Source: Aminivibrio pyruvatiphilus | GTDB taxonomy: Bacteria > Synergistota > Synergistia > Synergistales > Aminobacteriaceae | Length of the DNA stretch: 64,000 nt | Direction of reading: 5' to 3' | NCBI RefSeq assembly: GCF_004366815.1 | Contig: NZ_SORI01000012.1 | Location: forward strand, 1 to 64,000 | Shown here: positions 1 to 64,000 of the stretch, piece by piece | How the letters are laid out: each line of letters starts with the position of its first letter | How positions within the stretch are numbered: position 1 is the stretch's first letter | Notes under the pieces: generated by a model | Seen by the model: only the letters and a program-made list of their open reading frames with translations | Told to the model about the DNA's origin: nothing | Database searches by the model: none | Translations under genes and position numbers: made by a program

Positions 1-68
1 GCGAAGGATGTTATGCCGCTTTCACCGCTCTTCAGTTCGATATGGATTTTCTTCGCCTTTTCCGTCAT
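1..68 (-). CDS. 5' end of an unidentified gene, cut by the window
   Basis: ATG at 68 reading leftwards gives 22 codons beginning MTEKAKKIHIEL before the window ends. A GAGGTG ribosome binding site lies about nine bases upstream. The visible residues are Lys-rich and hydrophilic with no signal peptide. Too little is present to name it. It is divergent from the DAK2-DegV gene. Confidence 0.55.
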   Translation of the reverse strand, partial: MTEKAKKIHIELKSGESGITSF

Positions 69-77
69 AATGAACGC

Positions 78-148
78 ACCTCTCTGGTGAAGGGTCGTGT
101 CGTCGCAAACACTACCTTAACACTGTTCTCCGAACAGTCCAGAGAGGT
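78..148. promoter_or_regulatory. Long-range leader helix covering a ribosome binding site
   Basis: ACCTCTCTGG (78-87) and CCAGAGAGGT (139-148) are perfect inverted repeats. They enclose a second hairpin, CTGTTC-TCC-GAACAG (123-137). Read on the minus strand, the first arm contains the GAGAGGTG ribosome binding site of the gene starting at 68, so the helix would hide it. Read on the plus strand, the helix is followed by a run of Ts (148-158) and looks like a terminator. Sequence alone does not decide between the two. Confidence 0.45.
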
Positions 149-189
149 TTTTTATTTTTCAGGGTGCGGATTTAGGATGTCACTTCGGG

Positions 190-219
190 GTGACATAGCC
201 GGGCAAAAAACGATATAAT
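190..219 (+). promoter_or_regulatory. Sigma-70-like promoter for the DAK2-DegV gene
   Basis: GTGACA (190-195), an 18-base spacer and a perfect TATAAT (214-219). A small hairpin, ATGTCAC/GTGACAT, overlaps the -35 box and could be an operator. Confidence 0.6.
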
Positions 220-356
220 GCCGAAAATCAGCGAAGCATTCCTGAAGAAAGAAAGCGATCCTTACCGCCAATTCCCGGTTCTTTCCGGGGAGCATGACTT
301 TTTTCCCGCCGTGCTCGCCGGCAAAACCGACGACGGAGGTTTTTTCGCCCTTGAGG

Positions 357-2141
357 ATGAAAGTTCGACGTATCGACGGAGAGAGATTCCGGAACGCCTT
401 CCTGGCGGGAACCGCCGCTCTTGAGCGGCGGAGGGAGCATCTCAACAGGATCAACGTTTTTCCGGTCCCGGACGGGGATACGGGAGACAATATGGTGTTC
501 ACCTGCAGGTCCATCGCGGAGCATACGCATCCCTCCAGGTCACTCGCCGAGACGGCGGCCTCCATGGCGGAGGCCGCATTTTCCGGGGCCCGGGGCAATT
601 CGGGGATCATCTTCTGCCAGTTCATCCACGGACTCGCCAGGGCGTTCGAGCCCTATCCGAGGGCGGACGCGCCAGTGTTCGCCGAGAGCCTCCTCGCGGC
701 GGTTCCCTTCGCGGAGGAAGCCCTGCACAGGCCCGTCGAGGGAACCATCCTGACGGTCATGAGGGACTGGGCCCACGCCGTCCGGCGGATCAGCGAAAAG
801 GAAAGGGATTTCGCCGTTCTGCTTCCCCTGTCGCTGGAAGCGGCCAGACGTTCCCTGAGCGAGACTCCGGAAAAAATGGAGCTGCTGGCCCGGGAGCATG
901 TGGTGGATGCGGGCGCCCAGGGGTTCGTGGACTTCCTCGAGGGTGTGGCTGACTTTGTGGAGAAGGGAAATCCGAGGCAGTTCCCGGGAAGCTCCGCTTC
1001 GGCCGTTCCCCCCCGGGACGGGGAGCACGTCCACGAGGATGAAATGCCCTCCTTCCGCTACTGCACGGAGGCAGTCCTCCACGGGGAGGGGATTTCCCGC
1101 CCGGAGCTCATCGACATTCTCTCCCGGCACGGTGACTCGGTGGTGGCCGGAGGCGGCGGGGGGAAGTTCAGGGTTCATGTCCACACAGACCACCCCGCCG
1201 GGGTGATGGGCCGCCTCTCGCGAATGGGGAGACTGAGCTTCCAGAAGGTGGACGACATGCGGAGGCAGGTGGAGGCGCGGAATCACCCCCTGTCGTCCGT
1301 GGCGCTGCTGACCGATTCCTGCTGCGACCTGCCCCAGGAGTTCCTGGACAGGTACCAGGTACACACCGTCCCCCTCACCATATCTTCCGGGGGGTGCGAA
1401 TACCTGGACAGGCTGACCCTGAAGCCCGCGGAGATCTATTCGGACCTCAGGGAGACGAAAAGAACGTTCAGCACATCCCAGCCCGCCTTCGGCGAATTCG
1501 TGAAGCGGTACTCCTTTCTGAAATCCTGCTATGACAGCGTCATTTCCATTCATCTCTCGTCCGCCCTCAGCGGAACCTGGAGCGTGAGCCGGAAGGCCGC
1601 CGACCACGTGGGCGGCGAGGGAATCCATGTTCTTGACAGCAAAAATCTGTCCGGCGCCCTCGGCCTCCTGGTGCTGAAGGCCGCCGAAGCAGCCGCTGCA
1701 GGGAAGAGTGCCGGGGAGATACTGGAGATCGTCGGTCAGGCCATTCCCCGGACGAGGATCTTCGCGGGGCTGAACTCCCTCCGCTACCTTGTGCGGGGAG
1801 GACGGGCGGGGGCCATGGCGGGCTTCGTGGGGACCATGCTGAATCTCTTCCCCATGATCACCGTGGACCCGGAAGGGAAGGCGTCCGGCTTCGGCAGGCC
1901 CGGCAGCGAGCGGGCCAACCGGAGGAAGATGCTGGACGAGTTCAAAAGGCTGACCGGCAGCCATGGTTTGTGGAAATACGCGGTTCTCCACGCCGAAGCC
2001 CCCGGCGCGGCGGAAGAGCTGGCGGCCGCCCTGGAAGAAGCCTGCGGCAGGGCTCCTGAATACACCATGGAGATCTCGCCGGTGATCGGAATCAATACGG
2101 GACCGGGGTCGGCCGGGTTCGCCGTGATCCTGGAAAACTGA
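357..2141 (+). CDS. DAK2-DegV fusion protein (fatty-acid kinase-like)
   Basis: The 594-residue protein joins a DAK2-type nucleotide-binding domain (about residues 5-200) to a DegV lipid-binding domain (from about residue 315, VALLTDSCCDLP). Residues 33-46 carry NVFPVPDGDTGDNM, the Mg-ATP signature of DhaL/FakA kinases. In Firmicutes FakA and FakB are separate and phosphorylate exogenous fatty acids; here kinase and acyl-carrier modules are in one chain, so a self-contained acyl-phosphate enzyme is a reasonable inference. ATG 357 lacks a well-placed ribosome site; GGAGG at 335-339 is better spaced for an in-frame TTG at 351, which would add two residues. A FadL-type porin follows 82 bases later, consistent with lipid uptake. 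Confidence 0.85.
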   Translation: MKVRRIDGERFRNAFLAGTAALERRREHLNRINVFPVPDGDTGDNMVFTCRSIAEHTHPSRSLAETAASMAEAAFSGARGNSGIIFCQFIHGLARAFEPYPRADAPVFAESLLAAVPFAEEALHRPVEGTILTVMRDWAHAVRRISEKERDFAVLLPLSLEAARRSLSETPEKMELLAREHVVDAGAQGFVDFLEGVADFVEKGNPRQFPGSSASAVPPRDGEHVHEDEMPSFRYCTEAVLHGEGISRPELIDILSRHGDSVVAGGGGGKFRVHVHTDHPAGVMGRLSRMGRLSFQKVDDMRRQVEARNHPLSSVALLTDSCCDLPQEFLDRYQVHTVPLTISSGGCEYLDRLTLKPAEIYSDLRETKRTFSTSQPAFGEFVKRYSFLKSCYDSVISIHLSSALSGTWSVSRKAADHVGGEGIHVLDSKNLSGALGLLVLKAAEAAAAGKSAGEILEIVGQAIPRTRIFAGLNSLRYLVRGGRAGAMAGFVGTMLNLFPMITVDPEGKASGFGRPGSERANRRKMLDEFKRLTGSHGLWKYAVLHAEAPGAAEELAAALEEACGRAPEYTMEISPVIGINTGPGSAGFAVILEN

Positions 2142-2223
2142 AGACTGAATGGGCAGTGAACGGTTCGTGAAGGCGGCCGGCGGCTGCAGGAACTGCGGAA
2201 CATTTCCGGAAGGGGTGGAAGGC

Positions 2224-3465
2224 TTGAAGCATCTCGTACGCATCGCATCCATCGCGCTTTTATTATCCTTCGCGGCAGGATCGGCGGCCTTCGGGGCCGG
2301 GTTTGCCCTCTACGACTTCAGCGCCAGGGGGAACGCCCTCGGCGGGGCTCTGGTGGGACGGGCGGACGATCCCTCGGCTCTCGCCCTGAACCCGGCCGGC
2401 ATCACCCAGATCCCCGGGAGCGCCTTTCTGACCTCCGCCGCCTTTCTCCTTCCCTACGGAAAGATTTCCCCCCTAGGAGGAGCGGGCACGGACCAGAACG
2501 ACCGGACCTTCATCCTGCCGGCCATGTACTATACGAGGCAGATGAACGACAGTCTCTGGTTCGGCGTCGCCGTGATGCCCCGCTTCGGTCTCGGGACCGA
2601 TTTCCCCGAGGACTGGTTCGGCAGGTACAACAGCTACCGTGCGATGATCGAATCTGTTTCGGTCAACCCGAACATCGCATGGAAGGTCAATGAGTCCCTC
2701 TCCCTTTCCCTGGGCGCGGAGGCCCTGTGGCTCGAGGCCGACCTGGGAAAGAAGATCGATCCGACCAGGGGCGCCGCACCGAACCCTGCCACGGATATAG
2801 ACTTCCGGCTCAAGGGGGACGACATCGCCTTCGGCTGGAACGTGGGACTCCACTACAGGATGGACGAAGCGACGAGGATCGGGCTCCATTACCGGAGCAG
2901 GGTGAAGCTCGCCCTTTCGGGCACCGCGACCGCAAAAGGGTTCATGGGGTCCGACTCCACGGGGGGCAGCGTGGACCTCACCCTGCCGGAGATGTTCATG
3001 TTCGGTGTCAGCAGGCAGTTCACCCCGAAGCTCAACGTGGAGGCCGGGGCCATCTATACCGGGTGGGACAGCTATGAGTCCCTGATCATCAACTTCGACA
3101 AGCCCCTCCTGGGGATACTGCCCACCAGGTCCTTCACTCCGAAGAACTGGGGCAGCGTCTGGCGGTACCAGATCGGTTTCGAATACAAACATTCCCCCGA
3201 GTGGACCTGGAGGCTGGGCTACACCTACGACCAGGAGCCCATGCCCCTCTCGACGCTGGACTACCAGGTACCCACGGGAGACCGGCAGCTTCTGTCCATC
3301 GGCTTCGGCTACTCCAAGGACAACTGGGCCCTGGATTTCGCCTACACGTACCTGATCGCCGGCGACAGACATTTCGAAGAGCGGTCCTCGGAGGGAATCC
3401 GCAATTCCCGCTCCCATGACATGGGCGCCGATATTTTTGTGATCAGCTTCAGCATGAGGCTCTAA
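2224..3465 (+). CDS. OmpP1/FadL/TodX-family outer-membrane protein
   Basis: 413 residues from TTG 2224. The start was chosen because it opens directly on a signal peptide (MKHLVRIASIALLLSFAAGS, then AFGA) and follows a GGGGTGG stretch; the frame is open further upstream. The mature N-terminus, GFALYDFSARGNALGGA, and the early DDPSALALNPAGI motif are typical of FadL-type hydrophobic-substrate channels. The rest is rich in alternating beta-strand residues and ends in a hydrophobic strand (FVISFSMRL), as expected of a barrel. Likely role: passage of long-chain fatty acids or other hydrophobic compounds across the outer membrane, possibly feeding the DAK2-DegV protein upstream. The substrate is not deducible. 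Confidence 0.85.
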   Translation: MKHLVRIASIALLLSFAAGSAAFGAGFALYDFSARGNALGGALVGRADDPSALALNPAGITQIPGSAFLTSAAFLLPYGKISPLGGAGTDQNDRTFILPAMYYTRQMNDSLWFGVAVMPRFGLGTDFPEDWFGRYNSYRAMIESVSVNPNIAWKVNESLSLSLGAEALWLEADLGKKIDPTRGAAPNPATDIDFRLKGDDIAFGWNVGLHYRMDEATRIGLHYRSRVKLALSGTATAKGFMGSDSTGGSVDLTLPEMFMFGVSRQFTPKLNVEAGAIYTGWDSYESLIINFDKPLLGILPTRSFTPKNWGSVWRYQIGFEYKHSPEWTWRLGYTYDQEPMPLSTLDYQVPTGDRQLLSIGFGYSKDNWALDFAYTYLIAGDRHFEERSSEGIRNSRSHDMGADIFVISFSMRL

Positions 3466-3503
3466 CAGATTCCGGGGGAATACGGGGGCGGAGAAAAAAA
3501 TCG

Positions 3504-3535
3504 AAAGCGGACCCTGAAAAGGGTCCGCTTTTTTT
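3504..3535. terminator. Bidirectional intrinsic terminator
   Basis: AAAGCGGACCC (3504-3514) pairs with GGGTCCGCTTT (3521-3531) and is followed by Ts. It lies between the convergent porin and TIM-barrel genes, with As on the left for the minus strand. Confidence 0.85.
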
Positions 3536-3554
3536 CCGGCAGGATATCTGTCCG

Positions 3555-4499
3555 TCAGACCTTCGGAACGTGCAGGTCCGGCGCTCCCTGGGGCGAAACA
3601 CGCACCCCCGGCTCGTTGAGGGCGACGTGCTCGATGGCCCATTCAGCCCACTTGACCTTTTTCTCCATGAGGCGCATGTGCTCCTCGTCGGAGTTGAAGG
3701 GGTTGTAGTAGCCTGCGGTCGGCGCCGGCTCGAACTTGAAGTAGCAGGGCGCGTAGACCTTCGCGACTTCCGGGGCGTCGTACATGCGGTTCGATCCGCC
3801 GTAGGAGTCGAAGGTCCAGATATAGAAGTCGATGGGGATGTCCGTCACCGACCGGATGGCGGCCATCTGGGGCAGGGTGAGGTCCGCCACGGGGTTGAAG
3901 GAGCTTGCGCCGAGCTGCTGGGCCAGAAGGGCTCCCGCGGGGGAGGATACTCCCGCCCAGACGGACAGCTTGATGACGATGTCCTTCGGGAAGTTCCCCT
4001 GCTCCTGCATTTTGCCCACGAGGGCCAGAACGCCCCGGTCAACGAGCATGAAGCCCCGGAAACCGATCTCGTACATTCTCAGCATGTCGGCGATTACCTT
4101 GCGGATTTCGTCCGATCCGCGATGATTCAGCCCCCCGCAGCGCTGGCCGTCGGGGGTGACGAACTGCCGCCCGATGTCCCACGCGTTCCTCGGTCCGGGG
4201 ATGGCAATGACTTCCATCTTTTCCTCGGCGGCCATCTGGGCGAAGTCCTTCAGTTCCGCGTCGTCGTAGAGGGTTCCTCCCTGGCAGAAAGAGACCAGCC
4301 GGTGAATGGGGACGTTGCGCTTTCTCCGCTCCCTGATCAGGGCCTCGAGGACCTTCGGCCCCTCCACGCCCGACATTTCGATGCGATAGTGGCATCCGTC
4401 GGGGAAACTCTTTCCGCTCGCGGGCCGGTCGTAAAGGTCCCGTCCGGGAATTCCCGCCTGTTCCATCATTTTTGACACTGCATCAAGCGTTACTGCCAT
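3555..4499 (-). CDS. Predicted TIM-barrel protein, U32-peptidase-like
   Basis: 314 residues. ATG 4499 is preferred over ATG 4505 because AGGAGG sits seven bases before it. No signal peptide. The alternating strand/helix pattern and the segment LLAQQLGASSFNPVADLTLPQMAAIRSVTDIPIDFYIW resemble the barrel of U32-type proteins. I do not see a motif that fixes a reaction. It is the last gene of a minus-strand operon: the upstream IclR gene stops two bases away, and the MFS gene precedes that. The context suggests an enzyme acting on the compound carried by the MFS or the divergent TRAP transporter. The family call is tentative. Confidence 0.55.
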   Translation of the reverse strand: MAVTLDAVSKMMEQAGIPGRDLYDRPASGKSFPDGCHYRIEMSGVEGPKVLEALIRERRKRNVPIHRLVSFCQGGTLYDDAELKDFAQMAAEEKMEVIAIPGPRNAWDIGRQFVTPDGQRCGGLNHRGSDEIRKVIADMLRMYEIGFRGFMLVDRGVLALVGKMQEQGNFPKDIVIKLSVWAGVSSPAGALLAQQLGASSFNPVADLTLPQMAAIRSVTDIPIDFYIWTFDSYGGSNRMYDAPEVAKVYAPCYFKFEPAPTAGYYNPFNSDEEHMRLMEKKVKWAEWAIEHVALNEPGVRVSPQGAPDLHVPKV

Positions 4500-4501
4500 G
4501 T

Positions 4502-5347
4502 TCATTCCTCCTGTCGTTTTTTCTCCGGGACCGGCTGCCTGCCCGGAAGGTCGTGTTCATGGTTCCGTCCGCTGTACCCCAGTTCCCCGCTTATGTTTAC
4601 CGCTGCGTCCAGAAGGGCGGGGACGATGGTTCTTTCGGCCTCCTCCATGTCGGGATGGCGGAAGGCCGGAAAGGAAACGCTGATGCCCGCTCCGACCTTT
4701 CCCGAGGCAAGGAAGACCGGGGCCGCAAGGCAGGAAAGCCCCGGGTGGGACTCCTGCAGATCCCGGGCGAAGCGGTCCGACCGGATCGCTTCAAGTTCCG
4801 CCAGGAGAATGCTCAGCGATTGTACCGTCCGTTCCGTGTACTGCACGAAGGATGTGCCGGAGAAGAGTTTTTCCACGGTTTCCGCGGGCAGAAAGGCGAG
4901 AATGGCCTTCCCGAGAGCCGAGCAGTAGGCGGGCATCCTCCGGCCCACCGGAAGGTTTACCTGGATCATTTCGTTGCACTGGATCCTTTCCACGTACACG
5001 ATGTCGGTTCCATCAAGACAGCCGAGATTCACCGCCTCGCCCACCCTTTCGGACAGGGAGCGCAGCACGGGCCGTGCCCGCTCCCGGATCAGCTGCATAT
5101 CCGGAGCCGTACCCCCCAGAAGGGAGAACTTCGGGGTATTGGAGTATTTGCTGTTCAGGGGGTTCTGCCGCACATAGCCCATTTCCCTCAGGGTCGCGAG
5201 AATCCTGTAGGCCGTACTCTTGTCGATGCCGAGCCGGCCGTCGATCTCTGTAACCCCGAGTTCCCCCTCTTCGGCAAGCATCTCGGCGATCCGGAACGCC
5301 CGGATGACGGACTGGAGCAGCTGACGCGGATTTTCTTTCCTTCTCAC
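4502..5347 (-). CDS. IclR-family transcriptional regulator
   Basis: 281 residues from GTG 5347. This start overlaps the TGA of the MFS gene by four bases (GTGA) and has GGGAGGGG eight bases upstream; the open frame continues far upstream but only as the shadow of the MFS gene. Residues about 10-60 form the winged helix (LGVTEIDGRLGIDKSTAYRILATLREMGYV). The rest is the IclR effector domain, with YVERIQ and GRRMPAYCSALGKAILAF near the canonical positions. It probably binds a small carboxylate and controls this operon and perhaps the divergent TRAP genes; a perfect palindrome at 6602-6616 is the likely site. Confidence 0.9.
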   Translation of the reverse strand: MRRKENPRQLLQSVIRAFRIAEMLAEEGELGVTEIDGRLGIDKSTAYRILATLREMGYVRQNPLNSKYSNTPKFSLLGGTAPDMQLIRERARPVLRSLSERVGEAVNLGCLDGTDIVYVERIQCNEMIQVNLPVGRRMPAYCSALGKAILAFLPAETVEKLFSGTSFVQYTERTVQSLSILLAELEAIRSDRFARDLQESHPGLSCLAAPVFLASGKVGAGISVSFPAFRHPDMEEAERTIVPALLDAAVNISGELGYSGRNHEHDLPGRQPVPEKKRQEE

Positions 5348-6588
5348 GACGGAGCCCCTCCCATTTTCTTCCCCGTCCGGCCGTCCGGAAGAAAGAAGAC
5401 GGCCAGCGGCGCGATCGTCGCTCCCAGGGCCAGGCTCAGGAAGGCCGTTCCCCATCCGGAGCCGTTTCCTGCCTCCACAAGCCGCCCGAAAACGACAGGT
5501 GAAATCACAGTGCACAGGAAGCCGGCCGCCGACTGGATGCCCAGGGCGGTTCCCCGCATCCCGGGCGCCGTGAGATCGGCAAGACCCGCCTTGTACACCG
5601 CTGAATCCGCCACCGACCAGAAGCCGATCCACGCTGCCGGAAACAGAACGAGGAGGAGCGGCATTCCCTCAAGAAAGCCGAAAAAGAATTCTCCGATGAC
5701 GCTCGCCGTCCCGGCGATCAGGATTGCCCGGCGCCGTCCCGCCCGGTCGGAGAGTTTTCCCACGGCGACCACCGCGACGCTTCCGAAAAGAATGATGCCG
5801 GAGGCGGCAATCCCCGAGAAAGCCGAAGCTCCTTCCATGGTCCACCCCCGTGAGAAGGCGCATGCGGCGAGAAAAGGTCCGATCCATCCCCAGAAGGCGT
5901 ACAGTTCCCACATATGGCCGCAGTATGCGACGGTCAGCAGAATGGGAGCTTTCAGGCCGCCCGGAAACATGGCCCGGAGGCGAAAGGGTTCTTTCGGAAC
6001 TGCTGCCGGGGCCGGTTCCCCTGAGGAAGCAGGCCTTTCCTCAACACATCGCCAAAGAAGGACGGCTGCCGCGAAAACCGGCAGGGAGATCGCCGTGATG
6101 CCCCAGCGCCACGAAAACATCGAGGCAAGGGGGGCGGCGATGCCGTATCCGCCGGCATACGAGGCGGTGAGGGCTGCAGTGTAGGCCCCGAGGGCCATGC
6201 CGCGCCTGCGGGGCGGATACCACGAAGAGAGGAGCGACATGCCGGGAGCATATATGGCCCCTGCGGAGAGGCCGGTCAGCAGGCGAAAGACGAGGATGCT
6301 CAGAAAGCCCCGGGAAAAGAGCGCGAATAGAAGGGAAAAAATGCCTGTCACAAGGGTGGCGCCCACGAGCACGGGTTTGTTTCCTATCCTGTCGGCAAGC
6401 ATGCCGCTCGCGATGACCGTGAGGACATACCCCAGCTGGAAAACTGCGAGAATGAGCCCCATATCGGATGTAGTCAGGCCGAACTCCTGGCACATCGGCG
6501 ATGATACGGCCGAAAAACCGTACCAGGGCATGTATCCCAAAAAGATTGACACCACCATGACGACAAGCAGCCGATCTTCCGATTTCAT
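5344..6588 (-). CDS. Major facilitator superfamily transporter
   Basis: 414 residues, about twelve membrane helices. The MFS loop signature appears as GMLADRIGNKP after helix 2 and GKLSDRAGRRR in the second half. ATG 6588 follows GAGGATTTCGGA. The protein resembles proton-coupled organic-anion carriers of the OFA/nitrate-sialate-like type, but the substrate cannot be read. It heads the MFS-IclR-TIM barrel operon and is divergent from dctP, so two transporters of different energetics may serve one regulon. Confidence 0.85.
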   Translation of the reverse strand: MKSEDRLLVVMVVSIFLGYMPWYGFSAVSSPMCQEFGLTTSDMGLILAVFQLGYVLTVIASGMLADRIGNKPVLVGATLVTGIFSLLFALFSRGFLSILVFRLLTGLSAGAIYAPGMSLLSSWYPPRRRGMALGAYTAALTASYAGGYGIAAPLASMFSWRWGITAISLPVFAAAVLLWRCVEERPASSGEPAPAAVPKEPFRLRAMFPGGLKAPILLTVAYCGHMWELYAFWGWIGPFLAACAFSRGWTMEGASAFSGIAASGIILFGSVAVVAVGKLSDRAGRRRAILIAGTASVIGEFFFGFLEGMPLLLVLFPAAWIGFWSVADSAVYKAGLADLTAPGMRGTALGIQSAAGFLCTVISPVVFGRLVEAGNGSGWGTAFLSLALGATIAPLAVFFLPDGRTGKKMGGAPS

Positions 6589-6601
6589 TCCGAAATCCTC
6601 G

Positions 6602-6616
6602 TTTTGACTGTCAAAA
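6602..6616. promoter_or_regulatory. Candidate IclR operator
   Basis: TTTTGAC-T-GTCAAAA is a perfect 15-base palindrome. It lies between the MFS promoter and the MFS start codon, where binding would block transcription. IclR regulators bind palindromes of this length; the assignment rests on position. Confidence 0.5.
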
Positions 6617-6641
6617 TATTGTTTTGCGTGAATGGCAACAG

Positions 6642-6668
6642 AGTATATCTTTCGCGTGTCCCTGTCAA
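6642..6668 (-). promoter_or_regulatory. Promoter of the MFS-IclR operon
   Basis: On the minus strand TTGACA (6668-6663) and TATACT (6647-6642) are separated by 15 bases, slightly short. Confidence 0.5.
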
Positions 6669-6699
6669 GCGCGGCGGTGTTTTTCCGCAGCCTGGTCCC

Positions 6700-6727
6700 T
6701 TGACAATATACCCATGTTGAGGATAAT
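6700..6727 (+). promoter_or_regulatory. Promoter of the TRAP operon
   Basis: A perfect TTGACA (6700-6705), a 16-base spacer and GATAAT (6722-6727). A 10-base palindrome TTTCTAGAAA (6756-6765) lies in the leader and may be a second regulator site. Confidence 0.7.
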
Positions 6728-6795
6728 AAAAAGCCATGCTCCAAGATATTTGAGTTTTCTAGAAACACGGAATTAATCTTGAGGGAGGTGCTTTA

Positions 6796-7863
6796 ATGAG
6801 GAACAGAAACCTTGGTGCATTGTTCGTGGTCGCAGCATTTGTCGCAAGCGTTTTCGCAGTCGGTTTTATTTCACCCGCCCTTGCCGCGGATGGAAAGGTG
6901 TTCCAGTGGAAATTCCAGAGCCATCATACCCCCGGTTCTCTTGCAGTCGAATCCGTAATCAAGCCGTTTATCGAAAGAGTGGAAAAAATGTCGGGCGGCA
7001 GGCTGAAAATGAGCCTGCACTATGCGGGAGAGCTTGTTGATTACGCGGAAGTGGACAAGGCCCTCCAGGCGAACATGATCCAGATCTCCAACACAAGTTC
7101 CCTGTTCTTCAGGGGTGCCATCCCCATGGGATGGATCACGGCTCCCAATATGCCTCCTTTCGTTACCAGGACCAACGACGAGTTCAACGAACTGTTCCAT
7201 CACAGGGGAATCGACCAGCTTGTGGGAGAAGCCCTTGCCGAGCGGGGCATCAAGTACCTCGGATGCCACAGCGTGGGCAACACCTACTTCTGGAGCAAGA
7301 AGCCCATCAATTCCCTGGAAGATCTCAAGGGGTTCAAAGTCCGTTTCTTCGGCTCCATGTCCGACTTTGTGGAGCACTTCGGCGCTTCCCCCGTCATGCT
7401 TCCCCATCCGGAGACCTACATGGCCATCGCCATGGGCACTCTTGACGGCAGCGGCACCGCATGGTGGCTGTACCGCGACCTGAAGCTCTACGAGGTCTGC
7501 AAGTACTTCGTCGGTCCCGCCTTCCAGGTACCCCAGGGTATGGAACTCTGGGCTTCACAGAAAGCATGGAATGAACTGCCTGCGGATCTGCAGGCCATTG
7601 TCGAGGCGGCGGCCGAAGTTTTCAACAAGGATTACATGGACGCCGTGACCATGCAGGAAAAGGAAATGTTCAACAAGTCCTTCAAGGAGTGGGGAACCAC
7701 CTACACCGAGTTCAGCCCTGAAGAAGTGGTCAGGATTACCCAGGAATTCAGCATTCCCTATCTTGACAAGATCGCCGAAGAGCAGGGAAAGAAGGATCCG
7801 AGGGTCATCAAGGCCGTCGAGATAATCAAGCAGTTCATGAAGGACTACGGATACATAAAATAA
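6796..7863 (+). CDS. TRAP transporter solute-binding protein (DctP family)
   Basis: 355 residues with a clear signal peptide (MRNRNLGALFVVAAFVASVF, cleavage near ALAAD at about residue 31). The mature part has the DctP fold markers: KPINSLEDLKGFKVRF in the middle, the ligand-coordinating arginine region, and the hinge sequence MGTLDGSGTAWW. It is periplasmic and would deliver an organic anion to the DctQM permease that follows. The start has GGGAGGTGC seven bases upstream. The ligand cannot be deduced. A hairpin in the 84-base gap before dctQ would favour higher output of this protein than of the membrane subunits. Confidence 0.93.
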   Translation: MRNRNLGALFVVAAFVASVFAVGFISPALAADGKVFQWKFQSHHTPGSLAVESVIKPFIERVEKMSGGRLKMSLHYAGELVDYAEVDKALQANMIQISNTSSLFFRGAIPMGWITAPNMPPFVTRTNDEFNELFHHRGIDQLVGEALAERGIKYLGCHSVGNTYFWSKKPINSLEDLKGFKVRFFGSMSDFVEHFGASPVMLPHPETYMAIAMGTLDGSGTAWWLYRDLKLYEVCKYFVGPAFQVPQGMELWASQKAWNELPADLQAIVEAAAEVFNKDYMDAVTMQEKEMFNKSFKEWGTTYTEFSPEEVVRITQEFSIPYLDKIAEEQGKKDPRVIKAVEIIKQFMKDYGYIK

Positions 7864-7880
7864 GAGTTCATCCGCAAGGG

Positions 7881-7914
7881 TACCCCCTTCTTTTCTCCGG
7901 GAGGGGGTATTTCT
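7881..7914 (+). terminator. Intercistronic hairpin after dctP
   Basis: TACCCCCT (7881-7888) pairs with AGGGGGTA (7902-7909) and is followed by a T-rich run. It is a partial terminator or mRNA 3' stabiliser between binding protein and permease genes. Confidence 0.6.
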
Positions 7915-7947
7915 TTTACGCCGTCCGCGGCGGAATCTTTCGATGGG

Positions 7948-8502
7948 GTGAGGCGATTGCAGTTTTTAAGAGGTTTCGTTCGATGCGTTGATGCCGCGAT
8001 TGACTTTATCGGCAAGACCACGAGCTTTCTTATTTATCCGACCATGCTCGTGCTGGTGTACGAGGTTGTCATGCGCTATTATTTTACCCGCCCTACCATC
8101 TGGGCTCACGAGACGTCCTGCATGCTCTACGGCGCGCACTTTGTGATCGGCGGTGCCTACGCCCTGCAGAGGGGGGCCTTCGTCAACGTGGAGGTTCTCT
8201 ATATCCGCCTTTCCAAACGGGGAAGGGCCGTTCTCGACCTTATTACCTGGACCATGTTCTACGTCTTTGTGGGAACATTGCTCTGGAAGAGCATTCCCTG
8301 GGCATGGGAAAGCTTTACAGTGCGCGAATTTTCCGACAGCACGTGGGGGCCATACGTTTGGCCGATCAAGATGGCCATACCCTTTGCCTCCCTTCTCATG
8401 CTTCTCCAGGGGATGACCAAGACCATCAAGGACGCGTACCTGGCCGTGACCGGGCGGGACTTTGTCGTCGCGGCGGATGCTGAAACCGCTGCCGGAAACT
8501 GA
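7948..8502 (+). CDS. TRAP transporter small permease (DctQ family)
   Basis: 184 residues from GTG 7948; an in-frame TTG at 7957 is an alternative because GGGGTGAGG lies just before it. Four membrane helices are visible. The family segment YEVVMRYYFTRPTIWAHE sits between the first two. It partners DctM, which starts nine bases after its end, and the binding protein upstream. Confidence 0.9.
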   Translation: MRRLQFLRGFVRCVDAAIDFIGKTTSFLIYPTMLVLVYEVVMRYYFTRPTIWAHETSCMLYGAHFVIGGAYALQRGAFVNVEVLYIRLSKRGRAVLDLITWTMFYVFVGTLLWKSIPWAWESFTVREFSDSTWGPYVWPIKMAIPFASLLMLLQGMTKTIKDAYLAVTGRDFVVAADAETAAGN

Positions 8503-8511
8503 GGTGATGTT

Positions 8512-9825
8512 ATGAGTATCGAGCTCATTTCGATTCTGCTCTTCGGCAGCATGCTCCTTCTCCTGGTCTCGGGCCTTCCCGTCGCCTTCGTCCTCGGAGG
8601 GCTGGCTGTGGTGTTCACCGGAGTGTTCTGGGGCCCTGAATCGCTGTTCATCATTCTGGCCAGGACCTTTTCCATGATGTCCAGCACGACCCTCGTGGCG
8701 GCGCCCCTTTTCGTCCTTATGGCGGTGGTTCTTGAGCGTTCCGGCGTGGCGGAAGACCTCTACGAGATGATGTACCGCTGGTCAGGGGGCGTCAAGGGCG
8801 GGCTGGCGGTGGGCACGGTTCTTGTCTGCACCCTGATAGCCGCCATGTCCGGCATTGCCTCCACCGGAGTCGTCATGATGGGCGTCATGGCTCTGCCCGA
8901 GATGCTGAAGAGAGGATACGACAAGAGGATCGCCACCGGCTGCATTCTGGCCGGAGGGGTTTTGGGGCCCCTCATTCCTCCCAGCATAGCCCTGGTGCTG
9001 TACGGCACCATGGCCCAGGTATCCATCGGCGGGCTCTTCGCCGGCGGAATGGCCGCGGGCCTGGTCTGTTCACTGCTGATCGTAGGCTACATTCTCATCA
9101 GGTGCTATATCAATCCGAAAATGGGACCGGCCATTCCCGTGGAAGAGAGGGCCGACTGGGACGCGAAAATAGCCTCGCTCAAGGGAGTCATCCTTCCCCT
9201 TCTCCTTATCACGGCCGTTCTTGGATCCATCTACAGCGGCATCGCCACGCCCACGGAGGCCGCGGCGGTGGGGGCCCTGGGCGCTTTCGTCTGCAGCGCC
9301 ATTCACAGGCGGCTGACCTGGGACCTGATCAAGAGCGTGGCCTACACCACCATCCAGGTCCAGGGCTTCATGATGTGGATACTCTTTGCCGCCCAGGGAT
9401 TCGCTGCCGTCTACATGGGGCTGGGAGCTTCCAGGATGGTGGTCAACCTTGTCCGGGAGTACCAGGTGGGCTGGTGGACCATGCTGATCGGCATACAGGT
9501 TGTCTGGTTCCTCCTCGGGTGCGTGATCGACGCGTGGAGCATCCTCATGATAACCCTTCCCATCATTCTTCCCCTCATGCCGCTGTATGGATTCGATCCC
9601 CTGTGGCTGGGGGTTCTGTACGCGGTGAACACCCAGACGGGGTATCTGACGCCTCCCTTCGGTACCATGCTGTTTATGATGAAGGGTATTGCCCCGAAGG
9701 AGGTCACCATGTCGGACATTTACCGCTCCATTGTTCCCTTTGTTACAACCCAGCTTTTCTGCCTGGTACTGTGCATCCTGTTCCCCAGGATCGTAACCTG
9801 GCTTCCGGATCTGCTGTTCAAATAA
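8512..9825 (+). CDS. TRAP transporter large permease (DctM family)
   Basis: 437 residues, about twelve hydrophobic segments. Typical DctM features are the N-terminal GLPVAFVLGG, the pair of GPLIPPSIALVLYG and LTPPFGTMLFMMKG hairpins, and the DAWSILMITLPI segment. GAGGTGATGTT precedes the ATG. It forms the Na+-driven membrane pore with DctQ. A strong terminator follows, so dctPQM is a complete unit. Confidence 0.93.
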   Translation: MSIELISILLFGSMLLLLVSGLPVAFVLGGLAVVFTGVFWGPESLFIILARTFSMMSSTTLVAAPLFVLMAVVLERSGVAEDLYEMMYRWSGGVKGGLAVGTVLVCTLIAAMSGIASTGVVMMGVMALPEMLKRGYDKRIATGCILAGGVLGPLIPPSIALVLYGTMAQVSIGGLFAGGMAAGLVCSLLIVGYILIRCYINPKMGPAIPVEERADWDAKIASLKGVILPLLLITAVLGSIYSGIATPTEAAAVGALGAFVCSAIHRRLTWDLIKSVAYTTIQVQGFMMWILFAAQGFAAVYMGLGASRMVVNLVREYQVGWWTMLIGIQVVWFLLGCVIDAWSILMITLPIILPLMPLYGFDPLWLGVLYAVNTQTGYLTPPFGTMLFMMKGIAPKEVTMSDIYRSIVPFVTTQLFCLVLCILFPRIVTWLPDLLFK

Positions 9826-9837
9826 CCGGTCAGACGG

Positions 9838-9868
9838 AAAGGCGGGGCGAACAGCCCCGCCTTTTTTT
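9838..9868 (+). terminator. Intrinsic terminator of the TRAP operon
   Basis: GGCGGGGC (9841-9848), loop GAACA, GCCCCGCC (9854-9861) and seven Ts. Confidence 0.9.
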
Positions 9869-9949
9869 ATTTCCCCATGGGCGTGTACAATAAAGCCGGC
9901 GGCCGGGAGTTCCTTCCATGGCCGCACCAAGAGGACGGGAGGGGTTTAT

Positions 9950-11290
9950 ATGAGTAGAAAGATAAGCATGCGGTGTTTCTGTGCGTTCCTGTTCCTGACG
10001 GGCTTTCTTGTCTTTTTTTCTGTGCGGGCCGAGGCCCTGGCGGGGCTGTCGGTGCCCCAGTCTCCCATGTTCCACGCGGCTTCCCTCCCGGACGTTCCCC
10101 TTGTTCCGGCGGAACGGCGGAAGGAGCTCCTCCATGAGATGAGGGAACGCTTTTTCTCCCCCTGGGCACAGACGGAGCCGAGGAAGGCGAAAGAAACCCT
10201 GGAATGGGTTTTCGACCGCTACGGAAAGGGCGGCATTTTCGGCGAGAACCTCCAGCCCAGGCCTTTCTCGTGGGCGGAGGAACAGCGGAAGGCATCCAGG
10301 ATCGGGGCGGCAGGGGAGCTGAACCGGCTCGCCGCCTCCGTGCGGCCCTCCTCCCTGAGGCTCATGCCCACCGACGAACCCGTCTTCCTGTCCCCCGACC
10401 TTCCGGGAGAGGGATATCCCTTCGATTATCTCCAGAACAGCCTCGTTCACCCCGGTGAGCCCCTTTTCGTCTCCCACCTGTCGGAGGACGGCCTCTGGGC
10501 GTGGTGCGACACGTCCTATGCCTCGGGGTGGATGAAACTCCACGATCTGGCCTTCGCCGACAGAGCGGCGGCGGAGCGATGGATGGGCTTCCCCCTCGCC
10601 GCCGTGGTTTCCGAGAACACAGTGTTCCGCCGCGAGGGGACGGCCCTCTTCCGGGCGAAGGTGGGAACCCTCCTGCCCCTGGTTCGGAAGGGCATTGCCG
10701 GACACCTGGTGGCCGTTCCCTTCCGCGACAGGGACGGGAACCTCGGGGTGAGCCAGGCTGCCGTTTCTGCCGATGATGTGGAGCCCGTGCCGCTGCCCCT
10801 GACGCCATGGAGGCTGGCCTCCGCGGCGGAGGAGTTTACGGGTGAACTCTACGGCTGGGGCGGGTTTCTGGGCAACCGGGACTGCAGCGCCATGACCCGG
10901 GACCTGCTGCTGCCCTTCGGCATCTGGCTTCCCCGCAACTCTGCGGCCCAGGCCGGAACGGGTGAAGTGATCCCCCTGGACGGTCTTTCCCCCGCTGAAA
11001 AGAAGGCCCTCATCGCCGGAAAGGGCGTTCCCTTCCTGACGCTCCTCGGAATGCCGGGGCACGTCATGCTCTACATCGGCACGTACAGGGGAGAGCCCCT
11101 TGTCCTGCACAACATGTGGGGCATACGGACCGAACGGAACGGAAAGGAAGGCCGGCACGTGGTGGGGAAAAACGTTATCTCTACCCTCGACCTGGGATCG
11201 GACCTGTCCGACCATCTGCCCGGACGGCTTCTCGCGGACCGGCTGAACAGGATGGCCCTTCCTGCCTCAAGAGGGACTATGCCGGATTGA
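9950..11290 (+). CDS. Secreted SH3 / NlpC-P60 cell-wall hydrolase
   Basis: 446 residues. A signal peptide (about residues 1-32) precedes an N-terminal stabilising region, SH3-like segments (about 130-280, including HPGEPLFVSHLSEDGLWAWC) and a C-terminal NlpC/P60 domain. Catalytic residues by motif are Cys312 (NRDCSAM), His371 (GHVMLYIG) and His387 (LHNMWG). Members cleave gamma-D-Glu to diamino-acid bonds in peptidoglycan stem peptides. GGGAGGGG precedes the ATG. It stands alone between the TRAP terminator and the HicBA genes; a role in wall turnover or muropeptide recycling fits. Confidence 0.88.
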   Translation: MSRKISMRCFCAFLFLTGFLVFFSVRAEALAGLSVPQSPMFHAASLPDVPLVPAERRKELLHEMRERFFSPWAQTEPRKAKETLEWVFDRYGKGGIFGENLQPRPFSWAEEQRKASRIGAAGELNRLAASVRPSSLRLMPTDEPVFLSPDLPGEGYPFDYLQNSLVHPGEPLFVSHLSEDGLWAWCDTSYASGWMKLHDLAFADRAAAERWMGFPLAAVVSENTVFRREGTALFRAKVGTLLPLVRKGIAGHLVAVPFRDRDGNLGVSQAAVSADDVEPVPLPLTPWRLASAAEEFTGELYGWGGFLGNRDCSAMTRDLLLPFGIWLPRNSAAQAGTGEVIPLDGLSPAEKKALIAGKGVPFLTLLGMPGHVMLYIGTYRGEPLVLHNMWGIRTERNGKEGRHVVGKNVISTLDLGSDLSDHLPGRLLADRLNRMALPASRGTMPD

Positions 11291-11424
11291 GGAAAATGGT
11301 TACGGTGAGCTCTTCAGGAGGCATGGGCCGAAGGCGTATGGGTTCCCGAAGGAACCGCTGCCCGGGGGGGCGGTGTTTCGAAAAAAACTGATTCCGGGAA
11401 AATGGCAGAATCAGCCTGGATGTC

Positions 11425-11649
11425 CTAAAGAAGCTGTTCGAGAGTCTCCCGGGAAAGGTCGCAGTCTTTGAGGATTTTCGCCAGCAGACCGTGTCCTATG
11501 GTTTCACCGGCATGAACAGGGACAACGGTGCAGCGGCCGTCATTGTGCCGCAGAAAATAATGGCTGCCCCTGATACGGACAACGTTGAATCCTGCTTTTG
11601 CCAGGGCGGTCACCAGTATTTTTCCGGTGAGGGCAGGCAGCGGCGTCAT
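11425..11649 (-). CDS. hicA: HicA-family toxin (mRNA interferase)
   Basis: 74 residues. The double-stranded-RNA-binding-like HicA fold is indicated by the core GFNVVRIRGSHYFLRHNDG, whose GSH histidine is the catalytic residue of the family, followed by TVVPVHAGETIGHGLLAKIL. It overlaps the end of hicB by four bases, which couples translation. Members cut mRNA and tmRNA and are neutralised by HicB. Confidence 0.88.
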   Translation of the reverse strand: MTPLPALTGKILVTALAKAGFNVVRIRGSHYFLRHNDGRCTVVPVHAGETIGHGLLAKILKDCDLSRETLEQLL

Positions 11650-11861
11650 ACCGGAACGCTGACCTGCTGAACCCCGATGAAGTCAAGAAATTCCGGATCG
11701 TCGCCCTCCACTTCAAGGCACAGCTCGATTGCCTCCTTTATGCGGACTGAAAGCTCATCAAGCGATTTTGCCTGGGTATGGCATCCCCGCAGGGAAGGTA
11801 CCGAAGCGACGTAATAACCGTCCCGGTCCTGCTCGATGATCACACTGAATTGCCTGGTCAT
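11646..11861 (-). CDS. hicB: HicB-family antitoxin
   Basis: 71 residues. The sequence FSVIIEQDRDGYYVASVPSLRGCHTQAKSLDEL is the partly degraded RNase-H-like fold of HicB. The chain ends soon after this domain, so it lacks the C-terminal DNA-binding domain of longer HicB proteins; autoregulation may be weak or use the toxin. The antitoxin is encoded first, the reverse of the E. coli hicAB order but common elsewhere. Confidence 0.85.
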   Translation of the reverse strand: MTRQFSVIIEQDRDGYYVASVPSLRGCHTQAKSLDELSVRIKEAIELCLEVEGDDPEFLDFIGVQQVSVPV

Positions 11862-11891
11862 GGAATGTCACCTCCCCGAATGTGCAAGAGA

Positions 11892-11920
11892 ATTCTATCA
11901 TGATCACGCCGCGCATCCAA
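11892..11920 (-). promoter_or_regulatory. Promoter of hicBA
   Basis: Minus strand TTGGAT (11920-11915), 17-base spacer, TAGAAT (11897-11892). The palindrome ATCATGAT abuts the -10 box and could be an operator. Confidence 0.55.
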
Positions 11921-11943
11921 GAGAGGGAAGGCGGAAGCGATGT

Positions 11944-12108
11944 CCTAAATCCGCAGCTTCTCCTGGCAGAGGGAGTGTCGCCGGGCACAGCGTCCGGGCC
12001 GAGAAACCGACATGGATGTCGGTTTCAGGTGCAGTTGTCAAGGATGACAATCTGCACCGGCGGCCCAAGCGAGCACCGGTGACGCTCCCCGCTGCCTGCG
12101 GATTTAGG
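11944..12108 (+). repeat. Branched-fold dispersed element, copy 1
   Basis: A 165-base unit closed by CCTAAATCCGCA and TGCGGATTTAGG. Inside are GGCAG/CTGCC, then a 14-base-pair helix GGGAGTGTCGCCGG/CCGGTGACGCTCCC with two G-U pairs. GGGCCG/CGGCCC follows, enclosing two hairpins: GAAACCGACA-TGGA-TGTCGGTTTC, and GGTGCAGTTGTCA paired to TGACAATCTGCACC with one bulged base. The wobble pairs favour the plus strand as the RNA. No open reading frame is supported. It lies between hicB and the adenine deaminase gene, upstream of that gene's likely promoter. Confidence 0.8.
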
Positions 12109-12142
12109 GATGCCTTCCGGTAACAAGGGATGCCTTCCGGTA
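12107..12142 (+). repeat. Short tandem direct repeat
   Basis: GGGATGCCTTCCGGTA occurs at 12107-12122 and again at 12127-12142, immediately after the branched element. Both copies are on one side, so they are not target-site duplications. Confidence 0.7.
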
Positions 12143-12171
12143 TTGCGCTCCGCAAGCCTTTCCGCTACACT
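12143..12171 (+). promoter_or_regulatory. Candidate promoter of the adenine deaminase operon
   Basis: TTGCGC (12143-12148), a 17-base spacer and TACACT (12166-12171), about 30 bases before the GTG start. Confidence 0.4.
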
Positions 12172-12202
12172 TCACCATGGAAAAGAACGGGGGGATGAAC
12201 CT

Positions 12203-13924
12203 GTGAATGTTTCGGAATATCTCGCTGTTGCCAGGGGTGACCGCCCCGCGGACCTGGTGCTCCGGGGAGCCCGGGTGGCCAACGTCTTCACCCTGGAGTA
12301 CGAAGAAGCGGACGTGGCCCTTTTCGGGGGACGGATTGCCGGGGTCGGCAAGGGCTACGAAGGCGTCAGGGAAGAAGACCTGTCGGGAATGGTCATCGTT
12401 CCCGGCTTCATCGACGGCCACTGCCACATCGAGAGCACCATGCTCACCCCCGCCGCCTTTTCGGAACTCGCCGCGGTCCGTGGCACCACTGCGGCTGCCC
12501 CCGATCCCCACGAGATCGCCAACACCTGCGGCATGGCGGGAGTGGAGTACATGTGGAGGGAGAGCCTCAACTGCCCGGTGGATCTCTTCTTCACGGCACC
12601 GTCCTGCGTTCCCGCTTCATCCTTCGAGACGCCCTTCGAGGAGCTCGACGCGGGGGCGGTGGCCGAGATGTTCGCCAGAGGGTGGTGCGATTCCCTCGGC
12701 GAAGTGATGAACTATCCCGGTGTGACCGGCGGTGACCCCGCCCTCTGGGCGAAACTCTACGCTTCGGGAACGCGGGCCAAGTCCGGCCATGCTCCCGGCC
12801 TGACGGGGAAGGATCTGTGCGCCTATCTCCTCAGCGGGTGCGATTCCGATCACGAGAGCTTCAGCGCCGAAGAGGGGCTGGACAAGCTCCGCCGGGGCAT
12901 GATGCTCATGATCCGGGAAGGGGCCACGGAGCACAACCTGGAGGAGCTGGCCTGCCTGGTGCGGGGAAACGAGGCCCGCTCGAGCCGGTGCATGATGGTG
13001 AGCGACGACCTCTCCGCCCGCTATCTCCGCGACCGGGGGCACATGGACGAGAAGATCCGCCTCGCCGTGAAGTCCGGCATTTCGCCCCTGGCGGCCCTTC
13101 GTATGGTGACCCTCACCCCGGCGGAATACTTCGGTTGGAAAGACAGGGGAGCGGTGGCGCCGGGAAGGATCGCCGACCTTGCAGCGGTGGACTCCCTGGA
13201 GAACTGCTCCGTGAAAAGAGTATGGAAGCGGGGAAGGCTCGTTGCCCGGGACGGAAGGCTCCTCTGCGGCCCTGTCCCGAGGGTGGAGGCGCCTGCTTCC
13301 GCCCGGGGGAACATCTCCGTCCCCGAAAAAGAAGCTTTTGAAGTTTTTGTTCCCGGTGGAGCGAAGATCCGGGTGGTGGGACTCCGTCCCGGGCAGGTGG
13401 TGACGGACCACCTGGTGATGGATCCCCCTGTCTCAGACGGGCTGGCGGCCGCCGACCCCTCCAGGGACATCTGCTGGCTGGCCGTCCTGGAGAAGAACCG
13501 CGGCACCGGACGCCTTGCCCTGGGCTTCGTCCACGGCCTGGGGCTGAAAGAAGGGGCCATAGGGTCCTCCGTGGCCCACGACGCCCACAATTTTGTGGCC
13601 GCCGGAACGGACATCCTTTCCCTGAGAACGGCCCTCGGATTTTTGGCCTCCGAGGGAGGCGGTATTGTGGCGATCCGGGGCGGGGAAGTCCTTGGCTCCC
13701 TCGGCCTTCCGGTGGGAGGCCTCATGAATCCGGGAAGCGCCGATGAGGTCATAAAGGGCCTGGAGGCGGCGGAAGAGGCGGCCCGGTCCCTCGGCACCAC
13801 CGTGGACCATCCCTTCATGGCCATGAGCTTCCTCTCCCTGTCGGTGATCCCCGAACTCAAGCTCACCGACCAGGGGTACGTGGATCTGGGCAGGGGAGGC
13901 ATCCAGTCACTCTTTACGGAATGA
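12203..13924 (+). CDS. ade: Adenine deaminase
   Basis: 573 residues from GTG 12203, preceded by a G-rich ribosome site; the frame is open further upstream but without family sequence. Markers are the metal-binding GFIDGHCHIESTM, then DPHEIANTCG, the conserved MVSDDLSARYLRDRGHMDEKIR, and a C-terminal domain with GLKEGAIGSSVAHDAHNFVAAG. The enzyme converts adenine to hypoxanthine and ammonia using metal ions, in the cytoplasm. The NCS2 permease starts 31 bases downstream, making an adenine uptake and salvage or catabolic pair. Confidence 0.92.
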   Translation: MNVSEYLAVARGDRPADLVLRGARVANVFTLEYEEADVALFGGRIAGVGKGYEGVREEDLSGMVIVPGFIDGHCHIESTMLTPAAFSELAAVRGTTAAAPDPHEIANTCGMAGVEYMWRESLNCPVDLFFTAPSCVPASSFETPFEELDAGAVAEMFARGWCDSLGEVMNYPGVTGGDPALWAKLYASGTRAKSGHAPGLTGKDLCAYLLSGCDSDHESFSAEEGLDKLRRGMMLMIREGATEHNLEELACLVRGNEARSSRCMMVSDDLSARYLRDRGHMDEKIRLAVKSGISPLAALRMVTLTPAEYFGWKDRGAVAPGRIADLAAVDSLENCSVKRVWKRGRLVARDGRLLCGPVPRVEAPASARGNISVPEKEAFEVFVPGGAKIRVVGLRPGQVVTDHLVMDPPVSDGLAAADPSRDICWLAVLEKNRGTGRLALGFVHGLGLKEGAIGSSVAHDAHNFVAAGTDILSLRTALGFLASEGGGIVAIRGGEVLGSLGLPVGGLMNPGSADEVIKGLEAAEEAARSLGTTVDHPFMAMSFLSLSVIPELKLTDQGYVDLGRGGIQSLFTE

Positions 13925-13955
13925 ATTCATTCTCAATAGAAGGGGAGGAGTTGCA

Positions 13956-15257
13956 ATGGCTTCATTGCTTGAAAACCGCTTTCATCTGAAGGAGGCGGGA
14001 ACGGACGTCCGCACGGAGGTCCTGGCAGGAATCACCACGTTCATGACCATGGCGTACATCATCTTCGTAAACCCCGGAATTCTGCAGAACGCCGGCATGC
14101 CTTTCGGTGCCCTCATGACGGCCACGTGTCTGGCGAGCGCCCTGGCCACGTTCCTCATGGCCTTCATGGCCAACTACCCCATCGCCCTCGCGCCGGGCAT
14201 GGGGCTCAACGCGTTCTTCGCCTTCGGCGTGGTCCTCGGCATGGGGATCTCCTGGCAGGTGGCCCTGGCCGCCATCTTCATCGAGGGTATCCTCTTCATC
14301 CTTCTCACCCTCACGAAAGTCCGGGAGAGCATCGTCAACGGCATTCCCAAGTCGCTGAAGATAGGAATCTCCACGGGAATCGGCCTGTTCATCGCCTTCA
14401 TAGGCCTCCAGAGCGCCGGAATCATCGTGAAGAATGACGCGGTCCTCGTCGGCCTCGGGAACATGAAGTCCGTGGAGGTCCTTCTCGCCTTCGCCGGATT
14501 CTTCATCATGGTGACCCTGGAAGTCCGGAAGGTGAGAGGGTCCATCCTCTGGGGCATCCTCGCCGTCACGGCACTCGCCGTGGCTCTCGGCGTGACGAAA
14601 ATGCCCGACGGCGTTCTCTCCATGCCTCCTTCCGTTCTGCCCATCTTCGGGAAGATGGACTTCTCGGGGCTGGCCAACCCCAACTTCTGGATTGTCATGT
14701 TCTCTTTCTTCTTCGTTGACTTCTTCGACACGGTGGGAACCCTCGTGGGCGTCACAAACCGGGCCGGCATGCTCGACTCCGAGGGCAGGCTGCCAAGGGC
14801 GAGCCGGGCCCTCATGGCGGACGCCATCGGAACCACGGCGGGAGCCGTGCTCGGAACCTCCACGGTGACCTCCTACGTGGAAAGCGCCAGCGGCGTGGAG
14901 CAGGGAGGCCGGACGGGCCTCACGGCCTTCGTCACGGGAATTCTCTTCCTGCTGGCCCTTTTCTTCTCCCCCATCGTCTCCATCGTGCCCGCCTGTGCCA
15001 CGGCTCCCGCGCTGGTCCTCGTGGGCATCTTCATGATGGCGAGCCTCAAGGACCTGGACTTCACAGACTGGACGAACTTCGTCCCCGCGTGCGTGGCCCT
15101 CTTCGTCATGCCCTTCACCTACAGCATCGCCCACGGCATCGAGTTCGGCATCATCTCTTTCGCCGTGCTCAAGATCCTCGGCGGCAAAGCGAAGGAAGTC
15201 AGCCCCATCATGCTCGGCCTGGCGGTTCTCTTTATCGCCAAGGAAATCTTTTTCTAG
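13956..15257 (+). CDS. NCS2-family purine permease (AzgA-like)
   Basis: 433 residues, about 12-14 membrane segments. AzgA/GhxP-like features are the N-terminal GITTFMTMAYIIFVNPGIL, NYPIALAPGMGLNAFFAF and the helix-break GTSTVTSYVESASGVEQGGRTGLTA. These transporters bring in adenine, guanine or hypoxanthine by proton symport. Cotranscription with adenine deaminase makes adenine or hypoxanthine the likely substrate. GGGGAGGAGTTGCA precedes the ATG. Confidence 0.9.
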   Translation: MASLLENRFHLKEAGTDVRTEVLAGITTFMTMAYIIFVNPGILQNAGMPFGALMTATCLASALATFLMAFMANYPIALAPGMGLNAFFAFGVVLGMGISWQVALAAIFIEGILFILLTLTKVRESIVNGIPKSLKIGISTGIGLFIAFIGLQSAGIIVKNDAVLVGLGNMKSVEVLLAFAGFFIMVTLEVRKVRGSILWGILAVTALAVALGVTKMPDGVLSMPPSVLPIFGKMDFSGLANPNFWIVMFSFFFVDFFDTVGTLVGVTNRAGMLDSEGRLPRASRALMADAIGTTAGAVLGTSTVTSYVESASGVEQGGRTGLTAFVTGILFLLALFFSPIVSIVPACATAPALVLVGIFMMASLKDLDFTDWTNFVPACVALFVMPFTYSIAHGIEFGIISFAVLKILGGKAKEVSPIMLGLAVLFIAKEIFF

Positions 15258-15277
15258 CGGCCGGTTTTTTCAACCGT

Positions 15278-15321
15278 AAAAAAACAGGGCCTTCCGGATT
15301 GTCCGGGAGGTCCTGTTTTTT
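15278..15321. terminator. Bidirectional terminator between NCS2 and Fur-family genes
   Basis: A 20-base stem (15278-15298 with 15302-15321) with AAAAAACAGG on one side and CCTGTTTTTT on the other serves both convergent genes. Confidence 0.88.
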
Positions 15322-15322
15322 A

Positions 15323-15868
15323 TTACCGCCCCTGTCCTCCGCGAAACCTCCGGCGCCTCGGGCAGTGCCCCGGCCGTCCGAAGGGTCCCTGGTCCGCCGG
15401 GGAGGCGTTCTCGTCCTTCAGCTCTTCCCGGCATTTTCCGCACAGGCCGGCGATGGCGAGGGACTGGGGCAGCAGCTCCAAACCCGCATCCGCAAGCCAC
15501 TGTTCCAGGGTTTCCTGTTTTTGTGCCTCTTCTCCCAGGGGAACGAGGGACCCGCAGTGGCGGCAGAAGGCGGAGATATGGAGCTTCTGTTCCGGCATTT
15601 CGAGCCGGAATTCCCCCTCGTTCAGGTAGATGACGTTCACCACGCCCATCTCGGCGAGAAGGTTGATGGTCCTGTAGACCGTGGCGATGCCGATGGAGGG
15701 GTCGAGGTCCCGGGTTTTTCCCCAGATGTCCTGCACCGTGGAAGGCACGCCGAGGTTTTCGGCGATTACCCGGAAGAGCACCTCCCGCTGGGCAGTGAGC
15801 CGGAGGCCCCTGCCTTTCAGTTTTTCAAGAAAGCCGGTCACGGCGCTTTCATGCTGCTGTTCGTCCAT
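15323..15868 (-). CDS. Fur-family metal-responsive repressor
   Basis: 181 residues. The N-terminal winged helix contains RLTAQREVLFRVI and the recognition segment IGIATVYRTINLLAEMGVV. The dimerisation domain keeps EFRLEMPEQKLHISAFCRHCG, with CRHC and a second CGKC pair that would hold structural zinc. A basic, Pro/Arg-rich tail of about 25 residues follows, longer than usual. HISAFCRHCG differs from the HDHLIC pattern of classical Fur, so Zur, PerR or a divergent Fur are all possible. It is divergent from the NifX/Mrp operon, with a Fur-box-like site between. Confidence 0.88.
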   Translation of the reverse strand: MDEQQHESAVTGFLEKLKGRGLRLTAQREVLFRVIAENLGVPSTVQDIWGKTRDLDPSIGIATVYRTINLLAEMGVVNVIYLNEGEFRLEMPEQKLHISAFCRHCGSLVPLGEEAQKQETLEQWLADAGLELLPQSLAIAGLCGKCREELKDENASPADQGPFGRPGHCPRRRRFRGGQGR

Positions 15869-15895
15869 AGAATCTCCTCCTGCAGGGGAATCATG

Positions 15896-16059
15896 CTAAA
15901 ATCCGCCGGCAGCGGGGAGCGTCACCGGTGCTCGCTTGGGCCGCCGGTGCAGATTGTCGTCCATGACAACTGCACCTGAAACCGACATCCCTGTCGGTTT
16001 CCCGGCCCGGGCGCTGTGCCCGGCGATACTCCCTCTGCCTGAAAAAAAGCGGATTTGGG
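15896..16059 (-). repeat. Branched-fold dispersed element, copy 2
   Basis: Reverse-oriented copy of the element at 11944, with all helices recognisable: AAATCCGC/GCGGATTT, GGCAG/CTGCC, GGGCCG/CGGCCC, GAAACCGACA/TGTCGGTTTC and the GGTGCAG/CTGCACC hairpin. The long helix has one A-C mismatch. It lies only 27 bases before the Fur-family start codon, in the sense orientation of that gene, so it would form most of its mRNA leader. Confidence 0.8.
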
Positions 16060-16073
16060 TCATGGTTTTCCTC

Positions 16074-16103
16074 TTGACATAATGGCACAAAGGGGTCTAT
16101 TAT
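16074..16103 (+). promoter_or_regulatory. Promoter of the NifX/Mrp operon
   Basis: TTGACA (16074-16079), an 18-base spacer and TATTAT (16098-16103). On the other strand TTGCAT (16107-16102), 17 bases and CATTAT (16084-16079) give a plausible divergent promoter for the Fur-family gene. Confidence 0.7.
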
Positions 16104-16108
16104 GCAAC

Positions 16109-16123
16109 TGATAATCAGTATCA
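16109..16123. promoter_or_regulatory. Fur-box-like operator
   Basis: TGATA-ATCAG-TATCA is a perfect inverted repeat and close to the GATAATGATAATCATTATC Fur consensus. It lies just after the -10 box of the plus-strand promoter and touches the -35 box of the divergent one. Confidence 0.6.
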
Positions 16124-16141
16124 TTAAAGGAGGAATGAACA

Positions 16142-16402
16142 ATGCCTGCACGGAACGGAACGGGACCCCTCGGAATGGGGCCCATGACAGGTTGGGGAAG
16201 AGGATGGTGCGGCGGCGGCAGAGGTATGGGCCGCGGCTTTGCCGGATACGGCAGGTTCGGCATGGGACGGGGGTTCGGCGGCGTATGGGCGGCCCCGGTC
16301 ACGCCGGAGATGGAGGAGCAGGCTCTCCGGCAGGAGATGGAAATGCTCAGATCCAGGATGGATGAGCTGCAGGCGCGGCTCGGAAAGGACAGGGGAGAAT
16401 GA
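16142..16402 (+). CDS. Small Gly/Met-rich DUF5320-like protein
   Basis: 86 residues. The first 45 are rich in Gly, Arg, Met and Trp (GPLGMGPMTGWGRGWCGGG). The rest is a short amphipathic coiled coil (MEEQALRQEMEMLRSRMDEL). This layout matches small proteins found next to NifX-like and MinD-type ATPase genes in anaerobes; their function is unknown. AAAGGAGGAATGAACA precedes the ATG. It overlaps the next gene by four bases and is the first gene under the Fur-box-like site. Confidence 0.75.
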   Translation: MPARNGTGPLGMGPMTGWGRGWCGGGRGMGRGFAGYGRFGMGRGFGGVWAAPVTPEMEEQALRQEMEMLRSRMDELQARLGKDRGE

Positions 16403-16785
16403 CGAAGGCGGCCATCGCTCTGGACGGGAATATCATTTCGGAACACTTCGGGAAAGTCCGGGAGTTTCTTTTCGTGACCTTTGAGGATGGGAAAGAGCTT
16501 TCCAGGGAGGTCATCCCGGCACCTTCGGCCGATCACGCCCCTGGCGTTTTCCCCAACTGGGTGAAATCCATGGGGGCGGACGTCGTTATGGCCGGAGGAA
16601 TGGGCGTCAAGGCAAAGCAGTTTTTTCAGGCCCTTGGAGTCCGGGTTCTCACGGTACCTTCCATGGATGCCGAAGAAGGTGTGAAGGCCCTTCTTGCCGG
16701 AGCGGTACGGACCGTGGAGACCGACTGCGGTCACGGAGCGGACCAGGACTGCAGCCACGAATCCGGTCACGACTGCGGAAAATGA
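16399..16785 (+). CDS. NifX/NifB-C-terminal-like cofactor-binding protein
   Basis: 128 residues. The dinitrogenase cofactor-binding fold is indicated by IALDGNIISEHFGKVREFLFVTF and the GADVVMAGGMGVKAKQFFQ motif. After about residue 108 comes a tail dense in Cys, His and Asp, likely a metal site. Proteins of this fold carry Fe-S or other metal clusters in transit. With no nif structural genes in view, a general cluster-handling role together with the ATPases downstream is more likely than nitrogen fixation. Four-base overlaps on both sides imply coupled translation. Confidence 0.85.
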   Translation: MTKAAIALDGNIISEHFGKVREFLFVTFEDGKELSREVIPAPSADHAPGVFPNWVKSMGADVVMAGGMGVKAKQFFQALGVRVLTVPSMDAEEGVKALLAGAVRTVETDCGHGADQDCSHESGHDCGK

Positions 16786-17624
16786 AAATAGCGGTGGCCA
16801 GCGGCAAGGGAGGCACGGGAAAGACAAGCATCTCGGCCTCCCTTGTGCTTGCGAGGCCTCGGGTACTGGCGATCGATCTTGACGTGGAGGAGCCGAACCT
16901 TTCCATTCTGCTCGGCTGCGCTGAAACTGAAGCCCTGTCCGTTACGATGCCGTCGGCGAAAATCGACGGGAGCGCATGCATTTCTTGCGGCACATGTGCG
17001 AAGGCCTGCGTTTACGGGGCCATCGCCTGGCTGGGCGGGGGGATTCCCGTCATCAACGGATCCCTGTGCCGGGGGTGCGGGCTCTGTTCCAGGGTATGCC
17101 CCCCGGGGGCGATTTTCGAGGAGGAACAGGCGGTCGGCGAGGTCAGGTCAGGAAAGTGCGGCGGCATTTCTTTCCTTGAGGGAAGACTCCGGGTCGGAAG
17201 CGTCAATACGGTGCACGTCATCGGGGAAACAGTCAAAAAGGCGGAAACGCTTGGGGCTTCCGACTGGGTGATGGACTGTCCTCCCGGCACTGCCTGCCCC
17301 GTGGCGGCGTCCCTCCGCCATGCCGACATGGCCCTGCTGGTGACGGAGCCCACACCCTTCGGACGGTCCGACCTGGAGGGCATGCTTGAACTGACGGCGG
17401 ACATGAGAATTCCTTCCGCTCTCGTGATCAACAAGACGGGCATCGGCAACGTCCCGCTCGAAGACCTGTGCAGACGGTTCGGCACGGAGATCCTCGCACG
17501 CTTCCCGTTCTCCCGCTCCGCGGCGGAATGCGGGGCCCGGGGGGAATCGCCCTTCAAAACCGATGCCGGATGGGCTGAAACCACACGGTCGCTCTGGTCG
17601 GAGATCGAAAGGAGATTCTCATGA
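16782..17624 (+). CDS. MinD-superfamily P-loop ATPase with inserted ferredoxin domain (first paralog)
   Basis: 280 residues. The deviant Walker A motif GKGGTGKT is at residues 8-15. A two-cluster ferredoxin insert has Cys66, 69, 72, 76 and Cys96, 99, 102, 106. The Walker B-like segment DWVMDCPPGTACPV follows. Such proteins couple nucleotide hydrolysis to iron-sulfur chemistry or cluster transfer; the exact role is not established. It overlaps the preceding NifX-like and the following paralog by four bases each, so a complex of the two ATPases is likely. Confidence 0.88.
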   Translation: MKIAVASGKGGTGKTSISASLVLARPRVLAIDLDVEEPNLSILLGCAETEALSVTMPSAKIDGSACISCGTCAKACVYGAIAWLGGGIPVINGSLCRGCGLCSRVCPPGAIFEEEQAVGEVRSGKCGGISFLEGRLRVGSVNTVHVIGETVKKAETLGASDWVMDCPPGTACPVAASLRHADMALLVTEPTPFGRSDLEGMLELTADMRIPSALVINKTGIGNVPLEDLCRRFGTEILARFPFSRSAAECGARGESPFKTDAGWAETTRSLWSEIERRFS

Positions 17625-18496
17625 GCATCCGGGAGGTTGTCTTAATCAGCGGCAAGGGCGGAACCGGAAAGACCACCCTGACGGCCTCTCTCGCAGCCGT
17701 CGCGGAAGAGCGAAAAATCCTTGCGGACGCCGATGTGGACGCGCCGAACCTGGCCCTTCTGCTGCATCCCGCAGAGACGCACCGTGAGCCCTTTTCGGGC
17801 ATGTCCATAGCTGACGCGGACCGGGAACGGTGCAGCGGATGCGGGATCTGCGAATCGGCCTGCAGGTATGACGCGATCCATGTCCGGGACGGAAAGGCCG
17901 TCGTCGACGAAGGCTTCTGCGAGGGGTGCAGGGTGTGCCTTTTCGTGTGCCCCGAGCAGTGCATTTCCCAAAAAAAGATCGAGCGGGGAACCATACGCCG
18001 GGGAGAAACCGCCCTGGGGCCCCTGTGGCATGCCCGGCTGAATCCCGGCGGAGAGAACACCGGCCTGATGGTGGCCCTTCTGCGGAAGGAAGCCCGGAAG
18101 GAAGCGAAAAGAATCGGGGCGACGCTCATAATCACCGACGGGCCTCCGGGCATCGGCTGCCCGGTAACCTCGTCGGTAACGGGGGCCGATTTCGCTGTGA
18201 TCGTTTCCGAGCCCTCCCGGTCCGCCCTGTCGGATCTCCGTCGGGCTGCGGAATTGTGCGGTATACTGGCGGTGCCTTTCGGTATCGTGATCAACCGGTG
18301 GAACCTCTCGGAGGAACTCACGGAAACCCTGAAGAAAACGTGCGGGGAGCAAGGATGGCCCCTTCTCGGCACGGTTCCTTTCGACGAAAGAATCGCAGAG
18401 GCCGTAGGCGCAGGCCGCATACCCGTCCCCGAGATGGGGGACGCACTGCCGGCACTGTGGGGTTCAATACGAAAAACAGGGAGGCTGGGACAATGA
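17621..18496 (+). CDS. MinD-superfamily P-loop ATPase with inserted ferredoxin domain (second paralog)
   Basis: 291 residues, same architecture as the gene before it. GKGGTGKT is at residues 11-18; ferredoxin cysteines are 71, 74, 77, 81 and 100, 103, 106, 110, with an extra Cys114. The later TLIITDGPPGIGCPV corresponds to the switch II region. Tandem paralogs of this kind usually occur in anaerobes, next to NifX-like genes. Overlaps the next gene by ATGA. Confidence 0.88.
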   Translation: MSIREVVLISGKGGTGKTTLTASLAAVAEERKILADADVDAPNLALLLHPAETHREPFSGMSIADADRERCSGCGICESACRYDAIHVRDGKAVVDEGFCEGCRVCLFVCPEQCISQKKIERGTIRRGETALGPLWHARLNPGGENTGLMVALLRKEARKEAKRIGATLIITDGPPGIGCPVTSSVTGADFAVIVSEPSRSALSDLRRAAELCGILAVPFGIVINRWNLSEELTETLKKTCGEQGWPLLGTVPFDERIAEAVGAGRIPVPEMGDALPALWGSIRKTGRLGQ

Positions 18497-18831
18497 TCCG
18501 GATCGCAGTCGCGGCATCGGGAAAAGAGGAAACATCCCAGGTGGCGGACAGGTTTGCCCGCGCACCCTTTTTCATCATAGCGGACGAAGAAGGAAACATC
18601 CTGGAGGCTTTTGAAAACGACGCCGGGGCAGAGCAGCACGGAGCGGCGTCCAAAGCCCTTATGACCCTGTCGCAGAAACAGGTTTCCGTTCTGCTGGCTC
18701 CCAGGATGGGACCGAACGCCCTCGGTTTTCTGCAGCAGGCGAATATGGAGGCATTCTGTGCCGATGGAATGACGGTCAGGCAGGCCCTGGACGGATACAA
18801 AAACTCATCCCTTGAAAAAATAGCCAAATAG
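18493..18831 (+). CDS. Second NifX-like protein
   Basis: 112 residues: IRIAVAASGKEETSQVADRFARAPFFIIADEE, then VSVLLAPRMGPNALGFLQQANMEAFCADG. The fold is the same as the protein at 16399 but without the Cys/His tail. The start, ATG 18493, overlaps the preceding stop (ATGA). It probably works with the ferredoxin-ATPases as cluster or cofactor carrier. Confidence 0.85.
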   Translation: MIRIAVAASGKEETSQVADRFARAPFFIIADEEGNILEAFENDAGAEQHGAASKALMTLSQKQVSVLLAPRMGPNALGFLQQANMEAFCADGMTVRQALDGYKNSSLEKIAK

Positions 18832-18849
18832 AAGGAGCGGACATCATTC

Positions 18850-19614
18850 ATGACTCTACCGCCGAAAAGCGACAAAAAGCAGATCAAAAAAATCTACGCC
18901 GTGGGCAGCGGAAAGGGCGGCGTGGGCAAGAGCTCCGTCACGTCCCTTCTCGCCGTGGCAGCAGCCCGTCAGGGGAAAAAAGTGGGCATCATGGATGCCG
19001 ACATCACCGGGCCGTCCATTCCCACCTTCTTCGGGCTCAGAACCTTTCCTTTCGGGAACGCCGAGGGGATCGAGCCGCCGAAGACGAAGCTCGGAATCAG
19101 GGTCATCTCCATGAACCTCCTGCTGGACGACCCGGCGAAGCCCGTGGTCTGGAGAGGGCCCCTGCTCGGCAACGCCGTGACCCAGTTCTTCACTGAAGTG
19201 AAGTGGGAGGATCTCGACGTGCTCTTCATCGACCTCCCCCCGGGAACAGGCGACGCCGTGCTCACGGTGATGCAGACCATTCCCCTCGACGGCTTCCTCC
19301 TGGTGACCTCCCCCCAGGAGATTGCCTCCCTGGTGGTGCGGAAGGCGGCGAAGATGGCGGAAATGCTCTCCGTCCCCCTCGCGGGCGTGGTGGAGAACAT
19401 GAGCGCCTTTGTCTGCCCCGACTGCGGAAAGCGGGTGGAGCTCTTCGGCAAAAGCCATTCTCCGGCCCTCCTGGAACACCTCGGCGCTTCCTTCTGGGGG
19501 AGCCTCCCCCTTGACCCCGCACTGGCGGAGATGGCCGACAGCGGCACTATCGAGAACTATGGCAACGAAGAAGTCTTCTCGGTTCTGACCAAAGGGTTGC
19601 AGGAAAAGATGTAG
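18850..19614 (+). CDS. Mrp/NBP35-type iron-sulfur cluster carrier ATPase
   Basis: 254 residues. GSGKGGVGKS (residues 19-28) is the deviant Walker A, DADITGPSIP the A' loop and FIDLPPGTGDAVLT the switch II region. Cys189 and Cys192 (CPDC) are the cluster-binding pair shared by ApbC, Ind1 and NBP35. The protein lacks the N-terminal DUF59 domain of the long Mrp form. It ends the operon and would pass Fe-S clusters to target enzymes. Confidence 0.92.
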   Translation: MTLPPKSDKKQIKKIYAVGSGKGGVGKSSVTSLLAVAAARQGKKVGIMDADITGPSIPTFFGLRTFPFGNAEGIEPPKTKLGIRVISMNLLLDDPAKPVVWRGPLLGNAVTQFFTEVKWEDLDVLFIDLPPGTGDAVLTVMQTIPLDGFLLVTSPQEIASLVVRKAAKMAEMLSVPLAGVVENMSAFVCPDCGKRVELFGKSHSPALLEHLGASFWGSLPLDPALAEMADSGTIENYGNEEVFSVLTKGLQEKM

Positions 19615-19633
19615 CCGGATTCGACTTCATGGG

Positions 19634-19659
19634 CGCCCCTCTCCGGAGGGGCGTTTTTT
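19634..19659 (+). terminator. Terminator of the NifX/Mrp operon
   Basis: CGCCCCTC, tetraloop TCCG, GAGGGGCG and six Ts. Confidence 0.92.
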
Positions 19660-19689
19660 ATTGGCTTCCTCAATCTGCGATTGCCGGTG

Positions 19690-19728
19690 AGGTTCCCCGC
19701 TGCCAGGAAAAGCTGCGGATTTGGGCCG
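19690..19728 (-). repeat. Truncated relic of the branched element
   Basis: The segment around TGCCAGGAAAAGCTGCGGAT is the reverse complement of the 5' arm of copy 3 (32198). The neighbouring TTCCCCGCTGCC resembles the 3' arm. The central hairpins are missing. Confidence 0.6.
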
Positions 19729-19835
19729 CTGCCAGCGGATGCAGAGGCTTCTTTTCGGGCTTCTTTTCAGATTGACAAATTTCGTTTCCTCCTGTACCGT
19801 ATGCGCAACTAAAGTTTATTTGGTTGATATTTATG

Positions 19836-19851
19836 TAAATAAATTTATTTA
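19836..19851. promoter_or_regulatory. AT-rich palindrome in the carA control region
   Basis: TAAATAAATTTATTTA is a perfect 16-base palindrome 28 bases before the carA start. A TTGACA (19772-19777) with a poor -10 (TACCGT) lies upstream. The composition recalls ArgR boxes, which would suit carAB, but the match is not close enough to name the regulator. Confidence 0.5.
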
Positions 19852-19879
19852 TGTCAGCGGGAAGGACGATCGATCTGAA

Positions 19880-21070
19880 ATGAGGAACTGTTTTCTTGTA
19901 CTTGGCAGCGGGGAATGTTTCGGCGGCATATCCTTCGGGAGCAGGGCTCCCGGGGTTTCCGGCCTTGTTTCCGGGACGGAAGGCGCGGCAGCGGGTGAAG
20001 TGGTTTTCAACACGGCCATGGGCGGATATCACGAGATGCTGACCGATCCGTCCTACACCGGCCAGATCGTGGCGCTCACCTGCCCTCACGCAGGCAATTA
20101 CGGATGCCTGGACGAATGGTCGGAACGCGGTCCCGACGAGCCCTCCATGCCGGAAATCAAGCTGTCGGGTCTGGTGGTGCGGTCCCTGCACTCCGGTCCC
20201 GTGCCCGGGGGAAGGACGACCCTCCACGAATTCCTGAAAAAACACGGCATACCGGGGATACAGGGGGTGGACACTCGTGCCCTGACCCTTCGGCTCCGGA
20301 CCGGGGGAAGCTGCGCCGGCGTCATAGTGAGTTCCCCGGAAGGCGCCCTGTCCGGAGAGGAAATGAGCCGTGTTCTCGCCTACCTTGGAAGTGTGCCGTC
20401 CATGGCGGGGCGGAACCTTCTCCCGTCGGTGGGAACCAGGACGGAGAAACATCCCGGGGGCCGGGGAACTCTCCATTTCGCGGTGGTGGACTGCGGTGTG
20501 AAGGGGAACATCCTCAGGGAACTCTCCCTCAGGGGAGTCTCTTCCACAGTGTATCCATGGACGGCCGCGCCGGAGGACATTCTCCGGTCCTCCCCCGACG
20601 GCGTTCTCTTTTCCAACGGGCCGGGAGATCCGGCTGTCCTGACGCCCCTTGCGGATGTCATCCGGACCCTTCTGGGCCGCCTTCCGGTCTTCGGCATCTG
20701 CCTGGGGCACCAGGTAATCGCCCATGCCCTGGGCGGAACCACGAAAAAGATGAAATTCGGCCACCACGGGTGCAATCACCCGGTCCGGGACGAGCGGACG
20801 GGACAGGTCCAGGTGACCAGCCAGAACCACGGTTTCGAAGTTGACGGTTCCTCCCTTCCCCCCGGGGTGATAATCCGGTTCCGCAACGCCAATGACGGCA
20901 CGGTGGAGGGGCTCTCCCATGACTCCCTGCCCCTTCTCTCCTGCCAGTTCCATCCGGAGGCCGCGCCCGGCCCCAGGGACTCCCTGTGGATTTTCGACGA
21001 GTTCGTACACATGGCGGCTGTTTATGCCGCCCATAAGGAGGCACACTCATGCCCGCCCGCAAAGATCTGA
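19880..21070 (+). CDS. carA: Carbamoyl-phosphate synthase small subunit
   Basis: 396 residues from ATG 19880; the open frame extends upstream only through AT-rich control DNA. The N-terminal domain keeps [26 protein letters not shown]. The class I glutamine amidotransferase domain keeps [17 protein letters not shown] with the nucleophilic cysteine and [11 protein letters not shown] with the catalytic His-x-Glu. It hydrolyses glutamine and passes ammonia to CarB for arginine and pyrimidine synthesis. Its last 22 bases overlap carB. Confidence 0.95.
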
Positions 21071-24000
21071 AAAAAATCCTCCTTCTGGGGTCGGGGGCCA
21101 TCGTCATCGGGCAGGCCTGCGAGTTCGACTATTCAGGTGTCCAGGCGGCAAAGGTTCTCAAGGAGGAAGGGTACGATGTGGTGGTGGTGAACCCCAACCC
21201 GGCAACGGTGATGACCACGCCGGGAATCGCCGACACGATTTACCTCGAGCCCCTCAAGATTCCCTACGTGGAGGAGATCATACGGAAGGAGCGGCCCGAT
21301 GCCGTACTGCCCACCATGGGAGGGCAGACGGCCCTGAATCTCCTCCTGGAGCTGGACGATGGGGGCATCCTGGAAAAGTGGGGAGTGGAGGTCATCGGCG
21401 CCTCCGCGGAATCCATCCGGCTTGCCGAGGACCGGGGACGGTTCAAGAAAGCCATGGAGGATATCGGCCTTGACGTCCCGAAATCTGTCCTCGTCCGTTC
21501 GGTGCAGGAGGCCGAAGAGTTTGCCGTCCGGACCGGCCTGCCGGTGGTCATACGTCCCTCCTTCACCCTCGGGGGCGTGGGGGGTGCCATCGCTTCCACA
21601 TGGGGGCAGCTCAGGGCGCAGGTGGAGCGGGCGCTTCTGGAGAGCCCCGTGAAATCGGCCCTCGTGGAAGAATCCCTCCTGGGATGGAAAGAGTTCGAGA
21701 TGGAGGTCATGCGGGACAGAAAGGACAATGCCGTGGTGATCTGCTCCATAGAGAATATCGACCCCATGGGAGTCCATACCGGCGACAGCATCACCGTGGC
21801 CCCCATACAGACCCTGAGCGACAGGGAATACCAGACAATGCGGACCGCCGCCATCGACGTCCTCCGGGCCGTAGGGGTGGACTGCGGAGGGTCCAACGTG
21901 CAGTTCGCCGTGCATCCGTCCTCGGGAAGGATGACGGTGATCGAGATGAACCCCCGGGTGAGCCGGTCGTCGGCCCTTGCGTCCAAGGCGACGGGGTTTC
22001 CCATCGCCCGGGCTGCCGCCAGGCTGGCCGTGGGGTACACCCTCGACGAGATTCCCAACGAGATTACCGGAGAAACTACCGCCTGTTTCGAGCCGGCGCT
22101 GGATTATGTGGCCGTGAAGTTTCCCAGGTTCGAGACGGACAAGTTCCCGGCGGAATACGACCTGCTCGGGACCCAGATGAAGTCCGTCGGGGAATCCCTC
22201 GCCCTCGGGCGCACCTTCATGGAGGCCGCGAACAAGGCCGCCAGGGCTTTGGAACAGGGCTTCGACGGCATTCACGAGCTCTCCATGGGGTACGACGGCC
22301 TCGATACGATGCTGACGACGTCCCACCCGAAAAAACTTTTCGCCGCCTACACGGTGCTGAAGCGGGAAGGGCGGCGGTCCCTGAAGGCGCTGGCGGAAAA
22401 AACGGCCTACGATCCCTGGTTCCTCTCCCAGATGGCAGACCAGGCGGAGCTGGAAGAGAAAATAGCCGACGGGCCGCTGACGGAAGATCTTCTCCTGGAG
22501 GCGAAGCGGTCCGGCCTTTCCGACAAGCGGATCGCCGCTCTTTCCTCCATAAAGGAAGGGGCAGTCGAGGCCCTCCGGAAGGACCTGGGCATCGAACCCT
22601 GCTTCCATTTCGTGGATACGTGCGCGGGGGAGTTTGCGGCGGCCACCCCCTATTTCTACTCCACCTGGGGTGAAATCGACGAAGGGGAGCCTGCGGGAGA
22701 AACGGGCGTCGCCATTCTGGCTTCAGGGCCCAACCGGATCGGCCAGGGGCTGGAGTTCGATACCTGCTGCACCCTGGCGTCCCTCGCATGGAAGGAGCTG
22801 GGGCGGCGGACGGTGATCATCAATTCCAACCCCGAGACCGTCTCCACCGACTACAACGTTTCCGACAGGCTGTACCTGGAGCCTCTCGCGGCGGAGCACG
22901 TGAAAGCCGTCCTGGCGAAAGAGGGCCTTCGCGATGTTATGGTGCAGCTCGGAGGCCAGACGCCCCTCAACCTGGCGGAAGAGCTTGAGAAATGGGGCGC
23001 CCGTATCGTGGGAACCTCCCTGGCGGGCATAGATGAGGCGGAGGACAGAGGCAGGTTTTCCGCCCTGCTGAAGCGTCTCGGCCTCCGCCAGCCCGAGAGC
23101 AGGATGGCGGCATCTCCCGGAGAAGTGGCGGAGGCTGCGGCTGAAATCGGCTTCCCCGTCCTTCTCCGCCCCTCCTATGTCCTGGGGGGAAAGAACATGT
23201 TCATTGCCCATACGGAAGAGGAACTGGAACGCTACCTATCCAGGGGGCTGCCCCTGGACAGGGAACACCGGCTTCTGGTGGACCGCTTTCTCGAGGATGC
23301 CTTTGAATATGACCTGGACGCCCTCAGCGACGGGCGGAATGTCTACGTGGCAGGCGTGCCGGAACATATCGAGGCGGCGGGGATCCATTCCGGGGACAGC
23401 GCCTGCGTCTTTCCGGCCTATAAATGCACTCCGGCGCTGCACCGGGAGATGACGGAGGCGGCGGTACGAATCGCGAGGGAGACCGGCGTGAAGGGGTTTC
23501 TCAATATCCAGTTCGCGGCGAAAGGCGGGGAACTGTACATTCTCGAGGTCAACCCCAGGGCATCCCGGACAGTCCCCTTTCTTTCCAAGGCCGGCGGCGT
23601 CAACCTGGTGAAAGCCGCCGTCCGGATCTGGCAGGGGGAAGACCTGGAGGCCCTGGGGCTCACGAAGGACGGGTACGGAGAAGGACGGTGCCTCACGGAA
23701 TGGGCGGTGAAGGAGGCGGTGTTCTCCTTTGACCGTTTCGCCTCCGTGGACCCGGTCCTCGGACCCGAAATGCGCTCCACCGGCGAAGTCATGGGAATGG
23801 GTTCCACGGTGGGGGAGGCCTTCGCCAAAAGCCAGGCTGCGGGGGGGACCATGCTCCCCGTGCGGGGGACGGTTTTTATTTCGGTGAACGATTTCGACAA
23901 ATCCACAATTTTTCCGGCGGCGAAAAAGCTGGCGGATCTCGGTTTTTCCCTCGCGGCCACAAGAGGGACCGCCCGGTATCTCTTCGACAGGGGACTCTTT

Positions 24001-24255
24001 CCCGAAGTGGTCCTCAAGGTCCACGAAGGGCGGCCGAACGTGGTGGACCACATGAGGGGGGGAAAGATCCAGCTTCTCATCAATACGCCCTTCGGATCCC
24101 GCAGCCTGTCGGGCGGGCGGGAGATGCGCATCGAGGCGGTCCGCAGGAAAATTCCGTATACGACGACGACTTCCGCGGCCGAAGCGGCCGTGGAAGCCAT
24201 CGCCGAACTGCAGAAGGGATGCGTTTTCGTCCGTCCCCTGCCGGAAATGAAGTAA
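21049..24255 (+). CDS. carB: Carbamoyl-phosphate synthase large subunit
   Basis: 1068 residues, the normal full length. Two homologous ATP-grasp halves are visible ([20 protein letters not shown] near the start, [17 protein letters not shown] near residue 560). A C-terminal allosteric domain contains [14 protein letters not shown]. The protein makes carbamoyl phosphate from bicarbonate, ammonia and two ATP with CarA. The ATG lies inside the end of carA after AAGGAGGCACACTC. Confidence 0.96.
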
Positions 24256-24287
24256 GTCCGGCAGAAAAGAAGTTGCTTTGTCCGTTA

Positions 24288-24325
24288 TTGACTGCGCTTC
24301 GCTTTAGTAATACCATAACGAAGCG
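24288..24325 (+). promoter_or_regulatory. Promoter and dyad before the YeeE/YedE pair
   Basis: TTGACT (24288-24293), a 17-base spacer and TACCAT (24311-24316). A dyad CGCTTCG (24295-24301) / CGAAGCG (24319-24325) flanks the -10 region and could be an operator, or a terminator for carB, since CGGATTTTTT follows. Confidence 0.45.
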
Positions 24326-24360
24326 ATACCGGATTTTTTATCAGCAAAGGAGGGATGGGT

Positions 24361-24888
24361 GTGAGCAAAACGCGGGAAGGATGGAATCCTTATCTTCTCG
24401 GCGGACTGGCCGGACTGCTTTCCGTATGGTCGACCTACTATACCGGAAAGTTTTTCGGCGCGTCCACATCCTTCGTGAGGGCTGCGGCCTTCGTGGAGGA
24501 TAAGGTCATTCCGGAACGGGCGGCGACACTTGAATATCTGGTGAAGAACGCCGCAAAGATGGACTGGCAGATGATGTTGCTTATCGGCATTTTTATCGGT
24601 GCCCTGCTTTCGGCTACATTGTTCGGCGATTTCAAGTTCCAGGCCGTGCCGGACATGTGGAAGAAACACTTCGGTGAAAGCGCCGTGTCCAGGGGTGTGG
24701 TGGCCTTTCTCGGCGGTGCGGTGGCCATGTTCGGCGCCCGCCTGGCCGACGGATGCCCCAGCGGACACGGGCTGAGCGGGACCATGCAGCTTGCTGCCAG
24801 CGGTTTTTTGGCTCTCATCTGCTTTTTCATCGCAGGTGCCATAGTGGCCAGAATGATATACGGAGGAGGTGGGCAGAATGGATCTTGA
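24361..24888 (+). CDS. YeeE/YedE-family transporter, first half
   Basis: 175 residues from GTG 24361, chosen because GGAGG lies seven bases upstream; ATG 24355 is too close to it. Four to five membrane helices are visible. The family motif ADGCPSGHGLSG contains the conserved cysteine thought to relay thiosulfate or another sulfur or selenium species through the membrane. It overlaps the second half by 11 bases. Confidence 0.85.
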   Translation: MSKTREGWNPYLLGGLAGLLSVWSTYYTGKFFGASTSFVRAAAFVEDKVIPERAATLEYLVKNAAKMDWQMMLLIGIFIGALLSATLFGDFKFQAVPDMWKKHFGESAVSRGVVAFLGGAVAMFGARLADGCPSGHGLSGTMQLAASGFLALICFFIAGAIVARMIYGGGGQNGS

Positions 24889-25477
24889 CCAGATCGTAGT
24901 CCATCTGAATGAAATTCTCGTCTCCCTCAAGGGCATAGCCAACGCCGTCGACCTCGAGCTCCGTTTCGGCCTGGTCACCGGAATGGTATTCGGCGTCCTT
25001 CTCCAGAGGGCCAGGGTGCTTCGCTACGACAAGCAGCTCGCAGCCCTCCGTTTCAAGGATTTCACCATCCTGAAGTTCATGATGTCGGCAATCATCGTCG
25101 GCATGATCGGGACGTATTTCCTCTACGACCAGGGACTGGTGAAGCTTTCCATAAAACCCACCATCCTGGGCGGGACCATCACCGGAGGCGTCCTCTTCGG
25201 AGTCGGCTGGGCCCTTCTGGGCTACTGCCCCGGCACGTCCATGGGCGCCCTGGGCGAAGGGCGGACCGATGCCCTCTGGGGCATCCTCGGCGCCATCGTC
25301 GGCGCGGCCCTCTATGCCGAGATGTTCCCCTACCTGCAGGATACCCTGCTGAAGATGCACGACTACGGAAAGATCACCCTTCCCCAGCTTCTCGGCGTCA
25401 ACCACTGGATCGTCATTGCGGGAGTCTCGGTGGTCTTCCTCCTGTCCTTCGTGCTGATGGAGAAAAAGGGACTGTAA
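24878..25477 (+). CDS. YeeE/YedE-family transporter, second half
   Basis: 199 residues from ATG 24878, with GGAGGAGG eight bases upstream. It has about five helices and the matching motif GYCPGTSMGALGEGR with its cysteine. In E. coli TsuA the two motifs lie in one chain; here they are on separate, translationally coupled subunits. No TusA-like sulfur carrier is adjacent. Sulfur or selenium compound uptake is the likely role. Confidence 0.85.
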   Translation: MDLDQIVVHLNEILVSLKGIANAVDLELRFGLVTGMVFGVLLQRARVLRYDKQLAALRFKDFTILKFMMSAIIVGMIGTYFLYDQGLVKLSIKPTILGGTITGGVLFGVGWALLGYCPGTSMGALGEGRTDALWGILGAIVGAALYAEMFPYLQDTLLKMHDYGKITLPQLLGVNHWIVIAGVSVVFLLSFVLMEKKGL

Positions 25478-25498
25478 TTTATCCCGTTTGCTGCAGCA

Positions 25499-25530
25499 AC
25501 GGCCCCCGGATTTTTCCGGGGGCCGTTTTT
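25499..25530. terminator. Bidirectional terminator
   Basis: ACGGCCCCCGGA, loop TTTT, TCCGGGGGCCGT, then Ts. It separates the convergent YedE and subtilase genes. Confidence 0.9.
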
Positions 25531-28287
25531 CTATCGTTTTTTCAGCAGGGCGGCAAGGGGAAGGAGAAGGAGAATTCCCCAGGGAGACACTCCTCCGGAG
25601 CACCCCGGAGCGGACGGATTCTCCGGCGGGGCGGGCAGGGAGAAGAGCTGGTATCCCCTGTCGTACTGGTCGCCCCACCCTCTCGCGAGAAGATGGTGGG
25701 TTCCTCCCGAAGTAAAGGCCCATCCTCCGTCTCCGGAGATAAAGGGAAAGCGGGGAGAGGCCAGCCCCCATTCACCGCCGCTTCCGTCGGGGCGTGTCCA
25801 GGCGGCCAGGGGAGAGGCCATGCTGAGGTCGCCGAAATACACGAGACCGCCGAAGAGGAGGACGGCCTCCCTTTCCCCGTCGAAGGCCAGCGACCCCTTC
25901 CACGTGCTGAAGGGAAGGGAGGTGTCCTGCCGTGAACCGTCCTCCAGGGAAAAGACGTTCACCGATGACGTGGGGATTTCCACCGTCGAAGAGGTGGATC
26001 CCACGGTGAACAGTTCGTAGTGTTTCCCGCCGGCGACGAAGAGCTTCCCGTCCTCTATGGCGGCTGCCGCGGCGAAGCGCTTCTCCGACAGGGTTCCCCA
26101 TCGCTGCCATTCGAGGGTCTCGAGGTCGAGCCGGTAGACGGAATCGACGGTCTTGTCATGAAGGTCCAGGAAAGAGCCCACCACAAATCCTCCGGCCATA
26201 TAGAAGTATTTCTCTTCCGCCGCCGTTGCCGGGGAGCCGAGACGGCTTTCCCGGAGTTCTTCGGGCAGGCGGGTGAGCCGGCGGAGCTCTCCCCGTTCCG
26301 TGTCGTAGGCGTAGACCCAGCCTTCCGACGACTGTCCCGTCAGGAACACCGTCGTTCCCAGTGCGCAGTAGCTCGTGTAGCGGAAGTCGAGGTCGGTCCG
26401 GGCCCATTCTTCCCCTTCCCCGCCCAGGGGAGCTTTCCGCAGGGTCCGGTCCCGGAGCGAAAAAACGGCGGGAAGGTAGCGGCGGACCAGGTTGCCGTAT
26501 TCGTTCAGCTCTTCGAATCCGGCGGTGCCGTAGACGAATTCATCCGCCACGGCGGCCTGTCCGGACACGGGAACGGCATGGAAATCCCTGCCGCCTTCGG
26601 AAAAGTACACGATGTCCGCCGGGGCAGCTTCCCCGGGACGGGTGAGCAGGAAGGGGAGGGACGTCAGCCTGTCCTGTCCGTCCGCCACGATTTCCAGGGT
26701 CACCCTGCCGTCGGGAAGCTCCCCCGGGGGCAGGGTGATGACCGTTTCGCCGGAGGTCCGTCCGTCTTCCGGGAGGATGACCCTCCGGCCGTCACTGAGG
26801 ACGAGGGAAAGAACTCCCCCCTCGGTGAGATTGTAGCCTGAGAGCCTGACCTGCCCCCCCGGCATGGGGAACTGGCTCGAGAGCCGGAAGAGGGCCGGCC
26901 GGGTGCGCAGGGGTTCCGTGAGGGCCCGTCCCGCGCTGAGCCGCCCTTCCGTCCGGCTGAGGCCTTCGAGGGAGGGCAGCCTGTCGGCGGTGGAGAGAAG
27001 CTGGGCCTTCACGGTCCTCCAGTCCGCCTCCGGATAAGCGGAGAAGAGCAGGGCGGCGGCCCCCAGGGTCAGCGGCGTTGCCATGGAGGTTCCGGATTTC
27101 AGCACCCAGGTGTTCCATGTCCCCCCGATCCTGGAGGAGTAGCCGTTGGTTACGTACTTGCTCGGAATGGTGGAGAGGATGGTCTCCCCGGGGGCGTGGA
27201 TGTCCACCGACCTCCGCCCCCACTGGGAGAAATTGGAGGGCTCGTCGGTCCCGCCGGTGGATCCCACGGAGACGATGTTCCCGAAAGGGAGGGAGGACGG
27301 GTAGCTGAAGGAGGCGAAGTCGTTGTCCGTGGCGAAGTTGCCCGCCGCGGCGAAGACCAGGACGCCCCCTTCCTCGAGTTTCGCCAGGGCTTCCTCGATG
27401 GCCCGGCTGTAGGGGATCCCCGTGCCGAAGGACATGTTCACCGCCCTCACGTTCACGCCCCGGGCCTTCTGTGCGAGGAGATACTCTGTGTTGGCCAGCA
27501 CGTGGGCGGTTTCGAAGCCCACCAGCGCCATGACCCGCACGTTGGGGGCGATGCCGGTGATGCCGTAGTCGTCCTGCCGGGCGGCGATGATGCCGGCGCA
27601 GTGGCTGCCGTGCTCGTTCCCGTCGCTGATGTCTCCCGTGCCCTCCAGGGCGTTCCAGCCGTTCACGTCGTCGATGTAGCCGTTGCCGTCGTCGTCGATG
27701 TTGTTTCCGGGGATTTCGCCCCCGTTCACCCAGAGGTTGTCCGCGAGATCGTGGATATAAGGCCCTATCCCCGTGTCCATGACGGCCACCACCACCGACG
27801 GGTCTCCCCTGGTGACGGTCCAGGCCCGCGGGGCATCCACGTCCGCCCCGGCGGTGAGATGCACCGGGGCGAAGCCGTTGAGCCAGGAAAGTTCTTCGAC
27901 GGCGTAGGGGGAGGCCGTGTTGGAGAGGCTCCACTGGACCCAGTAGTGTTCGTCCTCCGGGGCGTCGAACCAGGTGAGGGGAAGGGAGGGCTCCGCCCAG
28001 GCCACACCCTCGAGTTCAGCGAGCTTCCTGGCGGCGGCTTCAGGGTCGCCCCCTCCGTCGGCGAGGTACACCCCGGTCCGTTCGAGCCTCTGTAGGTCGG
28101 AGGCAGAAATGCCTGCTCCCGCGAGAAGTGAGCGGGCGGAAAGCGTTCCCTTTTCGCCGGGGGGCTGTTCCCGCAGGGCGAACACCACCGTGCCGGAGGG
28201 GGCGGAACGCCCCTCCCCGGCACGGGAGGCGGAAGGAAGCAGGAAGAAAACCGCGAAAAGCAGCGCAGCGGCAATGCTTTTTTTCAT
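25531..28287 (-). CDS. Secreted subtilisin-like protease with beta-propeller region and Synergist-CTERM anchor
   Basis: 918 residues from ATG 28287, where a signal peptide begins (MKKSIAAALLFAVFFLL). A propeptide-like segment precedes the S8 domain. The catalytic triad by motif is Asp171 (VVAVMDTGIG), His226 (EHGSHCAG) and Ser401 (KSGTSMATP). An Ig-like stretch follows at about 500-590, then kelch-like repeats (AAAAAIEDGKLFVAGGKHY, AVLLFGGLVYFGD). The tail is SGGVSPWG, a hydrophobic helix and KKR, the Synergist-CTERM sorting signal. The protein is likely surface-held after processing and may digest peptides for amino-acid fermentation. Confidence 0.92.
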   Translation of the reverse strand: MKKSIAAALLFAVFFLLPSASRAGEGRSAPSGTVVFALREQPPGEKGTLSARSLLAGAGISASDLQRLERTGVYLADGGGDPEAAARKLAELEGVAWAEPSLPLTWFDAPEDEHYWVQWSLSNTASPYAVEELSWLNGFAPVHLTAGADVDAPRAWTVTRGDPSVVVAVMDTGIGPYIHDLADNLWVNGGEIPGNNIDDDGNGYIDDVNGWNALEGTGDISDGNEHGSHCAGIIAARQDDYGITGIAPNVRVMALVGFETAHVLANTEYLLAQKARGVNVRAVNMSFGTGIPYSRAIEEALAKLEEGGVLVFAAAGNFATDNDFASFSYPSSLPFGNIVSVGSTGGTDEPSNFSQWGRRSVDIHAPGETILSTIPSKYVTNGYSSRIGGTWNTWVLKSGTSMATPLTLGAAALLFSAYPEADWRTVKAQLLSTADRLPSLEGLSRTEGRLSAGRALTEPLRTRPALFRLSSQFPMPGGQVRLSGYNLTEGGVLSLVLSDGRRVILPEDGRTSGETVITLPPGELPDGRVTLEIVADGQDRLTSLPFLLTRPGEAAPADIVYFSEGGRDFHAVPVSGQAAVADEFVYGTAGFEELNEYGNLVRRYLPAVFSLRDRTLRKAPLGGEGEEWARTDLDFRYTSYCALGTTVFLTGQSSEGWVYAYDTERGELRRLTRLPEELRESRLGSPATAAEEKYFYMAGGFVVGSFLDLHDKTVDSVYRLDLETLEWQRWGTLSEKRFAAAAAIEDGKLFVAGGKHYELFTVGSTSSTVEIPTSSVNVFSLEDGSRQDTSLPFSTWKGSLAFDGEREAVLLFGGLVYFGDLSMASPLAAWTRPDGSGGEWGLASPRFPFISGDGGWAFTSGGTHHLLARGWGDQYDRGYQLFSLPAPPENPSAPGCSGGVSPWGILLLLPLAALLKKR

Positions 28288-28306
28288 GGGTGCCCGGCGG
28301 CGTACC

Positions 28307-29326
28307 TCAGCTGAAGGCCCGTTTGTACTGTTCCGGCCAGGGCAGCTCGATTCCCCGCTTCCGGGCTTCAAGAAGGGGGAAGAATGGGTTCCTGAGGAGT
28401 TCCCTGCCGAGGGCCACCAGGTCGGCCCGGTTGTTGCAGAGGGCTTCCTCAATCATCTCCAGGGTGGTGATCATCCCTACGGCGATGGTGGGCACCCCGC
28501 AGGCAACCTTGATCATCTCGGCGAAGGAGATCTGGTAGCCGGGATAGACGGGGGGAGGAACGGGCGTCACCCCTCCGGAGCTTACATGGACAACATCCAC
28601 CTCCCGGGTCACCCGGTCGATGATGCGGGCCATCTCAGTGGGGGTCATGCCGCCTTCGGCGTAATCCTCCGCGGAGACCCGGAGGAACAGTGGCTTTTCC
28701 TCGGGCCATTCGGTCCGGACAGCCTGGACGACGTCCTGGAGGAACCGGGAACGGCCCTCGAAGTTCACGCCGTAGCCGTCGTGCCGCTTGTTGCTCAGGG
28801 GAGAAAGAAACTGGTTCACCAGGTAGCCGTGGGCGCCGTGGATCTCCACCACGTCGAACCCGGCCTTCAGGGCCCGGCCGGCGGCCGAGGCGAAGGCCCC
28901 GGCGACGAAGTCGATGTCCTCCCGGGACATTTCGACGGGATCGGGGTATTTCCCGTCGTCGCTGTAGTTCAGGGCGCTGGGGCCGTATATTTTCCCGACC
29001 GCGGCGCCGCACTTCCTGCCCGCGTGGTTGAGCTGGATGCCGATTTTTGCCCCGAGACTGTGAACATGATCCGCCAGCCGGGCGAGAGGGGCGATCTGGT
29101 CGTCGCTCCAGAGGCCGAGGCAGTTGTCCGAGATGCGGCCCTCCGGGACGACTCCCGTGGCTTCCACGATGATGAGTCCTGCGCCTCCGAGGGCGCGGGC
29201 GCCGTAGTGGAGGAAGTGAAAATCGGCAGGAGCGGAATCCGGGGCGCTGTACATGCACATGGGGGGCATGACGATCCGGTTTTTCAGCTCGAGATCCTTG
29301 ATTCTGAAGGGTTCGTAGGTCTTCAC
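28307..29326 (-). CDS. Old yellow enzyme family NADH:flavin oxidoreductase
   Basis: 339 residues, an FMN TIM barrel of the YqjM-like (thermophilic-like) class. Evidence: Cys24 in PPMCMYSA, IQLNHAGRK, the proton-donor region EIHGAHGYLVNQFLSPLSNKR, and the FMN-phosphate site VGMITTLEMIEEAL followed by LVALGRELLRNPFF. Such enzymes reduce activated C=C bonds of enals, enones or related acids. It stands alone, 19 bases upstream of the subtilase start. The physiological substrate is unknown. Confidence 0.9.
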   Translation of the reverse strand: MKTYEPFRIKDLELKNRIVMPPMCMYSAPDSAPADFHFLHYGARALGGAGLIIVEATGVVPEGRISDNCLGLWSDDQIAPLARLADHVHSLGAKIGIQLNHAGRKCGAAVGKIYGPSALNYSDDGKYPDPVEMSREDIDFVAGAFASAAGRALKAGFDVVEIHGAHGYLVNQFLSPLSNKRHDGYGVNFEGRSRFLQDVVQAVRTEWPEEKPLFLRVSAEDYAEGGMTPTEMARIIDRVTREVDVVHVSSGGVTPVPPPVYPGYQISFAEMIKVACGVPTIAVGMITTLEMIEEALCNNRADLVALGRELLRNPFFPLLEARKRGIELPWPEQYKRAFS

Positions 29327-29407
29327 GAAGAACAGGCCTCCTTTATGACAGTATGGTATGGTGAGAGTAGGGTATCACGAAAGGTACGTTTTTGCACCGT
29401 AGAAAAA

Positions 29408-29432
29408 ACGCCGCCTCCGGAAGGGAGGCGGC
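29408..29432 (-). terminator. Terminator of the YfcC-family carrier gene
   Basis: CGCCGCCTCC and GGAGGCGGCG enclose GGAAG; on the minus strand the stem is followed by TTTTTT. Confidence 0.85.
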
Positions 29433-29462
29433 GCGGCAGTCGTCGTGTACTCGCTGTTTCGT

Positions 29463-30854
<1,392 letters not shown>

Positions 30855-30867
30855 TGCTCTCTCTCCT

Positions 30868-32085
30868 TTACGCTGTTTGGGATTTCGCCCCTTCGGGGGC
30901 GAGAAGGTCGAAAATATACCGGATGAAGACCGCCACCCCGAGGGGCAGGGCCTCGTCGGGGAAGTTGAACCCCGGGTTGTGGAGGGACACCGGGATCTCT
31001 CCGCCCACGCCGAGGCGGAAGATGACCCCTGCGGGCACGCCCTGGATGAAATAGGCGAAGTCCTCCGAGCCCATCATGGGGGCGGCGAGACGGATGACCC
31101 TGTCCTCGCCGAGGACGTCCGCCGCTGCCCGGGCGATGCGCTCCGTCTCTCCGGCGTCGTTGACCACGGGCGGGATGCCGAACTGGTAGTCGCAGAGGGC
31201 CTCGCACCGGTAGGACGCCGCCACGTGGGTGCAGATGGAGACGAGCCGGTCCCGGATCTTCTGCCGGACATCGGGGGAGAAGCAGCGGACAGTGCCGCCG
31301 ATTTCCACTTCCTGGGGCACGATGTTGAAGGCGCTGCCGCCGTGGATCTGGCAGACGGACAGGACGGCCCGGTCGTTTGCCTCGATCTCCCGGGCGAGGA
31401 TCATCTGGAGGCTGATGACCGCCTGGGCCGCCGCCGCCAGGGCGTCGCTTCCCCTGTGGGGATAGGCGCCGTGGGTTCCCTTGCCGACGAACTTCACCTT
31501 GAAGATGTCGCCCGATGCCATGAAGGGGCCTGCGTAGACGCCCACGGAGCCGACGGGAACCTCCACGCCGCCGTGAAGGGCGGCCACGAAGTCTACCTTC
31601 GGGTTGTCCAGGATGCCGCAGGCGATCATTTTGTCTGCGCCATAGAGGGTTTCTTCGGCGGGCTGGAAGAAGAGCTTCACCGTTCCGGCGAAGGAGGAAC
31701 GGGCTTTCTGGAGTGCCTTTGCCGTCCCCAGCAGGATGGCCGTGTGGCCGTCGTGGCCGCAGGCGTGCATGACGCCGCTGTTTTTCGAGGAATAGGGCAC
31801 GCCGGTGGCTTCTTCGATGGGAAGGGCGTCCATGTCGGCCCGAAGCCCCGCCACGGGGGGTTCCCCCTGTCCCTTCCATTCCGCCGTGCCCCTGATGATG
31901 CCGAGCACGCCGGTTTCAAGATCCAGAGGAACCACTTCGATCCCCGCGGCTTCAAGTTCCTTTGTGACGAACGCCGTGGTCTCGAATTCTTTGAATCCGA
32001 GCTCCGGGTTCTCATGAATGCGGTGCCGCGCCTCGACCACAAACTTCTTCACTTCGTCCACGAGCTTCCAGACCTGTTCCTTCAT
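30868..32085 (-). CDS. M20D-family amidohydrolase / carboxypeptidase
   Basis: 405 residues. Metal site: HACGHDGHTAILLG and FQPAEETLYGADKMI. The dimerisation lid includes GKGTHGAYPHRGSDAL, and the C-terminal metal ligand is in LHNPGFNF. The family releases amino acids from N-acyl, hippurate or aminobenzoyl conjugates; the substrate here is unknown. The gene has a good promoter and an unusual hairpin in its short leader. Confidence 0.9.
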   Translation of the reverse strand: MKEQVWKLVDEVKKFVVEARHRIHENPELGFKEFETTAFVTKELEAAGIEVVPLDLETGVLGIIRGTAEWKGQGEPPVAGLRADMDALPIEEATGVPYSSKNSGVMHACGHDGHTAILLGTAKALQKARSSFAGTVKLFFQPAEETLYGADKMIACGILDNPKVDFVAALHGGVEVPVGSVGVYAGPFMASGDIFKVKFVGKGTHGAYPHRGSDALAAAAQAVISLQMILAREIEANDRAVLSVCQIHGGSAFNIVPQEVEIGGTVRCFSPDVRQKIRDRLVSICTHVAASYRCEALCDYQFGIPPVVNDAGETERIARAAADVLGEDRVIRLAAPMMGSEDFAYFIQGVPAGVIFRLGVGGEIPVSLHNPGFNFPDEALPLGVAVFIRYIFDLLAPEGAKSQTA

Positions 32086-32103
32086 CTCCCGACCTCCCTT
32101 TTG

Positions 32104-32138
32104 AAAAAAACCGTGCTCCTTCTACGGAAGGGGCACGG
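32104..32138 (-). promoter_or_regulatory. Terminator-like hairpin in the M20 leader
   Basis: Minus strand CCGTGCCCCTTC pairs with GAAGGAGCACGG (one mismatch, loop CGTA), followed by seven Ts, about 20 bases before the start codon. It starts roughly ten bases after the predicted transcription start. It may be an attenuator or a 5' stabilising stem. Confidence 0.6.
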
Positions 32139-32155
32139 TGGATTTCGCTCTTGAT

Positions 32156-32183
32156 AATATAATACACAGCCTGCATAATGCAA
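32156..32183 (-). promoter_or_regulatory. Promoter of the M20-YfcC operon
   Basis: Minus strand TTGCAT (32183-32178), 16-base spacer, TATATT (32161-32156). Confidence 0.6.
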
Positions 32184-32197
32184 CCCCAGGCCGGAGA

Positions 32198-32409
32198 CCT
32201 AAATCCGCAGCTTTTCCTGGCAGAGGGAGTGTCGCCGGGCATAAGGTGAATTCGCCCCCCAGGGGCGAAGAGATGATCCCCTGGGGGACAGCGCCCGGGC
32301 CGAGAAACCGACAAGGATGTCGGTTTCAGGTGCAGTTGTCAAGGACGACAATCTGCACCGACGGCCCAAGCGAGCACCGGTGACGCTCCCCGCTGCCTGC
32401 GGATTTAGG
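32198..32409 (+). repeat. Branched-fold dispersed element, copy 3 with insertion
   Basis: Same closing arms and helices as copy 1 (11944), but 212 bases long. The extra bases (about 32242-32290) sit in the internal loop between the 14-pair helix and GGGCCG. They form their own hairpins, TTCGCCCC-CC-AGGGGCGAA and TCCCCTGGGGGA. All outer helices are kept. It lies between the M20 promoter and the lyase gene. Confidence 0.8.
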
Positions 32410-32445
32410 GGAGATTTCCGGACTCCCCGGCTAATTGTCAGCTTC

Positions 32446-33378
32446 TCAGGAACAGCTTCCCTCGCCGCCGTCCCGGCCCATCTTCGTTGCCGCCAGGTGG
32501 CTGCTGATCTTCAGGCCATAGGCCGACTCCATGGTCCGCACCACGGAAAGGACCTTCAGGATATCGATGCCCGTGGCAATTCCCATGCTCTCCGCCATGT
32601 TGGCCATGTCCTCCGTGGCGGCGTTCCCCGCCGCACCCGGTGCGAAGGGGCACCCTCCCAGGCCGCCGGCGGCCGCGTCGAAGGACGCAAAGCCGAGGCC
32701 CATGGCGGCGACCATGTTCGCCAGGGCCATGCCGTAGGTGTCGTGAAGATGGAGGGTGAAGGGGTAGTCGCCGTATTTCTGCCGGATGACCGACAGGGTG
32801 GATGTCACGTATTTCGGGTCGGCGGTGCCGATGGTGTCCGCCATGGTGATGCCGTCCGCTCCTGCCTCAAGGGCCCTGTCGATGACCCTGAGCACTTTCT
32901 CCGGCGCCACGGGACCGGCAAAAGGGCAGGCGAAGGCGGTGGCCACGGAGACCCTGAGCTTCGTGGACCCCTTCAGGGCGGCGACTTTCTCCATCTCCGC
33001 TATTGATTCGTCCACCGTCCGCTTCGTGTTCGCCATGTTGTGGTCCTGGCTGGCGGAGATGACGAAGTTCATCCAGTCCACGCCGGAGGCCAGGGCGCCT
33101 TCGGCCCCCCGGAGGTTCGGGATGAGGGCGATGGACGTGACCTTCCCCTGCCACTTCTTTTTGAATTCCGCCATTACGTCGGCGGCATCCGCCATCTGGG
33201 GAATGGCTTTCGGACTCACGAAGGAGGTCACTTCCATGGAGGATATGCCCGTTCCGGCCAGGCCGTCGATGATGGCCACCTTGTGCTCCGTGGGGATGAA
33301 CTCCTTCACGCTCTGGAAGCCGTCCCGGGGGCAGACCTCCATAATCTCGATCTTTTGGGGGAGGGACGGAAAGGCCAT
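32446..33378 (-). CDS. HMG-CoA lyase-like enzyme
   Basis: 310 residues, an HMGL/DRE-TIM barrel. The start IEIMEVCPRDGFQS carries the metal and substrate Arg-Asp. HLHDTYGMALAN holds the metal histidines. The lid signature GGLGGCPFAPGAAGNAATED contains the catalytic cysteine. It cleaves a 3-hydroxyacyl-CoA such as HMG-CoA, or a related citramalyl-CoA type compound, in the cytoplasm. It follows a class III CoA-transferase by one base, so the pair probably activates a hydroxy-acid and splits it. Confidence 0.88.
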   Translation of the reverse strand: MAFPSLPQKIEIMEVCPRDGFQSVKEFIPTEHKVAIIDGLAGTGISSMEVTSFVSPKAIPQMADAADVMAEFKKKWQGKVTSIALIPNLRGAEGALASGVDWMNFVISASQDHNMANTKRTVDESIAEMEKVAALKGSTKLRVSVATAFACPFAGPVAPEKVLRVIDRALEAGADGITMADTIGTADPKYVTSTLSVIRQKYGDYPFTLHLHDTYGMALANMVAAMGLGFASFDAAAGGLGGCPFAPGAAGNAATEDMANMAESMGIATGIDILKVLSVVRTMESAYGLKISSHLAATKMGRDGGEGSCS

Positions 33379-33379
33379 G

Positions 33380-34579
33380 TCAGATCGCTCCCTCTTCGCT
33401 GAGGGCCTTCAGGTCTTCTCCGGTCAGGCCGAGGAGTTCGCCGAGCACGTCTCCGTTGTGCTGACCCAGGGTCGGGGAGGGGGTGCGCACGCCCGACGGA
33501 GTACCGGAGAGCTTGATGTGGCTTCCCGTCACCTTGAGTTTGCCGGCCGTAGGGTGGTCCATCTCCACGAACATCTCCCGGTCCCCGGCGATGTGGGGGT
33601 CATGGACGACCTGCTCGATGTTGTAGATGGGGGCGCAGGGAATGCCCGCATTGTTGACCTTTTCGTAGATCTCGTCCACCGTGAGCTTCGTGGACCATTC
33701 CTCCACGATGGCTTTCAGCTCCTCGTGCCTGGCCACCCGGTCGGGTACATGAAGGTACCGGGGGTCTTCGGCGAGTTCCGGCTTTCCCATGACCTTGCAG
33801 AGGCTGACCCAGAGCTTGTCGTTCCCGGCGCCGATGACCAGGCTGCCGTCAGAGCCCCGGAAGGAGTCGTAGGGGTAGGTGGATTCGTACCGGTTGCCGA
33901 TGCGCTGGGGAATCCGGCCTTCCACGAGGTAGATCATGTTGATGATCTCGAGGCTGGCCACCGCCGAGTCCACCAGGGCCACGTCCACCTTCTGCCCTTC
34001 GCCGGTCTGGATCTTGTTGAACACCGCCGCCAGGATGCCGATGGCGCAGGAGAGACCGCCGAGCACGTCCCCCATGGCGGTGCCGGTGCGGGTGGGTTCG
34101 CCCCCCGGCCAGCCGGTGGTGCTCATGAGGCCGCTCATGGCCTGGGAGATGATGTCGTAGCCGGGGCGCTGGCTGTAGCGGCCCGTGTGGCCGAAACCGG
34201 AAATGGCGGCGTAGACGATGGCGGGGTTGACCTTCTTCAGGTCCTCATAGCCGAGACCGAGCTTTTCCATGGTCCCGGGACGGAAGTTCTCGATCACCAC
34301 GTCCGACTGTTTCACCAGGTCAAGGAAGATGGCTTTCCCCTTCGGATTCTTCAGGTTCAGGGTGACGCCCTTCTTGTTCCTGTTGAGGTTCATGAAGTAG
34401 GCGCTTTCGCCGTTCTTGAACGGCCCCATCTGGCGGGTGTCGTCACCGGTGCCTGCCTGTTCTATCTTGATGATCTCCGCCCCCATGTCGGCGAACATCA
34501 TGGTGCAGAACGGCCCTGCAAGCACCCGGGTGAGATCCAGGACGCGAAGTCCCTCGAGGGCTCCTTTTCTTTTCATCAT
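33380..34579 (-). CDS. Class III (CaiB/BaiF family) CoA-transferase
   Basis: 399 residues from ATG 34579, which overlaps the GntR stop (ATGA) and has AGGGG before it. N-terminal LEGLRVLDLTRVLAGPFCTMMFADMGAEIIKIE and VDVALVDSAVASLEI, containing the active-site aspartate, are family signatures. It moves CoA between carboxylic acids through a glutamyl/aspartyl anhydride path. With the lyase next to it and a GntR regulator ahead, the three genes look like a dedicated catabolic module for a hydroxy-acid, possibly of the citramalate or itaconate class. Confidence 0.9.
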   Translation of the reverse strand: MMKRKGALEGLRVLDLTRVLAGPFCTMMFADMGAEIIKIEQAGTGDDTRQMGPFKNGESAYFMNLNRNKKGVTLNLKNPKGKAIFLDLVKQSDVVIENFRPGTMEKLGLGYEDLKKVNPAIVYAAISGFGHTGRYSQRPGYDIISQAMSGLMSTTGWPGGEPTRTGTAMGDVLGGLSCAIGILAAVFNKIQTGEGQKVDVALVDSAVASLEIINMIYLVEGRIPQRIGNRYESTYPYDSFRGSDGSLVIGAGNDKLWVSLCKVMGKPELAEDPRYLHVPDRVARHEELKAIVEEWSTKLTVDEIYEKVNNAGIPCAPIYNIEQVVHDPHIAGDREMFVEMDHPTAGKLKVTGSHIKLSGTPSGVRTPSPTLGQHNGDVLGELLGLTGEDLKALSEEGAI

Positions 34580-35319
34580 GCTTTTTCCCCTTTCTTCTGT
34601 CGGGTTTGATCTTCGCCCGTGGCTTCCGACGGCTCCGGGCGCACTTTTCCCTTGTTCGGATCGAGCCTGCGCTCGAAATAGCTGAAGAAGCGGCCTTTCC
34701 TGAGTTCCTCGAGGTCTCCCCGCTGCAGGCCGAGGAGGATCTCCTCGTGCTCCGCCACCAGGGCGTCCATGTCGGACTCTGTGGCGAGGTCGCGGATGAG
34801 GGCGTGCTGAATCTGGTGGTACACCGTTCTGAGGAGCCGCAGGGTCCATTCCCGTCCTGCGAGGGCCGCCAGGGAGAGGTGGAACTCCATGTCCAGCGTG
34901 CTGAATTCGAGAAGGATTTCGTCGCGGGAATCACCGGAGGAACCAAGGAGCCCCATCCGGGAGAGGATTTTCTTCAGGGCTCCCTGCTGTTCCCCGGTGA
35001 ATGTGCCCTTGCGGATGATCTCCCGGAAGAGAATTTCCTCGAGGGCATAGCGGATGTCGTAGAGTTCTTCGATTTCCCCCGGGGTAAAGGCCACCACAAG
35101 GGAGCCTTTCTGGGGGATGGAGCGGAGGAGGCCCAGCCCCTCCAGAATCTTCAGCCCCTCGCGGACCGGTGCACGGCTGACGCCGAGCTTTGTGGCGAGT
35201 TCTTCTTCCCGGATGAAGGAGCCGGGGGGATACGTATCGGAGAGGAGAAGCTCCTTCCGGACGTAGGAGGCCACTTCTTCGGCGAGGGTCTTGGGGCGGA
35301 ACGGATTTGCCGGGGCCAT
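34576..35319 (-). CDS. GntR-family regulator (FadR/VanR subgroup)
   Basis: 247 residues from ATG 35319, selected because GGAGGG lies six bases upstream; an in-frame ATG at 35349 lies within the palindrome. The winged helix includes IREEELATKLGVSRAPVREGLKILEGLGLL. The FCD ligand domain follows, with an HEEIL metal-binding-like histidine. It heads the CoA-transferase/lyase operon and likely represses it until the substrate is present. Confidence 0.88.
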   Translation of the reverse strand: MAPANPFRPKTLAEEVASYVRKELLLSDTYPPGSFIREEELATKLGVSRAPVREGLKILEGLGLLRSIPQKGSLVVAFTPGEIEELYDIRYALEEILFREIIRKGTFTGEQQGALKKILSRMGLLGSSGDSRDEILLEFSTLDMEFHLSLAALAGREWTLRLLRTVYHQIQHALIRDLATESDMDALVAEHEEILLGLQRGDLEELRKGRFFSYFERRLDPNKGKVRPEPSEATGEDQTRQKKGEKA

Positions 35320-35336
35320 GAAACGCCCTCCTTCCG

Positions 35337-35352
35337 TAAATGTCGACATTTA
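35337..35352. promoter_or_regulatory. Candidate operator of the GntR gene
   Basis: TAAATGTCGACATTTA is a perfect 16-base palindrome directly upstream of the ribosome site. AACATGTT follows at once and may be part of a double site. Confidence 0.55.
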
Positions 35353-35394
35353 ACATGTTGACTTCATTGTACCCCTCTTTTTTTTCCTGTCAAG

Positions 35395-35426
35395 AAAAAA
35401 CCCCGGCCGCCGGCCGGGGTTTTTTC
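35395..35426 (-). terminator. Terminator of the clan-CD peptidase gene
   Basis: CCCCGGCC / GGCCGGGG around GCC, flanked by AAAAAA and TTTTTT, so usable on both strands. Confidence 0.88.
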
Positions 35427-35461
35427 TCCGGAATCGTTTTTTCCGGGGAGAAGGTCGTTTC

Positions 35462-36931
35462 TCAGAAGAACGTCCTGCTGCCGAGCCACCCGTCCCTGCC
35501 CTCGGGAACGTTCCGGGTGTCCACCGTCACGGTGATGCAGCCCGGCTGGTTGTTGTCCTCGTACCAGGGCGTGCCGTCCTTCAGGTTCATCCTCCGGGCG
35601 AACATGAAGGCCTCGAACACGCTGACCCTGCCGTTGCCGTCGTAATCGGCGTTCGGGGTCCAGGGAGCGCCGTTTCGGTCCGCGGCGTAGTCTCCGTCGG
35701 GCGTCTCCCCGAGAAGGGCGGTGACGAACCAGTAGAAAATCTCGTTGTAGGGCTGAACGGCCCGGGGATTTGCGGGGCTCGCCGAATGGGCCCTGGAGAC
35801 ACGCTGCTCGCCTGCGGCGGAGAAGATGATCCTCCGGGGAGCCCTGAGGTCGTCGAGAAAGCCGCCGGAGAAGCACTGCTCCAGGTGTATCACCATGGTG
35901 CCGTACCGGGTGATCCGGTTCAGGTCGGCGGAGAAGTCGTCGTCGTAATACCGGCCGCTCCACATGCTCAGGCTCTCGTCCGCCCGAAGCACGTCGTTTT
36001 TGTCGCCGTCTCCGTTGAGGTCGAGGTTGAACTGCGCCTCGGAAATGGAATCGTCCGGTTCCCCGGCCGCGGTGATCCGGCCTCCGTACAGACCGGGATC
36101 GAGGGAGCCGGTCCGGACCTCGAGAAAGCCTCCTCCGTGGTCGTTGGCGAGGATGAAGATGAAGTCGTTGTCCCGCGACACGGCACCGATGTTCCTGAAG
36201 CACCGCTGGATGTTCGTTCTGCTCGCCGTGCCGCTGACGGGCATGGTGCCGTCGATCTTGCCCTCCACGTCGCCCGGAGGGGCGCCGTCGGCGTAGTACA
36301 CGAAAATGTCGGCGGCGGCGAAGCCCCTTCCCAGAAGGATGTTGTACATGGTGAGCAGGTCGTTCCAGTAGCGGATGTGGTTGTTCTCAGGCCCGCCCCC
36401 TCCGGCGATGAGAACGGCGAACCTCCGCCCCGGGACGAGGTCCCCGGGCCGGTATTTCTCAAGCCTCCGGAGAATTTCCGGTTTCCTAGGCTTCATTTTC
36501 GCGGGGGGAAGAATGCGGGGAGTGACGATGCGGACGTTTTCAGGCGAGGCGATCTTCAGCACGGCCGGGGAATTCTTCAGGGGGGACGTCTTTCCCGGCC
36601 GCTTCAGGACGCCCGCGACGGTGATCCTGTCGCCGGACTTCAGCCCCGCAGGGCGGGGGCCCTCCAGGGGAACGAAACAGCCCGCCGGAAGCTCCATGTT
36701 GTAGTCGGTCCGCGAGATATCGTCGATGACCATGGGGATGGACCCGCCGTAGTAAAACCCGGACAGGGAGACCCTCTGCCCGATCCGGGACAGAACGGGA
36801 AGGGATACGGGAACGGCCTGAAGAATCTCCCCCGCGCCGCTTCCGGGGGGAACTTTCGGGGCACTCCAGGCATTCGGGGAAGGGAGCCCCAGCCACAGCA
36901 GGCACAGCAGCGCAGCGACGGAACGGTTCAT
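35462..36931 (-). CDS. Exported clan-CD-like (caspase/legumain-type) cysteine peptidase with Ca2+-loop motifs
   Basis: 489 residues from ATG 36931, where a signal peptide begins (MNRSVAALLCLLWLGLPSPN); GTG 36943 is too close to the GGAGG. An OB-like region (GDRITVAGVLKRPGK) precedes the peptidase domain. FAVLIAGGGG opens the fold, His265 is in FILANDHGGG and Cys353 in HLEQCFSGGF, the C13/C14 dyad pattern. The His-Cys spacing (88) is about double the usual value because of an inserted segment with DLNGDGDKND. A second EF-hand-like loop, DYDGNGRVSVFEAF, lies near the end. Calcium-dependent activation outside the cell is inferred. Confidence 0.65.
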   Translation of the reverse strand: MNRSVAALLCLLWLGLPSPNAWSAPKVPPGSGAGEILQAVPVSLPVLSRIGQRVSLSGFYYGGSIPMVIDDISRTDYNMELPAGCFVPLEGPRPAGLKSGDRITVAGVLKRPGKTSPLKNSPAVLKIASPENVRIVTPRILPPAKMKPRKPEILRRLEKYRPGDLVPGRRFAVLIAGGGGPENNHIRYWNDLLTMYNILLGRGFAAADIFVYYADGAPPGDVEGKIDGTMPVSGTASRTNIQRCFRNIGAVSRDNDFIFILANDHGGGFLEVRTGSLDPGLYGGRITAAGEPDDSISEAQFNLDLNGDGDKNDVLRADESLSMWSGRYYDDDFSADLNRITRYGTMVIHLEQCFSGGFLDDLRAPRRIIFSAAGEQRVSRAHSASPANPRAVQPYNEIFYWFVTALLGETPDGDYAADRNGAPWTPNADYDGNGRVSVFEAFMFARRMNLKDGTPWYEDNNQPGCITVTVDTRNVPEGRDGWLGSRTFF

Positions 36932-37016
36932 CTTCCGGACCACCTCCGGTCAGGGGATATGGAATGATTATACAGTCTTTTCCGTCTTTTTTTGTTTTGC
37001 CCGGAGGGGCTGTTTT

Positions 37017-37601
37017 TTACCGGATGAGGGTGCTGATGCGCTTGTAGAGCTGGACCGTTGCAAGGGAGACCACTGTCCCCTTCAGGAGGTTGAAGGGCAC
37101 CACGGCGTACAAAACCAGGGTCCCCAGGTCGTGCACCGCGGGGATGGCCGCCGAGGACATGGCGATGATCTTTTCCAGCGGAATAAAGTTCGAATAGAAG
37201 GGAAGCAGAAAGAAATAGTTTGCCAGGGCCGCAGTGACGGTCATGGAGAGGGTGCCCGCCGCCAGCCCGGCAAGGGCTCCTTTCCGGCTCCTGTTCCGCC
37301 GGTAGATCATGCCCGCCGGAACCACCAGGGCGCTCCCCATGAGGAAATTCGCCAGTTCGCCCACTCCGGCGGTGGACGTGGTCAGCGAATGGATCAGGTT
37401 CTTGATCAGCTCGGTGAAGACGCCCGCGGCCGGTCCCCAGGCGAAGGCGGCCACCAGGGCCGGAAGGTCCGACAGGTCGAGTTTGAGAAAACGGGGGAAC
37501 AGGGGAACTGCCATGTCGATGTACATGAGCACTGCCGCCACGGCGGACAGAAGGGCGGTCCAGACCATGCGGCGGGTTGAGTTGACCGTAGTCGCTTCCA
37601 T
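37017..37601 (-). CDS. ribU: ECF transporter substrate-binding component for riboflavin
   Basis: 194 residues from ATG 37601, with AGGAGG upstream. Five to six membrane helices are visible. The opening TRRMVWTALLSAVAAVLMYIDMAVPLFPRFLKLDLSDLPAL matches the S-component group whose KLDLSD loop is typical of RibU. The FMN riboswitch directly upstream fixes the substrate class as riboflavin. It needs a shared EcfAAT module, which is not in this window. Confidence 0.92.
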   Translation of the reverse strand: MEATTVNSTRRMVWTALLSAVAAVLMYIDMAVPLFPRFLKLDLSDLPALVAAFAWGPAAGVFTELIKNLIHSLTTSTAGVGELANFLMGSALVVPAGMIYRRNRSRKGALAGLAAGTLSMTVTAALANYFFLLPFYSNFIPLEKIIAMSSAAIPAVHDLGTLVLYAVVPFNLLKGTVVSLATVQLYKRISTLIR

Positions 37602-37619
37602 GAAGAATTCGCCTCCTGA

Positions 37620-37654
37620 AAAAGAAAAGCCCCGGACGCAAAGGCATCCGGGGC
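37620..37654 (-). terminator. Riboswitch expression-platform terminator
   Basis: GCCCCGGATGC and GCGTCCGGGGC (minus strand) enclose CTTT and are followed by TTTTCTTTTT. It lies between the FMN aptamer and ribU, so FMN binding would stop transcription. Confidence 0.9.
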
Positions 37655-37673
37655 AAAAATGCGGATCTCGCCA

Positions 37674-37823
37674 TCTTCTTCCATCCTGACTTGGCGGACG
37701 ACTCGCTCCGTCCGCTTCACAGTCGGCTCCGGAATCGCACCGGATCAGCCTTTCGGCTCGCGGGCTGCGGACCTGGAGGCCCTTCACCGCCGGTGGGGAA
37801 TTCCACCCCGCCCCGAAGATTTC
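37674..37823 (-). promoter_or_regulatory. FMN riboswitch (RFN element)
   Basis: The minus strand carries the RFN core in order: GGGGCGGGGTGGAATTCCCC, ACCGGCGGT, GCCCGCGAGC, GATCCGGTGCGATTCCGGAG, CCGAC and GGATGGAAGAAGA. It controls ribU. Confidence 0.95.
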
Positions 37824-37876
37824 GGGGATATGATACTCCATTTCCGCCGTCAGTGCCAGAGAGGGAAATGTTTTTG

Positions 37877-38325
37877 TCGTCATCCCGAATGAGCGCAGTA
37901 TTTCTGTCATCCTGAGCGGAGCGAAGGATCTCGCTTTTTGGGGTTCAGGGTTGTTCAAACCCGAGATCCTTCGCTCCGCTCAGGATGACAACCAGCTCGG
38001 GATGACAGAGCCCATGGTGCCGGCCTCGGGATGAAAGAGTCCTTCGCTCAGGATGCCAACCCGTTTCTGTCATCCTGAGGGGCGCAGCGACGATCGCATT
38101 TGGTTGTCATCCCGAACGCCCGCAATAGCTTGTCATCCCGAGGAGCGGTTTAGGCGACGAAGGATCTCGCTTTTTTGGGTTCAGGGTTGTTCAAACCCGA
38201 GATCCTTCGCTCCGCTCAGGATGACAACCAGCTCGGGATGACAGAGCTCATGGTGCCGGCCTCGGGATGACAGAGCGACGATCGCGGAGCATCCCCGGAG
38301 GGGAAGGATCTCGCCGTTGTCCTTG
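37877..38325. repeat. Cluster of CATCCTGAG-type palindromic repeats
   Basis: Non-coding. It contains a perfect dyad with 28-base arms (37906-37933 and 37962-37989) built from GTCATCCTGAGC...GAAGGATCTCG. A near-identical copy of about 115 bases lies at 38157-38275. Short degenerate units (GTCATCCCGA, CTCGGGATGACA) fill the rest. No gene is supported. Confidence 0.85.
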
Positions 38326-38354
38326 ATTCTTTGTATCCTGCCCTTACCCTAACC

Positions 38355-39467
38355 CTACTGCGACTTTCCCCGGCAGAGAATGGGCAGCTCGTCCGCGACC
38401 CGGCCGTCCTCCACGAGGTACATCCGGTCGTAGAGGTTGCAGGTGGGGCAGATGTGGTTGGGGATGATCTCCACCCGGTCTCCCAGGGAGAGCCGCTCGT
38501 TCGCCTCCCGGCCGTAGACCAGGCCGTGCTCGTCGTAGAGCTTGCCGATCCTCAGACCGTCAAAGCCCTTCAGCAGGCCGTGGCCGGGAGTGGCGCAGAT
38601 CCCCCCTTCCCTGGTGAAGGCCGTCAGCGCCTTGACCCCCGCGTCCAGGACCACCCGGTCGGCCGTGGGCTTGCTCATCACCGTGGCCAGCACCGTGGCG
38701 GCGCAGGTGCCGTAGCTCCCCACCGCCGCACCCTGGGCGGCGTCCATGAGGACGTAGGTTCCGGGACGGATCTCCGTCACGCCGGGGAGAATGTCCCCGC
38801 CGAGCAGAATGGACGGCGTGGCGCCGATGCTCACCGTGCCCACGGGGATGCCCGCCGAGCGGATCATCTCCGCGGCCCCGAGGGTGTCCTCCTGGGCCTT
38901 CCTGTAAAAGGCGGCGCACTGTTCCCGGTCTTTTGCGCCGTAGGTGTGCCCCTCATGGGAAAAAATGCCCTTCAGCCGCACGTTCGGCGCGGCGGCGATG
39001 AATTTCGCAAGCTCCACCAGCTCCGGTCCGGGAAGCATGCCCGACCGCACCTCTCCCGTTTCCACCTCGATCAGGACGTCTGCAGGTTCCGGGGCTCCCT
39101 CGAAGAACCGGGAGATGGCCGTCACCTGCTCCCGGTTGTCCACCCCCACGCTGAGCCGCGTTTTCGCGGCCAGGTTCCGGAGCCGGGCGAACTTCAGGTC
39201 GCCGAAAATCTCGTTGGCGATGAAGATGTCGTCCATGCCGTTTTCGGCCATGACCTCCGCCTCGCCGATCTTGGCCACGGTGATGCCCTTGGCTCCGGCC
39301 TTCACCTGCATGGCCGCGATCGCCGGAGTCCTGTGGGTCTTCGTGTGGGGCCTCAGGGCGACGGCCGCCCTGTCTGCCAAATCCTGCATTCCCGTTATGT
39401 TGCGGAGCAGAATGGTTCTGTCCACGAGGAGGGAAGGGGTATCAAGGCTGCTGTACAGGTCTTTCAT
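38355..39467 (-). CDS. PLP-dependent D-threonine aldolase / D-3-hydroxyaspartate dehydratase-like enzyme
   Basis: 370 residues from ATG 39467, overlapping the RidA stop (ATGA). It has a fold-type III alanine-racemase-like barrel: DTPSLLVDRTILLRNI, then the PLP lysine Lys43 in RPHTKTHR. The C-terminal His338 and Cys340 in PNHICPTC are the divalent-metal site of D-serine dehydratase and D-threo-hydroxyaspartate dehydratase. Either aldol cleavage or beta-elimination of a D-hydroxyamino acid is possible. The RidA partner favours elimination, because it would hydrolyse the enamine product. Confidence 0.85.
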   Translation of the reverse strand: MKDLYSSLDTPSLLVDRTILLRNITGMQDLADRAAVALRPHTKTHRTPAIAAMQVKAGAKGITVAKIGEAEVMAENGMDDIFIANEIFGDLKFARLRNLAAKTRLSVGVDNREQVTAISRFFEGAPEPADVLIEVETGEVRSGMLPGPELVELAKFIAAAPNVRLKGIFSHEGHTYGAKDREQCAAFYRKAQEDTLGAAEMIRSAGIPVGTVSIGATPSILLGGDILPGVTEIRPGTYVLMDAAQGAAVGSYGTCAATVLATVMSKPTADRVVLDAGVKALTAFTREGGICATPGHGLLKGFDGLRIGKLYDEHGLVYGREANERLSLGDRVEIIPNHICPTCNLYDRMYLVEDGRVADELPILCRGKSQ

Positions 39468-39868
39468 GGCTGTTGTTCCTCCGTTCTTCCGGCATCCGTC
39501 GCCGCGACGGCGTCGATTTCCACCAGGAAGCCGTAATGCAGGTCCCGCGTGGGCACCACCGTCCGGGCCGGACGATGGTCGCCGAAGAATCCGGCGTACA
39601 CTGCGTTTATCCTGCCCCAGAGCGAAATGTCCGACACGTAGACGGTGACCCGCAGCACCCTGTCCCTGCCGCTCCCGGCGGCTTTCAGCACGGCCTCCAG
39701 ATTCAGGAGGGTCCGTTCTGTCTGTTCCTCCACCGTACCGAGGCATTTCTCGCCCGTTTCCGGAACGATGGGAAGCTGCCCCGCCACGTACACAACGCCC
39801 TGATGCACTACCGCCTGGGAATAATGGCCCCCCGGCCGGGGAGCATCCTCCGTCGAAATGAACCGCAT
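39464..39868 (-). CDS. RidA-family enamine/imine deaminase
   Basis: 134 residues from ATG 39868. The trimeric RidA fold is shown by APRPGGHYSQAVVHQGVVYVAGQLPI, TLLNLEAVLKAAG and VTVYVSD. The usual C-terminal PARTVV is present, with the substrate arginine. It lies in an operon between a GntR gene (one-base TAATG junction) and the PLP enzyme, so it likely removes reactive enamines made by that enzyme. Confidence 0.92.
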   Translation of the reverse strand: MRFISTEDAPRPGGHYSQAVVHQGVVYVAGQLPIVPETGEKCLGTVEEQTERTLLNLEAVLKAAGSGRDRVLRVTVYVSDISLWGRINAVYAGFFGDHRPARTVVPTRDLHYGFLVEIDAVAATDAGRTEEQQP

Positions 39869-40674
39869 TATTTTCGGGCACCTCCGTTCAGAATCGCACA
39901 CTTTGTCTGTTCAGCCCCGGAATCTTCCGGGGCCTGTCCGCATCCCTCGTCCCGCCGTGAATCAAGCTTCCTGATCTCCTCGTCGATGTAGTCGGCCAGG
40001 ATGCTGTTGTGGAAGGCCATGGCCTTTACCGCCGCTTTCACATTGCCGCTCTCCATGGTCCGAATGATCTCCATGTGGTGGTTGTACCGCTCTCTTGCCG
40101 GGAAGGGTGTGGTGGACAGTCCCCGGAACGTTTTTTTCCACAGGACCTCCACTCTCTTGTGCATCTCCCGGATCACGGGATTGTCGAGCAGGGAGGTGAT
40201 GGCCAGTTCGAAATTCATGTTGGGCAGCTCGAACCGGGATCCTTCGCCGGCAAGGCCATTTTCAGCCGCCTCTAGCTGCTCGTCCTCCATCCGCCGCAGT
40301 GAAAGGATCTGCGATTCCGTCAGATGGGGGACCACCTCGGCAACGACCCGCTCCTCGATCATCCTCCGGGCCTGGATGAGCTGCCGCAGAAAGACGAAAT
40401 GGTCCCTCTGGTCTGAGCTGTATTCCGCCACCGGCACGGCGGCGGTGGAAAGAAGAAATGCTCCGCCTCCGTGCCGGATTTCCAGCAGACCGTTGCTCTC
40501 CAGGGTCTTCAGGGCCTCCCGCACGGAGCTCCGGCTCACCTTCATGGCGGCCGCGAGGGTCCGTTCCGAGGGAATCCGGTCCCCCACCTTCAGATTGTTG
40601 TCCCTGATGTACCTGGTTATGTTTTCGATGATCGCGTCCCTGACGATGACCTTCTTGATCTGCTGGAGCGCCAC
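39868..40674 (-). CDS. GntR-family regulator (FadR subgroup)
   Basis: 268 residues from GTG 40674, with AAGGGGG about ten bases upstream; an in-frame ATG at 40695 is the alternative. The winged helix includes VGDRIPSERTLAAAMKVSRSSVREALKTLESNGLL. The all-helical FCD domain follows. The divergent LeuC-like operon and a TGGT-AGG-ACCA site between suggest it controls both directions. Confidence 0.9.
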   Translation of the reverse strand: MALQQIKKVIVRDAIIENITRYIRDNNLKVGDRIPSERTLAAAMKVSRSSVREALKTLESNGLLEIRHGGGAFLLSTAAVPVAEYSSDQRDHFVFLRQLIQARRMIEERVVAEVVPHLTESQILSLRRMEDEQLEAAENGLAGEGSRFELPNMNFELAITSLLDNPVIREMHKRVEVLWKKTFRGLSTTPFPARERYNHHMEIIRTMESGNVKAAVKAMAFHNSILADYIDEEIRKLDSRRDEGCGQAPEDSGAEQTKCAILNGGARK

Positions 40675-40733
40675 GTTTTTCCATCCCCCTTGCATCCGCC
40701 TGAGAATCTGCTATACTTTTCAAAAGCTTTAAC

Positions 40734-40744
40734 TGGTAGGACCA
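40734..40744. promoter_or_regulatory. FadR-type GntR operator
   Basis: TGGT-AGG-ACCA matches the TGGT-N3-ACCA half-site arrangement of FadR-subgroup regulators such as PdhR. It lies between the divergent regulator and LeuC-like genes. Confidence 0.6.
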
Positions 40745-40920
40745 CTTGCCACTTTCCAGGCCCATTATAGCACCTTGCCAAATCTTACATCATGAATCAC
40801 CCGGTCAAAAGCGAAGCAAACATTTCCAGTGGACCGGAGAAACGGCGGAAACAGCCCTTCCACCCATGCGGGGAGAGGCTTCAGGAACCGGATTTTTTCG
40901 ACATGAGGAGAGATAACGGC

Positions 40921-42165
40921 ATGCATGCTCTGGAAAAAACCCTCGCCCGGGCTTCCGGGAAGACGCAGGTATCGGCAGGGGAAATCGTCCTGGCGGACGT
41001 GGATCTGGCAGAGGTCAACGACCTCTATCTTCAGGTGATCAAATCCTTCCATGAACTGGGAGGAGAAAAAGTCCGCCACCCCGGAAAGACATCCTTCGTC
41101 TTCGATCATTATTCACCCGCACCCACCATCAAAGCAGCGGACAACCACAAAAAAATGAGGGAATTCTGCGCCGGGCAGGGCATTCCCCACCTCTTCGACA
41201 TCGGCGAGGGGGTCTGCCACCAGGTACTGACCGAGAGCGGCATGGTCGGTCCCGGTACCATCGTCGTGGAAACCGATTCCCACACCACCACCATGGGGGC
41301 CCTCGGGGCCTTCGGGACCGGGGTGGGGGCCACCGACATGGCCACCATCCTGATCACCGGGAAGCTCTGGTTCAAGGTCCCCCGGGTGATGAACATCGTC
41401 TTCGAGGGCACTCCTCCCAAAGGCGTCATGGCCAAGGACATGATCCTCCACGCCATCGGCGACCTCAGGCAGGATGCCGCAATCTACAAGGCGGTGGAGT
41501 TCAGCGGCGGCACTGTCCGGGAGATGGCCCAGGAGGAGCGCTTCGTCCTGTGCAACATGGCCGTGGAGATGGGGGCCAAGGCGGCCTACATCGCCCCGGA
41601 CGGCATCACCCTCGACTATCTCTCCTGCTATGGCTGGAAGGGCGGAGAGATTCCCGCGACCGACCCGGGGTACGAGTATGACTCCGTGGTCCGGTACGAC
41701 GTATCCTCCCTGTCCCCCCGGGTGGCCCTGCCGGGGAGCGTGGACGCCGTCTCCGCCATTCCGGAGGAGAGGATCCCCGTGGACCAGGTATTTCTTGGCA
41801 CCTGCACCGGCGGACGGCTCAACGACATCCGGGTCGCGGCGGAGATCCTGGAAGGGAAACGGGTCGCCCCGGGAACCCGGTTCGTGGTCATTCCCGCCTC
41901 GAGACGGATCTTCCAGGACGCCCTTCTGGGCGGGTACATCGAAACGCTGGTGAACGCCGGCGCCGTGCTGTCCACCCCCGGCTGCGGTCCCTGCCTCGGC
42001 GCCCACGAGGGCATCCTGGCACCGGGAGAAACCTGCGTCACCACGTCGAGCCGGAATTTCCCCGGAAGAATGGGAAGCACCGAGGCGGACATCTATATCG
42101 CGTCGCCCGCCACCGCTGCCGCCACCGCGCTCATGGGCCGCCTCTGCGGCGCGGACTCGCTCTAA
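40921..42165 (+). CDS. Aconitase-superfamily large subunit (LeuC / homoaconitase / dimethylmaleate-hydratase-like)
   Basis: 414 residues from ATG 40921, AGGAGA upstream; the frame is open further left without family sequence. The [4Fe-4S] ligands are Cys295 (LGTCTGGR), Cys355 and Cys358 (PGCGPCLG). DSHTTTMGALGAFGTGVGATDMA is the substrate/cluster loop. The size fits the short, split form used for isopropylmalate, homocitrate, 2,3-dimethylmaleate and similar acids. Because the operon carries a transporter, a PdxA-like and an LeuB-like dehydrogenase but no LeuA, catabolism of an imported acid is more likely than leucine synthesis. Confidence 0.88.
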   Translation: MHALEKTLARASGKTQVSAGEIVLADVDLAEVNDLYLQVIKSFHELGGEKVRHPGKTSFVFDHYSPAPTIKAADNHKKMREFCAGQGIPHLFDIGEGVCHQVLTESGMVGPGTIVVETDSHTTTMGALGAFGTGVGATDMATILITGKLWFKVPRVMNIVFEGTPPKGVMAKDMILHAIGDLRQDAAIYKAVEFSGGTVREMAQEERFVLCNMAVEMGAKAAYIAPDGITLDYLSCYGWKGGEIPATDPGYEYDSVVRYDVSSLSPRVALPGSVDAVSAIPEERIPVDQVFLGTCTGGRLNDIRVAAEILEGKRVAPGTRFVVIPASRRIFQDALLGGYIETLVNAGAVLSTPGCGPCLGAHEGILAPGETCVTTSSRNFPGRMGSTEADIYIASPATAAATALMGRLCGADSL

Positions 42166-42180
42166 GGGAGGAGCTGGGGA

Positions 42181-42684
42181 ATGGACATCATCAGGGGAAG
42201 TATTTTCACCTTCGGCAACAACATCGATACAGACCAGATCTATCCCGGACGATACCTCGAGCTCACCGAGCACGACGAAATCGCCGCCCACGTCATGGAA
42301 GGGGCGGACCCGTCCTTTGCGTCGACAATGAAACGGGGCGACATCATCGTTGCCGGAACCAACTTCGGCTGCGGCTCCAGCCGGGAGCACGCCGTCATCA
42401 CCCTGAAAAACTCGGGGGTGGGGGCCGTGGCGGCCAGGTCCTTCGCCAGGATTTTTTTCCGGAATGCAGTGAACCTCGGGCTGGTCGTAGTGGAAATTCC
42501 GGACCTGGGAGACCTCGGTCTTCGGGACGGCGACGAAGGGGAGCTCGATGTTCTCAGGGGCGTGTTCACCACACCCGCCGGTGAGAAGTCCTTCGCTCCA
42601 TTGCCTCCCCACGTGCTCTCCATCATCGAGGCGGGGGGCATCTTCCCCCTGTTCCGGGAGAAGGGCGCGGGCGTCTTCGGTTAG
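42181..42684 (+). CDS. Aconitase-superfamily small subunit (LeuD-like)
   Basis: 167 residues. Swivel-domain motifs NIDTDQIYPGRYL and GTNFGCGSSREHAVITLKNSGVGAVAARSFARIFFRNAVNLGL are intact. Starts 15 bases after the large subunit with GGGAGGAGCTGGGGA. The loop YPGRYLELTEHDEIAAH replaces the YLRT/YLVST substrate-specificity loop of true LeuD, which hints at a different side chain on the substrate. Confidence 0.88.
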   Translation: MDIIRGSIFTFGNNIDTDQIYPGRYLELTEHDEIAAHVMEGADPSFASTMKRGDIIVAGTNFGCGSSREHAVITLKNSGVGAVAARSFARIFFRNAVNLGLVVVEIPDLGDLGLRDGDEGELDVLRGVFTTPAGEKSFAPLPPHVLSIIEAGGIFPLFREKGAGVFG

Positions 42685-42722
42685 GCCGGGGCGGATCTGG
42701 ATTGGGAGAGGGGAGTCTTTTC

Positions 42723-43739
42723 ATGGAAACGAACCGCAGAAAGCCCGTACTGGCCGTTCCCCTGGGGGATGCGGCGGGAATAGGTCCGGAAATTGTGGCA
42801 AAAGTCGCCGCGTGCGGCTTTCTTGAACGGCATGCCCGTCCCGTGATCGTGGGAGATGAGAGAGTACTCCGGCTGGGAATGAACATCGCCGGGGCGGAGT
42901 TTCCCTTCCGCAGGGCGGGATCACTGGAGGAAGCGGCAGCAGGAGAGGGGCTCACCCTGTGGGACACCGGCACCCTGGACGCCGCAACCCTCGAGCTGGG
43001 CAAAGTGTCGCCTGTCAACGGAAAAGAAGAGGGCGACAACCTGGCGGCCTGCATCGAAGGGTGCAAACGGGGACTTCTGGACGGCATCTGCTTCGCCCCC
43101 CTGAACAAGGCGGCCCTCAAGCTCGGAGGGTACAACTTCCCCAGCGAGCACGAGATGTTCGCCCACCTGTACGGCATCACGGAAGGGTTCGGCGAGATGA
43201 ACGTCCTGGAGGGGCTCTGGAATATCCGGGTCACCAGTCATATTCCCCTGAAGGACGTGAGCCGGAACATCACCGTGGAGTCGGTGCTTGACTCCATCCG
43301 CCTGGGGTACAAAACGTTGCGGCGGGCAGGCTGCGAGATTCCCCGGATGGCCATGGCCGCCCTGAACCCCCACGGAGGAGACAGCGGCACCTGCGGCCGG
43401 GAGGAGATCGACATCCTTCTGCCCGCCATCGGGACGGCCCTGGACGAAGGGATCGCCGTGGAAGGCCCCTTCCCTTCCGATACTCTGTTCATTCGGGCCT
43501 TTGAAGGAAAATACGACGGCGTGGTCACCATGTACCACGACCAGGGACAGATCGCCATCAAGCTCAGGGGGTTCCATCACTGCGTTACCGTTTCGGCCGG
43601 GCTGCCCCACCCCATCACCACGCCCGCCCACGGAACGGCCTACGACATCGCGGGAAAGGGGATATGCACCACGTCCGCCTTTGAGGACGCCTATGCCCTC
43701 GCCGCCAGGATGGCCCTGGGAGACCGGGCGGTCTCATGA
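42723..43739 (+). CDS. PdxA-family dehydrogenase with unusual substrate residues
   Basis: 338 residues from ATG 42723, with GGGAGAGGGGAGT upstream. PdxA-type markers are PLGDAAGIGPEIVAK, APLNKAAL, LNPHGG, GPFPSDTLF, MYHDQGQ and HGTAYDIAGKG. In PdxA and PdxA2 the phosphate/substrate region reads GHTE and RTSxDHGTA; here it is SEHE and ITTPAHGTA. The protein is therefore probably neither a vitamin B6 enzyme nor a standard 4-phosphothreonate dehydrogenase, but an NAD-dependent oxidative decarboxylase for the acid handled by this operon. Confidence 0.85.
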   Translation: METNRRKPVLAVPLGDAAGIGPEIVAKVAACGFLERHARPVIVGDERVLRLGMNIAGAEFPFRRAGSLEEAAAGEGLTLWDTGTLDAATLELGKVSPVNGKEEGDNLAACIEGCKRGLLDGICFAPLNKAALKLGGYNFPSEHEMFAHLYGITEGFGEMNVLEGLWNIRVTSHIPLKDVSRNITVESVLDSIRLGYKTLRRAGCEIPRMAMAALNPHGGDSGTCGREEIDILLPAIGTALDEGIAVEGPFPSDTLFIRAFEGKYDGVVTMYHDQGQIAIKLRGFHHCVTVSAGLPHPITTPAHGTAYDIAGKGICTTSAFEDAYALAARMALGDRAVS

Positions 43740-43862
43740 AGTCCCGGCCCGGCGGCCGGGAAATACGGAAGAAGAGGGGAGGGATGGAAGAAGTTTTTAT
43801 CGCGGAACAGGCATGAAGAGAAGAAGGGATGAACTACAAACGACAAGGAGGGTCACACGATA

Positions 43863-44816
43863 ATGAAAAAAAGACATCTTCTGGTACTGCTGGTTCTGGC
43901 TGTGTCTCTGGCCTTCACGGGCGCGCTTTCCGCCGCCGACAATTATCCGGCGAAGGCGGTCGTGCTCGTGTACCATTCCCAGGCGGGATCGGGCGGCGAC
44001 ATCTTCCTGAGGAACATGGGCAAGGCCATCGAGAAACAGATCGGAAAGCCCATCATCGTGGAGAACAGGACGGGAGGCGGCGGTTCCAACGCCTGGATGT
44101 ACTCCAAAAACGCGAAGCCCGACGGATACACCCTGCTCGGAATTTCGTCCTCCATCATCGCCGGCCCGCTCCAGACCAAGATGGCGGTCTCCTACGCCGA
44201 CTTCAAGCCTGTCGCCCAGGTCTTCTTCGATCCCACGGTCATTTTCGTCCCCGCAAAGAGCCCGTTCAAAACCTTTGATGACGTCATCAAGGACGCCAAG
44301 GCGAATCCCGGAAAGCAGAACTGGGGCGCCGGAAATCCCGGCAGCGCCGAGACCATGTGCATAGAGAAGGTCGCCCAGCTTGCCGACATGCAGATTACCG
44401 TGGTTCCCTTCGAAGGCGGAGCCGACGTCATGGTGGAGATCATCGCCGGCAGGATCGACGCGGCCATCGGCGAGTACGCCGAAATCGCCAGCCAGGTTGA
44501 GGCGGGCAACATCCGCATCATCGCCTGCCTGAATTCCGAACGGATGGAAGAGGCTCCCGACGTGCCCACCCTCAAGGAGAGCGGCGTGGACTTCGTGTTC
44601 GAAAAAATCCGCGGCATCGTCGCCCCGAAGGACGTTCCCGATTCGGTGGTCAAGGTTTGGACGGACGCCCTCGCCAAGATTTTCGACGATCCCGAGTTCA
44701 AGACATACTACAAGGAGAACATGCTTGTCCCCAGATTCCTTCCCGCCGAGAAAATGCAGAAGGTCATGGACGACCAGCACGCCTTCTTCAAGGAGATGAG
44801 CAAGGGACTCTACTAG
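43863..44816 (+). CDS. TTT transporter solute-binding protein (TctC/Bug family)
   Basis: 317 residues with a signal peptide (MKKRHLLVLLVLAVSLAFTG, cleavage near SAADN). Family motifs are YPAKAVVLVYHSQAGSGGD, VENRTGGGGSNAW and PDGYTLLG; DVPTLKESGVDF precedes the C-terminal lobe. It captures a carboxylate in the periplasm for the TctAB permease behind it. AAGGAGGGTCACACGATA precedes the ATG. Confidence 0.93.
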   Translation: MKKRHLLVLLVLAVSLAFTGALSAADNYPAKAVVLVYHSQAGSGGDIFLRNMGKAIEKQIGKPIIVENRTGGGGSNAWMYSKNAKPDGYTLLGISSSIIAGPLQTKMAVSYADFKPVAQVFFDPTVIFVPAKSPFKTFDDVIKDAKANPGKQNWGAGNPGSAETMCIEKVAQLADMQITVVPFEGGADVMVEIIAGRIDAAIGEYAEIASQVEAGNIRIIACLNSERMEEAPDVPTLKESGVDFVFEKIRGIVAPKDVPDSVVKVWTDALAKIFDDPEFKTYYKENMLVPRFLPAEKMQKVMDDQHAFFKEMSKGLY

Positions 44817-44933
44817 AGCCTGCTTTCCCGTACAGGTTGTGTGATTTCTCGTAACCAATCTGCCTCGAGGCGCCCCCCGGACCGGGTTCTCCCGCTCCGG
44901 CGGGGCGCCGGAGGCAACACAGGAAGGGAAATT

Positions 44934-45413
44934 ATGACCATTACAGTCAAAAGCAAAGTCGTGCTCAATATCCTCTGGATTCTCATCGCCGCCGGTTTCT
45001 GGTGGACCTCCATACCCTACAGCGAGGCGAGGACCTTCGATCCCATCGGGCCCCACATCTTTCCCCAGCTCATGTCCGGGGTGATCATCCTCTGCTCCCT
45101 GGGCAACCTGGCGGTGCTGTACAGGCACCCAAAGCCGGGCGTTGCGGAGGCGGCGCCCGAGACTTTCGAACCTTCGAACGCCCTGAAGATGTTTCTCGTT
45201 CTCGTGGTCAGCGGGCTGTACATCTGGCTTATGCCCCTGGCGGGCTACCTCATCGCTACCGTTTTCCTGCTGTTTCTGCTCATCGCGGTGCAGGGAGAGG
45301 TGGGACTGAAAGTCAACATCCTCGTCAGCTGCGGGTTCGCCCTGGTACTGTACCTGCTTTTTTCCAAGGTGCTTCATATTCTTCTGCCCCACGGTTTTCT
45401 CGAGTTCATCTAG
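44934..45413 (+). CDS. TTT transporter small membrane subunit (TctB family)
   Basis: 159 residues from ATG 44934, AGGAAGGG upstream. Four helices, with the usual FDPIGPHIFPQLMSGVIILCSL at the end of the first. It partners the TctA protein 71 bases downstream. Confidence 0.88.
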   Translation: MTITVKSKVVLNILWILIAAGFWWTSIPYSEARTFDPIGPHIFPQLMSGVIILCSLGNLAVLYRHPKPGVAEAAPETFEPSNALKMFLVLVVSGLYIWLMPLAGYLIATVFLLFLLIAVQGEVGLKVNILVSCGFALVLYLLFSKVLHILLPHGFLEFI

Positions 45414-45484
45414 GGCCCGCTCCCTGAGAGAATCTGCGCCCGCGGGTAGTTTTTAAGCTTGTCATACTGGAGGCTGAGCGTCTC

Positions 45485-46978
45485 ATGGAATTTCTGCAGA
45501 ATATAGCTCTCGGTTCGAGCGTGGTTTTCACTTTCAAGGGCATCTCGGCCATCATAGCCGGTGTGGTTGCCGGGACCATCGGCGGAGCCATTCCCGGCAT
45601 CAACGCCACCATGACCATGGCCATCCTGCTGCCCTTCACATGGGGGATGGACCCCACCGTGGCCATCCTCATGTACGTGGGCATTTACTGCGGGGGCCAG
45701 TACGGCGGCTCCATTCCGTCGGTCCTGATCGGCACCCCCGGGACGCCGTCCTCGGCCGCCACGGTGATGGACGGCTATCCCCTCCACCTTCAGGGGAAGA
45801 CCGGCCTCGCCCTGGGCATGTCCCTCTACGCCAGCGTGTTCGGGGGGATCGTCTCGAGCGTCGCCCTGATGATTTTCGCCATTCCCCTGGCGAAGGTGGC
45901 CCTTGCCTTCGGCCCCCCCGAGTATTTTGCCCTGGCGCTCCTCGGGCTAACCCTGGTAGCCTCTCTGTCCACTGACGTGTTCAAGGGGCTCATCTCGGCG
46001 GCCCTCGGCCTTCTTCTGGCCACCATCGGCCTCGACCCCTTCGCCGGCATCGTCCGGTTCGGCTTCGGCAGCGAAAACCTGATCGAGGGATTCGAGATCA
46101 TCCCCTTCTACATGGGAATCTTTGCCCTGAGCCAGGTGCTCTACATCATCTTCAAAAAGATCAAGCGGGCGGTGGTGGAGTACCGGATCACCTCGAAATA
46201 CCCGTCCACCCTGGATTTCATCCGGTGTCTTCCCTCCATGCTCATAGGATCGGTCATCGGGATGTTCGTGGGCGCCATGCCGGGGGCGGGAGCGTCCATC
46301 GCCTGCTGGCTGGGCTACAACGAGGCGAAGCGGTGGTCCCGGCATCCCGAGCAGTTCGGCAAGGGGGCCCTTGAAGGGGTAGCCGCGCCGGAGGCCACGA
46401 ACAACGCCGTCACTGGCGGCGCCATGGTGCCCCTCCTCTCCCTGGGCATACCGGGCTCAAGCTCCACGGCGATCATGCTGGGCGTGCTCATCATCCACGG
46501 CCTCCGGCCGGGCCCCATGCTCTTCGTCACCAACCCGGAAATACCCTACTCGATCTTCGTCTCCCTGTTCGTCTCGAACATCTTCATGATCTTCGTCGCC
46601 CTGCTGCTGATCAAGCTCCTCATCAAGGTGGTCAACATCCCCGAGACCATAATGAACGCCTGCATCCTGGCCATAATCTTCGTCGGCGCCTACTCGGTGA
46701 ACAACAGCATGTTCGACATCTTCACGGTCCTCCTCTTCGGCATCCTCGGTCTGATCATGAAGATCTACGACTATCCCATCACGGCCACGGCCCTCGGCTT
46801 CGTGCTGGGGTACCTGGTGGAGACGAACTTCCGGCGGTCCCTCACCCTCTCCAAAGGAGACTGGTCCGTCTTCATGACAAACCCCATCTCCATGGTCATC
46901 ATCACCCTTGCGGTCCTGAGCGTGGTCTACGCGGTCTACTGCAACCACTTCAGGAAAAAACGGGGGGCGGCGGAATAG
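45485..46978 (+). CDS. TTT transporter large permease (TctA family)
   Basis: 497 residues, about 11-12 helices. Both family hairpins are present: GTIGGAIPGINATMTMAILLPFTWGMDP and VGAMPGAGASIACWLGYNEAKRWS. The substrate-site motif GVAAPEATNNAVTGGAMVPLLSLGIPGSSSTAIMLG is also present. The permease sits inside the metabolic operon, which links uptake and catabolism. Confidence 0.94.
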   Translation: MEFLQNIALGSSVVFTFKGISAIIAGVVAGTIGGAIPGINATMTMAILLPFTWGMDPTVAILMYVGIYCGGQYGGSIPSVLIGTPGTPSSAATVMDGYPLHLQGKTGLALGMSLYASVFGGIVSSVALMIFAIPLAKVALAFGPPEYFALALLGLTLVASLSTDVFKGLISAALGLLLATIGLDPFAGIVRFGFGSENLIEGFEIIPFYMGIFALSQVLYIIFKKIKRAVVEYRITSKYPSTLDFIRCLPSMLIGSVIGMFVGAMPGAGASIACWLGYNEAKRWSRHPEQFGKGALEGVAAPEATNNAVTGGAMVPLLSLGIPGSSSTAIMLGVLIIHGLRPGPMLFVTNPEIPYSIFVSLFVSNIFMIFVALLLIKLLIKVVNIPETIMNACILAIIFVGAYSVNNSMFDIFTVLLFGILGLIMKIYDYPITATALGFVLGYLVETNFRRSLTLSKGDWSVFMTNPISMVIITLAVLSVVYAVYCNHFRKKRGAAE

Positions 46979-47054
46979 AAAAGCCCGTTCCGGGGAGCGT
47001 CTCCCCGGAAGAAAACACGAGGTACTCAAATAAAACGCGAGGGAGAGTCGACAC

Positions 47055-48137
47055 ATGGCCGTCTACAAGCTTGGAATACTGAAAGGCGACGACATCGGGC
47101 TTGAAGTGGTGCCCGAGGCGGTGAAGGTATTGAACGCGGCCGTCGCCGGGTTCGGCGGCGTGACGCTGGACTGGTGCGAGCTGCCCGTGGGGTACCCCTC
47201 CTACCTGAAGAGCGGGGAAACCCTTCCCGCCTCCACCCTGGAGGCCCTGTACGGCCTGGACGGGTGGATCCTGGGGCCCATCGGTCACATGGCCTACCCG
47301 AAGGACGATCCGAAGGCCATCAACCCTCACCCCATCCTTCGGCGGAATTTCGACCTGGCGAGCAACATCCGCCCGGCCAGGTCCCACCCTTCCCTCCCGT
47401 GCCTCCGGCAGGACGTGGACCTGGTCATCATCCGGGAGAACAACGAGGGCTTCCAGCCCGACAGGAATATGTACAAAGGCATGGGGGAGTGCATGCCCAC
47501 CCCGGACATGGCTCTGTCCCTCCGGGTGATCACCAGGCGGAATTCTTCCATGGTGGCCAGGACGGCCTTCGAGCTGGCCCGGCAGCGCAACGGAAAGAAG
47601 AAAGTCACGGCTATCCACAAGAACACGGTCTTCAAGCTGGGCTGCGGACTCTTCATCGATACCTGCACGGAAGTGAGCAAAGAATACCCCGACGTGGAGT
47701 TCGGCACGGCGGTGGTGGATACCTTCGCCATGCACCTCGTCATGAGGCCGGCGAATTTTGACGTGGTCGTCACCACCAACATGTTCGGCGACATTCTCTC
47801 CGACGAAGCGGCTGGGCTGGTGGGAGGGCTCGGCATGGCCCCCGGCCTCTGCGTAGGGCCCCGGTACGCCATGGCACAGGCCACCCACGGATCGGCCCCG
47901 GACATTGCCGGGAAGAACATCGCCAATCCCTACGCCATGATCATGTCCGCCCAGATGCTGCTCTCCTGGCTCGGGAACGGGAAAGGGGACGGGGAGGCCG
48001 TGCAGGCGGCGGGGAATATTGAAGCGGCCCTCGGAAAGGTTCTGTCCGATAAAAAGTGCGTCACCCCGGACCTCGGCGGGACGGCGGGTACCGACGCCAT
48101 GGGGGACGCCGTCTGCCGGGCCCTGGCGGCCCTGTAG
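47055..48137 (+). CDS. Isopropylmalate/isocitrate dehydrogenase-family oxidative decarboxylase
   Basis: 360 residues. The beta-decarboxylating dehydrogenase fold is clear: GILKGDDIGLEVVPEAVKVL, NFDLASNIRPAR with the substrate arginines, the catalytic Lys in AIHKNTVFK, VVTTNMFGDILSDEAAGLVGGLG and the NAD-site HGSAPDIAGKNIANPYAM. The specificity loop reads RENNEGFQPDRNMY instead of RENTEGLYSG. It should act on a 3-substituted malate but not necessarily isopropylmalate. GAGGGAGAGTCGACAC precedes the ATG; a strong terminator follows. Confidence 0.88.
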   Translation: MAVYKLGILKGDDIGLEVVPEAVKVLNAAVAGFGGVTLDWCELPVGYPSYLKSGETLPASTLEALYGLDGWILGPIGHMAYPKDDPKAINPHPILRRNFDLASNIRPARSHPSLPCLRQDVDLVIIRENNEGFQPDRNMYKGMGECMPTPDMALSLRVITRRNSSMVARTAFELARQRNGKKKVTAIHKNTVFKLGCGLFIDTCTEVSKEYPDVEFGTAVVDTFAMHLVMRPANFDVVVTTNMFGDILSDEAAGLVGGLGMAPGLCVGPRYAMAQATHGSAPDIAGKNIANPYAMIMSAQMLLSWLGNGKGDGEAVQAAGNIEAALGKVLSDKKCVTPDLGGTAGTDAMGDAVCRALAAL

Positions 48138-48153
48138 CCGAAGCCGGAAAATA

Positions 48154-48194
48154 AAACGAGCCCCTTCCCGGAACATCCGGGAAGGGGCTCGTTT
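48154..48194. terminator. Bidirectional terminator between the two TTT operons
   Basis: A perfect 19-base stem (48154-48172 with 48176-48194), loop ACA, with AAA and TTT at the ends. Confidence 0.92.
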
Positions 48195-48202
48195 CTTGCT
48201 TA

Positions 48203-48850
48203 TCAGGCGCCGGCGGCGTCCCGCTTCTTCTTCTCCGAGACGATGTTCAGGATCTCGGCGCAGCGGATCTGGTTGAAGATGCCGCAGTAGCAGAAGTTGG
48301 AAAGCTTCCTCGCACCTTCCTCCGCGGTGAGTTTCCCCTTGTCCACCTGCTTCTGGACGTCCTCCACGAACTTGGGCGGGATCATGTGGTGGCCGCACAT
48401 GGTGGTGATGGACAGGGTGTCGTCGTCGGGGAGGCGGCTCTTGTTGCCCCAGACGCCGAGGGAATAGTTGATGGAGTGGGGGGTGACTTCCGCTTCCCTG
48501 CAGGCGGGCAGCACCTCGGACAGAACTCCGGTGATGACCACCGACATGCCGAGATCCTTGGCCTTGATGTCCTTCAGGAAGCCGATCACCTGCTCCTTGC
48601 TGGTGAAGACGCCCCTGATGCGGGACTTGTCGCTGATGTTCTTCCTGATCTCTTCACTGGTGTACTGGGTCAGAGGTCCGGTTTTCACGTCGCCCCAGTT
48701 CTCGGAATGCCATGCCTCGGCGGTGGCGATGAACTCGAGGGCCTTGTCCCTGATGTTCTTGTCGTTCACGCCCTTGGTCTGGTACATGAACCAGTTGAAG
48801 TCCTTCTTCTGGGACTCGATATCTCCCGATCTGTGCAGTGAGTGGGTCAT
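48203..48850 (-). CDS. Unrecognised Cys/His-rich cytoplasmic protein
   Basis: 215 residues, no signal peptide or membrane segment. I do not recognise the family. The N-terminal half is helical and charged. The middle has GMSVVITGVLSEVLPACREA and SINYSLGVWGNKSRLPDDD. The C-terminal part carries MCGHHMIPPKFVEDV and then NFCYCGIFNQIRCAEIL, giving four closely spaced cysteines and two adjacent histidines that could hold a metal or Fe-S cluster. CAGGAGGAAGAACGAA precedes the ATG. It lies 30 bases after the dicluster ferredoxin protein and downstream of a TTT transporter, so an enzyme working with that electron carrier on the transported acid is a fair guess. Confidence 0.7.
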   Translation of the reverse strand: MTHSLHRSGDIESQKKDFNWFMYQTKGVNDKNIRDKALEFIATAEAWHSENWGDVKTGPLTQYTSEEIRKNISDKSRIRGVFTSKEQVIGFLKDIKAKDLGMSVVITGVLSEVLPACREAEVTPHSINYSLGVWGNKSRLPDDDTLSITTMCGHHMIPPKFVEDVQKQVDKGKLTAEEGARKLSNFCYCGIFNQIRCAEILNIVSEKKKRDAAGA

Positions 48851-48880
48851 TTCGTTCTTCCTCCTGTTCTCTTCTCTGCC

Positions 48881-49615
48881 CTACAGGGTGCTGAGGGGTT
48901 TGCCGAGGCCGACGTTCACCTTGCCGCGGTGGGGCTGGGGGATACCGAGGGCGTCGAGCTCGCTGAGCACCGGGTTCTCGCCGTTTTCATCCACCCGGAG
49001 GATGAGCCCCACGGAGAAGACGGTGTCGATTTCCTTTTCCACTCTCTGGAGGGCGCGGAAGACGTCGGGCATTTTGTCCAGGGGGCAGCTCCCCTCGATA
49101 ATGACGGAAAGAAGATGGTAGTCGTGGCATGCGTCGTCAAGCTTGCCGGTCTTCATGTCCGTCATGAGGGCGGAAAGGGGCGTGGTCTCGGGCGGTTCGA
49201 AGACGAGGCCGGCTTCCGCCATGGCCATGGCCACTTTCTCGGCGTCCCGGAGGAACACGCCCAGGCCGGGACGGCCCATGTCGATGGAGAAGCCCGCGAA
49301 GCCTTTCTTCACCCGGCCGCTCACATCGTTGGTCTTCACTTCTTCGGTTCCCCGGCCCGTGACGCCGGTGACGCCGTGGTTCTCCACGGGGTCGCTCATG
49401 ACGTGCTGGAACTGCTTGAAAAAGCCGTCAAGCTCCACGGTCTCGATGGCGCCCACGGGGCAGACCTTCTGGCGCACGCAGACGTAGCACTCGGTGCACC
49501 GGGCCTGGTCCACGCAGCACTTCTTCTCTTCGGGGAGATAGTGGATGGCATCCACGGTGCAGTACTTCATGCACGTTTTGCAGCCGACACATTTTTCCTT
49601 GTTGATGACTGTCAT
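48881..49615 (-). CDS. Dicluster ferredoxin fused to an unrecognised domain
   Basis: 244 residues. The first 60 hold two cysteine sets: C-x2-C-x2-C-x3-C in VGCKTCMKYCTVDAI, then ARCTECYVCVRQKVCPVGAIE, whose x4 gap before the last cysteine departs from the usual x3. The remaining 180 residues contain GFSIDMGRPGLGVFLRDAEKV, DACHDYHLLSVIIEG and a closing IPQPHRGKVNVGLGKPL; I cannot assign this domain. It could be the electron-input subunit of a reductase or dehydratase activator together with the Cys-rich protein downstream. Confidence 0.75.
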   Translation of the reverse strand: MTVINKEKCVGCKTCMKYCTVDAIHYLPEEKKCCVDQARCTECYVCVRQKVCPVGAIETVELDGFFKQFQHVMSDPVENHGVTGVTGRGTEEVKTNDVSGRVKKGFAGFSIDMGRPGLGVFLRDAEKVAMAMAEAGLVFEPPETTPLSALMTDMKTGKLDDACHDYHLLSVIIEGSCPLDKMPDVFRALQRVEKEIDTVFSVGLILRVDENGENPVLSELDALGIPQPHRGKVNVGLGKPLSTL

Positions 49616-49672
49616 TGACCTACACCCTTTCTCATTTTCTGAACTGCTTTCAGCCGGTCCGCGGAAAACTGC

Positions 49673-51184
49673 CTATGCGGAAGGGGGAACCTCTCTCGTT
49701 TTTCTGTGATCCCTGATCATGCGGATGAAGGGCATGATCAGCGTGGCGAAACCCAGCGCGAGGAACACGAGGGATATGGGGCGGGTGAAAAAGGTGGTCC
49801 ATTCGCCGGCGGAGATGATGAGCCCCCTCCGGAAGTTGCTCTCCGCCATGGGCCCGAGAACCAGGGCAAGCACCAGCGGAGCTATGGGGAATTCGAACTT
49901 TCTCATGAAGTAGCCCACCACGCCGAAGGAGAACATGAGGAACACGTCGGAGAGACTGTTGTTCTCGGCGAAGGAGCCGATGGTGGCCAGGATGAGGATC
50001 ATGGGCACCAGGACCCGGTTGGGGATCTTCGTGACCTGGGAGAAAAGGCGCGCTCCCAGCATGCCGAGGACGAAGAAGGCGATGTTGGCCAGGACCATGC
50101 CGGCAAAAAGGCCGTAGACAAGGTCGGGATTCTCCCTGAAGAGCAGCGGCCCCGGGCGGAGGCCCTGGATCATGAAGGCCCCTACAAGTACCGCCGTAGT
50201 CTCCGACCCCGGAATTCCGAGAGAGAGCAGGGGGACCATGGCTCCGCCTGTGGCGGCGTTGTTGGCCGCTTCAGGGGCGGCAATGCCTTCAAGGCAGCCG
50301 GTGCCGAACTTCTCCGGCGTCTTTGACCACCGGCGGGCCTCATTGTAGCTGATGAAGGAGGACATGGTGGCCCCGGCGCCGGGGAGGATGCCGACGAGGG
50401 TGCCGATGATGGAGGAACGGACGAGGGTGCCCGTAACGGAGACCAGGTCCTTCAGGCTGATGGTGAGGCCGGAAATGGCCTGCTTCACGCCGCCGAGCTC
50501 CTTGATCTCCTTCTCCACGGTGATGAAGATCTGGGAGACGGCGAAGAGACCGATGAGCACGGGGATGAAGGAGATGCCGTTCAGAAGTTCCACGATGTCG
50601 AAAGTGAACCGGGGAACTCCCGTGACGATGTCAAGCCCCACCGTGCCGAGGAGCAGGCCGATAACCGCGGAGATGAGTCCCTTCACCATGTTTTCGGCGG
50701 AAAGGCTCGAAATGATGCTCAGGCCGAAGAAGCAGAGGGCGAAATACTCCGCCGGGCCGAACATGAGGGCCATCCGGGCCAGCGGGGGGGAGAGAAAGAT
50801 AAGGACGATCACGCTGAAGATTCCCCCGATGAAGGACGCCGTTGCGGCCATGCTCAGGGCCCGTCCGGGCTCTCCGTTCTGGGCCATCTCGTAGCCGTCG
50901 AAAACAGTGCAGGCCGCGGCTGTTGTTCCGGGGGTCCGGAGCAGGATGGCCGTGATGGATCCTCCGTAGATGGCGCCGCAGTAGATGCTGAGCAGCATAA
51001 CGATGGCGGGCAGGGCGCTCATTCCGTAGGTGAGGGGAAGAAGCAGGGCGATGCCCATGGAGGCGTTCAGGCCGGGAAGGGCGCCGATGGCGATTCCCAG
51101 TGCGCTTCCCACAAAAACACTCAGGAGGTTTTGAAGAGTGATGACATCTTTGAAGCCTTCAAGTATCAGAAGAAGCGATTCCAT
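49673..51184 (-). CDS. TTT transporter large permease (TctA family), second system
   Basis: 503 residues with the same signatures as the protein at 45485 (GALPGLNASMGIALLLPLTYGM, VGILPGAGATMSSFISYNEARRWS, GIAAPEAANNAATGGAMVPLLSLGIPGSETTAVLVG). GGGAGGACGAGAAAT precedes the ATG. It belongs to the GntR-TctC-TctB-TctA-ferredoxin-Cys-rich operon. Confidence 0.94.
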   Translation of the reverse strand: MESLLLILEGFKDVITLQNLLSVFVGSALGIAIGALPGLNASMGIALLLPLTYGMSALPAIVMLLSIYCGAIYGGSITAILLRTPGTTAAACTVFDGYEMAQNGEPGRALSMAATASFIGGIFSVIVLIFLSPPLARMALMFGPAEYFALCFFGLSIISSLSAENMVKGLISAVIGLLLGTVGLDIVTGVPRFTFDIVELLNGISFIPVLIGLFAVSQIFITVEKEIKELGGVKQAISGLTISLKDLVSVTGTLVRSSIIGTLVGILPGAGATMSSFISYNEARRWSKTPEKFGTGCLEGIAAPEAANNAATGGAMVPLLSLGIPGSETTAVLVGAFMIQGLRPGPLLFRENPDLVYGLFAGMVLANIAFFVLGMLGARLFSQVTKIPNRVLVPMILILATIGSFAENNSLSDVFLMFSFGVVGYFMRKFEFPIAPLVLALVLGPMAESNFRRGLIISAGEWTTFFTRPISLVFLALGFATLIMPFIRMIRDHRKTREVPPSA

Positions 51185-51199
51185 ATTTCTCGTCCTCCC

Positions 51200-51658
51200 T
51201 TAGCCCAGGAATCCCTTGGGTACAGGGACTTTGAGCAGATTGGCAAACACGAAGTACACGGCGAAGACGACGATCAGGACGGGAACCATGTCCATGATCC
51301 GGAACCTCCTGGTGGTGATGACCGTGATGATGCAGGCGAAAAGGGGCGCCAGGACCAGGAAACCCGCTTCGGGAAGGAAATACCAGAAGGCGTAGCATAG
51401 CCCTGCCGTCACGGTCACAGCGCCGATGCCGGCAAAAGATGCCGTGGTCGCCTTCGTGAGCTTTTTCATATCGAGAAGGGCCATCAGCGCCGAGAGGAAC
51501 ATGAGAGCCCCGGCGAAGAGCTGAGGGAACGCGTGGGCTCCCACCTGGCCTTCAATTTCAATGTCGGGTACATATTCCGCGGCTTCCCTGAATACCAGGT
51601 AGCCGAAAACGAATAAACCCACTCCGAGTACGGTGTTCATGTATCGAAAATTTTTCAT
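51200..51658 (-). CDS. TTT transporter small membrane subunit (TctB family), second system
   Basis: 152 residues, four helices, with EIEGQVGAHAFPQLFAGALMFLSAL in the place of the TctB signature. Fifteen bases upstream of the TctA gene. Confidence 0.87.
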   Translation of the reverse strand: MKNFRYMNTVLGVGLFVFGYLVFREAAEYVPDIEIEGQVGAHAFPQLFAGALMFLSALMALLDMKKLTKATTASFAGIGAVTVTAGLCYAFWYFLPEAGFLVLAPLFACIITVITTRRFRIMDMVPVLIVVFAVYFVFANLLKVPVPKGFLG

Positions 51659-51745
51659 GCTCTGCCCCCACAGTCTAAAGTGCCGGTATGCAAAAGGGGG
51701 TGCACGGCAAAATCAGGACGCCGCACACCCCGAACAGGCGCTGCG

Positions 51746-52717
51746 CTATTTCTTTTCCTTGATGAGGCCCAGTTCCTTCAGTTCTCTCTTGTAGAAGAGA
51801 TCCTGCTCGGCCACGAAGAGGGCGAAGTCGGTGCTGTTGAGGTAGGCGGCCTCAAGCTGGTTTTCGGCCAGGTATTTCTGGAAGCCTTCCTGGGCCACCA
51901 CCTTCTCGAGAGCTGCGGCGAGGTAGTCAAGGGCTTCCTTCGGGGTTCCCTTGGGGGCGACCACGCCGCGCCATGTGGGAACCACCACGTCGTAGCCGAG
52001 TTCCTTGAAGGTGGGGACTTCGGGGAAAGCGTCCCACCGCTCGGCGCTGAAGCTGCCGAGAAGCCTGACCTGCCCGGCGGCGATCTGCTCGGTCAGCTCG
52101 CTGGGGTTGTTGGTGAGCACGTCGATGTGTCCGCCCATGAGGGACGCCAGGGAGTCGGCGCCGCCCTCGAAGGGAACGAACCGGGACTTGATGCCGGAGA
52201 GCTTGGAAAGCTTTGCGGAAGCCACGTGGTCAGAAGTTCCCACGCCGAAGGTTCCCCAGCTCACGCCGCCCTTCTGCTTCGCGTAGGCCACGAACTCCTC
52301 CCAGGTCTTGTAGGGGGCGTCGGTGCTCACGGCGACCACGTTGGTCTCCACGGCGACCCGGGCGATCATGTCGAAGTCGGCGGGACCCTTGGGGGAGCGG
52401 CCGAGGGCGGGCGTCAGGACGAAGTTGGTGGTGACGGCGAGGATGGTGTGTCCGTCAGCGGGCTTGGAAGCGGTGTAGGCCATTCCCACGGCACCGCCGC
52501 CGCCGCTCTTGTTCACGGGCACGAAGGGCTGGGACACATAGGGTTCCATGAGCCTGGCCATGTTCCGGACGAAGATGTCGCTGCCGCCGCCGGGGGAAGC
52601 CCAGATGACCCATTCGATGGGCTTTTCGGGATAAGCCGCGAAGGCCGCTTCGGTCCCGGAAAGCAGAGCCGCGAAGAACGCAAGAACCAGAAATGCTGCA
52701 AGTCTCGTTTTTCTCAC
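51746..52717 (-). CDS. TTT transporter solute-binding protein (TctC/Bug family), second system
   Basis: 323 residues from GTG 52717, AAGGAGG upstream. Signal peptide to about residue 28 (AFAAYPEKP). Motifs WVIWASPGGGSDIFVRNMA, VNKSGGGGAVGMAY and PADGHTILAV. It differs clearly from the binding protein at 43863, so the two systems probably take different acids. Confidence 0.93.
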   Translation of the reverse strand: MRKTRLAAFLVLAFFAALLSGTEAAFAAYPEKPIEWVIWASPGGGSDIFVRNMARLMEPYVSQPFVPVNKSGGGGAVGMAYTASKPADGHTILAVTTNFVLTPALGRSPKGPADFDMIARVAVETNVVAVSTDAPYKTWEEFVAYAKQKGGVSWGTFGVGTSDHVASAKLSKLSGIKSRFVPFEGGADSLASLMGGHIDVLTNNPSELTEQIAAGQVRLLGSFSAERWDAFPEVPTFKELGYDVVVPTWRGVVAPKGTPKEALDYLAAALEKVVAQEGFQKYLAENQLEAAYLNSTDFALFVAEQDLFYKRELKELGLIKEKK

Positions 52718-52779
52718 AATAATTCCTCCTTCAAATTCGTTTCCCTGTCCTCCTGGTGCGGTGAACCCTGAACATGCTG

Positions 52780-53463
52780 CTATGTGCTCCTTTCCACCTC
52801 CCCGTCAGCGGAATCAAGCGTTGTCAGTATGGAGTTCAAAGCGTTGCCGAGGTGAATCCGGATGCATTCCGCGGCAACGGCTTCATCCCTTTTTTCGAGG
52901 GCTGCGATGAGGTTCCTGTGTTCTTCGATGACCCTGGGGATCCGGTTGGGCGTATTCACGGACCGGATGCGGAAGAGCCGGGCGCTGCTCTGCACCTGCT
53001 CGATGAAGCCCGTAAGAATGGAGCTGTCGGCGGCGGAGAGGATGATCCTGTGGAACTCCACGTTCGCCTCGATGATGCATTCCATGTCCGTATGATGAGC
53101 GCAGGCCTCCATGCGTTTCACGTTGTTCCGGAGCTTTTCGAGAATTCCGGCGGTCAGGTTCGGAAGAGCCCACTGGACCGCGAGTGTCTCAAGATGGAGG
53201 CGGAGGGTGTAGAGCTGGACGATGTCTTTTTTCTCCAGCCTGGCCACCACGAACCCCTTGTTCGGGAGCTTTTTGACGAGACGCTTGGCCACGAGGCTGT
53301 TCAGGGCGTCATGGACGGGTGTTCTGCTGATGCCCATGCTCTCCGCCAGGGTTCTTTCCACAAGGCGGGTTCCGGGGGGGATTTTTCCCTCCAGGATGGC
53401 GGAACGGAGTTCTTCGAAGGCTCTTTCGCTCAGACTCTTCGTTGCGGGGAGCTTTGAAATCAT
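52780..53463 (-). CDS. GntR-family regulator (FadR/VanR subgroup)
   Basis: 227 residues from ATG 53463, GGAGGAAAAACC upstream. The winged helix contains LVERTLAESMGISRTPVHDALNSLVAKRLV, followed by an FCD domain with the HRNLIAAL metal-histidine helix. First gene of the second TTT operon, behind a strong promoter. Confidence 0.9.
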   Translation of the reverse strand: MISKLPATKSLSERAFEELRSAILEGKIPPGTRLVERTLAESMGISRTPVHDALNSLVAKRLVKKLPNKGFVVARLEKKDIVQLYTLRLHLETLAVQWALPNLTAGILEKLRNNVKRMEACAHHTDMECIIEANVEFHRIILSAADSSILTGFIEQVQSSARLFRIRSVNTPNRIPRVIEEHRNLIAALEKRDEAVAAECIRIHLGNALNSILTTLDSADGEVERST

Positions 53464-53562
53464 GGTTTTTCCTCCGCGGGCCGCCCTGGTCGGCATGAAA
53501 AATTATGGGATTCGCTCCGGAATTTTTCTCCTGAAAGCGGGACATTTGGCCTGATTTTTTTG

Positions 53563-53588
53563 GAATGCGGCATGCGGCATGCCAAATG
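53563..53588. promoter_or_regulatory. Candidate GntR operator (iterated GCGGCAT)
   Basis: ATGCGGCATGCGGCATGCC carries two tandem GCGGCAT units ending in the palindrome GGCATGCC (53576-53583). It lies between the promoter and the regulator start. Confidence 0.45.
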
Positions 53589-53601
53589 GAATCGAAAATA
53601 T

Positions 53602-53629
53602 TTTATACAAATTGCGTCCGACTTGTCAA
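53602..53629 (-). promoter_or_regulatory. Promoter of the second TTT operon
   Basis: Minus strand TTGACA (53629-53624), 16-base spacer, TATAAA (53607-53602). Confidence 0.75.
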
Positions 53630-53702
53630 GGTGGAAGTGCTGTTTTGTGTGGAAGTGCTGTTTTGCGGAAGCATCCCATAGGAGTGAGGAGACCGGCCTT
53701 TG

Positions 53703-54535
53703 CTTGTCATCCTGAGTAGCGCCTTGTTTCTGTCATCCCGAGCGGATGCGATCGCGGAGCATCCCCGGAGGGGAAGAATCTGCACTTGAAGTGGCCCAGA
53801 ATCAAAGGCAGGTCCCTCGTCGCCCCGCTCACTCGGGACGACAAGGTCAGGTTGTCATCCCGAGCGGATGCGATCGCGCAGCATCCCCGAAGGGGAAGGT
53901 TTCGGTTTGAGGTTCTTAACCCCAGATCCTTCGCTCTGCTCAGGATGACAAACAAGGGGAATGCCGGCCCTTTCTTGACTCTGGTGTGTCATTCTGAGGG
54001 CGAAGCCCGATCGCGGAGCATCCCCGGAGGGGAAGAATCTGCACTTGAAGTGGCCCAGAATCAAAAGCAGGTCCCTCGTCGCTTCGCTCACTCGGGACGA
54101 CAAGGCCAGGTTGTCATCCCGAGCGGATGCGATCGCGTAGCATCCCCGAAGGGGAGGGATCTCGGTCTTTTCTTGACTCTGGTGTGTCATTCTGAGGGCG
54201 AAGCCCGATCGCGGAGCATCCCCGGAGGGGAAGAATCTGCACTTGAAGTGGCCCAGAATCAAAAGCAGGTCCCTCGTCGCTCCGCTCACTCGGGACGACA
54301 AGGCCAGGTAGTGATCCCGAGCGGATGCGATCGCGCTCGTGTCCTTGTTTGTCATCCTGACGGCGTGCTTTTCCGCCGGATCGCGTAGCATCCCCGAAGG
54401 GGGAGGATCTCGGTCTTTTCTTGACTCTGGTGTGTCATTCTGAGGGCGAAGCCCGAAGAATCTGCACTTGAAGTGGCTCAGAATCAAAGGCAGGTCCCTC
54501 GTCGCTCCGCTCAGGATGACAGGACGACATTCAAA
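53703..54535. repeat. Tandem block of CATCCTGAG-type repeats
   Basis: A unit of about 198 bases starting TTTCTTGACTCTGGTGTGTC recurs at 53971, 54169 and 54417 (the last truncated); the second interval is 248 bases because of a 50-base insertion. A partial unit lies at 53745-53890. Each unit contains CGGAGCATCCCCGGAGGGGA, AATCTGCACTTGAAGTGG and CTCACTCGGGACGACAAGG. Long reading frames through it are an effect of GC content. No gene is supported. Confidence 0.85.
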
Positions 54536-54626
54536 GGCAACAGCAGACCCGGGAGTTTTTCCCCCGCACACAGTCTCGTAACAGGCACCCCGAACAGGCA
54601 TCCTGAACACAGCATCCCGAACACGG

Positions 54627-54654
54627 TTGACAAAAATTCCCCTTTTGCTAGAAT
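54627..54654 (+). promoter_or_regulatory. Promoter of the asd operon
   Basis: TTGACA (54627-54632), 16-base spacer, TAGAAT (54649-54654), just ahead of the T-box leader. Confidence 0.8.
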
Positions 54655-54671
54655 TCCCGGTAATATCTGAA

Positions 54672-54926
54672 AAGCGATGATCCGGGATGCCCAATTCCCA
54701 TAAATCGGCGACAGAGAGAAGCGCCCATAGGCTGAAAGGCGCTTCCGCCGCGGGAAAGGGGCCCAAAGCCCGGTGAGCCGGAGCGGAAAGCGGCCTTTGT
54801 CGGCCGCGGAGTACGTTCCCGGGATCGGTTCCCGTCACAGGACCGGAGAGGGACGGCTGCCGTGCGCCGTCCAACAAGGGTGGTACCGCGAGTTCCGGCT
54901 CGTCCCTTCGGGGGCGGGCCGTTTTT
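54672..54926 (+). promoter_or_regulatory. T-box riboswitch with terminator
   Basis: Stem I starts near CCGGG (54683) and contains the K-turn ACAGAGAG (54711-54718) and distal GGCTGAAAGG. The T-box sequence AAGGGTGGTACCGCG is at 54876-54890. The competing terminator is GGCTCGTCCC-TTCG-GGGGCGGGCC (54897-54920) with Ts after it. Uncharged tRNA would stabilise the antiterminator and turn on asd. I could not fix the specifier codon safely; an AAA/AAG (Lys) reading near 54765 is one option. Confidence 0.9.
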
Positions 54927-54952
54927 GTATTGAAACGAAAGGGGAGATTGCA

Positions 54953-55921
54953 GTGAAGATAGCGGTTGTGGGCGCCACAGGCGAAGTGGGCCGGATGATG
55001 ACCAGGGTGCTTCAGGAGCGGAATGTGCGGCCTGATGAGATCAGCTTTTTCGCGTCGGCCAGGAGCGCCGGTGAAGGGGTGGAGTTTTACGGGCGGAAAC
55101 ACCGGGTGAAGGAACTGACGGAAGAGGCCATGAGGGAACGGTACGACTATCTTCTCTTTTCGGCGGGGGCCGCGGTGTCCAGGCAGTATGCCCCGATCGC
55201 GGCGGAGGCAGGGAGCGTGGTCATCGACAACTCGTCGGCCTTCCGCATGGACCCTGCCATCCCGCTGGTGGTGCCGGAGATCAACGGCGACCTCCTGAAG
55301 GGCTACAGCAGCGGCATCGTGGCCAACCCGAACTGCTCCACCATCCAGATGGTGCTCGCCCTGTACAGGGTTCACGAGCGGTACGGCATCCGGTCCATCG
55401 TGGTGAGCACCTACCAGTCCGTCTCCGGGGCGGGCAAAAACGGCATGAACGAGCTGGAGGACCAGATGAGGGGGCACATCGCTCCGAAGAAGTTCGTGAA
55501 GCAGATCCACCTCAACGTGGTGCCCCAGATCGGCTCGCTGCTCGAGAACGGCTTCACCGACGAGGAAATGAAGATGGTGAACGAGACCCGGAAGATCCTC
55601 CGGGACCCGGACATCTCCGTCTGGCCCACCACCGTGCGGGTTCCGGTGCTCTACTGTCACTCCGAGAGCATCTTTACCGAGACACGAAAGCCCTTCGACC
55701 TTCCGGGGATAGAGGCGGCGCTGGAAGCGGGCGAGCACGTGGTCTTCTCCCGGGACATGTTCACCCCCCTTGACGCGGCCGGTACGGACCTCACGTACGT
55801 GGGACGCGTCCGGGCCTTCGACGACACCCGATTCCTGATGTGGAACGTGGCGGACAACATCCGGGTGGGAGCGGCCACCAACGCGGTGAGGATCCTCCTG
55901 AAGCACAGGGAACTGAACTAG
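54953..55921 (+). CDS. asd: Aspartate-semialdehyde dehydrogenase
   Basis: 322 residues from GTG 54953, GGGGAG seven bases upstream, directly after the T-box terminator. VKIAVVGATGEVGRMM is the NADP site, Cys in IVANPNCSTIQMVLAL the catalytic residue, and a His in RVPVLYCHSESIF the second. It reduces aspartyl phosphate to the semialdehyde for lysine, threonine, methionine and diaminopimelate. The T-box ties it to an amino-acid pool. Confidence 0.94.
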   Translation: MKIAVVGATGEVGRMMTRVLQERNVRPDEISFFASARSAGEGVEFYGRKHRVKELTEEAMRERYDYLLFSAGAAVSRQYAPIAAEAGSVVIDNSSAFRMDPAIPLVVPEINGDLLKGYSSGIVANPNCSTIQMVLALYRVHERYGIRSIVVSTYQSVSGAGKNGMNELEDQMRGHIAPKKFVKQIHLNVVPQIGSLLENGFTDEEMKMVNETRKILRDPDISVWPTTVRVPVLYCHSESIFTETRKPFDLPGIEAALEAGEHVVFSRDMFTPLDAAGTDLTYVGRVRAFDDTRFLMWNVADNIRVGAATNAVRILLKHRELN

Positions 55922-55925
55922 GTCC

Positions 55926-56864
55926 ATGCACGGCTTTCTCGTCATCCTTCCGGTGGTGCTGGTCATGGCCGCCGGAAGGATGCTGGCCCGCCGCGGGGTC
56001 GTGTCCCCCGAGGCCTTCGCCCAGATCAACAAGGCCATCTACTGGACGGCCATACCGGCCCTCATCCTCCGGATGACCAGCAGGGCCGACATGTCCGCCC
56101 TGGCGGACAGGAACATGGTTGCGGCAGTGTACCTCTCCTTCCTCGCCGCCCCGCCCGCGGCCTGGCTGATCGGGAAGCTCGCCGGGCAGGAGCGGAGGCG
56201 CACCGCGTCGTCCACCCTGATGGTCATCCGGTCCAACACGGTGTTCGTGGGCCTTCCGGTGGTCACCGTGGCGGTGGGAACCCAGGGGGTGGAGGTGCTG
56301 TCCCTCTACCTGGCCTTCACCTTCATCGGCTACCAGATAATCTCCATCTCCTGGGCCCAGCTCGCCCTGTCGGGGGGCATCTCGTGGAACACGGTGAAGG
56401 GCACCCTGAAGAGCATGGCGAAAAACCCCCTGGTGCTGTCGAGCCTCGCCGGGTTCACCCTGGCGGTGACGGGGCTGAACTCCTTCCCGGTGTGGCTGGA
56501 CGAGACCCTGAAGCTCCTGGGGAACATCGCCAGCGGCACGGCCCTCCTCTCCCTGGGGGCGACCCTGAAGCTCGAGGCGCTGACCTCCATGCTGCCCAGG
56601 GCCTGGAGGGACGTGACGCTGAAACTGCTCTTTCTGCCTGCCGTCACCTGGGGGCTCTTTCTCCTGTTCCCCGTGAACCCCGTAGTCTTCCGCACGGTGA
56701 TCCTCATCGCCGCCATGCCCGTGGCGGTGGACTGCTTCATCCTCTCCCAGGTGCTGGGAATGGACCCTGACCAGTCGGCGGCGGCCATCACGGCGAGCAC
56801 CCTGCTTTCCGGGCTTACGGTGCCCCTGTGGATCACCCTGCTGGACGCCTTCCTGCCGCTTTGA
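55926..56864 (+). CDS. AEC-family (auxin efflux carrier type) transporter
   Basis: 312 residues, about ten helices in two inverted halves. VIRSNTVFVGLPVV and the matching IAAMPVAVDCFILSQVLGMDPDQSAAAI are the crossover motifs. It starts four bases after asd and so is under the same T-box. Family members move malate, malonate or amino acids; export or uptake of an aspartate-family amino acid would explain the arrangement. Confidence 0.88.
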   Translation: MHGFLVILPVVLVMAAGRMLARRGVVSPEAFAQINKAIYWTAIPALILRMTSRADMSALADRNMVAAVYLSFLAAPPAAWLIGKLAGQERRRTASSTLMVIRSNTVFVGLPVVTVAVGTQGVEVLSLYLAFTFIGYQIISISWAQLALSGGISWNTVKGTLKSMAKNPLVLSSLAGFTLAVTGLNSFPVWLDETLKLLGNIASGTALLSLGATLKLEALTSMLPRAWRDVTLKLLFLPAVTWGLFLLFPVNPVVFRTVILIAAMPVAVDCFILSQVLGMDPDQSAAAITASTLLSGLTVPLWITLLDAFLPL

Positions 56865-56868
56865 CAAA

Positions 56869-56908
56869 AAAAGAGCCCGGCCTTCCCAGGAGGGTGGCCG
56901 GGCATTTC
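56869..56908. terminator. Bidirectional terminator
   Basis: GCCCGGCC (56875-56882) / GGCCGGGC (56896-56903) with As on the left and Ts on the right, between the AEC and HutD genes. Confidence 0.8.
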
Positions 56909-56912
56909 TGCA

Positions 56913-57512
56913 TCAGTCCCTGGCCGTGAGAGTGACCAGGAGGATCTCCCCGTCCGGGGCTCCTTTGCAGGTCAGGGAGAAATCGGCGGGGTAGTCCTCC
57001 AGCACAAGAAGGCCCATCTCCCCGAGATCAGCCCGTTCTTCATCCCACTCCGCCGTCACGCCCCCCCGGAAGCAGAAGAGCACCGTCCAGTCGCCGAGAA
57101 GAAAGAGGCGTTTTTTCATCTCCCTGACGGGAATTCTCCTGTATTCGCAGGATACGCCCTTCCGGGAGCAGAAAATGTTGAAGTCGGTGCAGGGCCCGCC
57201 GGGCAGGGAGCACATCACCCCGTCCTCTCCCCTGAAGCGGACGGAGGAGAAGGGAGCCGCCAGGGAGACCTTCACGCCCCGGAGCTCCAGGTCCAGGCCC
57301 TCACCGGAGAGAAGGAACAGAGACCTGTCGTAGCCCGGGAAGAAGGAGAAGGGCCCACCCGAGGTCACGTCCGCCGAACTGAGCCTCCAGAGAAAATCGT
57401 CTGTTTCAAAGTTTGCCCCTTCGGGATGGATGTGGATCTCCCTGGTGACGCCGAGGCCGTTTTTCCATGGCTTCGGCACGAAATCCCGGGGCGTTTTCCG
57501 GATCACCCTCAT
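56913..57512 (-). CDS. hutD: HutD/Ves-family protein
   Basis: 199 residues from ATG 57512, eight bases after hutU. The cupin-like HutD signature is the opening KPWKNGLGVTREIHIHPEG, then DFLWRLSSADVTSGGPFSFFPGYDRSLFLLSGEGLDL. HutD proteins affect histidine utilisation, perhaps by binding formimino-compounds; the chemistry is unsettled. Confidence 0.9.
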   Translation of the reverse strand: MRVIRKTPRDFVPKPWKNGLGVTREIHIHPEGANFETDDFLWRLSSADVTSGGPFSFFPGYDRSLFLLSGEGLDLELRGVKVSLAAPFSSVRFRGEDGVMCSLPGGPCTDFNIFCSRKGVSCEYRRIPVREMKKRLFLLGDWTVLFCFRGGVTAEWDEERADLGEMGLLVLEDYPADFSLTCKGAPDGEILLVTLTARD

Positions 57513-57520
57513 GGCTGAAG

Positions 57521-59563
57521 TCAGTCCCCTTCCTTGTCGCTGAACAGGGCATCCACGGCCGCCTGTACCGCATTCCCGCAGACCGAGTAGGGGAGGGTGA
57601 TGTGGTAGCCGCCGGGGTACTTCCGGTTCACTTCCCGGCTGACCTCCATGGCGTTGGGGTTCCGGGCCCAGGCCCTGCGGGCCACGCCGCCGAGGACGTC
57701 CCACATCATGGCCGAACGGATGATCTCGTCGGTGGACTCCCGGCCATCCAGCAGCAGCCCGAAGCCGCCGTTGACCGACTTGCCGATGCCCACCCCTCCG
57801 CCGTTGTGCAGGGCGCAGAGGGTCATCCCCCGGGCGGCGTTTCCGGCGAAGCAAACTGTGGCCATGTCGGCGCAGATGTTGCTGCCGTCCTTGATATTGG
57901 CCGTCTCCCGGTAAGGGGAGTCCGTGCCGGAGACGTCGTGGTGGTCCCGGCCGAGCATCACGGGGCCGATCTCGCCCTTCCGGACCATCTCGTTGAACTT
58001 CAGGGCGATGCGGGTGCGGCCCTCGGCGTCCTGGTAGAGGATCCGGGCCTGGGTGCCCACCACCAGGGCGTTCTTTTCCGCGTCCCGGATCCAGGCCCAG
58101 TTGTCGTAGTCCTGGGCTCTCCGGTCGGGATCGATGCACTCCATGGCCGCCCGGTCCGTCTTCCTCAGGTCCTCGGGATCGCCGCTGAGGCACACCCACC
58201 GGAAGGGGCCGTAGCCGTAGTCGAAGAGCACGGGGCCCATGATGTCCTCCACGTAGGAGGGCCAGACGAAGCCGTCGTAGGTGTTCTCGCCGTTTTTGCA
58301 GACCTCGGTCACCCCGGCGTCGAACACCGCCCGGAGGAAGGAGTTGCCGTAGTCGAAGAAGAAGGTCCCCCGGTCGGAAAGAACCTTGATCAGCTCGTAG
58401 TGCTTCCGGAGGGAAATATCCACCAGCCGCCGGTACTCCGCCGGATCCTTCGACAGCAGGGCGGTCCGCTCGTCGAAGGTCAGACCCTGGGGGCAGTAGC
58501 CGCCGTCGTAGGGGGCGTGGCAGGATGTCTGGTCCGACAGCAGGGGGATCTCGATCTCGTGGTCAACGGCGTACTGGAGCAGGTCCACGATGTTGCCGTG
58601 GTAGGCGATGGACAACGGTGTTTTCTCCCTGCAGGCTTCGGCGGCCATGGAGAAGGCCTCCCCGCAGGTCTCCGCCACCCGGCTGACCCATCCCTGGCTG
58701 TGCCGGGTCTCGATCCGGGAGGAATCCACTTCGGCCACGATCCCCACCCCTCCGGCGATCTCCACCGCCTTCGGCTGGGCGCCGCTCATGCCGCCGAGGC
58801 CCGAGGAGACGAAGAGAATGCCGGCGAGATTCTCCTTCTGGCCCACGCCAAGCCGCTGCCGGGCCGCGTTCAGGATGGTGTTGAAAGTACCGTGGACGAT
58901 CCCCTGGGGGCCGATGTACATCCAGCCTCCGGCGGTCATCTGGCCGTAGTTGGTCACGCCGAGCTGCATCCCCCGGTGCCACTCGTCCTGGTTGTCGAAG
59001 AGCCCCACCAGCATGCCGTTGGTCAGGATCACCCGGGGCGCGTCGGGCCGCGATTTGAACAGACCGAGGGGGTGTCCGCTCTCGAGCACGAGGGTGGTGT
59101 CCTCGGTGAGCTCCTCCAGGTATTTTTTGATGAGGCGGTACTGGAGCCAGTTCTGGCACACCTGGCCCGTCTCGCCGTAGGTGACAAGTTCGTAGGGGTA
59201 GAGGGCGATGTCGAAGTCGAGGTTGTTGTCGATCATCACCTGGAAGGCCTTTCCCGCCAGGCATTTCCCCTGGTACTGATTGACCGAAAGCCCCCGGATC
59301 CGGCCCTCGGGGCGGAAACGGTAGGCGTAGATCCGTCCCCGGGTGCGGAGTTCCTCCAGGAACTCGGGGAGAAGGGCTTCATGGTACTCCTCCGGCACGT
59401 ACCGGAGGGCGTTCTTCACCGCCAGCTCCGTCTCGGCCCGGTTCAGGGTCCAGCCCCGGTCCGGAGCCCGCCGGATTCCCTCCGCAAAGGCGGGGTAGTC
59501 GGGAAGAGGGCCATCCAGCCGGATCGTCATTGCCTCCCTGTTCAGTTCATTCACCTGAAACAT
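57521..59563 (-). CDS. hutU: Urocanate hydratase
   Basis: 680 residues from ATG 59563 (GGAGGTGGAAACC upstream). This is the long form, like eukaryotic urocanases, rather than the 555-residue Pseudomonas type. NAD-binding YGQMTAGGWMYIGPQGIVHGT, SGLGGMSGAQPKA and the C-terminal GRDHHDVSGTDSPYRETANI are typical. It adds water to urocanate to give imidazolone propionate. No hutH, hutI or formiminotransferase gene is in the window. Confidence 0.94.
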   Translation of the reverse strand: MFQVNELNREAMTIRLDGPLPDYPAFAEGIRRAPDRGWTLNRAETELAVKNALRYVPEEYHEALLPEFLEELRTRGRIYAYRFRPEGRIRGLSVNQYQGKCLAGKAFQVMIDNNLDFDIALYPYELVTYGETGQVCQNWLQYRLIKKYLEELTEDTTLVLESGHPLGLFKSRPDAPRVILTNGMLVGLFDNQDEWHRGMQLGVTNYGQMTAGGWMYIGPQGIVHGTFNTILNAARQRLGVGQKENLAGILFVSSGLGGMSGAQPKAVEIAGGVGIVAEVDSSRIETRHSQGWVSRVAETCGEAFSMAAEACREKTPLSIAYHGNIVDLLQYAVDHEIEIPLLSDQTSCHAPYDGGYCPQGLTFDERTALLSKDPAEYRRLVDISLRKHYELIKVLSDRGTFFFDYGNSFLRAVFDAGVTEVCKNGENTYDGFVWPSYVEDIMGPVLFDYGYGPFRWVCLSGDPEDLRKTDRAAMECIDPDRRAQDYDNWAWIRDAEKNALVVGTQARILYQDAEGRTRIALKFNEMVRKGEIGPVMLGRDHHDVSGTDSPYRETANIKDGSNICADMATVCFAGNAARGMTLCALHNGGGVGIGKSVNGGFGLLLDGRESTDEIIRSAMMWDVLGGVARRAWARNPNAMEVSREVNRKYPGGYHITLPYSVCGNAVQAAVDALFSDKEGD

Positions 59564-60350
59564 GGTTTCCACCTCCGAAAATATGAGTGTCCATCTTCCG
59601 TTCCACATTGCGGGCCGCCTCTTTCAGCAGGCGCAGGTTGCTGTCGAAATCCCGGAAGACGCTGTCCGCTATTCCCGCCACGCCCATCTGGGCCACGAAA
59701 ACGCCCCGTCCGTCGAAAAGGGGCACGCTGATATCGCCCGCATGGGGCATCCATTCCTCCCTGCTGAAGGCGAACCCCTGTTCCCGGATCCGCTCCAGCT
59801 CCTTTTCCAGCTCCGCCCTGTCTACCATTCCGTCTCCCCTGGGCGGACGGAGGGGCGAGGCCAGCACCCGGGACCGGATCTCCGGCGAACAGTGGGCGAG
59901 GAGTACCTTGCCCGTGGCCCCCGCGTGGAGGGGAATGGACATTCCCCGGTGGGCCGTGAACTTCACCGACGACAGGGGCTCCACCGAGTGGATGCACAGC
60001 CCCGCAGTCCCCTCGGTGACGCTGAGGATCGCCGTGTTTCCCGTAGCCTTCACCAGCTCCCGCATCTCCGGGTCCGCCGTGCGGATCAGCTCGTCGTAGA
60101 AGGACGAGGCCCCGGAAAGAAGAAAGAAGCGGATGCCAGGCCGGTAGCCGTCGGTCAGCGGGTCCCGGAAGGCCCACTGCTGCTCCTCCAGGGACAGAAG
60201 AAACCGGTGCGCCGTGCTCCGGGGGATACCGGTGATCTCCTCCACCTCCCGGACCGTCAGGGGCGACGGGGACGAACACAGGGCCTCCATGATCGCCGTC
60301 ACCTTGACGGCCCCGTCCATTTTTCCACCCTGCCCGTTTTCCTGTGCCAT
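59547..60350 (-). CDS. IclR-family regulator of the hut genes
   Basis: 267 residues from ATG 60350, with GGAGG seven bases upstream. The winged helix contains LTVREVEEITGIPRSTAHRFLLSLEEQQW. The effector domain has the usual RGMSIPLHAGATGKVLLAHCSP and FAFSREEW. It overlaps hutU by 17 bases and lies just behind a strong palindrome. Confidence 0.9.
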   Translation of the reverse strand: MAQENGQGGKMDGAVKVTAIMEALCSSPSPLTVREVEEITGIPRSTAHRFLLSLEEQQWAFRDPLTDGYRPGIRFFLLSGASSFYDELIRTADPEMRELVKATGNTAILSVTEGTAGLCIHSVEPLSSVKFTAHRGMSIPLHAGATGKVLLAHCSPEIRSRVLASPLRPPRGDGMVDRAELEKELERIREQGFAFSREEWMPHAGDISVPLFDGRGVFVAQMGVAGIADSVFRDFDSNLRLLKEAARNVERKMDTHIFGGGNHVSGE

Positions 60351-60363
60351 ACGATAACCTCCA

Positions 60364-60390
60364 AAAAATGGGACATTCTGTCCCATTTTT
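60364..60390. promoter_or_regulatory. IclR operator before the hut operon
   Basis: AAAAATGGGACA-TTC-TGTCCCATTTTT is a perfect palindrome with 12-base arms. It abuts the ribosome site and overlaps the likely -10 of a TTGACA promoter (60414-60409, minus strand). Confidence 0.75.
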
Positions 60391-60437
60391 ATCATCAAGA
60401 GAGTATTCTGTCAATAAGGCGCTGAAATTCCATGGCT

Positions 60438-60900
60438 TGTCATCCTGAGGAGCGCAGCGTTTCTGTCATCCTGAGGAGCGCAGCGACGAAGGATCTCGGT
60501 GTTGGTTCTGCTTTCCTGAAAAACGAGATCCTTCGCGTTCGCTCAGGATGACAATCCTCTGTCGAATCGAGCGAACGAAGCGATTTCGAAGCATCCCGTA
60601 GGGGAAGGACCTGCCTTTGCCTGTCATCCTGAGGAGCGCAGCGTTTCTGTCATCCTGAGCGTAGCGAAGGATCTCGCTTTTTTGTTCCGGGTTGCTCAAA
60701 CCCGAGATTCTTCCCCTCCGGGGATGTTCCCTCCGCTTCGCTCTGGATGCTCCGCGACCGCGATCGGGCTTCGCCCTCAGAATGACAGCAAGGGCAAGAT
60801 CCTTCGCTTTCGCTCAGGATGACAATCCTCTGTCGAATCGAGCGAACGAAGCGATTTCGAAGCATCCCCGGAGGGGGGGAGGATCTCGGGGTTGTCTTTG
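60438..60900. repeat. Cluster of CATCCTGAG-type repeats
   Basis: Contains GTCATCCTGAGGAGCGCAGC units, inverted GATCCTTCGC...CTCAGGATGACA partners, and two copies of a segment starting CAATCCTCTGTCGAATCGAG (60552 and 60822). Non-coding. Confidence 0.85.
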
Positions 60901-60981
60901 TTCCTGCCGACCGTCCCCCCGAAATGATACAATGCAGGCAATGAACGAGTTGCCAATCTGCCCGAAAAAAGGGGGAGCATC

Positions 60982-62211
60982 ATGACAGTATTCGCCCAGA
61001 GAATGAAAACCATGGAAAAATCGGCCTCTATCATCAGGGGCCTCTTCGGCGCCATGAACGATCCCGGCATCATCTCCTTCGGAGGGGGAGCCCCGGCCAG
61101 GGAAGCCCTGCCCATCGACATCGTCCGGGAAATTACCAACGAAGTGATCACCAGGGACGGCAGGGGAGTGGAGGCCCTCCAGTACGGCAACGTCATGGGC
61201 CTGCCGGACCTCCGTGAAATCGTGGTGAGCGAGCTCCTCGCCCCAAAGGGCGTGGAGGCGGACGCCGGCAGGATTATTATCACCAGCGGCGGCCTGGAGG
61301 GAATAAACCTCCTCTGCCAGCTCTTCATCGATCCCGGCGACGTCATTTTGGTGGAGTCGCCCACCTTCGTCCACTGCGTGGAGATATTCGAAATGTTCCA
61401 GGCCCGGTGCGTCAGCGTCGCCATGGACGAGAACGGTATGGTCCCCGAGGACCTGGAGGCCAAGATCCGGGAGTACAGGCCGAAGATGGTCTACGTCATC
61501 CCCACCTTCCAGAACCCCACCGGCCGCACCCTCTCCCTCGAACGGAGGAAGAAAGTGGCCGAACTCGGCAGCCTGTACGACACCATCATCCTCGAGGACG
61601 ACCCCTACCGGGACATCCGCTACAGCGGCACGGACCTGCCCCCCATCAAGGCCTTCGACACCACAGGGCACACCGTCCTCGCCAACAGCTTCTCCAAGAT
61701 CTTCTCCCCCGGCAGCAGGCTGGGCTACGTCCTCGCGTCGGAAGAAATCACGGCAAAGCTCTTCGACGCCAAGACGGCCACCAATTCCCACACGTCCATG
61801 CTGCCCCAGGTCATCTGTGCCGAGTTCTTCAAGCGGGGGTACTACCCGGCCCACCACAGGATGATCTGCGACCTCTACCGGGAACGGCGGGACGTCATGA
61901 TCGAGTCCATCGACAAATTCTTCCCGAAGGGAACGGTGCGGACCTTCCCCGACGGGGGGCTCTTCACCTGGGCCCGGCTTCCCGGAGGCATCAACACCAC
62001 CGACCTGCTGGCCGAATCGCTGGCGGCTCCCGACGTGCGGGTGGCCTACGTGGCGGGGGAGGGATTCTTCATCGAGGGCAACGGCATGGGGAACGACTGC
62101 ATGCGGATCAGCTTCGGCGGGGTTCCTCCCGAGAAAATCCGCATCGGGGCCGAGCGTCTGGGCGGCCTTATCTGCAGCAAGCTGGACCAGGGGTTAAGCT
62201 GCGAGGCGTAG
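60982..62211 (+). CDS. PLP-dependent aminotransferase (class I, 2-aminoadipate/LysN-like)
   Basis: 409 residues. Fold-type I pattern: ISFGGGAPAREALP at the start, ALQYGNVMGLPDLREIV, VIPTFQNPTGRTLS, DDPYRDIRYSG and the PLP lysine Lys239 in NSFSKIFSPGSRLGY; the C-terminal RISFGG arginine binds the carboxylate. The closest functional groups are aromatic, 2-aminoadipate and branched-chain aminotransferases; the substrate is open. It is a single gene between two repeat clusters. Confidence 0.9.
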   Translation: MTVFAQRMKTMEKSASIIRGLFGAMNDPGIISFGGGAPAREALPIDIVREITNEVITRDGRGVEALQYGNVMGLPDLREIVVSELLAPKGVEADAGRIIITSGGLEGINLLCQLFIDPGDVILVESPTFVHCVEIFEMFQARCVSVAMDENGMVPEDLEAKIREYRPKMVYVIPTFQNPTGRTLSLERRKKVAELGSLYDTIILEDDPYRDIRYSGTDLPPIKAFDTTGHTVLANSFSKIFSPGSRLGYVLASEEITAKLFDAKTATNSHTSMLPQVICAEFFKRGYYPAHHRMICDLYRERRDVMIESIDKFFPKGTVRTFPDGGLFTWARLPGGINTTDLLAESLAAPDVRVAYVAGEGFFIEGNGMGNDCMRISFGGVPPEKIRIGAERLGGLICSKLDQGLSCEA

Positions 62212-62227
62212 GAAGTTTTTCCTCGGG

Positions 62228-62635
62228 CTGTCATCCTGAGGGCAGTCGTCAGTATGGTGTCATCCTCACGACCTCAGGGAACGCGATTGTAGCGCTCAGA
62301 ATATTTACTTGTCTGTCATCCTGAGGGCAGTTTCCAGCCCGAAGGATCTGGTTGGTTCTGAAGACTTAAAACCAGGTCCTTCCCCTCCGGGGATGCTCCC
62401 TCCGCTTCGCTCTGGATGCTTCGCGACCGCGATCGCGTCCGCTCGGGAAGACAACCTGGCCTTGTCATCCCGAACGAGCGAAGCGAGGAGGGATCTCGTT
62501 TTTGACTCTGGGTTTCTCAACCCCGAGATCACTTGGACATGGAGTTGCCTCGGGATGACAGAGGGTTGTCATCCTGAGGGCTGTTCCACCGCCCGATCGC
62601 GTCCCCGGAGGGGGAGGATCTGCCCCGGTATCTGT
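62228..62635. repeat. Cluster of CATCCTGAG-type repeats
   Basis: Degenerate units (GTCATCCTGAGGGCAGT twice, CCTCCGGGGATGCTCC, CGGGATGACAGAGG). Non-coding. It separates the aminotransferase from the convergent subtilase. Confidence 0.8.
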
Positions 62636-62642
62636 TCTTAAC

Positions 62643-62672
62643 TAAAAAAAGGGGGGCCATGCGGCCCCCCTT
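62643..62672 (-). terminator. Terminator of the second subtilase gene
   Basis: GGGGGGCC-ATGC-GGCCCCCC; on the minus strand the stem is followed by TTTTTTT. Confidence 0.88.
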
Positions 62673-62682
62673 CACCACCGGC

Positions 62683-64000
62683 CTATTTCTTCCTGAACAG
62701 CACCAGGAGCGGCACCGCGAGCAGAAGGCCCCAGGGAGAGACCGCCGAAGCCGCGCACCCTTCCACGGCACCGTCGGGTTCCCTGTACTGGTAGAGCGTC
62801 TTGTACAGGTTCAGCCGCCCGCCCGTTATGGTGAAATCTCTCAGGGAGTCGAGTTTGTCCACGTTTTCGATAATACGTGTCCTCGGCGACTGGTTCGGGA
62901 ACTGGGACGCCGCCAGGGCCACCGCTCCGGTCACGAAAGGAGCGGCCATGGACGTGCCGCTCATGGAGACGTACCGGGATTCCGCGACGCCCACTCCTGC
63001 GGCGCCGACGAGCACCCCGTTCAGGCCCGCGCCGGAACTTCCTGTCTCCAGTTCGATTTTGAACAGGAATTCCGACGTCTTGAACCCGTCGGGAATCTTG
63101 AGCCGAAAATCCATAACATCGAAGTCCGTATCCAGGGAAATTTCGTACACCCTGGTCCAGGTGACACCGTTGTCCGCGGAGAAGTACAGCCTCACGAAAT
63201 CTTCGTTTTCAACGATATCCAGCGCCAGCGGAAAACCGAGGACGACCGTGTTCTCCAATGTTCCGGACAGGTCAATAGGATCCTTCGCCATGATCCATGA
63301 GGTGTTGTCCGCCTCGTAGCCGCTCAGCCACACCTGCTGCGAACCATATGTTCCGATAGCCCATCCGTCCACGGAGCCCGCTTCCGCGTCGGAGAGCCAT
63401 TTCCCTTCGCCGCTTTGCAGATCGTCGAAAAAGAGATCCCCCGATGCCGGCAGGTAGGATGTGTGGGTGCTGAGAATGCCACCTCCCGGCGCAGCGAGAT
63501 GGACCGTGTTCTTTCCGTAGTTCGAGAAATCGGAGAGGGTGTCGTCTTTTTCCGTCGACGCCACGGAGATGATGTTCGGCAGGTTGTAGCATGCCGGATA
63601 GGAGGGAGTAGAGTCGTTGTCGTTTGTTTCGTTTCCGGCCGAGGCAACGAAGATGATCCCCTTGTTCGCAAGGGCGGAAATGGTCTCCCGCTGGACCGCC
63701 GAAGAGGCGTATCCCCCGTAGGACGCGTTGACCGCGACGATGTCCACGCCCGAGTCTTTCTTGTCGAGGATCCAGTTCAGAGCGGCTATCTCCGCGCTGT
63801 CGTACACCCTGCCGACCCCATCGCCGATCTTCAGGGGGATCATCTTCACGGTCCATGCCACCCCCGAAACGCCGAGGCCATTGTTCCCCACGGCCCCGAT
63901 GATGCCTGCCACGTGGGTTCCGTGGCCGTTGTCGTCCTCGGGTTCATCGTCATCGTTCACGAAATCGTACCCCGATGTGCCGTCGGCGGCCCGCCACAGA
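62683..64000 (-). CDS. Subtilisin-like protease with Synergist-CTERM anchor, N-terminus outside the window
   Basis: About 439 residues are visible and the frame runs past the window end, so the signal peptide and catalytic Asp are missing. GYDFVNDDDEPEDDNGHGTHVAGIIGAV holds the catalytic His; SMSGTSMAAPFVTGAVALAAS the Ser. Between them is an inserted beta-rich segment of more than 100 residues (IGTYGSQQVWLSGYEADNTS and on). The tail, SAVSPWG plus a hydrophobic helix and FRKK, is the same sorting signal as the protease at 25531. Likely a cell-surface peptidase feeding amino-acid fermentation. Confidence 0.92.
   Translation of the reverse strand, partial: LWRAADGTSGYDFVNDDDEPEDDNGHGTHVAGIIGAVGNNGLGVSGVAWTVKMIPLKIGDGVGRVYDSAEIAALNWILDKKDSGVDIVAVNASYGGYASSAVQRETISALANKGIIFVASAGNETNDNDSTPSYPACYNLPNIISVASTEKDDTLSDFSNYGKNTVHLAAPGGGILSTHTSYLPASGDLFFDDLQSGEGKWLSDAEAGSVDGWAIGTYGSQQVWLSGYEADNTSWIMAKDPIDLSGTLENTVVLGFPLALDIVENEDFVRLYFSADNGVTWTRVYEISLDTDFDVMDFRLKIPDGFKTSEFLFKIELETGSSGAGLNGVLVGAAGVGVAESRYVSMSGTSMAAPFVTGAVALAASQFPNQSPRTRIIENVDKLDSLRDFTITGGRLNLYKTLYQYREPDGAVEGCAASAVSPWGLLLAVPLLVLFRKK

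Follow-up and report, generated by a model that had tools for sequence, protein, structure and literature searches.

A mobile IS1380-type MITE in Aminivibrio pyruvatiphilus with a conserved TwoAYGGAY RNA core that is a probable target of CsrA

Introduction

Three complete copies of a dispersed sequence with a branched, RNA-like fold are present in the 64,000 nucleotides of Aminivibrio pyruvatiphilus DNA analysed here (the window). Is this sequence a mobile DNA element whose palindromic interior matters only to the DNA, or is it an RNA that the cell has reason to keep? A sequence-only reading of the window had proposed an undescribed-looking element that might be a structured MITE moved in trans or a regulatory or small RNA. 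We examined the anatomy of the element, the pattern of substitutions in its copies, its likeness to known RNA families and its distribution in relation to CsrA.

Results

A family of dispersed copies

The three copies were found at the positions given by the sequence-only reading (Table 1), and the parts that it had described were all present: the closing arms CCTAAATCCGCA/TGCGGATTTAGG, a GGCAG/CTGCC step, a GGGCCG/CGGCCC helix, two apical hairpins and a helix of 14 pairs, two of them G-U (U40.G149 and G44.U144 in alignment A1). The 64-kb window contains the sequence ACANGGATGT at three places, one in each element. The copies are real, but they are not alone, as blastn matched 49 places in the same genome. 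These places correspond to about 28 copies, counting intact and eroded elements, together with fragments, and many further copies are present in two congeners (G001 and G002). A single copy was found in G074, a genome of the same family that has CsrA; its ends are eroded and one GGA loop is altered.

Table 1. Coordinates of the element copies, their parts and the related IS end in the window
Feature	Position	Strand	Details
IS1380-family IS, 5' end	1..176	-	same TIR as the element, at 165-176; transposase begins near 68; runs off the contig
Copy 1, left target duplication	11939..11943		GATGT
Copy 1, complete 165-bp MITE with TwoAYGGAY RNA core	11944..12108	+	159.9 bits with our own model R1
Copy 1, left terminal inverted repeat	11944..11955	+	CCTAAATCCGCA
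Copy 1, RNA core	11965..12096	+	GGCAG...CTGCC, 132 nt
Copy 1, first apical loop and closing pairs	12010..12019	+	ACATGGATGT; GGA at 12014-12016
Copy 1, second GGA	12042..12044	+	apical loop AAGGAT
Copy 1, right terminal inverted repeat	12097..12108	-	
Copy 2, complete	15896..16059	-	5-bp duplications TCATG at 15891-15895 and 16060-16064
Copy 2, second GGA	15960-15962	-	
Copy 2, first CsrA-like loop	15985..15994	-	ACAGGGATGT
Remnant of one element end	19696..19725	-	
Copy 3, with additional hairpin module	32198..32409	+	duplications GGAGA at 32193-32197 and 32410-32414
Copy 3, extra 47-nt hairpin module	32242..32288	+	TAAGGTGAATTCGCC...CCCCTGGGGGA; limits to a few bases
Copy 3, first CsrA-like loop	32311..32320	+	ACAAGGATGT
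Copy 3, second GGA	32343-32345		

The copies vary in their modules, with a 165-bp base type and a 212-bp type that carries an extra hairpin. In a few copies a third insert separates the apical hairpins. Copies without the apical hairpins also occur: both GGA hairpins are missing from L023, L024, L026, L027 and L032, and the two main ones from L025. In L025 (1105-1550; C1:179372-179817 of the same genome) the extra hairpin module forms a tandem series of about seven, most of the modules having GGA in their loop region, and the whole looks like a growing hairpin array. We make no claim that the extra module provides additional GGA sites, since a GGA in its loop is present in L025 and L096 and absent from most copies.

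All the copies that were checked are intergenic, as judged with a simple gene caller. In genome G000 the element lies between divergent genes in 11 cases and between convergent genes in 2. Relative to co-directional neighbours, 8 copies are in the sense and 4 in the antisense orientation, with no significant bias toward downstream genes. At locus L002, an element copy adjoins a predicted methionine adenosyltransferase gene, and a SAM riboswitch (RF00162, 90.6 bits) lies nearby, at 1793-1893 (+). The window itself also holds an FMN riboswitch (RF00050, 93.7 bits) at 37669-37824 (-).

The element has the anatomy of an IS1380-type MITE

Perfect 5-bp target duplications flank 33 of the 41 copies with two ends, as compared with 0-3 matches at any other length. 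For copy 1 the right duplication is GATGC (12109-12113), which matches the left one at four of five bases. An empty site for copy L027 was found in the sister genome G001 (L098), and the flanks overlap there by exactly 5 bp. The 12-bp terminal inverted repeats (TIRs) of the element are common to it and to an IS1380-family IS. A complete IS of this kind in G002, flanked by the duplication CGGTC, has the TIRs of the element with one mismatch at one end and two single-base variants at the other. Its transposase matched PF13701 above the cut-off (63.8 bits) and scored 174 bits with NF033539 (NCBIfam IS1380), slightly below the cut-off of 180, with a query that was cut at the locus end. A search of the A. 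pyruvatiphilus assembly with PF13701 gave no match, which is explained by the collapse of the IS at many contig ends. Similar ends of the CCTA type, with duplications of 5 bp, are known from ISEcp1 and other IS1380 elements.

The TIRs, the target duplications, the empty site and the matching IS1380 element agree with the earlier proposal of a structured MITE, and we regard it as virtually certain that the element is a MITE of IS1380; judging from the shared ends, it would be moved in trans by the IS1380 transposase. The MITE is like the IS1380-family IS in transposase family, in its CCTAAATCC-type ends and in the 5-bp target duplication, but the sequence common to the two is limited to the ends and amounts to about 20 nt at one side. 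The sequence-only reading had named a match to a known MITE or REP family with DNA-level terminal repeats and a transposase as evidence against its proposal. Such repeats and a transposase were found, and the RNA is not thereby removed; the element is both a MITE and an RNA.

Like other bacterial MITEs and REPINs, for example the QMITEs of Coxiella, the element is short and gene-free, with TIRs, target duplications and a partner transposase elsewhere; QMITEs give rise to sRNAs (PMC10969869). Unlike in these elements, the interior is a conserved RNA of a protein-binding type that outlasts the ends, and it is not an IS remnant. A REP or REPIN in the strict sense, with a RAYT Y1 HUH transposase and no target duplication, is ruled out by the 5-bp duplications and the DDE transposase partner. 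Spread by plasmids or phages was also rejected, as blastn of both collections gave no match. Two rearranged loci were seen in the congeners: L086 (1501-1932, G003) is an IS1380 copy with an internal deletion, and L106 (304-1116, G002) combines IS ends with MITE pieces in a nested or composite layout.

The RNA core matches TwoAYGGAY

That the element looked undescribed proved half right, as its RNA core scores high enough to reach the gathering cut-off (43 bits) of TwoAYGGAY (RF01731), a family already described in Rfam. Scores across the copies were between 41 and 45 bits (43.5 for L005, 43.4 for L016 and 45.2 for L017); in the window, copy 2 scored 43.1 bits at 15943-16002 and copy 1 scored 42.9 bits, just below the cut-off of 43.0. 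An undescribed RNA family is ruled out by these matches. TwoAYGGAY appears in PMC2864571 as a probable RNA of gammaproteobacteria, Clostridiales and the human gut, and motif matches led to the proposal that it is a CsrA-binding sRNA (PMC4333381). The family (Weinberg et al. 2010) and the element both have two apical A-Y-GGA-Y-like hairpin loops on a long common stem. They differ in that the N in the ANGGA of the element is any base, and in that most element copies have TIRs and target duplications; we found no description of TwoAYGGAY as transposon cargo in the literature.

The fold is highly stable, with a z score of about -10.5 and none of 200 shuffled sequences as stable. Both strands fold about equally (-106 vs -102 and -106 vs -108 kcal/mol), and the G-U pairs are thus ruled out as proof of the RNA strand. 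The loops, however, distinguish the strands: among 40 elements, 67 GGA loops were found on the sense strand and 2 on the antisense strand. Since folding is alike on both, it is the loops that set the RNA strand.

The core is conserved while the ends decay

The sequence-only reading had taken the G-U pairs as a sign of selection on RNA. Selection is supported, not through these pairs but through the GGA loops, compensatory changes and the cores of old copies. In an alignment of 29 copies, 27 of them distinct, pairing is kept in 94% of the alignment cells, and double changes were found in 17 pairs, 7 of which are in the core. Over the whole structure there are 34 double-change cells versus 10.6 in shuffles, counts that overstate independence because the copies are related. 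Both apical GGA loops are present in 29 of the 29 aligned copies. Among the 27 distinct copies, none of 162 GGA cells had changed, as compared with 58 of 756 cells in the rest of the unpaired core (p = 2e-5; the kinship of the copies inflates such counts too). At the N between A and GGA all four bases are used, in nearly equal numbers in loop 1.

Seven copies are without recognizable TIRs (L015-L019, L097 and L100). In these, 14-19 of the 24 TIR positions differ, which is near random, and 11-17 of the 133 core positions differ, so that the similarity of the core to the consensus is still 87-92%. In copies with partial erosion, 41 of 216 TIR cells have changed, versus 50 of 1197 core cells (p = 2e-12). 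The orthologues L013 and L077 differ by a single change in the core, and by 11% in their flanks (p = 8e-6). Kinship of the copies and gene conversion weaken both p-values. Retention is not absolute, as L032 has lost its hairpins beside its sister-genome orthologue L099, which retains them. Gene conversion could also keep cores alike, and is suggested by L014 and L103, which occupy an identical insertion site in two sister genomes and differ in subfamily and module content. For the TIR-less copies, erosion of old insertions fits better than descent from a non-mobile ancestor, because TIR decay is intermediate in L077, L103, L007 and L008; for some of the copies such an ancestor may still apply. 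We conclude that the core is very probably a functional RNA.

An unrelated MITE in a second genus has the same loops

In genus g30, the RF01731 matches sit in elements of about 245 bp with the TIR GGGNAYCTCTAAAAAC, which is unrelated to the IS1380-type TIRs. These elements were found through RF01731 and gave no match with model R1. Duplications of 4 bp, such as TTAA and ATAA, flank several copies, and G119 has an IS with g30-type ends, flanked by the duplication TTAC, whose transposase belongs to the IS5 family (NF033581, 281 bits). In G121, we collected 20 copies by TIR spacing alone; as they were not selected through the RNA model, they form an independent test. All 20 carry both hairpins, and 39 of the 40 loops have GGA, in the form CAGGACG, the remaining loop having GAA. 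CAGGACG matches the repeat CAGGA(U/A/C)G of E. coli CsrB (PMC7652899). Changed cells amount to 0.4% in the loops, 8.3% in the other unpaired interior positions and 8.9% in the ends (p = 1e-7), the loops changing about 20 times less than the other unpaired bases.

These results bear on an alternative reading, that of a selfish palindromic MITE and nothing else. The stem-loop would then be a DNA feature, serving transposase recognition, forming a cruciform or merely reflecting its mode of origin, and the GGA loops would be a family relic without a cellular role. The TIRs, the target duplications and the empty site are in line with this possibility, as are the equal folding of both strands and the fact that copies without GGA hairpins have moved too, L023, L024 and L026 having perfect duplications. 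It is nevertheless unlikely, given that GGA is unchanged while the adjacent N is saturated, that erosion is 4-5 times faster in the TIRs than in the core, that the same pair of GGA loops is found, unchanged, in an unrelated MITE of another genus, and that the core matches an Rfam family and co-occurs with CsrA, as described below.

CsrA is the probable ligand

A. pyruvatiphilus has one CsrA, which adjoins FliW and in which residues L4 and R44, named as RNA-contact residues (PMC7652899), are present. Loops of the A-N-GGA-N type are typical of RsmE/CsrA complexes, and two CsrA sites can be bridged at a distance of 10-63 nt (PMC7652899). The element has two A-N-GGA-N hairpin loops, and the two GGA motifs of copy 1 are 25 nt apart, within this range. 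In addition, loop 1, as in ACATGGATGT of copy 1, is identical to the CsrA SELEX core ACANGGAUGU (consensus from PMC7652899), a string that each of the three elements contributes once to the window. The stems of the element exceed those of most SELEX ligands in length, and hairpins of very high stability may be weaker CsrA binders (PMC7652899).

RF01731 matches were found in 11 of 188 Synergistota genomes. CsrA is present in all 11, versus 119 of the 188 overall (p = 0.005); counted by genus, the association is not significant (4/4 vs 38/63, p = 0.12). In the congeners G003 and G004 the IS is present and both CsrA and the element are absent, which is suggestive only, as these genomes are fragmented. 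The element resembles the CsrA sponges CsrB/CsrC and RsmX/Y/Z in having several GGA hairpin loops, but unlike these sRNAs it has two sites per copy, is dispersed in dozens of copies and is mobile. A consensus scan, which is weak evidence, found neither a promoter nor a terminator of its own at copy 1, and an independent sRNA gene of the CsrB/RsmZ type is on this basis not supported. Taken together, the loops, their spacing and the CsrA residues point to CsrA as the probable ligand of the predicted RNA.

Instead of CsrA, the RNA could bind a different ligand or protein, such as some further RNA-binding protein that recognizes GGA loops. TwoAYGGAY is without a proven ligand (PMC2864571, PMC4333381), and the loops by themselves name no protein. 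However, hexaloops of the form A-N-GGA-N are a hallmark of CsrA, as are the exact SELEX core and, in the g30 elements, the exact CsrB repeat, and CsrA occurs in every genome that bears the RNA; we consider a different ligand quite improbable. A bidirectional terminator or a REP-like stabilizer of mRNA 3' ends, acting at the DNA or transcript level, would suit the strong stem and the intergenic position of the checked copies, but is very improbable, as there is no T-run after the stem, the preference for divergent over convergent genes in G000 is the opposite of that expected of a terminator, and GGA is left unexplained.

Discussion

We think it fairly probable that the MITE, cut and pasted by the IS1380 transposase, spreads TwoAYGGAY-type CsrA sites that are kept by the host. 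As its anatomy suggests, an IS1380-family transposase would act in trans on the 12-bp ends. The cargo RNA would present its two A-N-GGA-N loops, 25 nt apart, on the long stem, and one CsrA dimer may hold both. Because no promoter or terminator of its own was found and the checked copies are intergenic, the element is presumably transcribed within neighboring transcripts, from the promoters of its neighbors. In cis, an insertion might place a neighboring gene under CsrA control; in trans, dozens of copies might draw CsrA off other mRNAs. Control in cis, titration of CsrA or both could apply, and we hold any particular mode of action only tentatively. After insertion, the substitution patterns suggest, the DNA ends would decay and the RNA core would stay, as expected if the host retains the RNA rather than the mobility.

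It is possible, though we would not call it probable, that CsrA-binding RNAs of the Synergistota have spread independently as cargo of at least two unrelated MITE families, one of the IS1380 type and one, in g30, of the IS5 type. If so, stripped RNA copies remain, and transposition builds and repeatedly rebuilds the set of CsrA targets or the sponge pool of the cell. Transposition would then be a possible route by which a post-transcriptional regulator gains dozens of sites at once. At the time when TwoAYGGAY was put forward as a candidate in other bacteria, CsrA-sequestering sRNAs were known from gammaproteobacteria alone (PMC4333381), and the elements described here provide a concrete set of candidates in a phylum that has both CsrA and FliW. 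They also call for some caution, in that an RNA family defined through comparative genomics can turn out to be cargo of transposons and yet consist of functional RNAs. Our literature search found no paper that ties CsrA-binding RNAs to MITEs; the parts are of known kinds and, as far as we found, their union appears to be new.

Further RF01731 matches were seen in the phylum. Genus g25 has another two-hairpin element that matches the family (L116 and L123, at G041:C2:75716 and 77697, and L117 in G058); the two copies in G041 are 2 kb apart and in opposite orientation. The best RF01731 match of the phylum, with 64.9 bits (51.7 bits with R1), is L107 1507-1637 (-) (G169:C98). It is the sole match in G169, a genome that is 55% complete, and is preceded by a strong terminator-like hairpin. 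L107 may be a non-mobile form.

Follow-up and report, generated by a model that had tools for sequence, protein, structure and literature searches.

Genes annotated as LeuB, LeuCD or PdxA are often assumed to be makers of leucine or vitamin B6. Here we ask what such genes do when they share one operon with a transporter for organic acids, as they do in the window (the whole analysed stretch of 64,000 nucleotides). Judged from sequence, this operon of an anaerobic Synergistaceae bacterium looks built for taking up and degrading a small acid resembling malate, and not for leucine biosynthesis. Its two dehydrogenases belong to subfamilies that lack residues on which standard members depend. Its seven genes, HydL-HydS, PdxA2, TctC-TctB-TctA and LeuB2, lie on the plus strand at 40921-48137 and carry the Pfam domains Aconitase, Aconitase_C, PdxA, TctC, TctB, TctA and Iso_dh, in this order.

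Gene content and conservation of the operon

40921-42165, + strand: HydL, large subunit of a LeuC/HacA-type [4Fe-4S] hydro-lyase (PF00330)
42181-42684, + strand: HydS, LeuD/DmdB-type small subunit with the recognition loop YLEL (PF00694)
42702-43739, + strand: PdxA2, PdxA-family dehydrogenase of a kinase-free [SD]EH subfamily (PF04166)
43863-44816, + strand: TctC, periplasmic receptor of a tripartite tricarboxylate transporter (TTT) (PF03401)
44841-45413, + strand: TctB, small TTT membrane subunit (PF07331)
45485-46978, + strand: TctA, large TTT membrane subunit (PF01970, E 7e-148)
47055-48137, + strand: LeuB2, NAD-type beta-decarboxylating dehydrogenase with Gln134 in place of the catalytic Tyr (PF00180, 1e-81)
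48154-48194, no strand assigned: intrinsic terminator between convergent operons (19-bp stem, 12 G-C pairs)

The original prediction of seven genes running in one direction to one terminator was confirmed for all coordinates and families. HydL likely starts at 40921, with an AGGAGA box upstream, while the likely starts of PdxA2 and TctB are the ATG at 42723 and a site near 44934, respectively. The terminator looks usable on both strands, as the next gene is convergent. The same gene order was found in two sister species of the genus (G025 and G028, the latter with its copy spread over two contigs) at 83-97% identity, and the seven-gene arrangement is not due to chance. Many of the loci used for comparison here and below are MAG fragments.

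Comparison with leucine biosynthesis

The family names LeuC, LeuD and LeuB, which automatic annotation would take at face value, suggest an ordinary copy of the leucine pathway, or of homocitrate-type lysine biosynthesis, lying beside a transporter by chance. We regard this as highly improbable. The genome already holds a complete leuA-leuC-leuD-leuB set on contig C23, on which ground the leucine reading was rejected. There leuA scores 717 bits against the NCBIfam cut-off of 532, and the scores of 569 (LEU2) and 232 (leud) are much closer to their cut-offs than those of the window proteins. The lack of leuA in the operon, noted in the original prediction, was borne out, and the presence of the canonical set elsewhere makes the window HydLS and LeuB2 a paralogous set. 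The operon proteins missed every equivalog cut-off of LeuC, LeuD, LeuB, HacA, PdxA, DenD and tartrate dehydrogenase. Moreover, the HydS loop is neither YLVY nor YLRT, LeuB2 lacks the catalytic Tyr, and the transporter genes sit in the middle of the operon.

Hydratase subunits and their relatives

The pair of PF00330 and PF00694 domains, together with the subfamily score, places HydLS in the LeuC/HacA superfamily of [4Fe-4S] hydro-lyases. HydL passes the subfamily cut-offs of TIGR01343 (511 vs 386), TIGR02086 and NF001614 and falls below those of LEU2 (435 vs 610.65), leuC (222 vs 560) and HacA_Meth (415 vs 550). HydS passes TIGR02087 only and stays below leud (165 vs 246). A 3-isopropylmalate isomerase is not indicated by the LEU2, leuC and leud scores or by the unlinked leuA, nor is a homoaconitase by the HacA score and the loop, which reads YLEL rather than the YLRT of homoaconitase (2pkp); in the M. 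jannaschii IPM/citramalate isomerase (3vba) it is YLVY. This recognition region of the small subunit sets specificity (PMC7308503).

The nearest orthologs outside the genus (57-75% identity for HydS and 65-80% for HydL) adjoin LarA homologs in three other genera, and the HydS proteins among them also have a YLE/YLD loop. These LarA homologs score 579, 543 and 574 with the LarAH6 model, for which the malate-racemase cut-off is 500 bits. LarAH6, or Mar2, is a malate racemase that is highly efficient in vitro (PMC7583248). In two loci of other Synergistota (L077 and L078), HydLS, TctC/A/B and LarA share one operon, with the order GntR, HydL, HydS, TctC, TctA, TctB, LarAH6 and malic enzyme in L077. 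Such operons resemble that of the window in their orthologous HydLS (67%), TTT transporter and GntR regulator, but in place of LeuB2 and PdxA2 they have malate racemase and malic enzyme, and their TctC is of another clade. The LarAH6 gene of the window genome itself sits unlinked on contig C3.

In a maximum-likelihood tree, one 12-member clade (support 100/99) takes in HydL of the window together with every one of the six LarA-linked sequences. It neighbours a separate supported clade, some members of which are linked to citrate lyase, and the LeuCD proteins of Bacillota LeuB2 cassettes are set apart from it. The malate assignment is drawn from this genomic context of the orthologs: of the candidate conversions by HydLS, maleate to (R)-malate, the reaction of a maleate hydratase (EC 4.2.1.31), would be the likeliest. 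The adjoining LarAH6 genes moved our candidate substrate towards malate or maleate and away from two of the acids named in the original prediction, none of which was supported. One of these, an aconitate-type acid, would rather suit the citrate-lyase-linked HydL relatives, which form a group of their own.

The other was 2,3-dimethylmalate. Nicotinate fermentation in Eubacterium barkeri uses DmdAB and Dml, and its 2,3-dimethylmalate pathway leads one to expect a PEPM/ICL-type lyase. The likeness to the window lies in a LeuCD-type hydro-lyase acting on a malate derivative in an anaerobe, and in HydS belonging to the LeuD/DmdB family. However, a neighbouring 2,3-dimethylmalate lyase (PEPM/ICL) was sought in the operon and not found, which speaks against this substrate and against DmdAB. 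A lyase does accompany LeuCD, TTT and citrate-lyase-like genes at a locus on contig C15 of the same genome, which is a better 2,3-dimethylmalate candidate than the operon. Our literature search on the E. barkeri dimethylmalate enzymes and on maleate hydratase was uninformative.

The LeuB2 dehydrogenase

LeuB2, with the motifs RENNEGFQPDRN and NPHPILR, belongs to the beta-decarboxylating dehydrogenases: R96, R106, R127, K189, D222, D246 and D250 are invariant in its alignment. It scores below all equivalog cut-offs (leuB, 206 vs 353; TTC, 218 vs 470), and neither these scores nor the position after RENTEG, where a Tyr was looked for, identify it as an IPMDH or a TTC tartrate/D-malate dehydrogenase. 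With D-malate/tartrate dehydrogenase (EC 1.1.1.83/1.1.1.93) it shares the Iso_dh fold and the catalytic and metal-binding Arg, Lys and Asp residues; it differs in the TTC score, in Gln134 for Tyr and in the NPHPILR pocket. Relatives with 54-93% identity, counted in the best 80 loci of a scan of the genome collection, extend the clade to at least five phyla, among them Synergistota, Bacillota, Desulfobacterales, Nitrospirota and Proteobacteria. Within it, the Tyr after RENNEG(F/M) is replaced by Gln in 62 of 83 proteins and by Pro in 19, the remaining two being unreadable; the Gln count is biased, as ENNEGFQ was one of the two search patterns, while the other, GDDIG, is independent of Gln and led to the proteins with Pro. 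Among 18 LeuB-family proteins outside the clade but in the same loci, 16 have Tyr and two were unreadable. The Gln that stands where characterised relatives, tartrate/D-malate dehydrogenases included, have the catalytic Tyr makes ordinary D-malate dehydrogenase chemistry uncertain for LeuB2 and raises the mechanistic question of how a beta-decarboxylating dehydrogenase works in the absence of the proton-donating Tyr.

The NPHPILR region, which reads the side chain of the substrate, is unlike L90/L91 of IPMDH, the Arg of HICDH or the Ser/Asn of ICDH in the alignment, residues with established roles in these enzymes; LeuB2 thus has none of the pocket residues by which dehydrogenases for isocitrate, homoisocitrate or IPM are marked. 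Within 9 kb of LeuB2 in the 87 scanned loci, related loci being counted separately, the most frequent neighbours were TctC (49), TctA (37) and two MmgE/PrpD groups (36 and 22), followed by PdxA (20), LeuC (13), LeuD (12), Fd49 and NTR48 (10 each; see below) and PEPM/ICL lyases (6 and 4). The original prediction held that two dehydrogenase families in one operon were uncommon. Both are indeed present, but with PdxA in 20 of 87 loci the word needs qualifying: PdxA is paired with LeuB repeatedly, and in different phyla.

Given the company of LeuB2 in other phyla, namely LeuCD of other clades, MmgE/PrpD and PEPM/ICL lyases, the acid that LeuB2 acts on may be a substituted malate. The operon could accordingly serve alkyl-malate catabolism (methylmalate, citramalate/citraconate or 2,3-dimethylmalate), with HydLS acting on a citraconate-type acid and LeuB2 decarboxylating a 3-substituted malate. 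The Bacillota relatives with LeuCD and a methylisocitrate-lyase-like PEPM/ICL protein, and the Proteobacteria relatives with MmgE/PrpD dehydratases, have neighbours typical of methylated C5-C7 acids, and the LeuB2 pocket motif differs from those of known malate enzymes. On the other hand, the operon has no lyase, and its HydLS clade is tied to malate racemase and not to genes for methylated acids. Citramalate, moreover, lacks the hydrogen at C2 that LarA would have to move. We consider an alkyl-malate unlikely.

The PdxA2 dehydrogenase

PdxA2 is below every PdxA and DenD equivalog cut-off, with 248 vs 290 bits for PdxA and 195 vs 583 for D-threonate-4-P dehydrogenase. It retains the three metal-ligand His motifs and has SEHE in place of GHTE and ITTPAHGTA in place of RTSVDHGTA, sites which in E. 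coli PdxA contact the phosphate of the substrate. Score and phosphate-site motifs alike fail to indicate a 4-hydroxythreonine-4-phosphate dehydrogenase, and a role in vitamin B6 synthesis was rejected on these grounds. The [SD]EH motif was found in all 19 PdxA proteins of LeuB2 loci, the window protein included. A 30-member subfamily, from which GHTE and RTSVDHGTA are gone throughout, is separated from conventional PdxA by a split with support 100/100. Eight members lie on plasmids, where their neighbours are TTT or TRAP transporters or else sugar-acid dehydratases.

The operon contains no DUF1537 kinase, so a kinase-dependent acid-sugar route was rejected, and a D-threonate/D-erythronate 4-phosphate dehydrogenase is not indicated. 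The only two DUF1537-type kinases found in the genome each adjoin one of its two conventional GHTE paralogs of PdxA, on contig C1 (C1:102587 and C1:182347). With the acid-sugar system of DenD/PdxA2 and DUF1537 kinase (Zhang et al. 2016, as cited in PMC9997740), the window protein shares the PdxA fold, the His motifs and the link to organic-acid catabolism, and it differs in the replaced phosphate-site motifs, the missing kinase and the DenD score. TphB (4aty) of the terephthalate/phthalate TTT systems offers another parallel, a TTT receptor with a dehydrogenase of the PdxA family whose substrate carries no phosphate; its match to PdxA2 is remote (97 bits), and ring-cleavage or dioxygenase genes were not seen at the locus.

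Other genes of the PdxA2 subfamily are often housed in acid-sugar clusters, beside L-rhamnonate dehydratase, altronate dehydratase, IlvD/Edd and TTT genes, a setting that suits aldonic acids or acids like tartrate no less than malate. Furthermore, one locus (L231) has TctCBA, tartrate dehydrogenase and PdxA in a row. PdxA2 and LeuB2 might then act on hydroxylated C4-C6 acids such as tartrate or another di- or trihydroxy acid of the acid-sugar type, with HydLS as a dehydratase for one of them. A sugar-acid dehydratase, an aldolase and a kinase are all missing from the operon, however, and the context of the HydL clade is that of malate, so we find this route improbable, more so than one for alkyl-malates.

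The transporter and the proposed pathway

PF03401, PF07331 and PF01970 all score above their cut-offs, which identifies TctCBA as a TTT transporter. In a quick tree, TctC belongs to a 15-member clade (SH-aLRT 96) with members from five Bacillota LeuB2 cassettes, seven Synergistota cassettes of the form GntR-Fd49-NTR48-OYE-HydL-HydS-TTT (OYE cassettes) and a locus of the form TTT-LeuB2-LarA-HpcH (G173), whose TctC, TctA and LeuB2 are 74-77% identical to those of the window. To judge from their relatedness, the transporters of this clade probably import related acids. The LarA homolog that follows TctCBA-LeuB2 in G173 fits a substrate with a 2-hydroxyl group. The TctC of the LarA-HydLS operon falls outside the clade, and the two transporters may therefore carry different acids.

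Catabolism and not leucine synthesis, by TTT uptake, hydration or dehydration and oxidative decarboxylation, is supported, as first proposed. What the sequences show is the order and conservation of the genes, the families they belong to, the residues replaced and the genes they are associated with in genomes; from these we infer the substrates, directions and products of the pathway. TctCBA would import the acid, and HydLS would add or remove water between an unsaturated acid and a 2-hydroxy acid. LeuB2 would oxidise the hydroxy acid with NAD+, releasing CO2 and giving a 2-oxo acid and NADH, and PdxA2 would do the same with a second stereoisomer or a substituted relative. We think it reasonably probable that the substrate is a small, free malate-type 2-hydroxy-dicarboxylate with its unsaturated partner acid. 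It would be unphosphorylated, as PdxA2 has no phosphate-site motifs and the operon no kinase, unlike the kinase-adjoined GHTE paralogs. That it is malate or maleate itself, in which case the 2-oxo product would be pyruvate, is a more tentative proposal, to which we give distinctly less than an even chance. The locus thereby names a testable substrate class, and the residue and context markers separate two catabolic subfamilies from leucine and vitamin B6 roles. They would make for better annotation of TTT operons, of which there are many, most with no assigned ligand.

Flanking genes

Past the terminator lies a convergent operon, GntR2-TctC2-TctB2-TctA2-Fd49-NTR48, with TctC2 at 51746-52717, which ends in genes for an iron-sulphur protein and a Cys-rich protein:

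48203-48850, - strand: NTR48, Cys-rich conserved protein of unassigned family (no Pfam or significant NCBIfam match)
48881-49615, - strand: Fd49, 2x[4Fe-4S] ferredoxin domain with an uncharacterised C-terminal domain (Fer4 only)

Fd49 has eight invariant Cys, and the invariant residues of NTR48 include MCGH and CxCG. The two genes adjoin on every contig that extends far enough for this to be seen. They occur beside LeuB2 in Bacillota (L104, L105, L109, L114, L117 and L150) and also in the Synergistota OYE cassettes; NTR48 was found in 10 LeuB2 loci and in 19 of 185 genomes of the phylum, and a search of plasmids returned none. The structure models (pLDDT 89 for NTR48 and 85 for Fd49) had no PDB match with E < 0.001, the ferredoxin domain of Fd49 giving a weak match only. 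A split 6-hydroxynicotinate reductase was considered for the pair and set aside, as it had no NCBIfam support; the literature search was uninformative. The locus links this unnamed protein pair to the substrate class, and we infer that the pair carries out a redox or Fe-S-dependent step on the acid taken up. It is conceivable, if rather doubtful, that the LeuB2 clade without Tyr, the PdxA subfamily without kinase and Fd49-NTR48 are together the signs of a family of organic-acid pathways, as yet undescribed, in Synergistota, Bacillota and Pseudomonadota, in a subset of which, mostly anaerobes, Fd49-NTR48 would be a new kind of Fe-S enzyme with the imported acid as its substrate.

Upstream of HydL, three genes point the other way:

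39868-40695, - strand: GntR/FCD regulator (PF00392 and PF07729), its divergent position kept in the genus
39464-39901, - strand: RidA-family enamine/imine deaminase (TIGR00004 above cut-off)
38355-39464, - strand: DSD1-like PLP enzyme of the D-threonine/3-hydroxyaspartate aldolase or dehydratase family (PF01168 and PF14031)

The GntR protein probably controls expression of the operon; we searched the divergent region for an inverted repeat (operator) and found none. The DSD1-like protein was rejected as a BhcC, since this model, its best in NCBIfam, gives 181 against a cut-off of 690. Relatives of it occur within two LeuB2 cassettes (L106 and L150).

Genes flanking the main operon

The hydro-lyase/PdxA2/TTT/LeuB2 operon (40921-48137, + strand) lies between a divergent and a convergent unit, and a further gene was located upstream:
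37017-37958, - strand: putative membrane protein, resembling by eye RibU, the S component of riboflavin ECF transporters
38355-40695, - strand: DSD1-like PLP enzyme, RidA and GntR, divergent from the main operon
48203-53496, - strand: second TTT operon, GntR2, TctC2, TctB2, TctA2, Fd49 and NTR48, convergent with the main operon

Blocks of the intergenic region between the divergent units (40690-40920), e.g. TCTTACATCATGA and GCTATACTTTTCAAAAG, are strongly conserved among the three species compared and could possibly represent a promoter and a GntR operator. Relatives of DSD1 occur with a BhcD-like partner in two Bacillota LeuB2 cassettes (L106 and L150), which hints at 3-hydroxyaspartate chemistry.

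The Cys-rich NTR48 could be assigned to no known family. Together with the ferredoxin-domain protein Fd49 it was found repeatedly, both in LeuB2 cassettes and in OYE-LeuCD cassettes. The latter have the gene order GntR-Fd49-NTR48-OYE-HydL-HydS-TctC-TctB-TctA, recurrent in Synergistota (L213, L214, L216, L219, L220 and L222; similar cassettes in L215, L217 and L218), and we found no description of this arrangement. An L114 protein similar to their OYE-like protein has BaiCD, an Fe-S flavoenzyme, as its top NCBIfam match, with a score below the cut-off.

Other loci

Two loci elsewhere in the same genome (G000) were recorded:
C15, ~4100-16400 (L044): RraA-like protein, TTT genes, PEPM/ICL-type lyase, LeuCD-like pair, citrate-lyase-like genes
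C1, 179967-183015: three consecutive genes, encoding a lactate-racemase-type LarA (620 vs 460 bits), a conventional PdxA and a DUF1537 kinase

The L044 lyase scored 255 against the prpB cut-off of 354. For chemistry of the dimethylmalate or methylisocitrate type, this locus is a better candidate than the main operon.

The TTT genes of the LeuB2 cassettes in L104 and L105 lie between two copies of a 322-330 aa protein (cluster c62). One copy, run against NCBIfam, gave no match; by eye, the protein resembles M29 aminopeptidase/NicX-type proteins.
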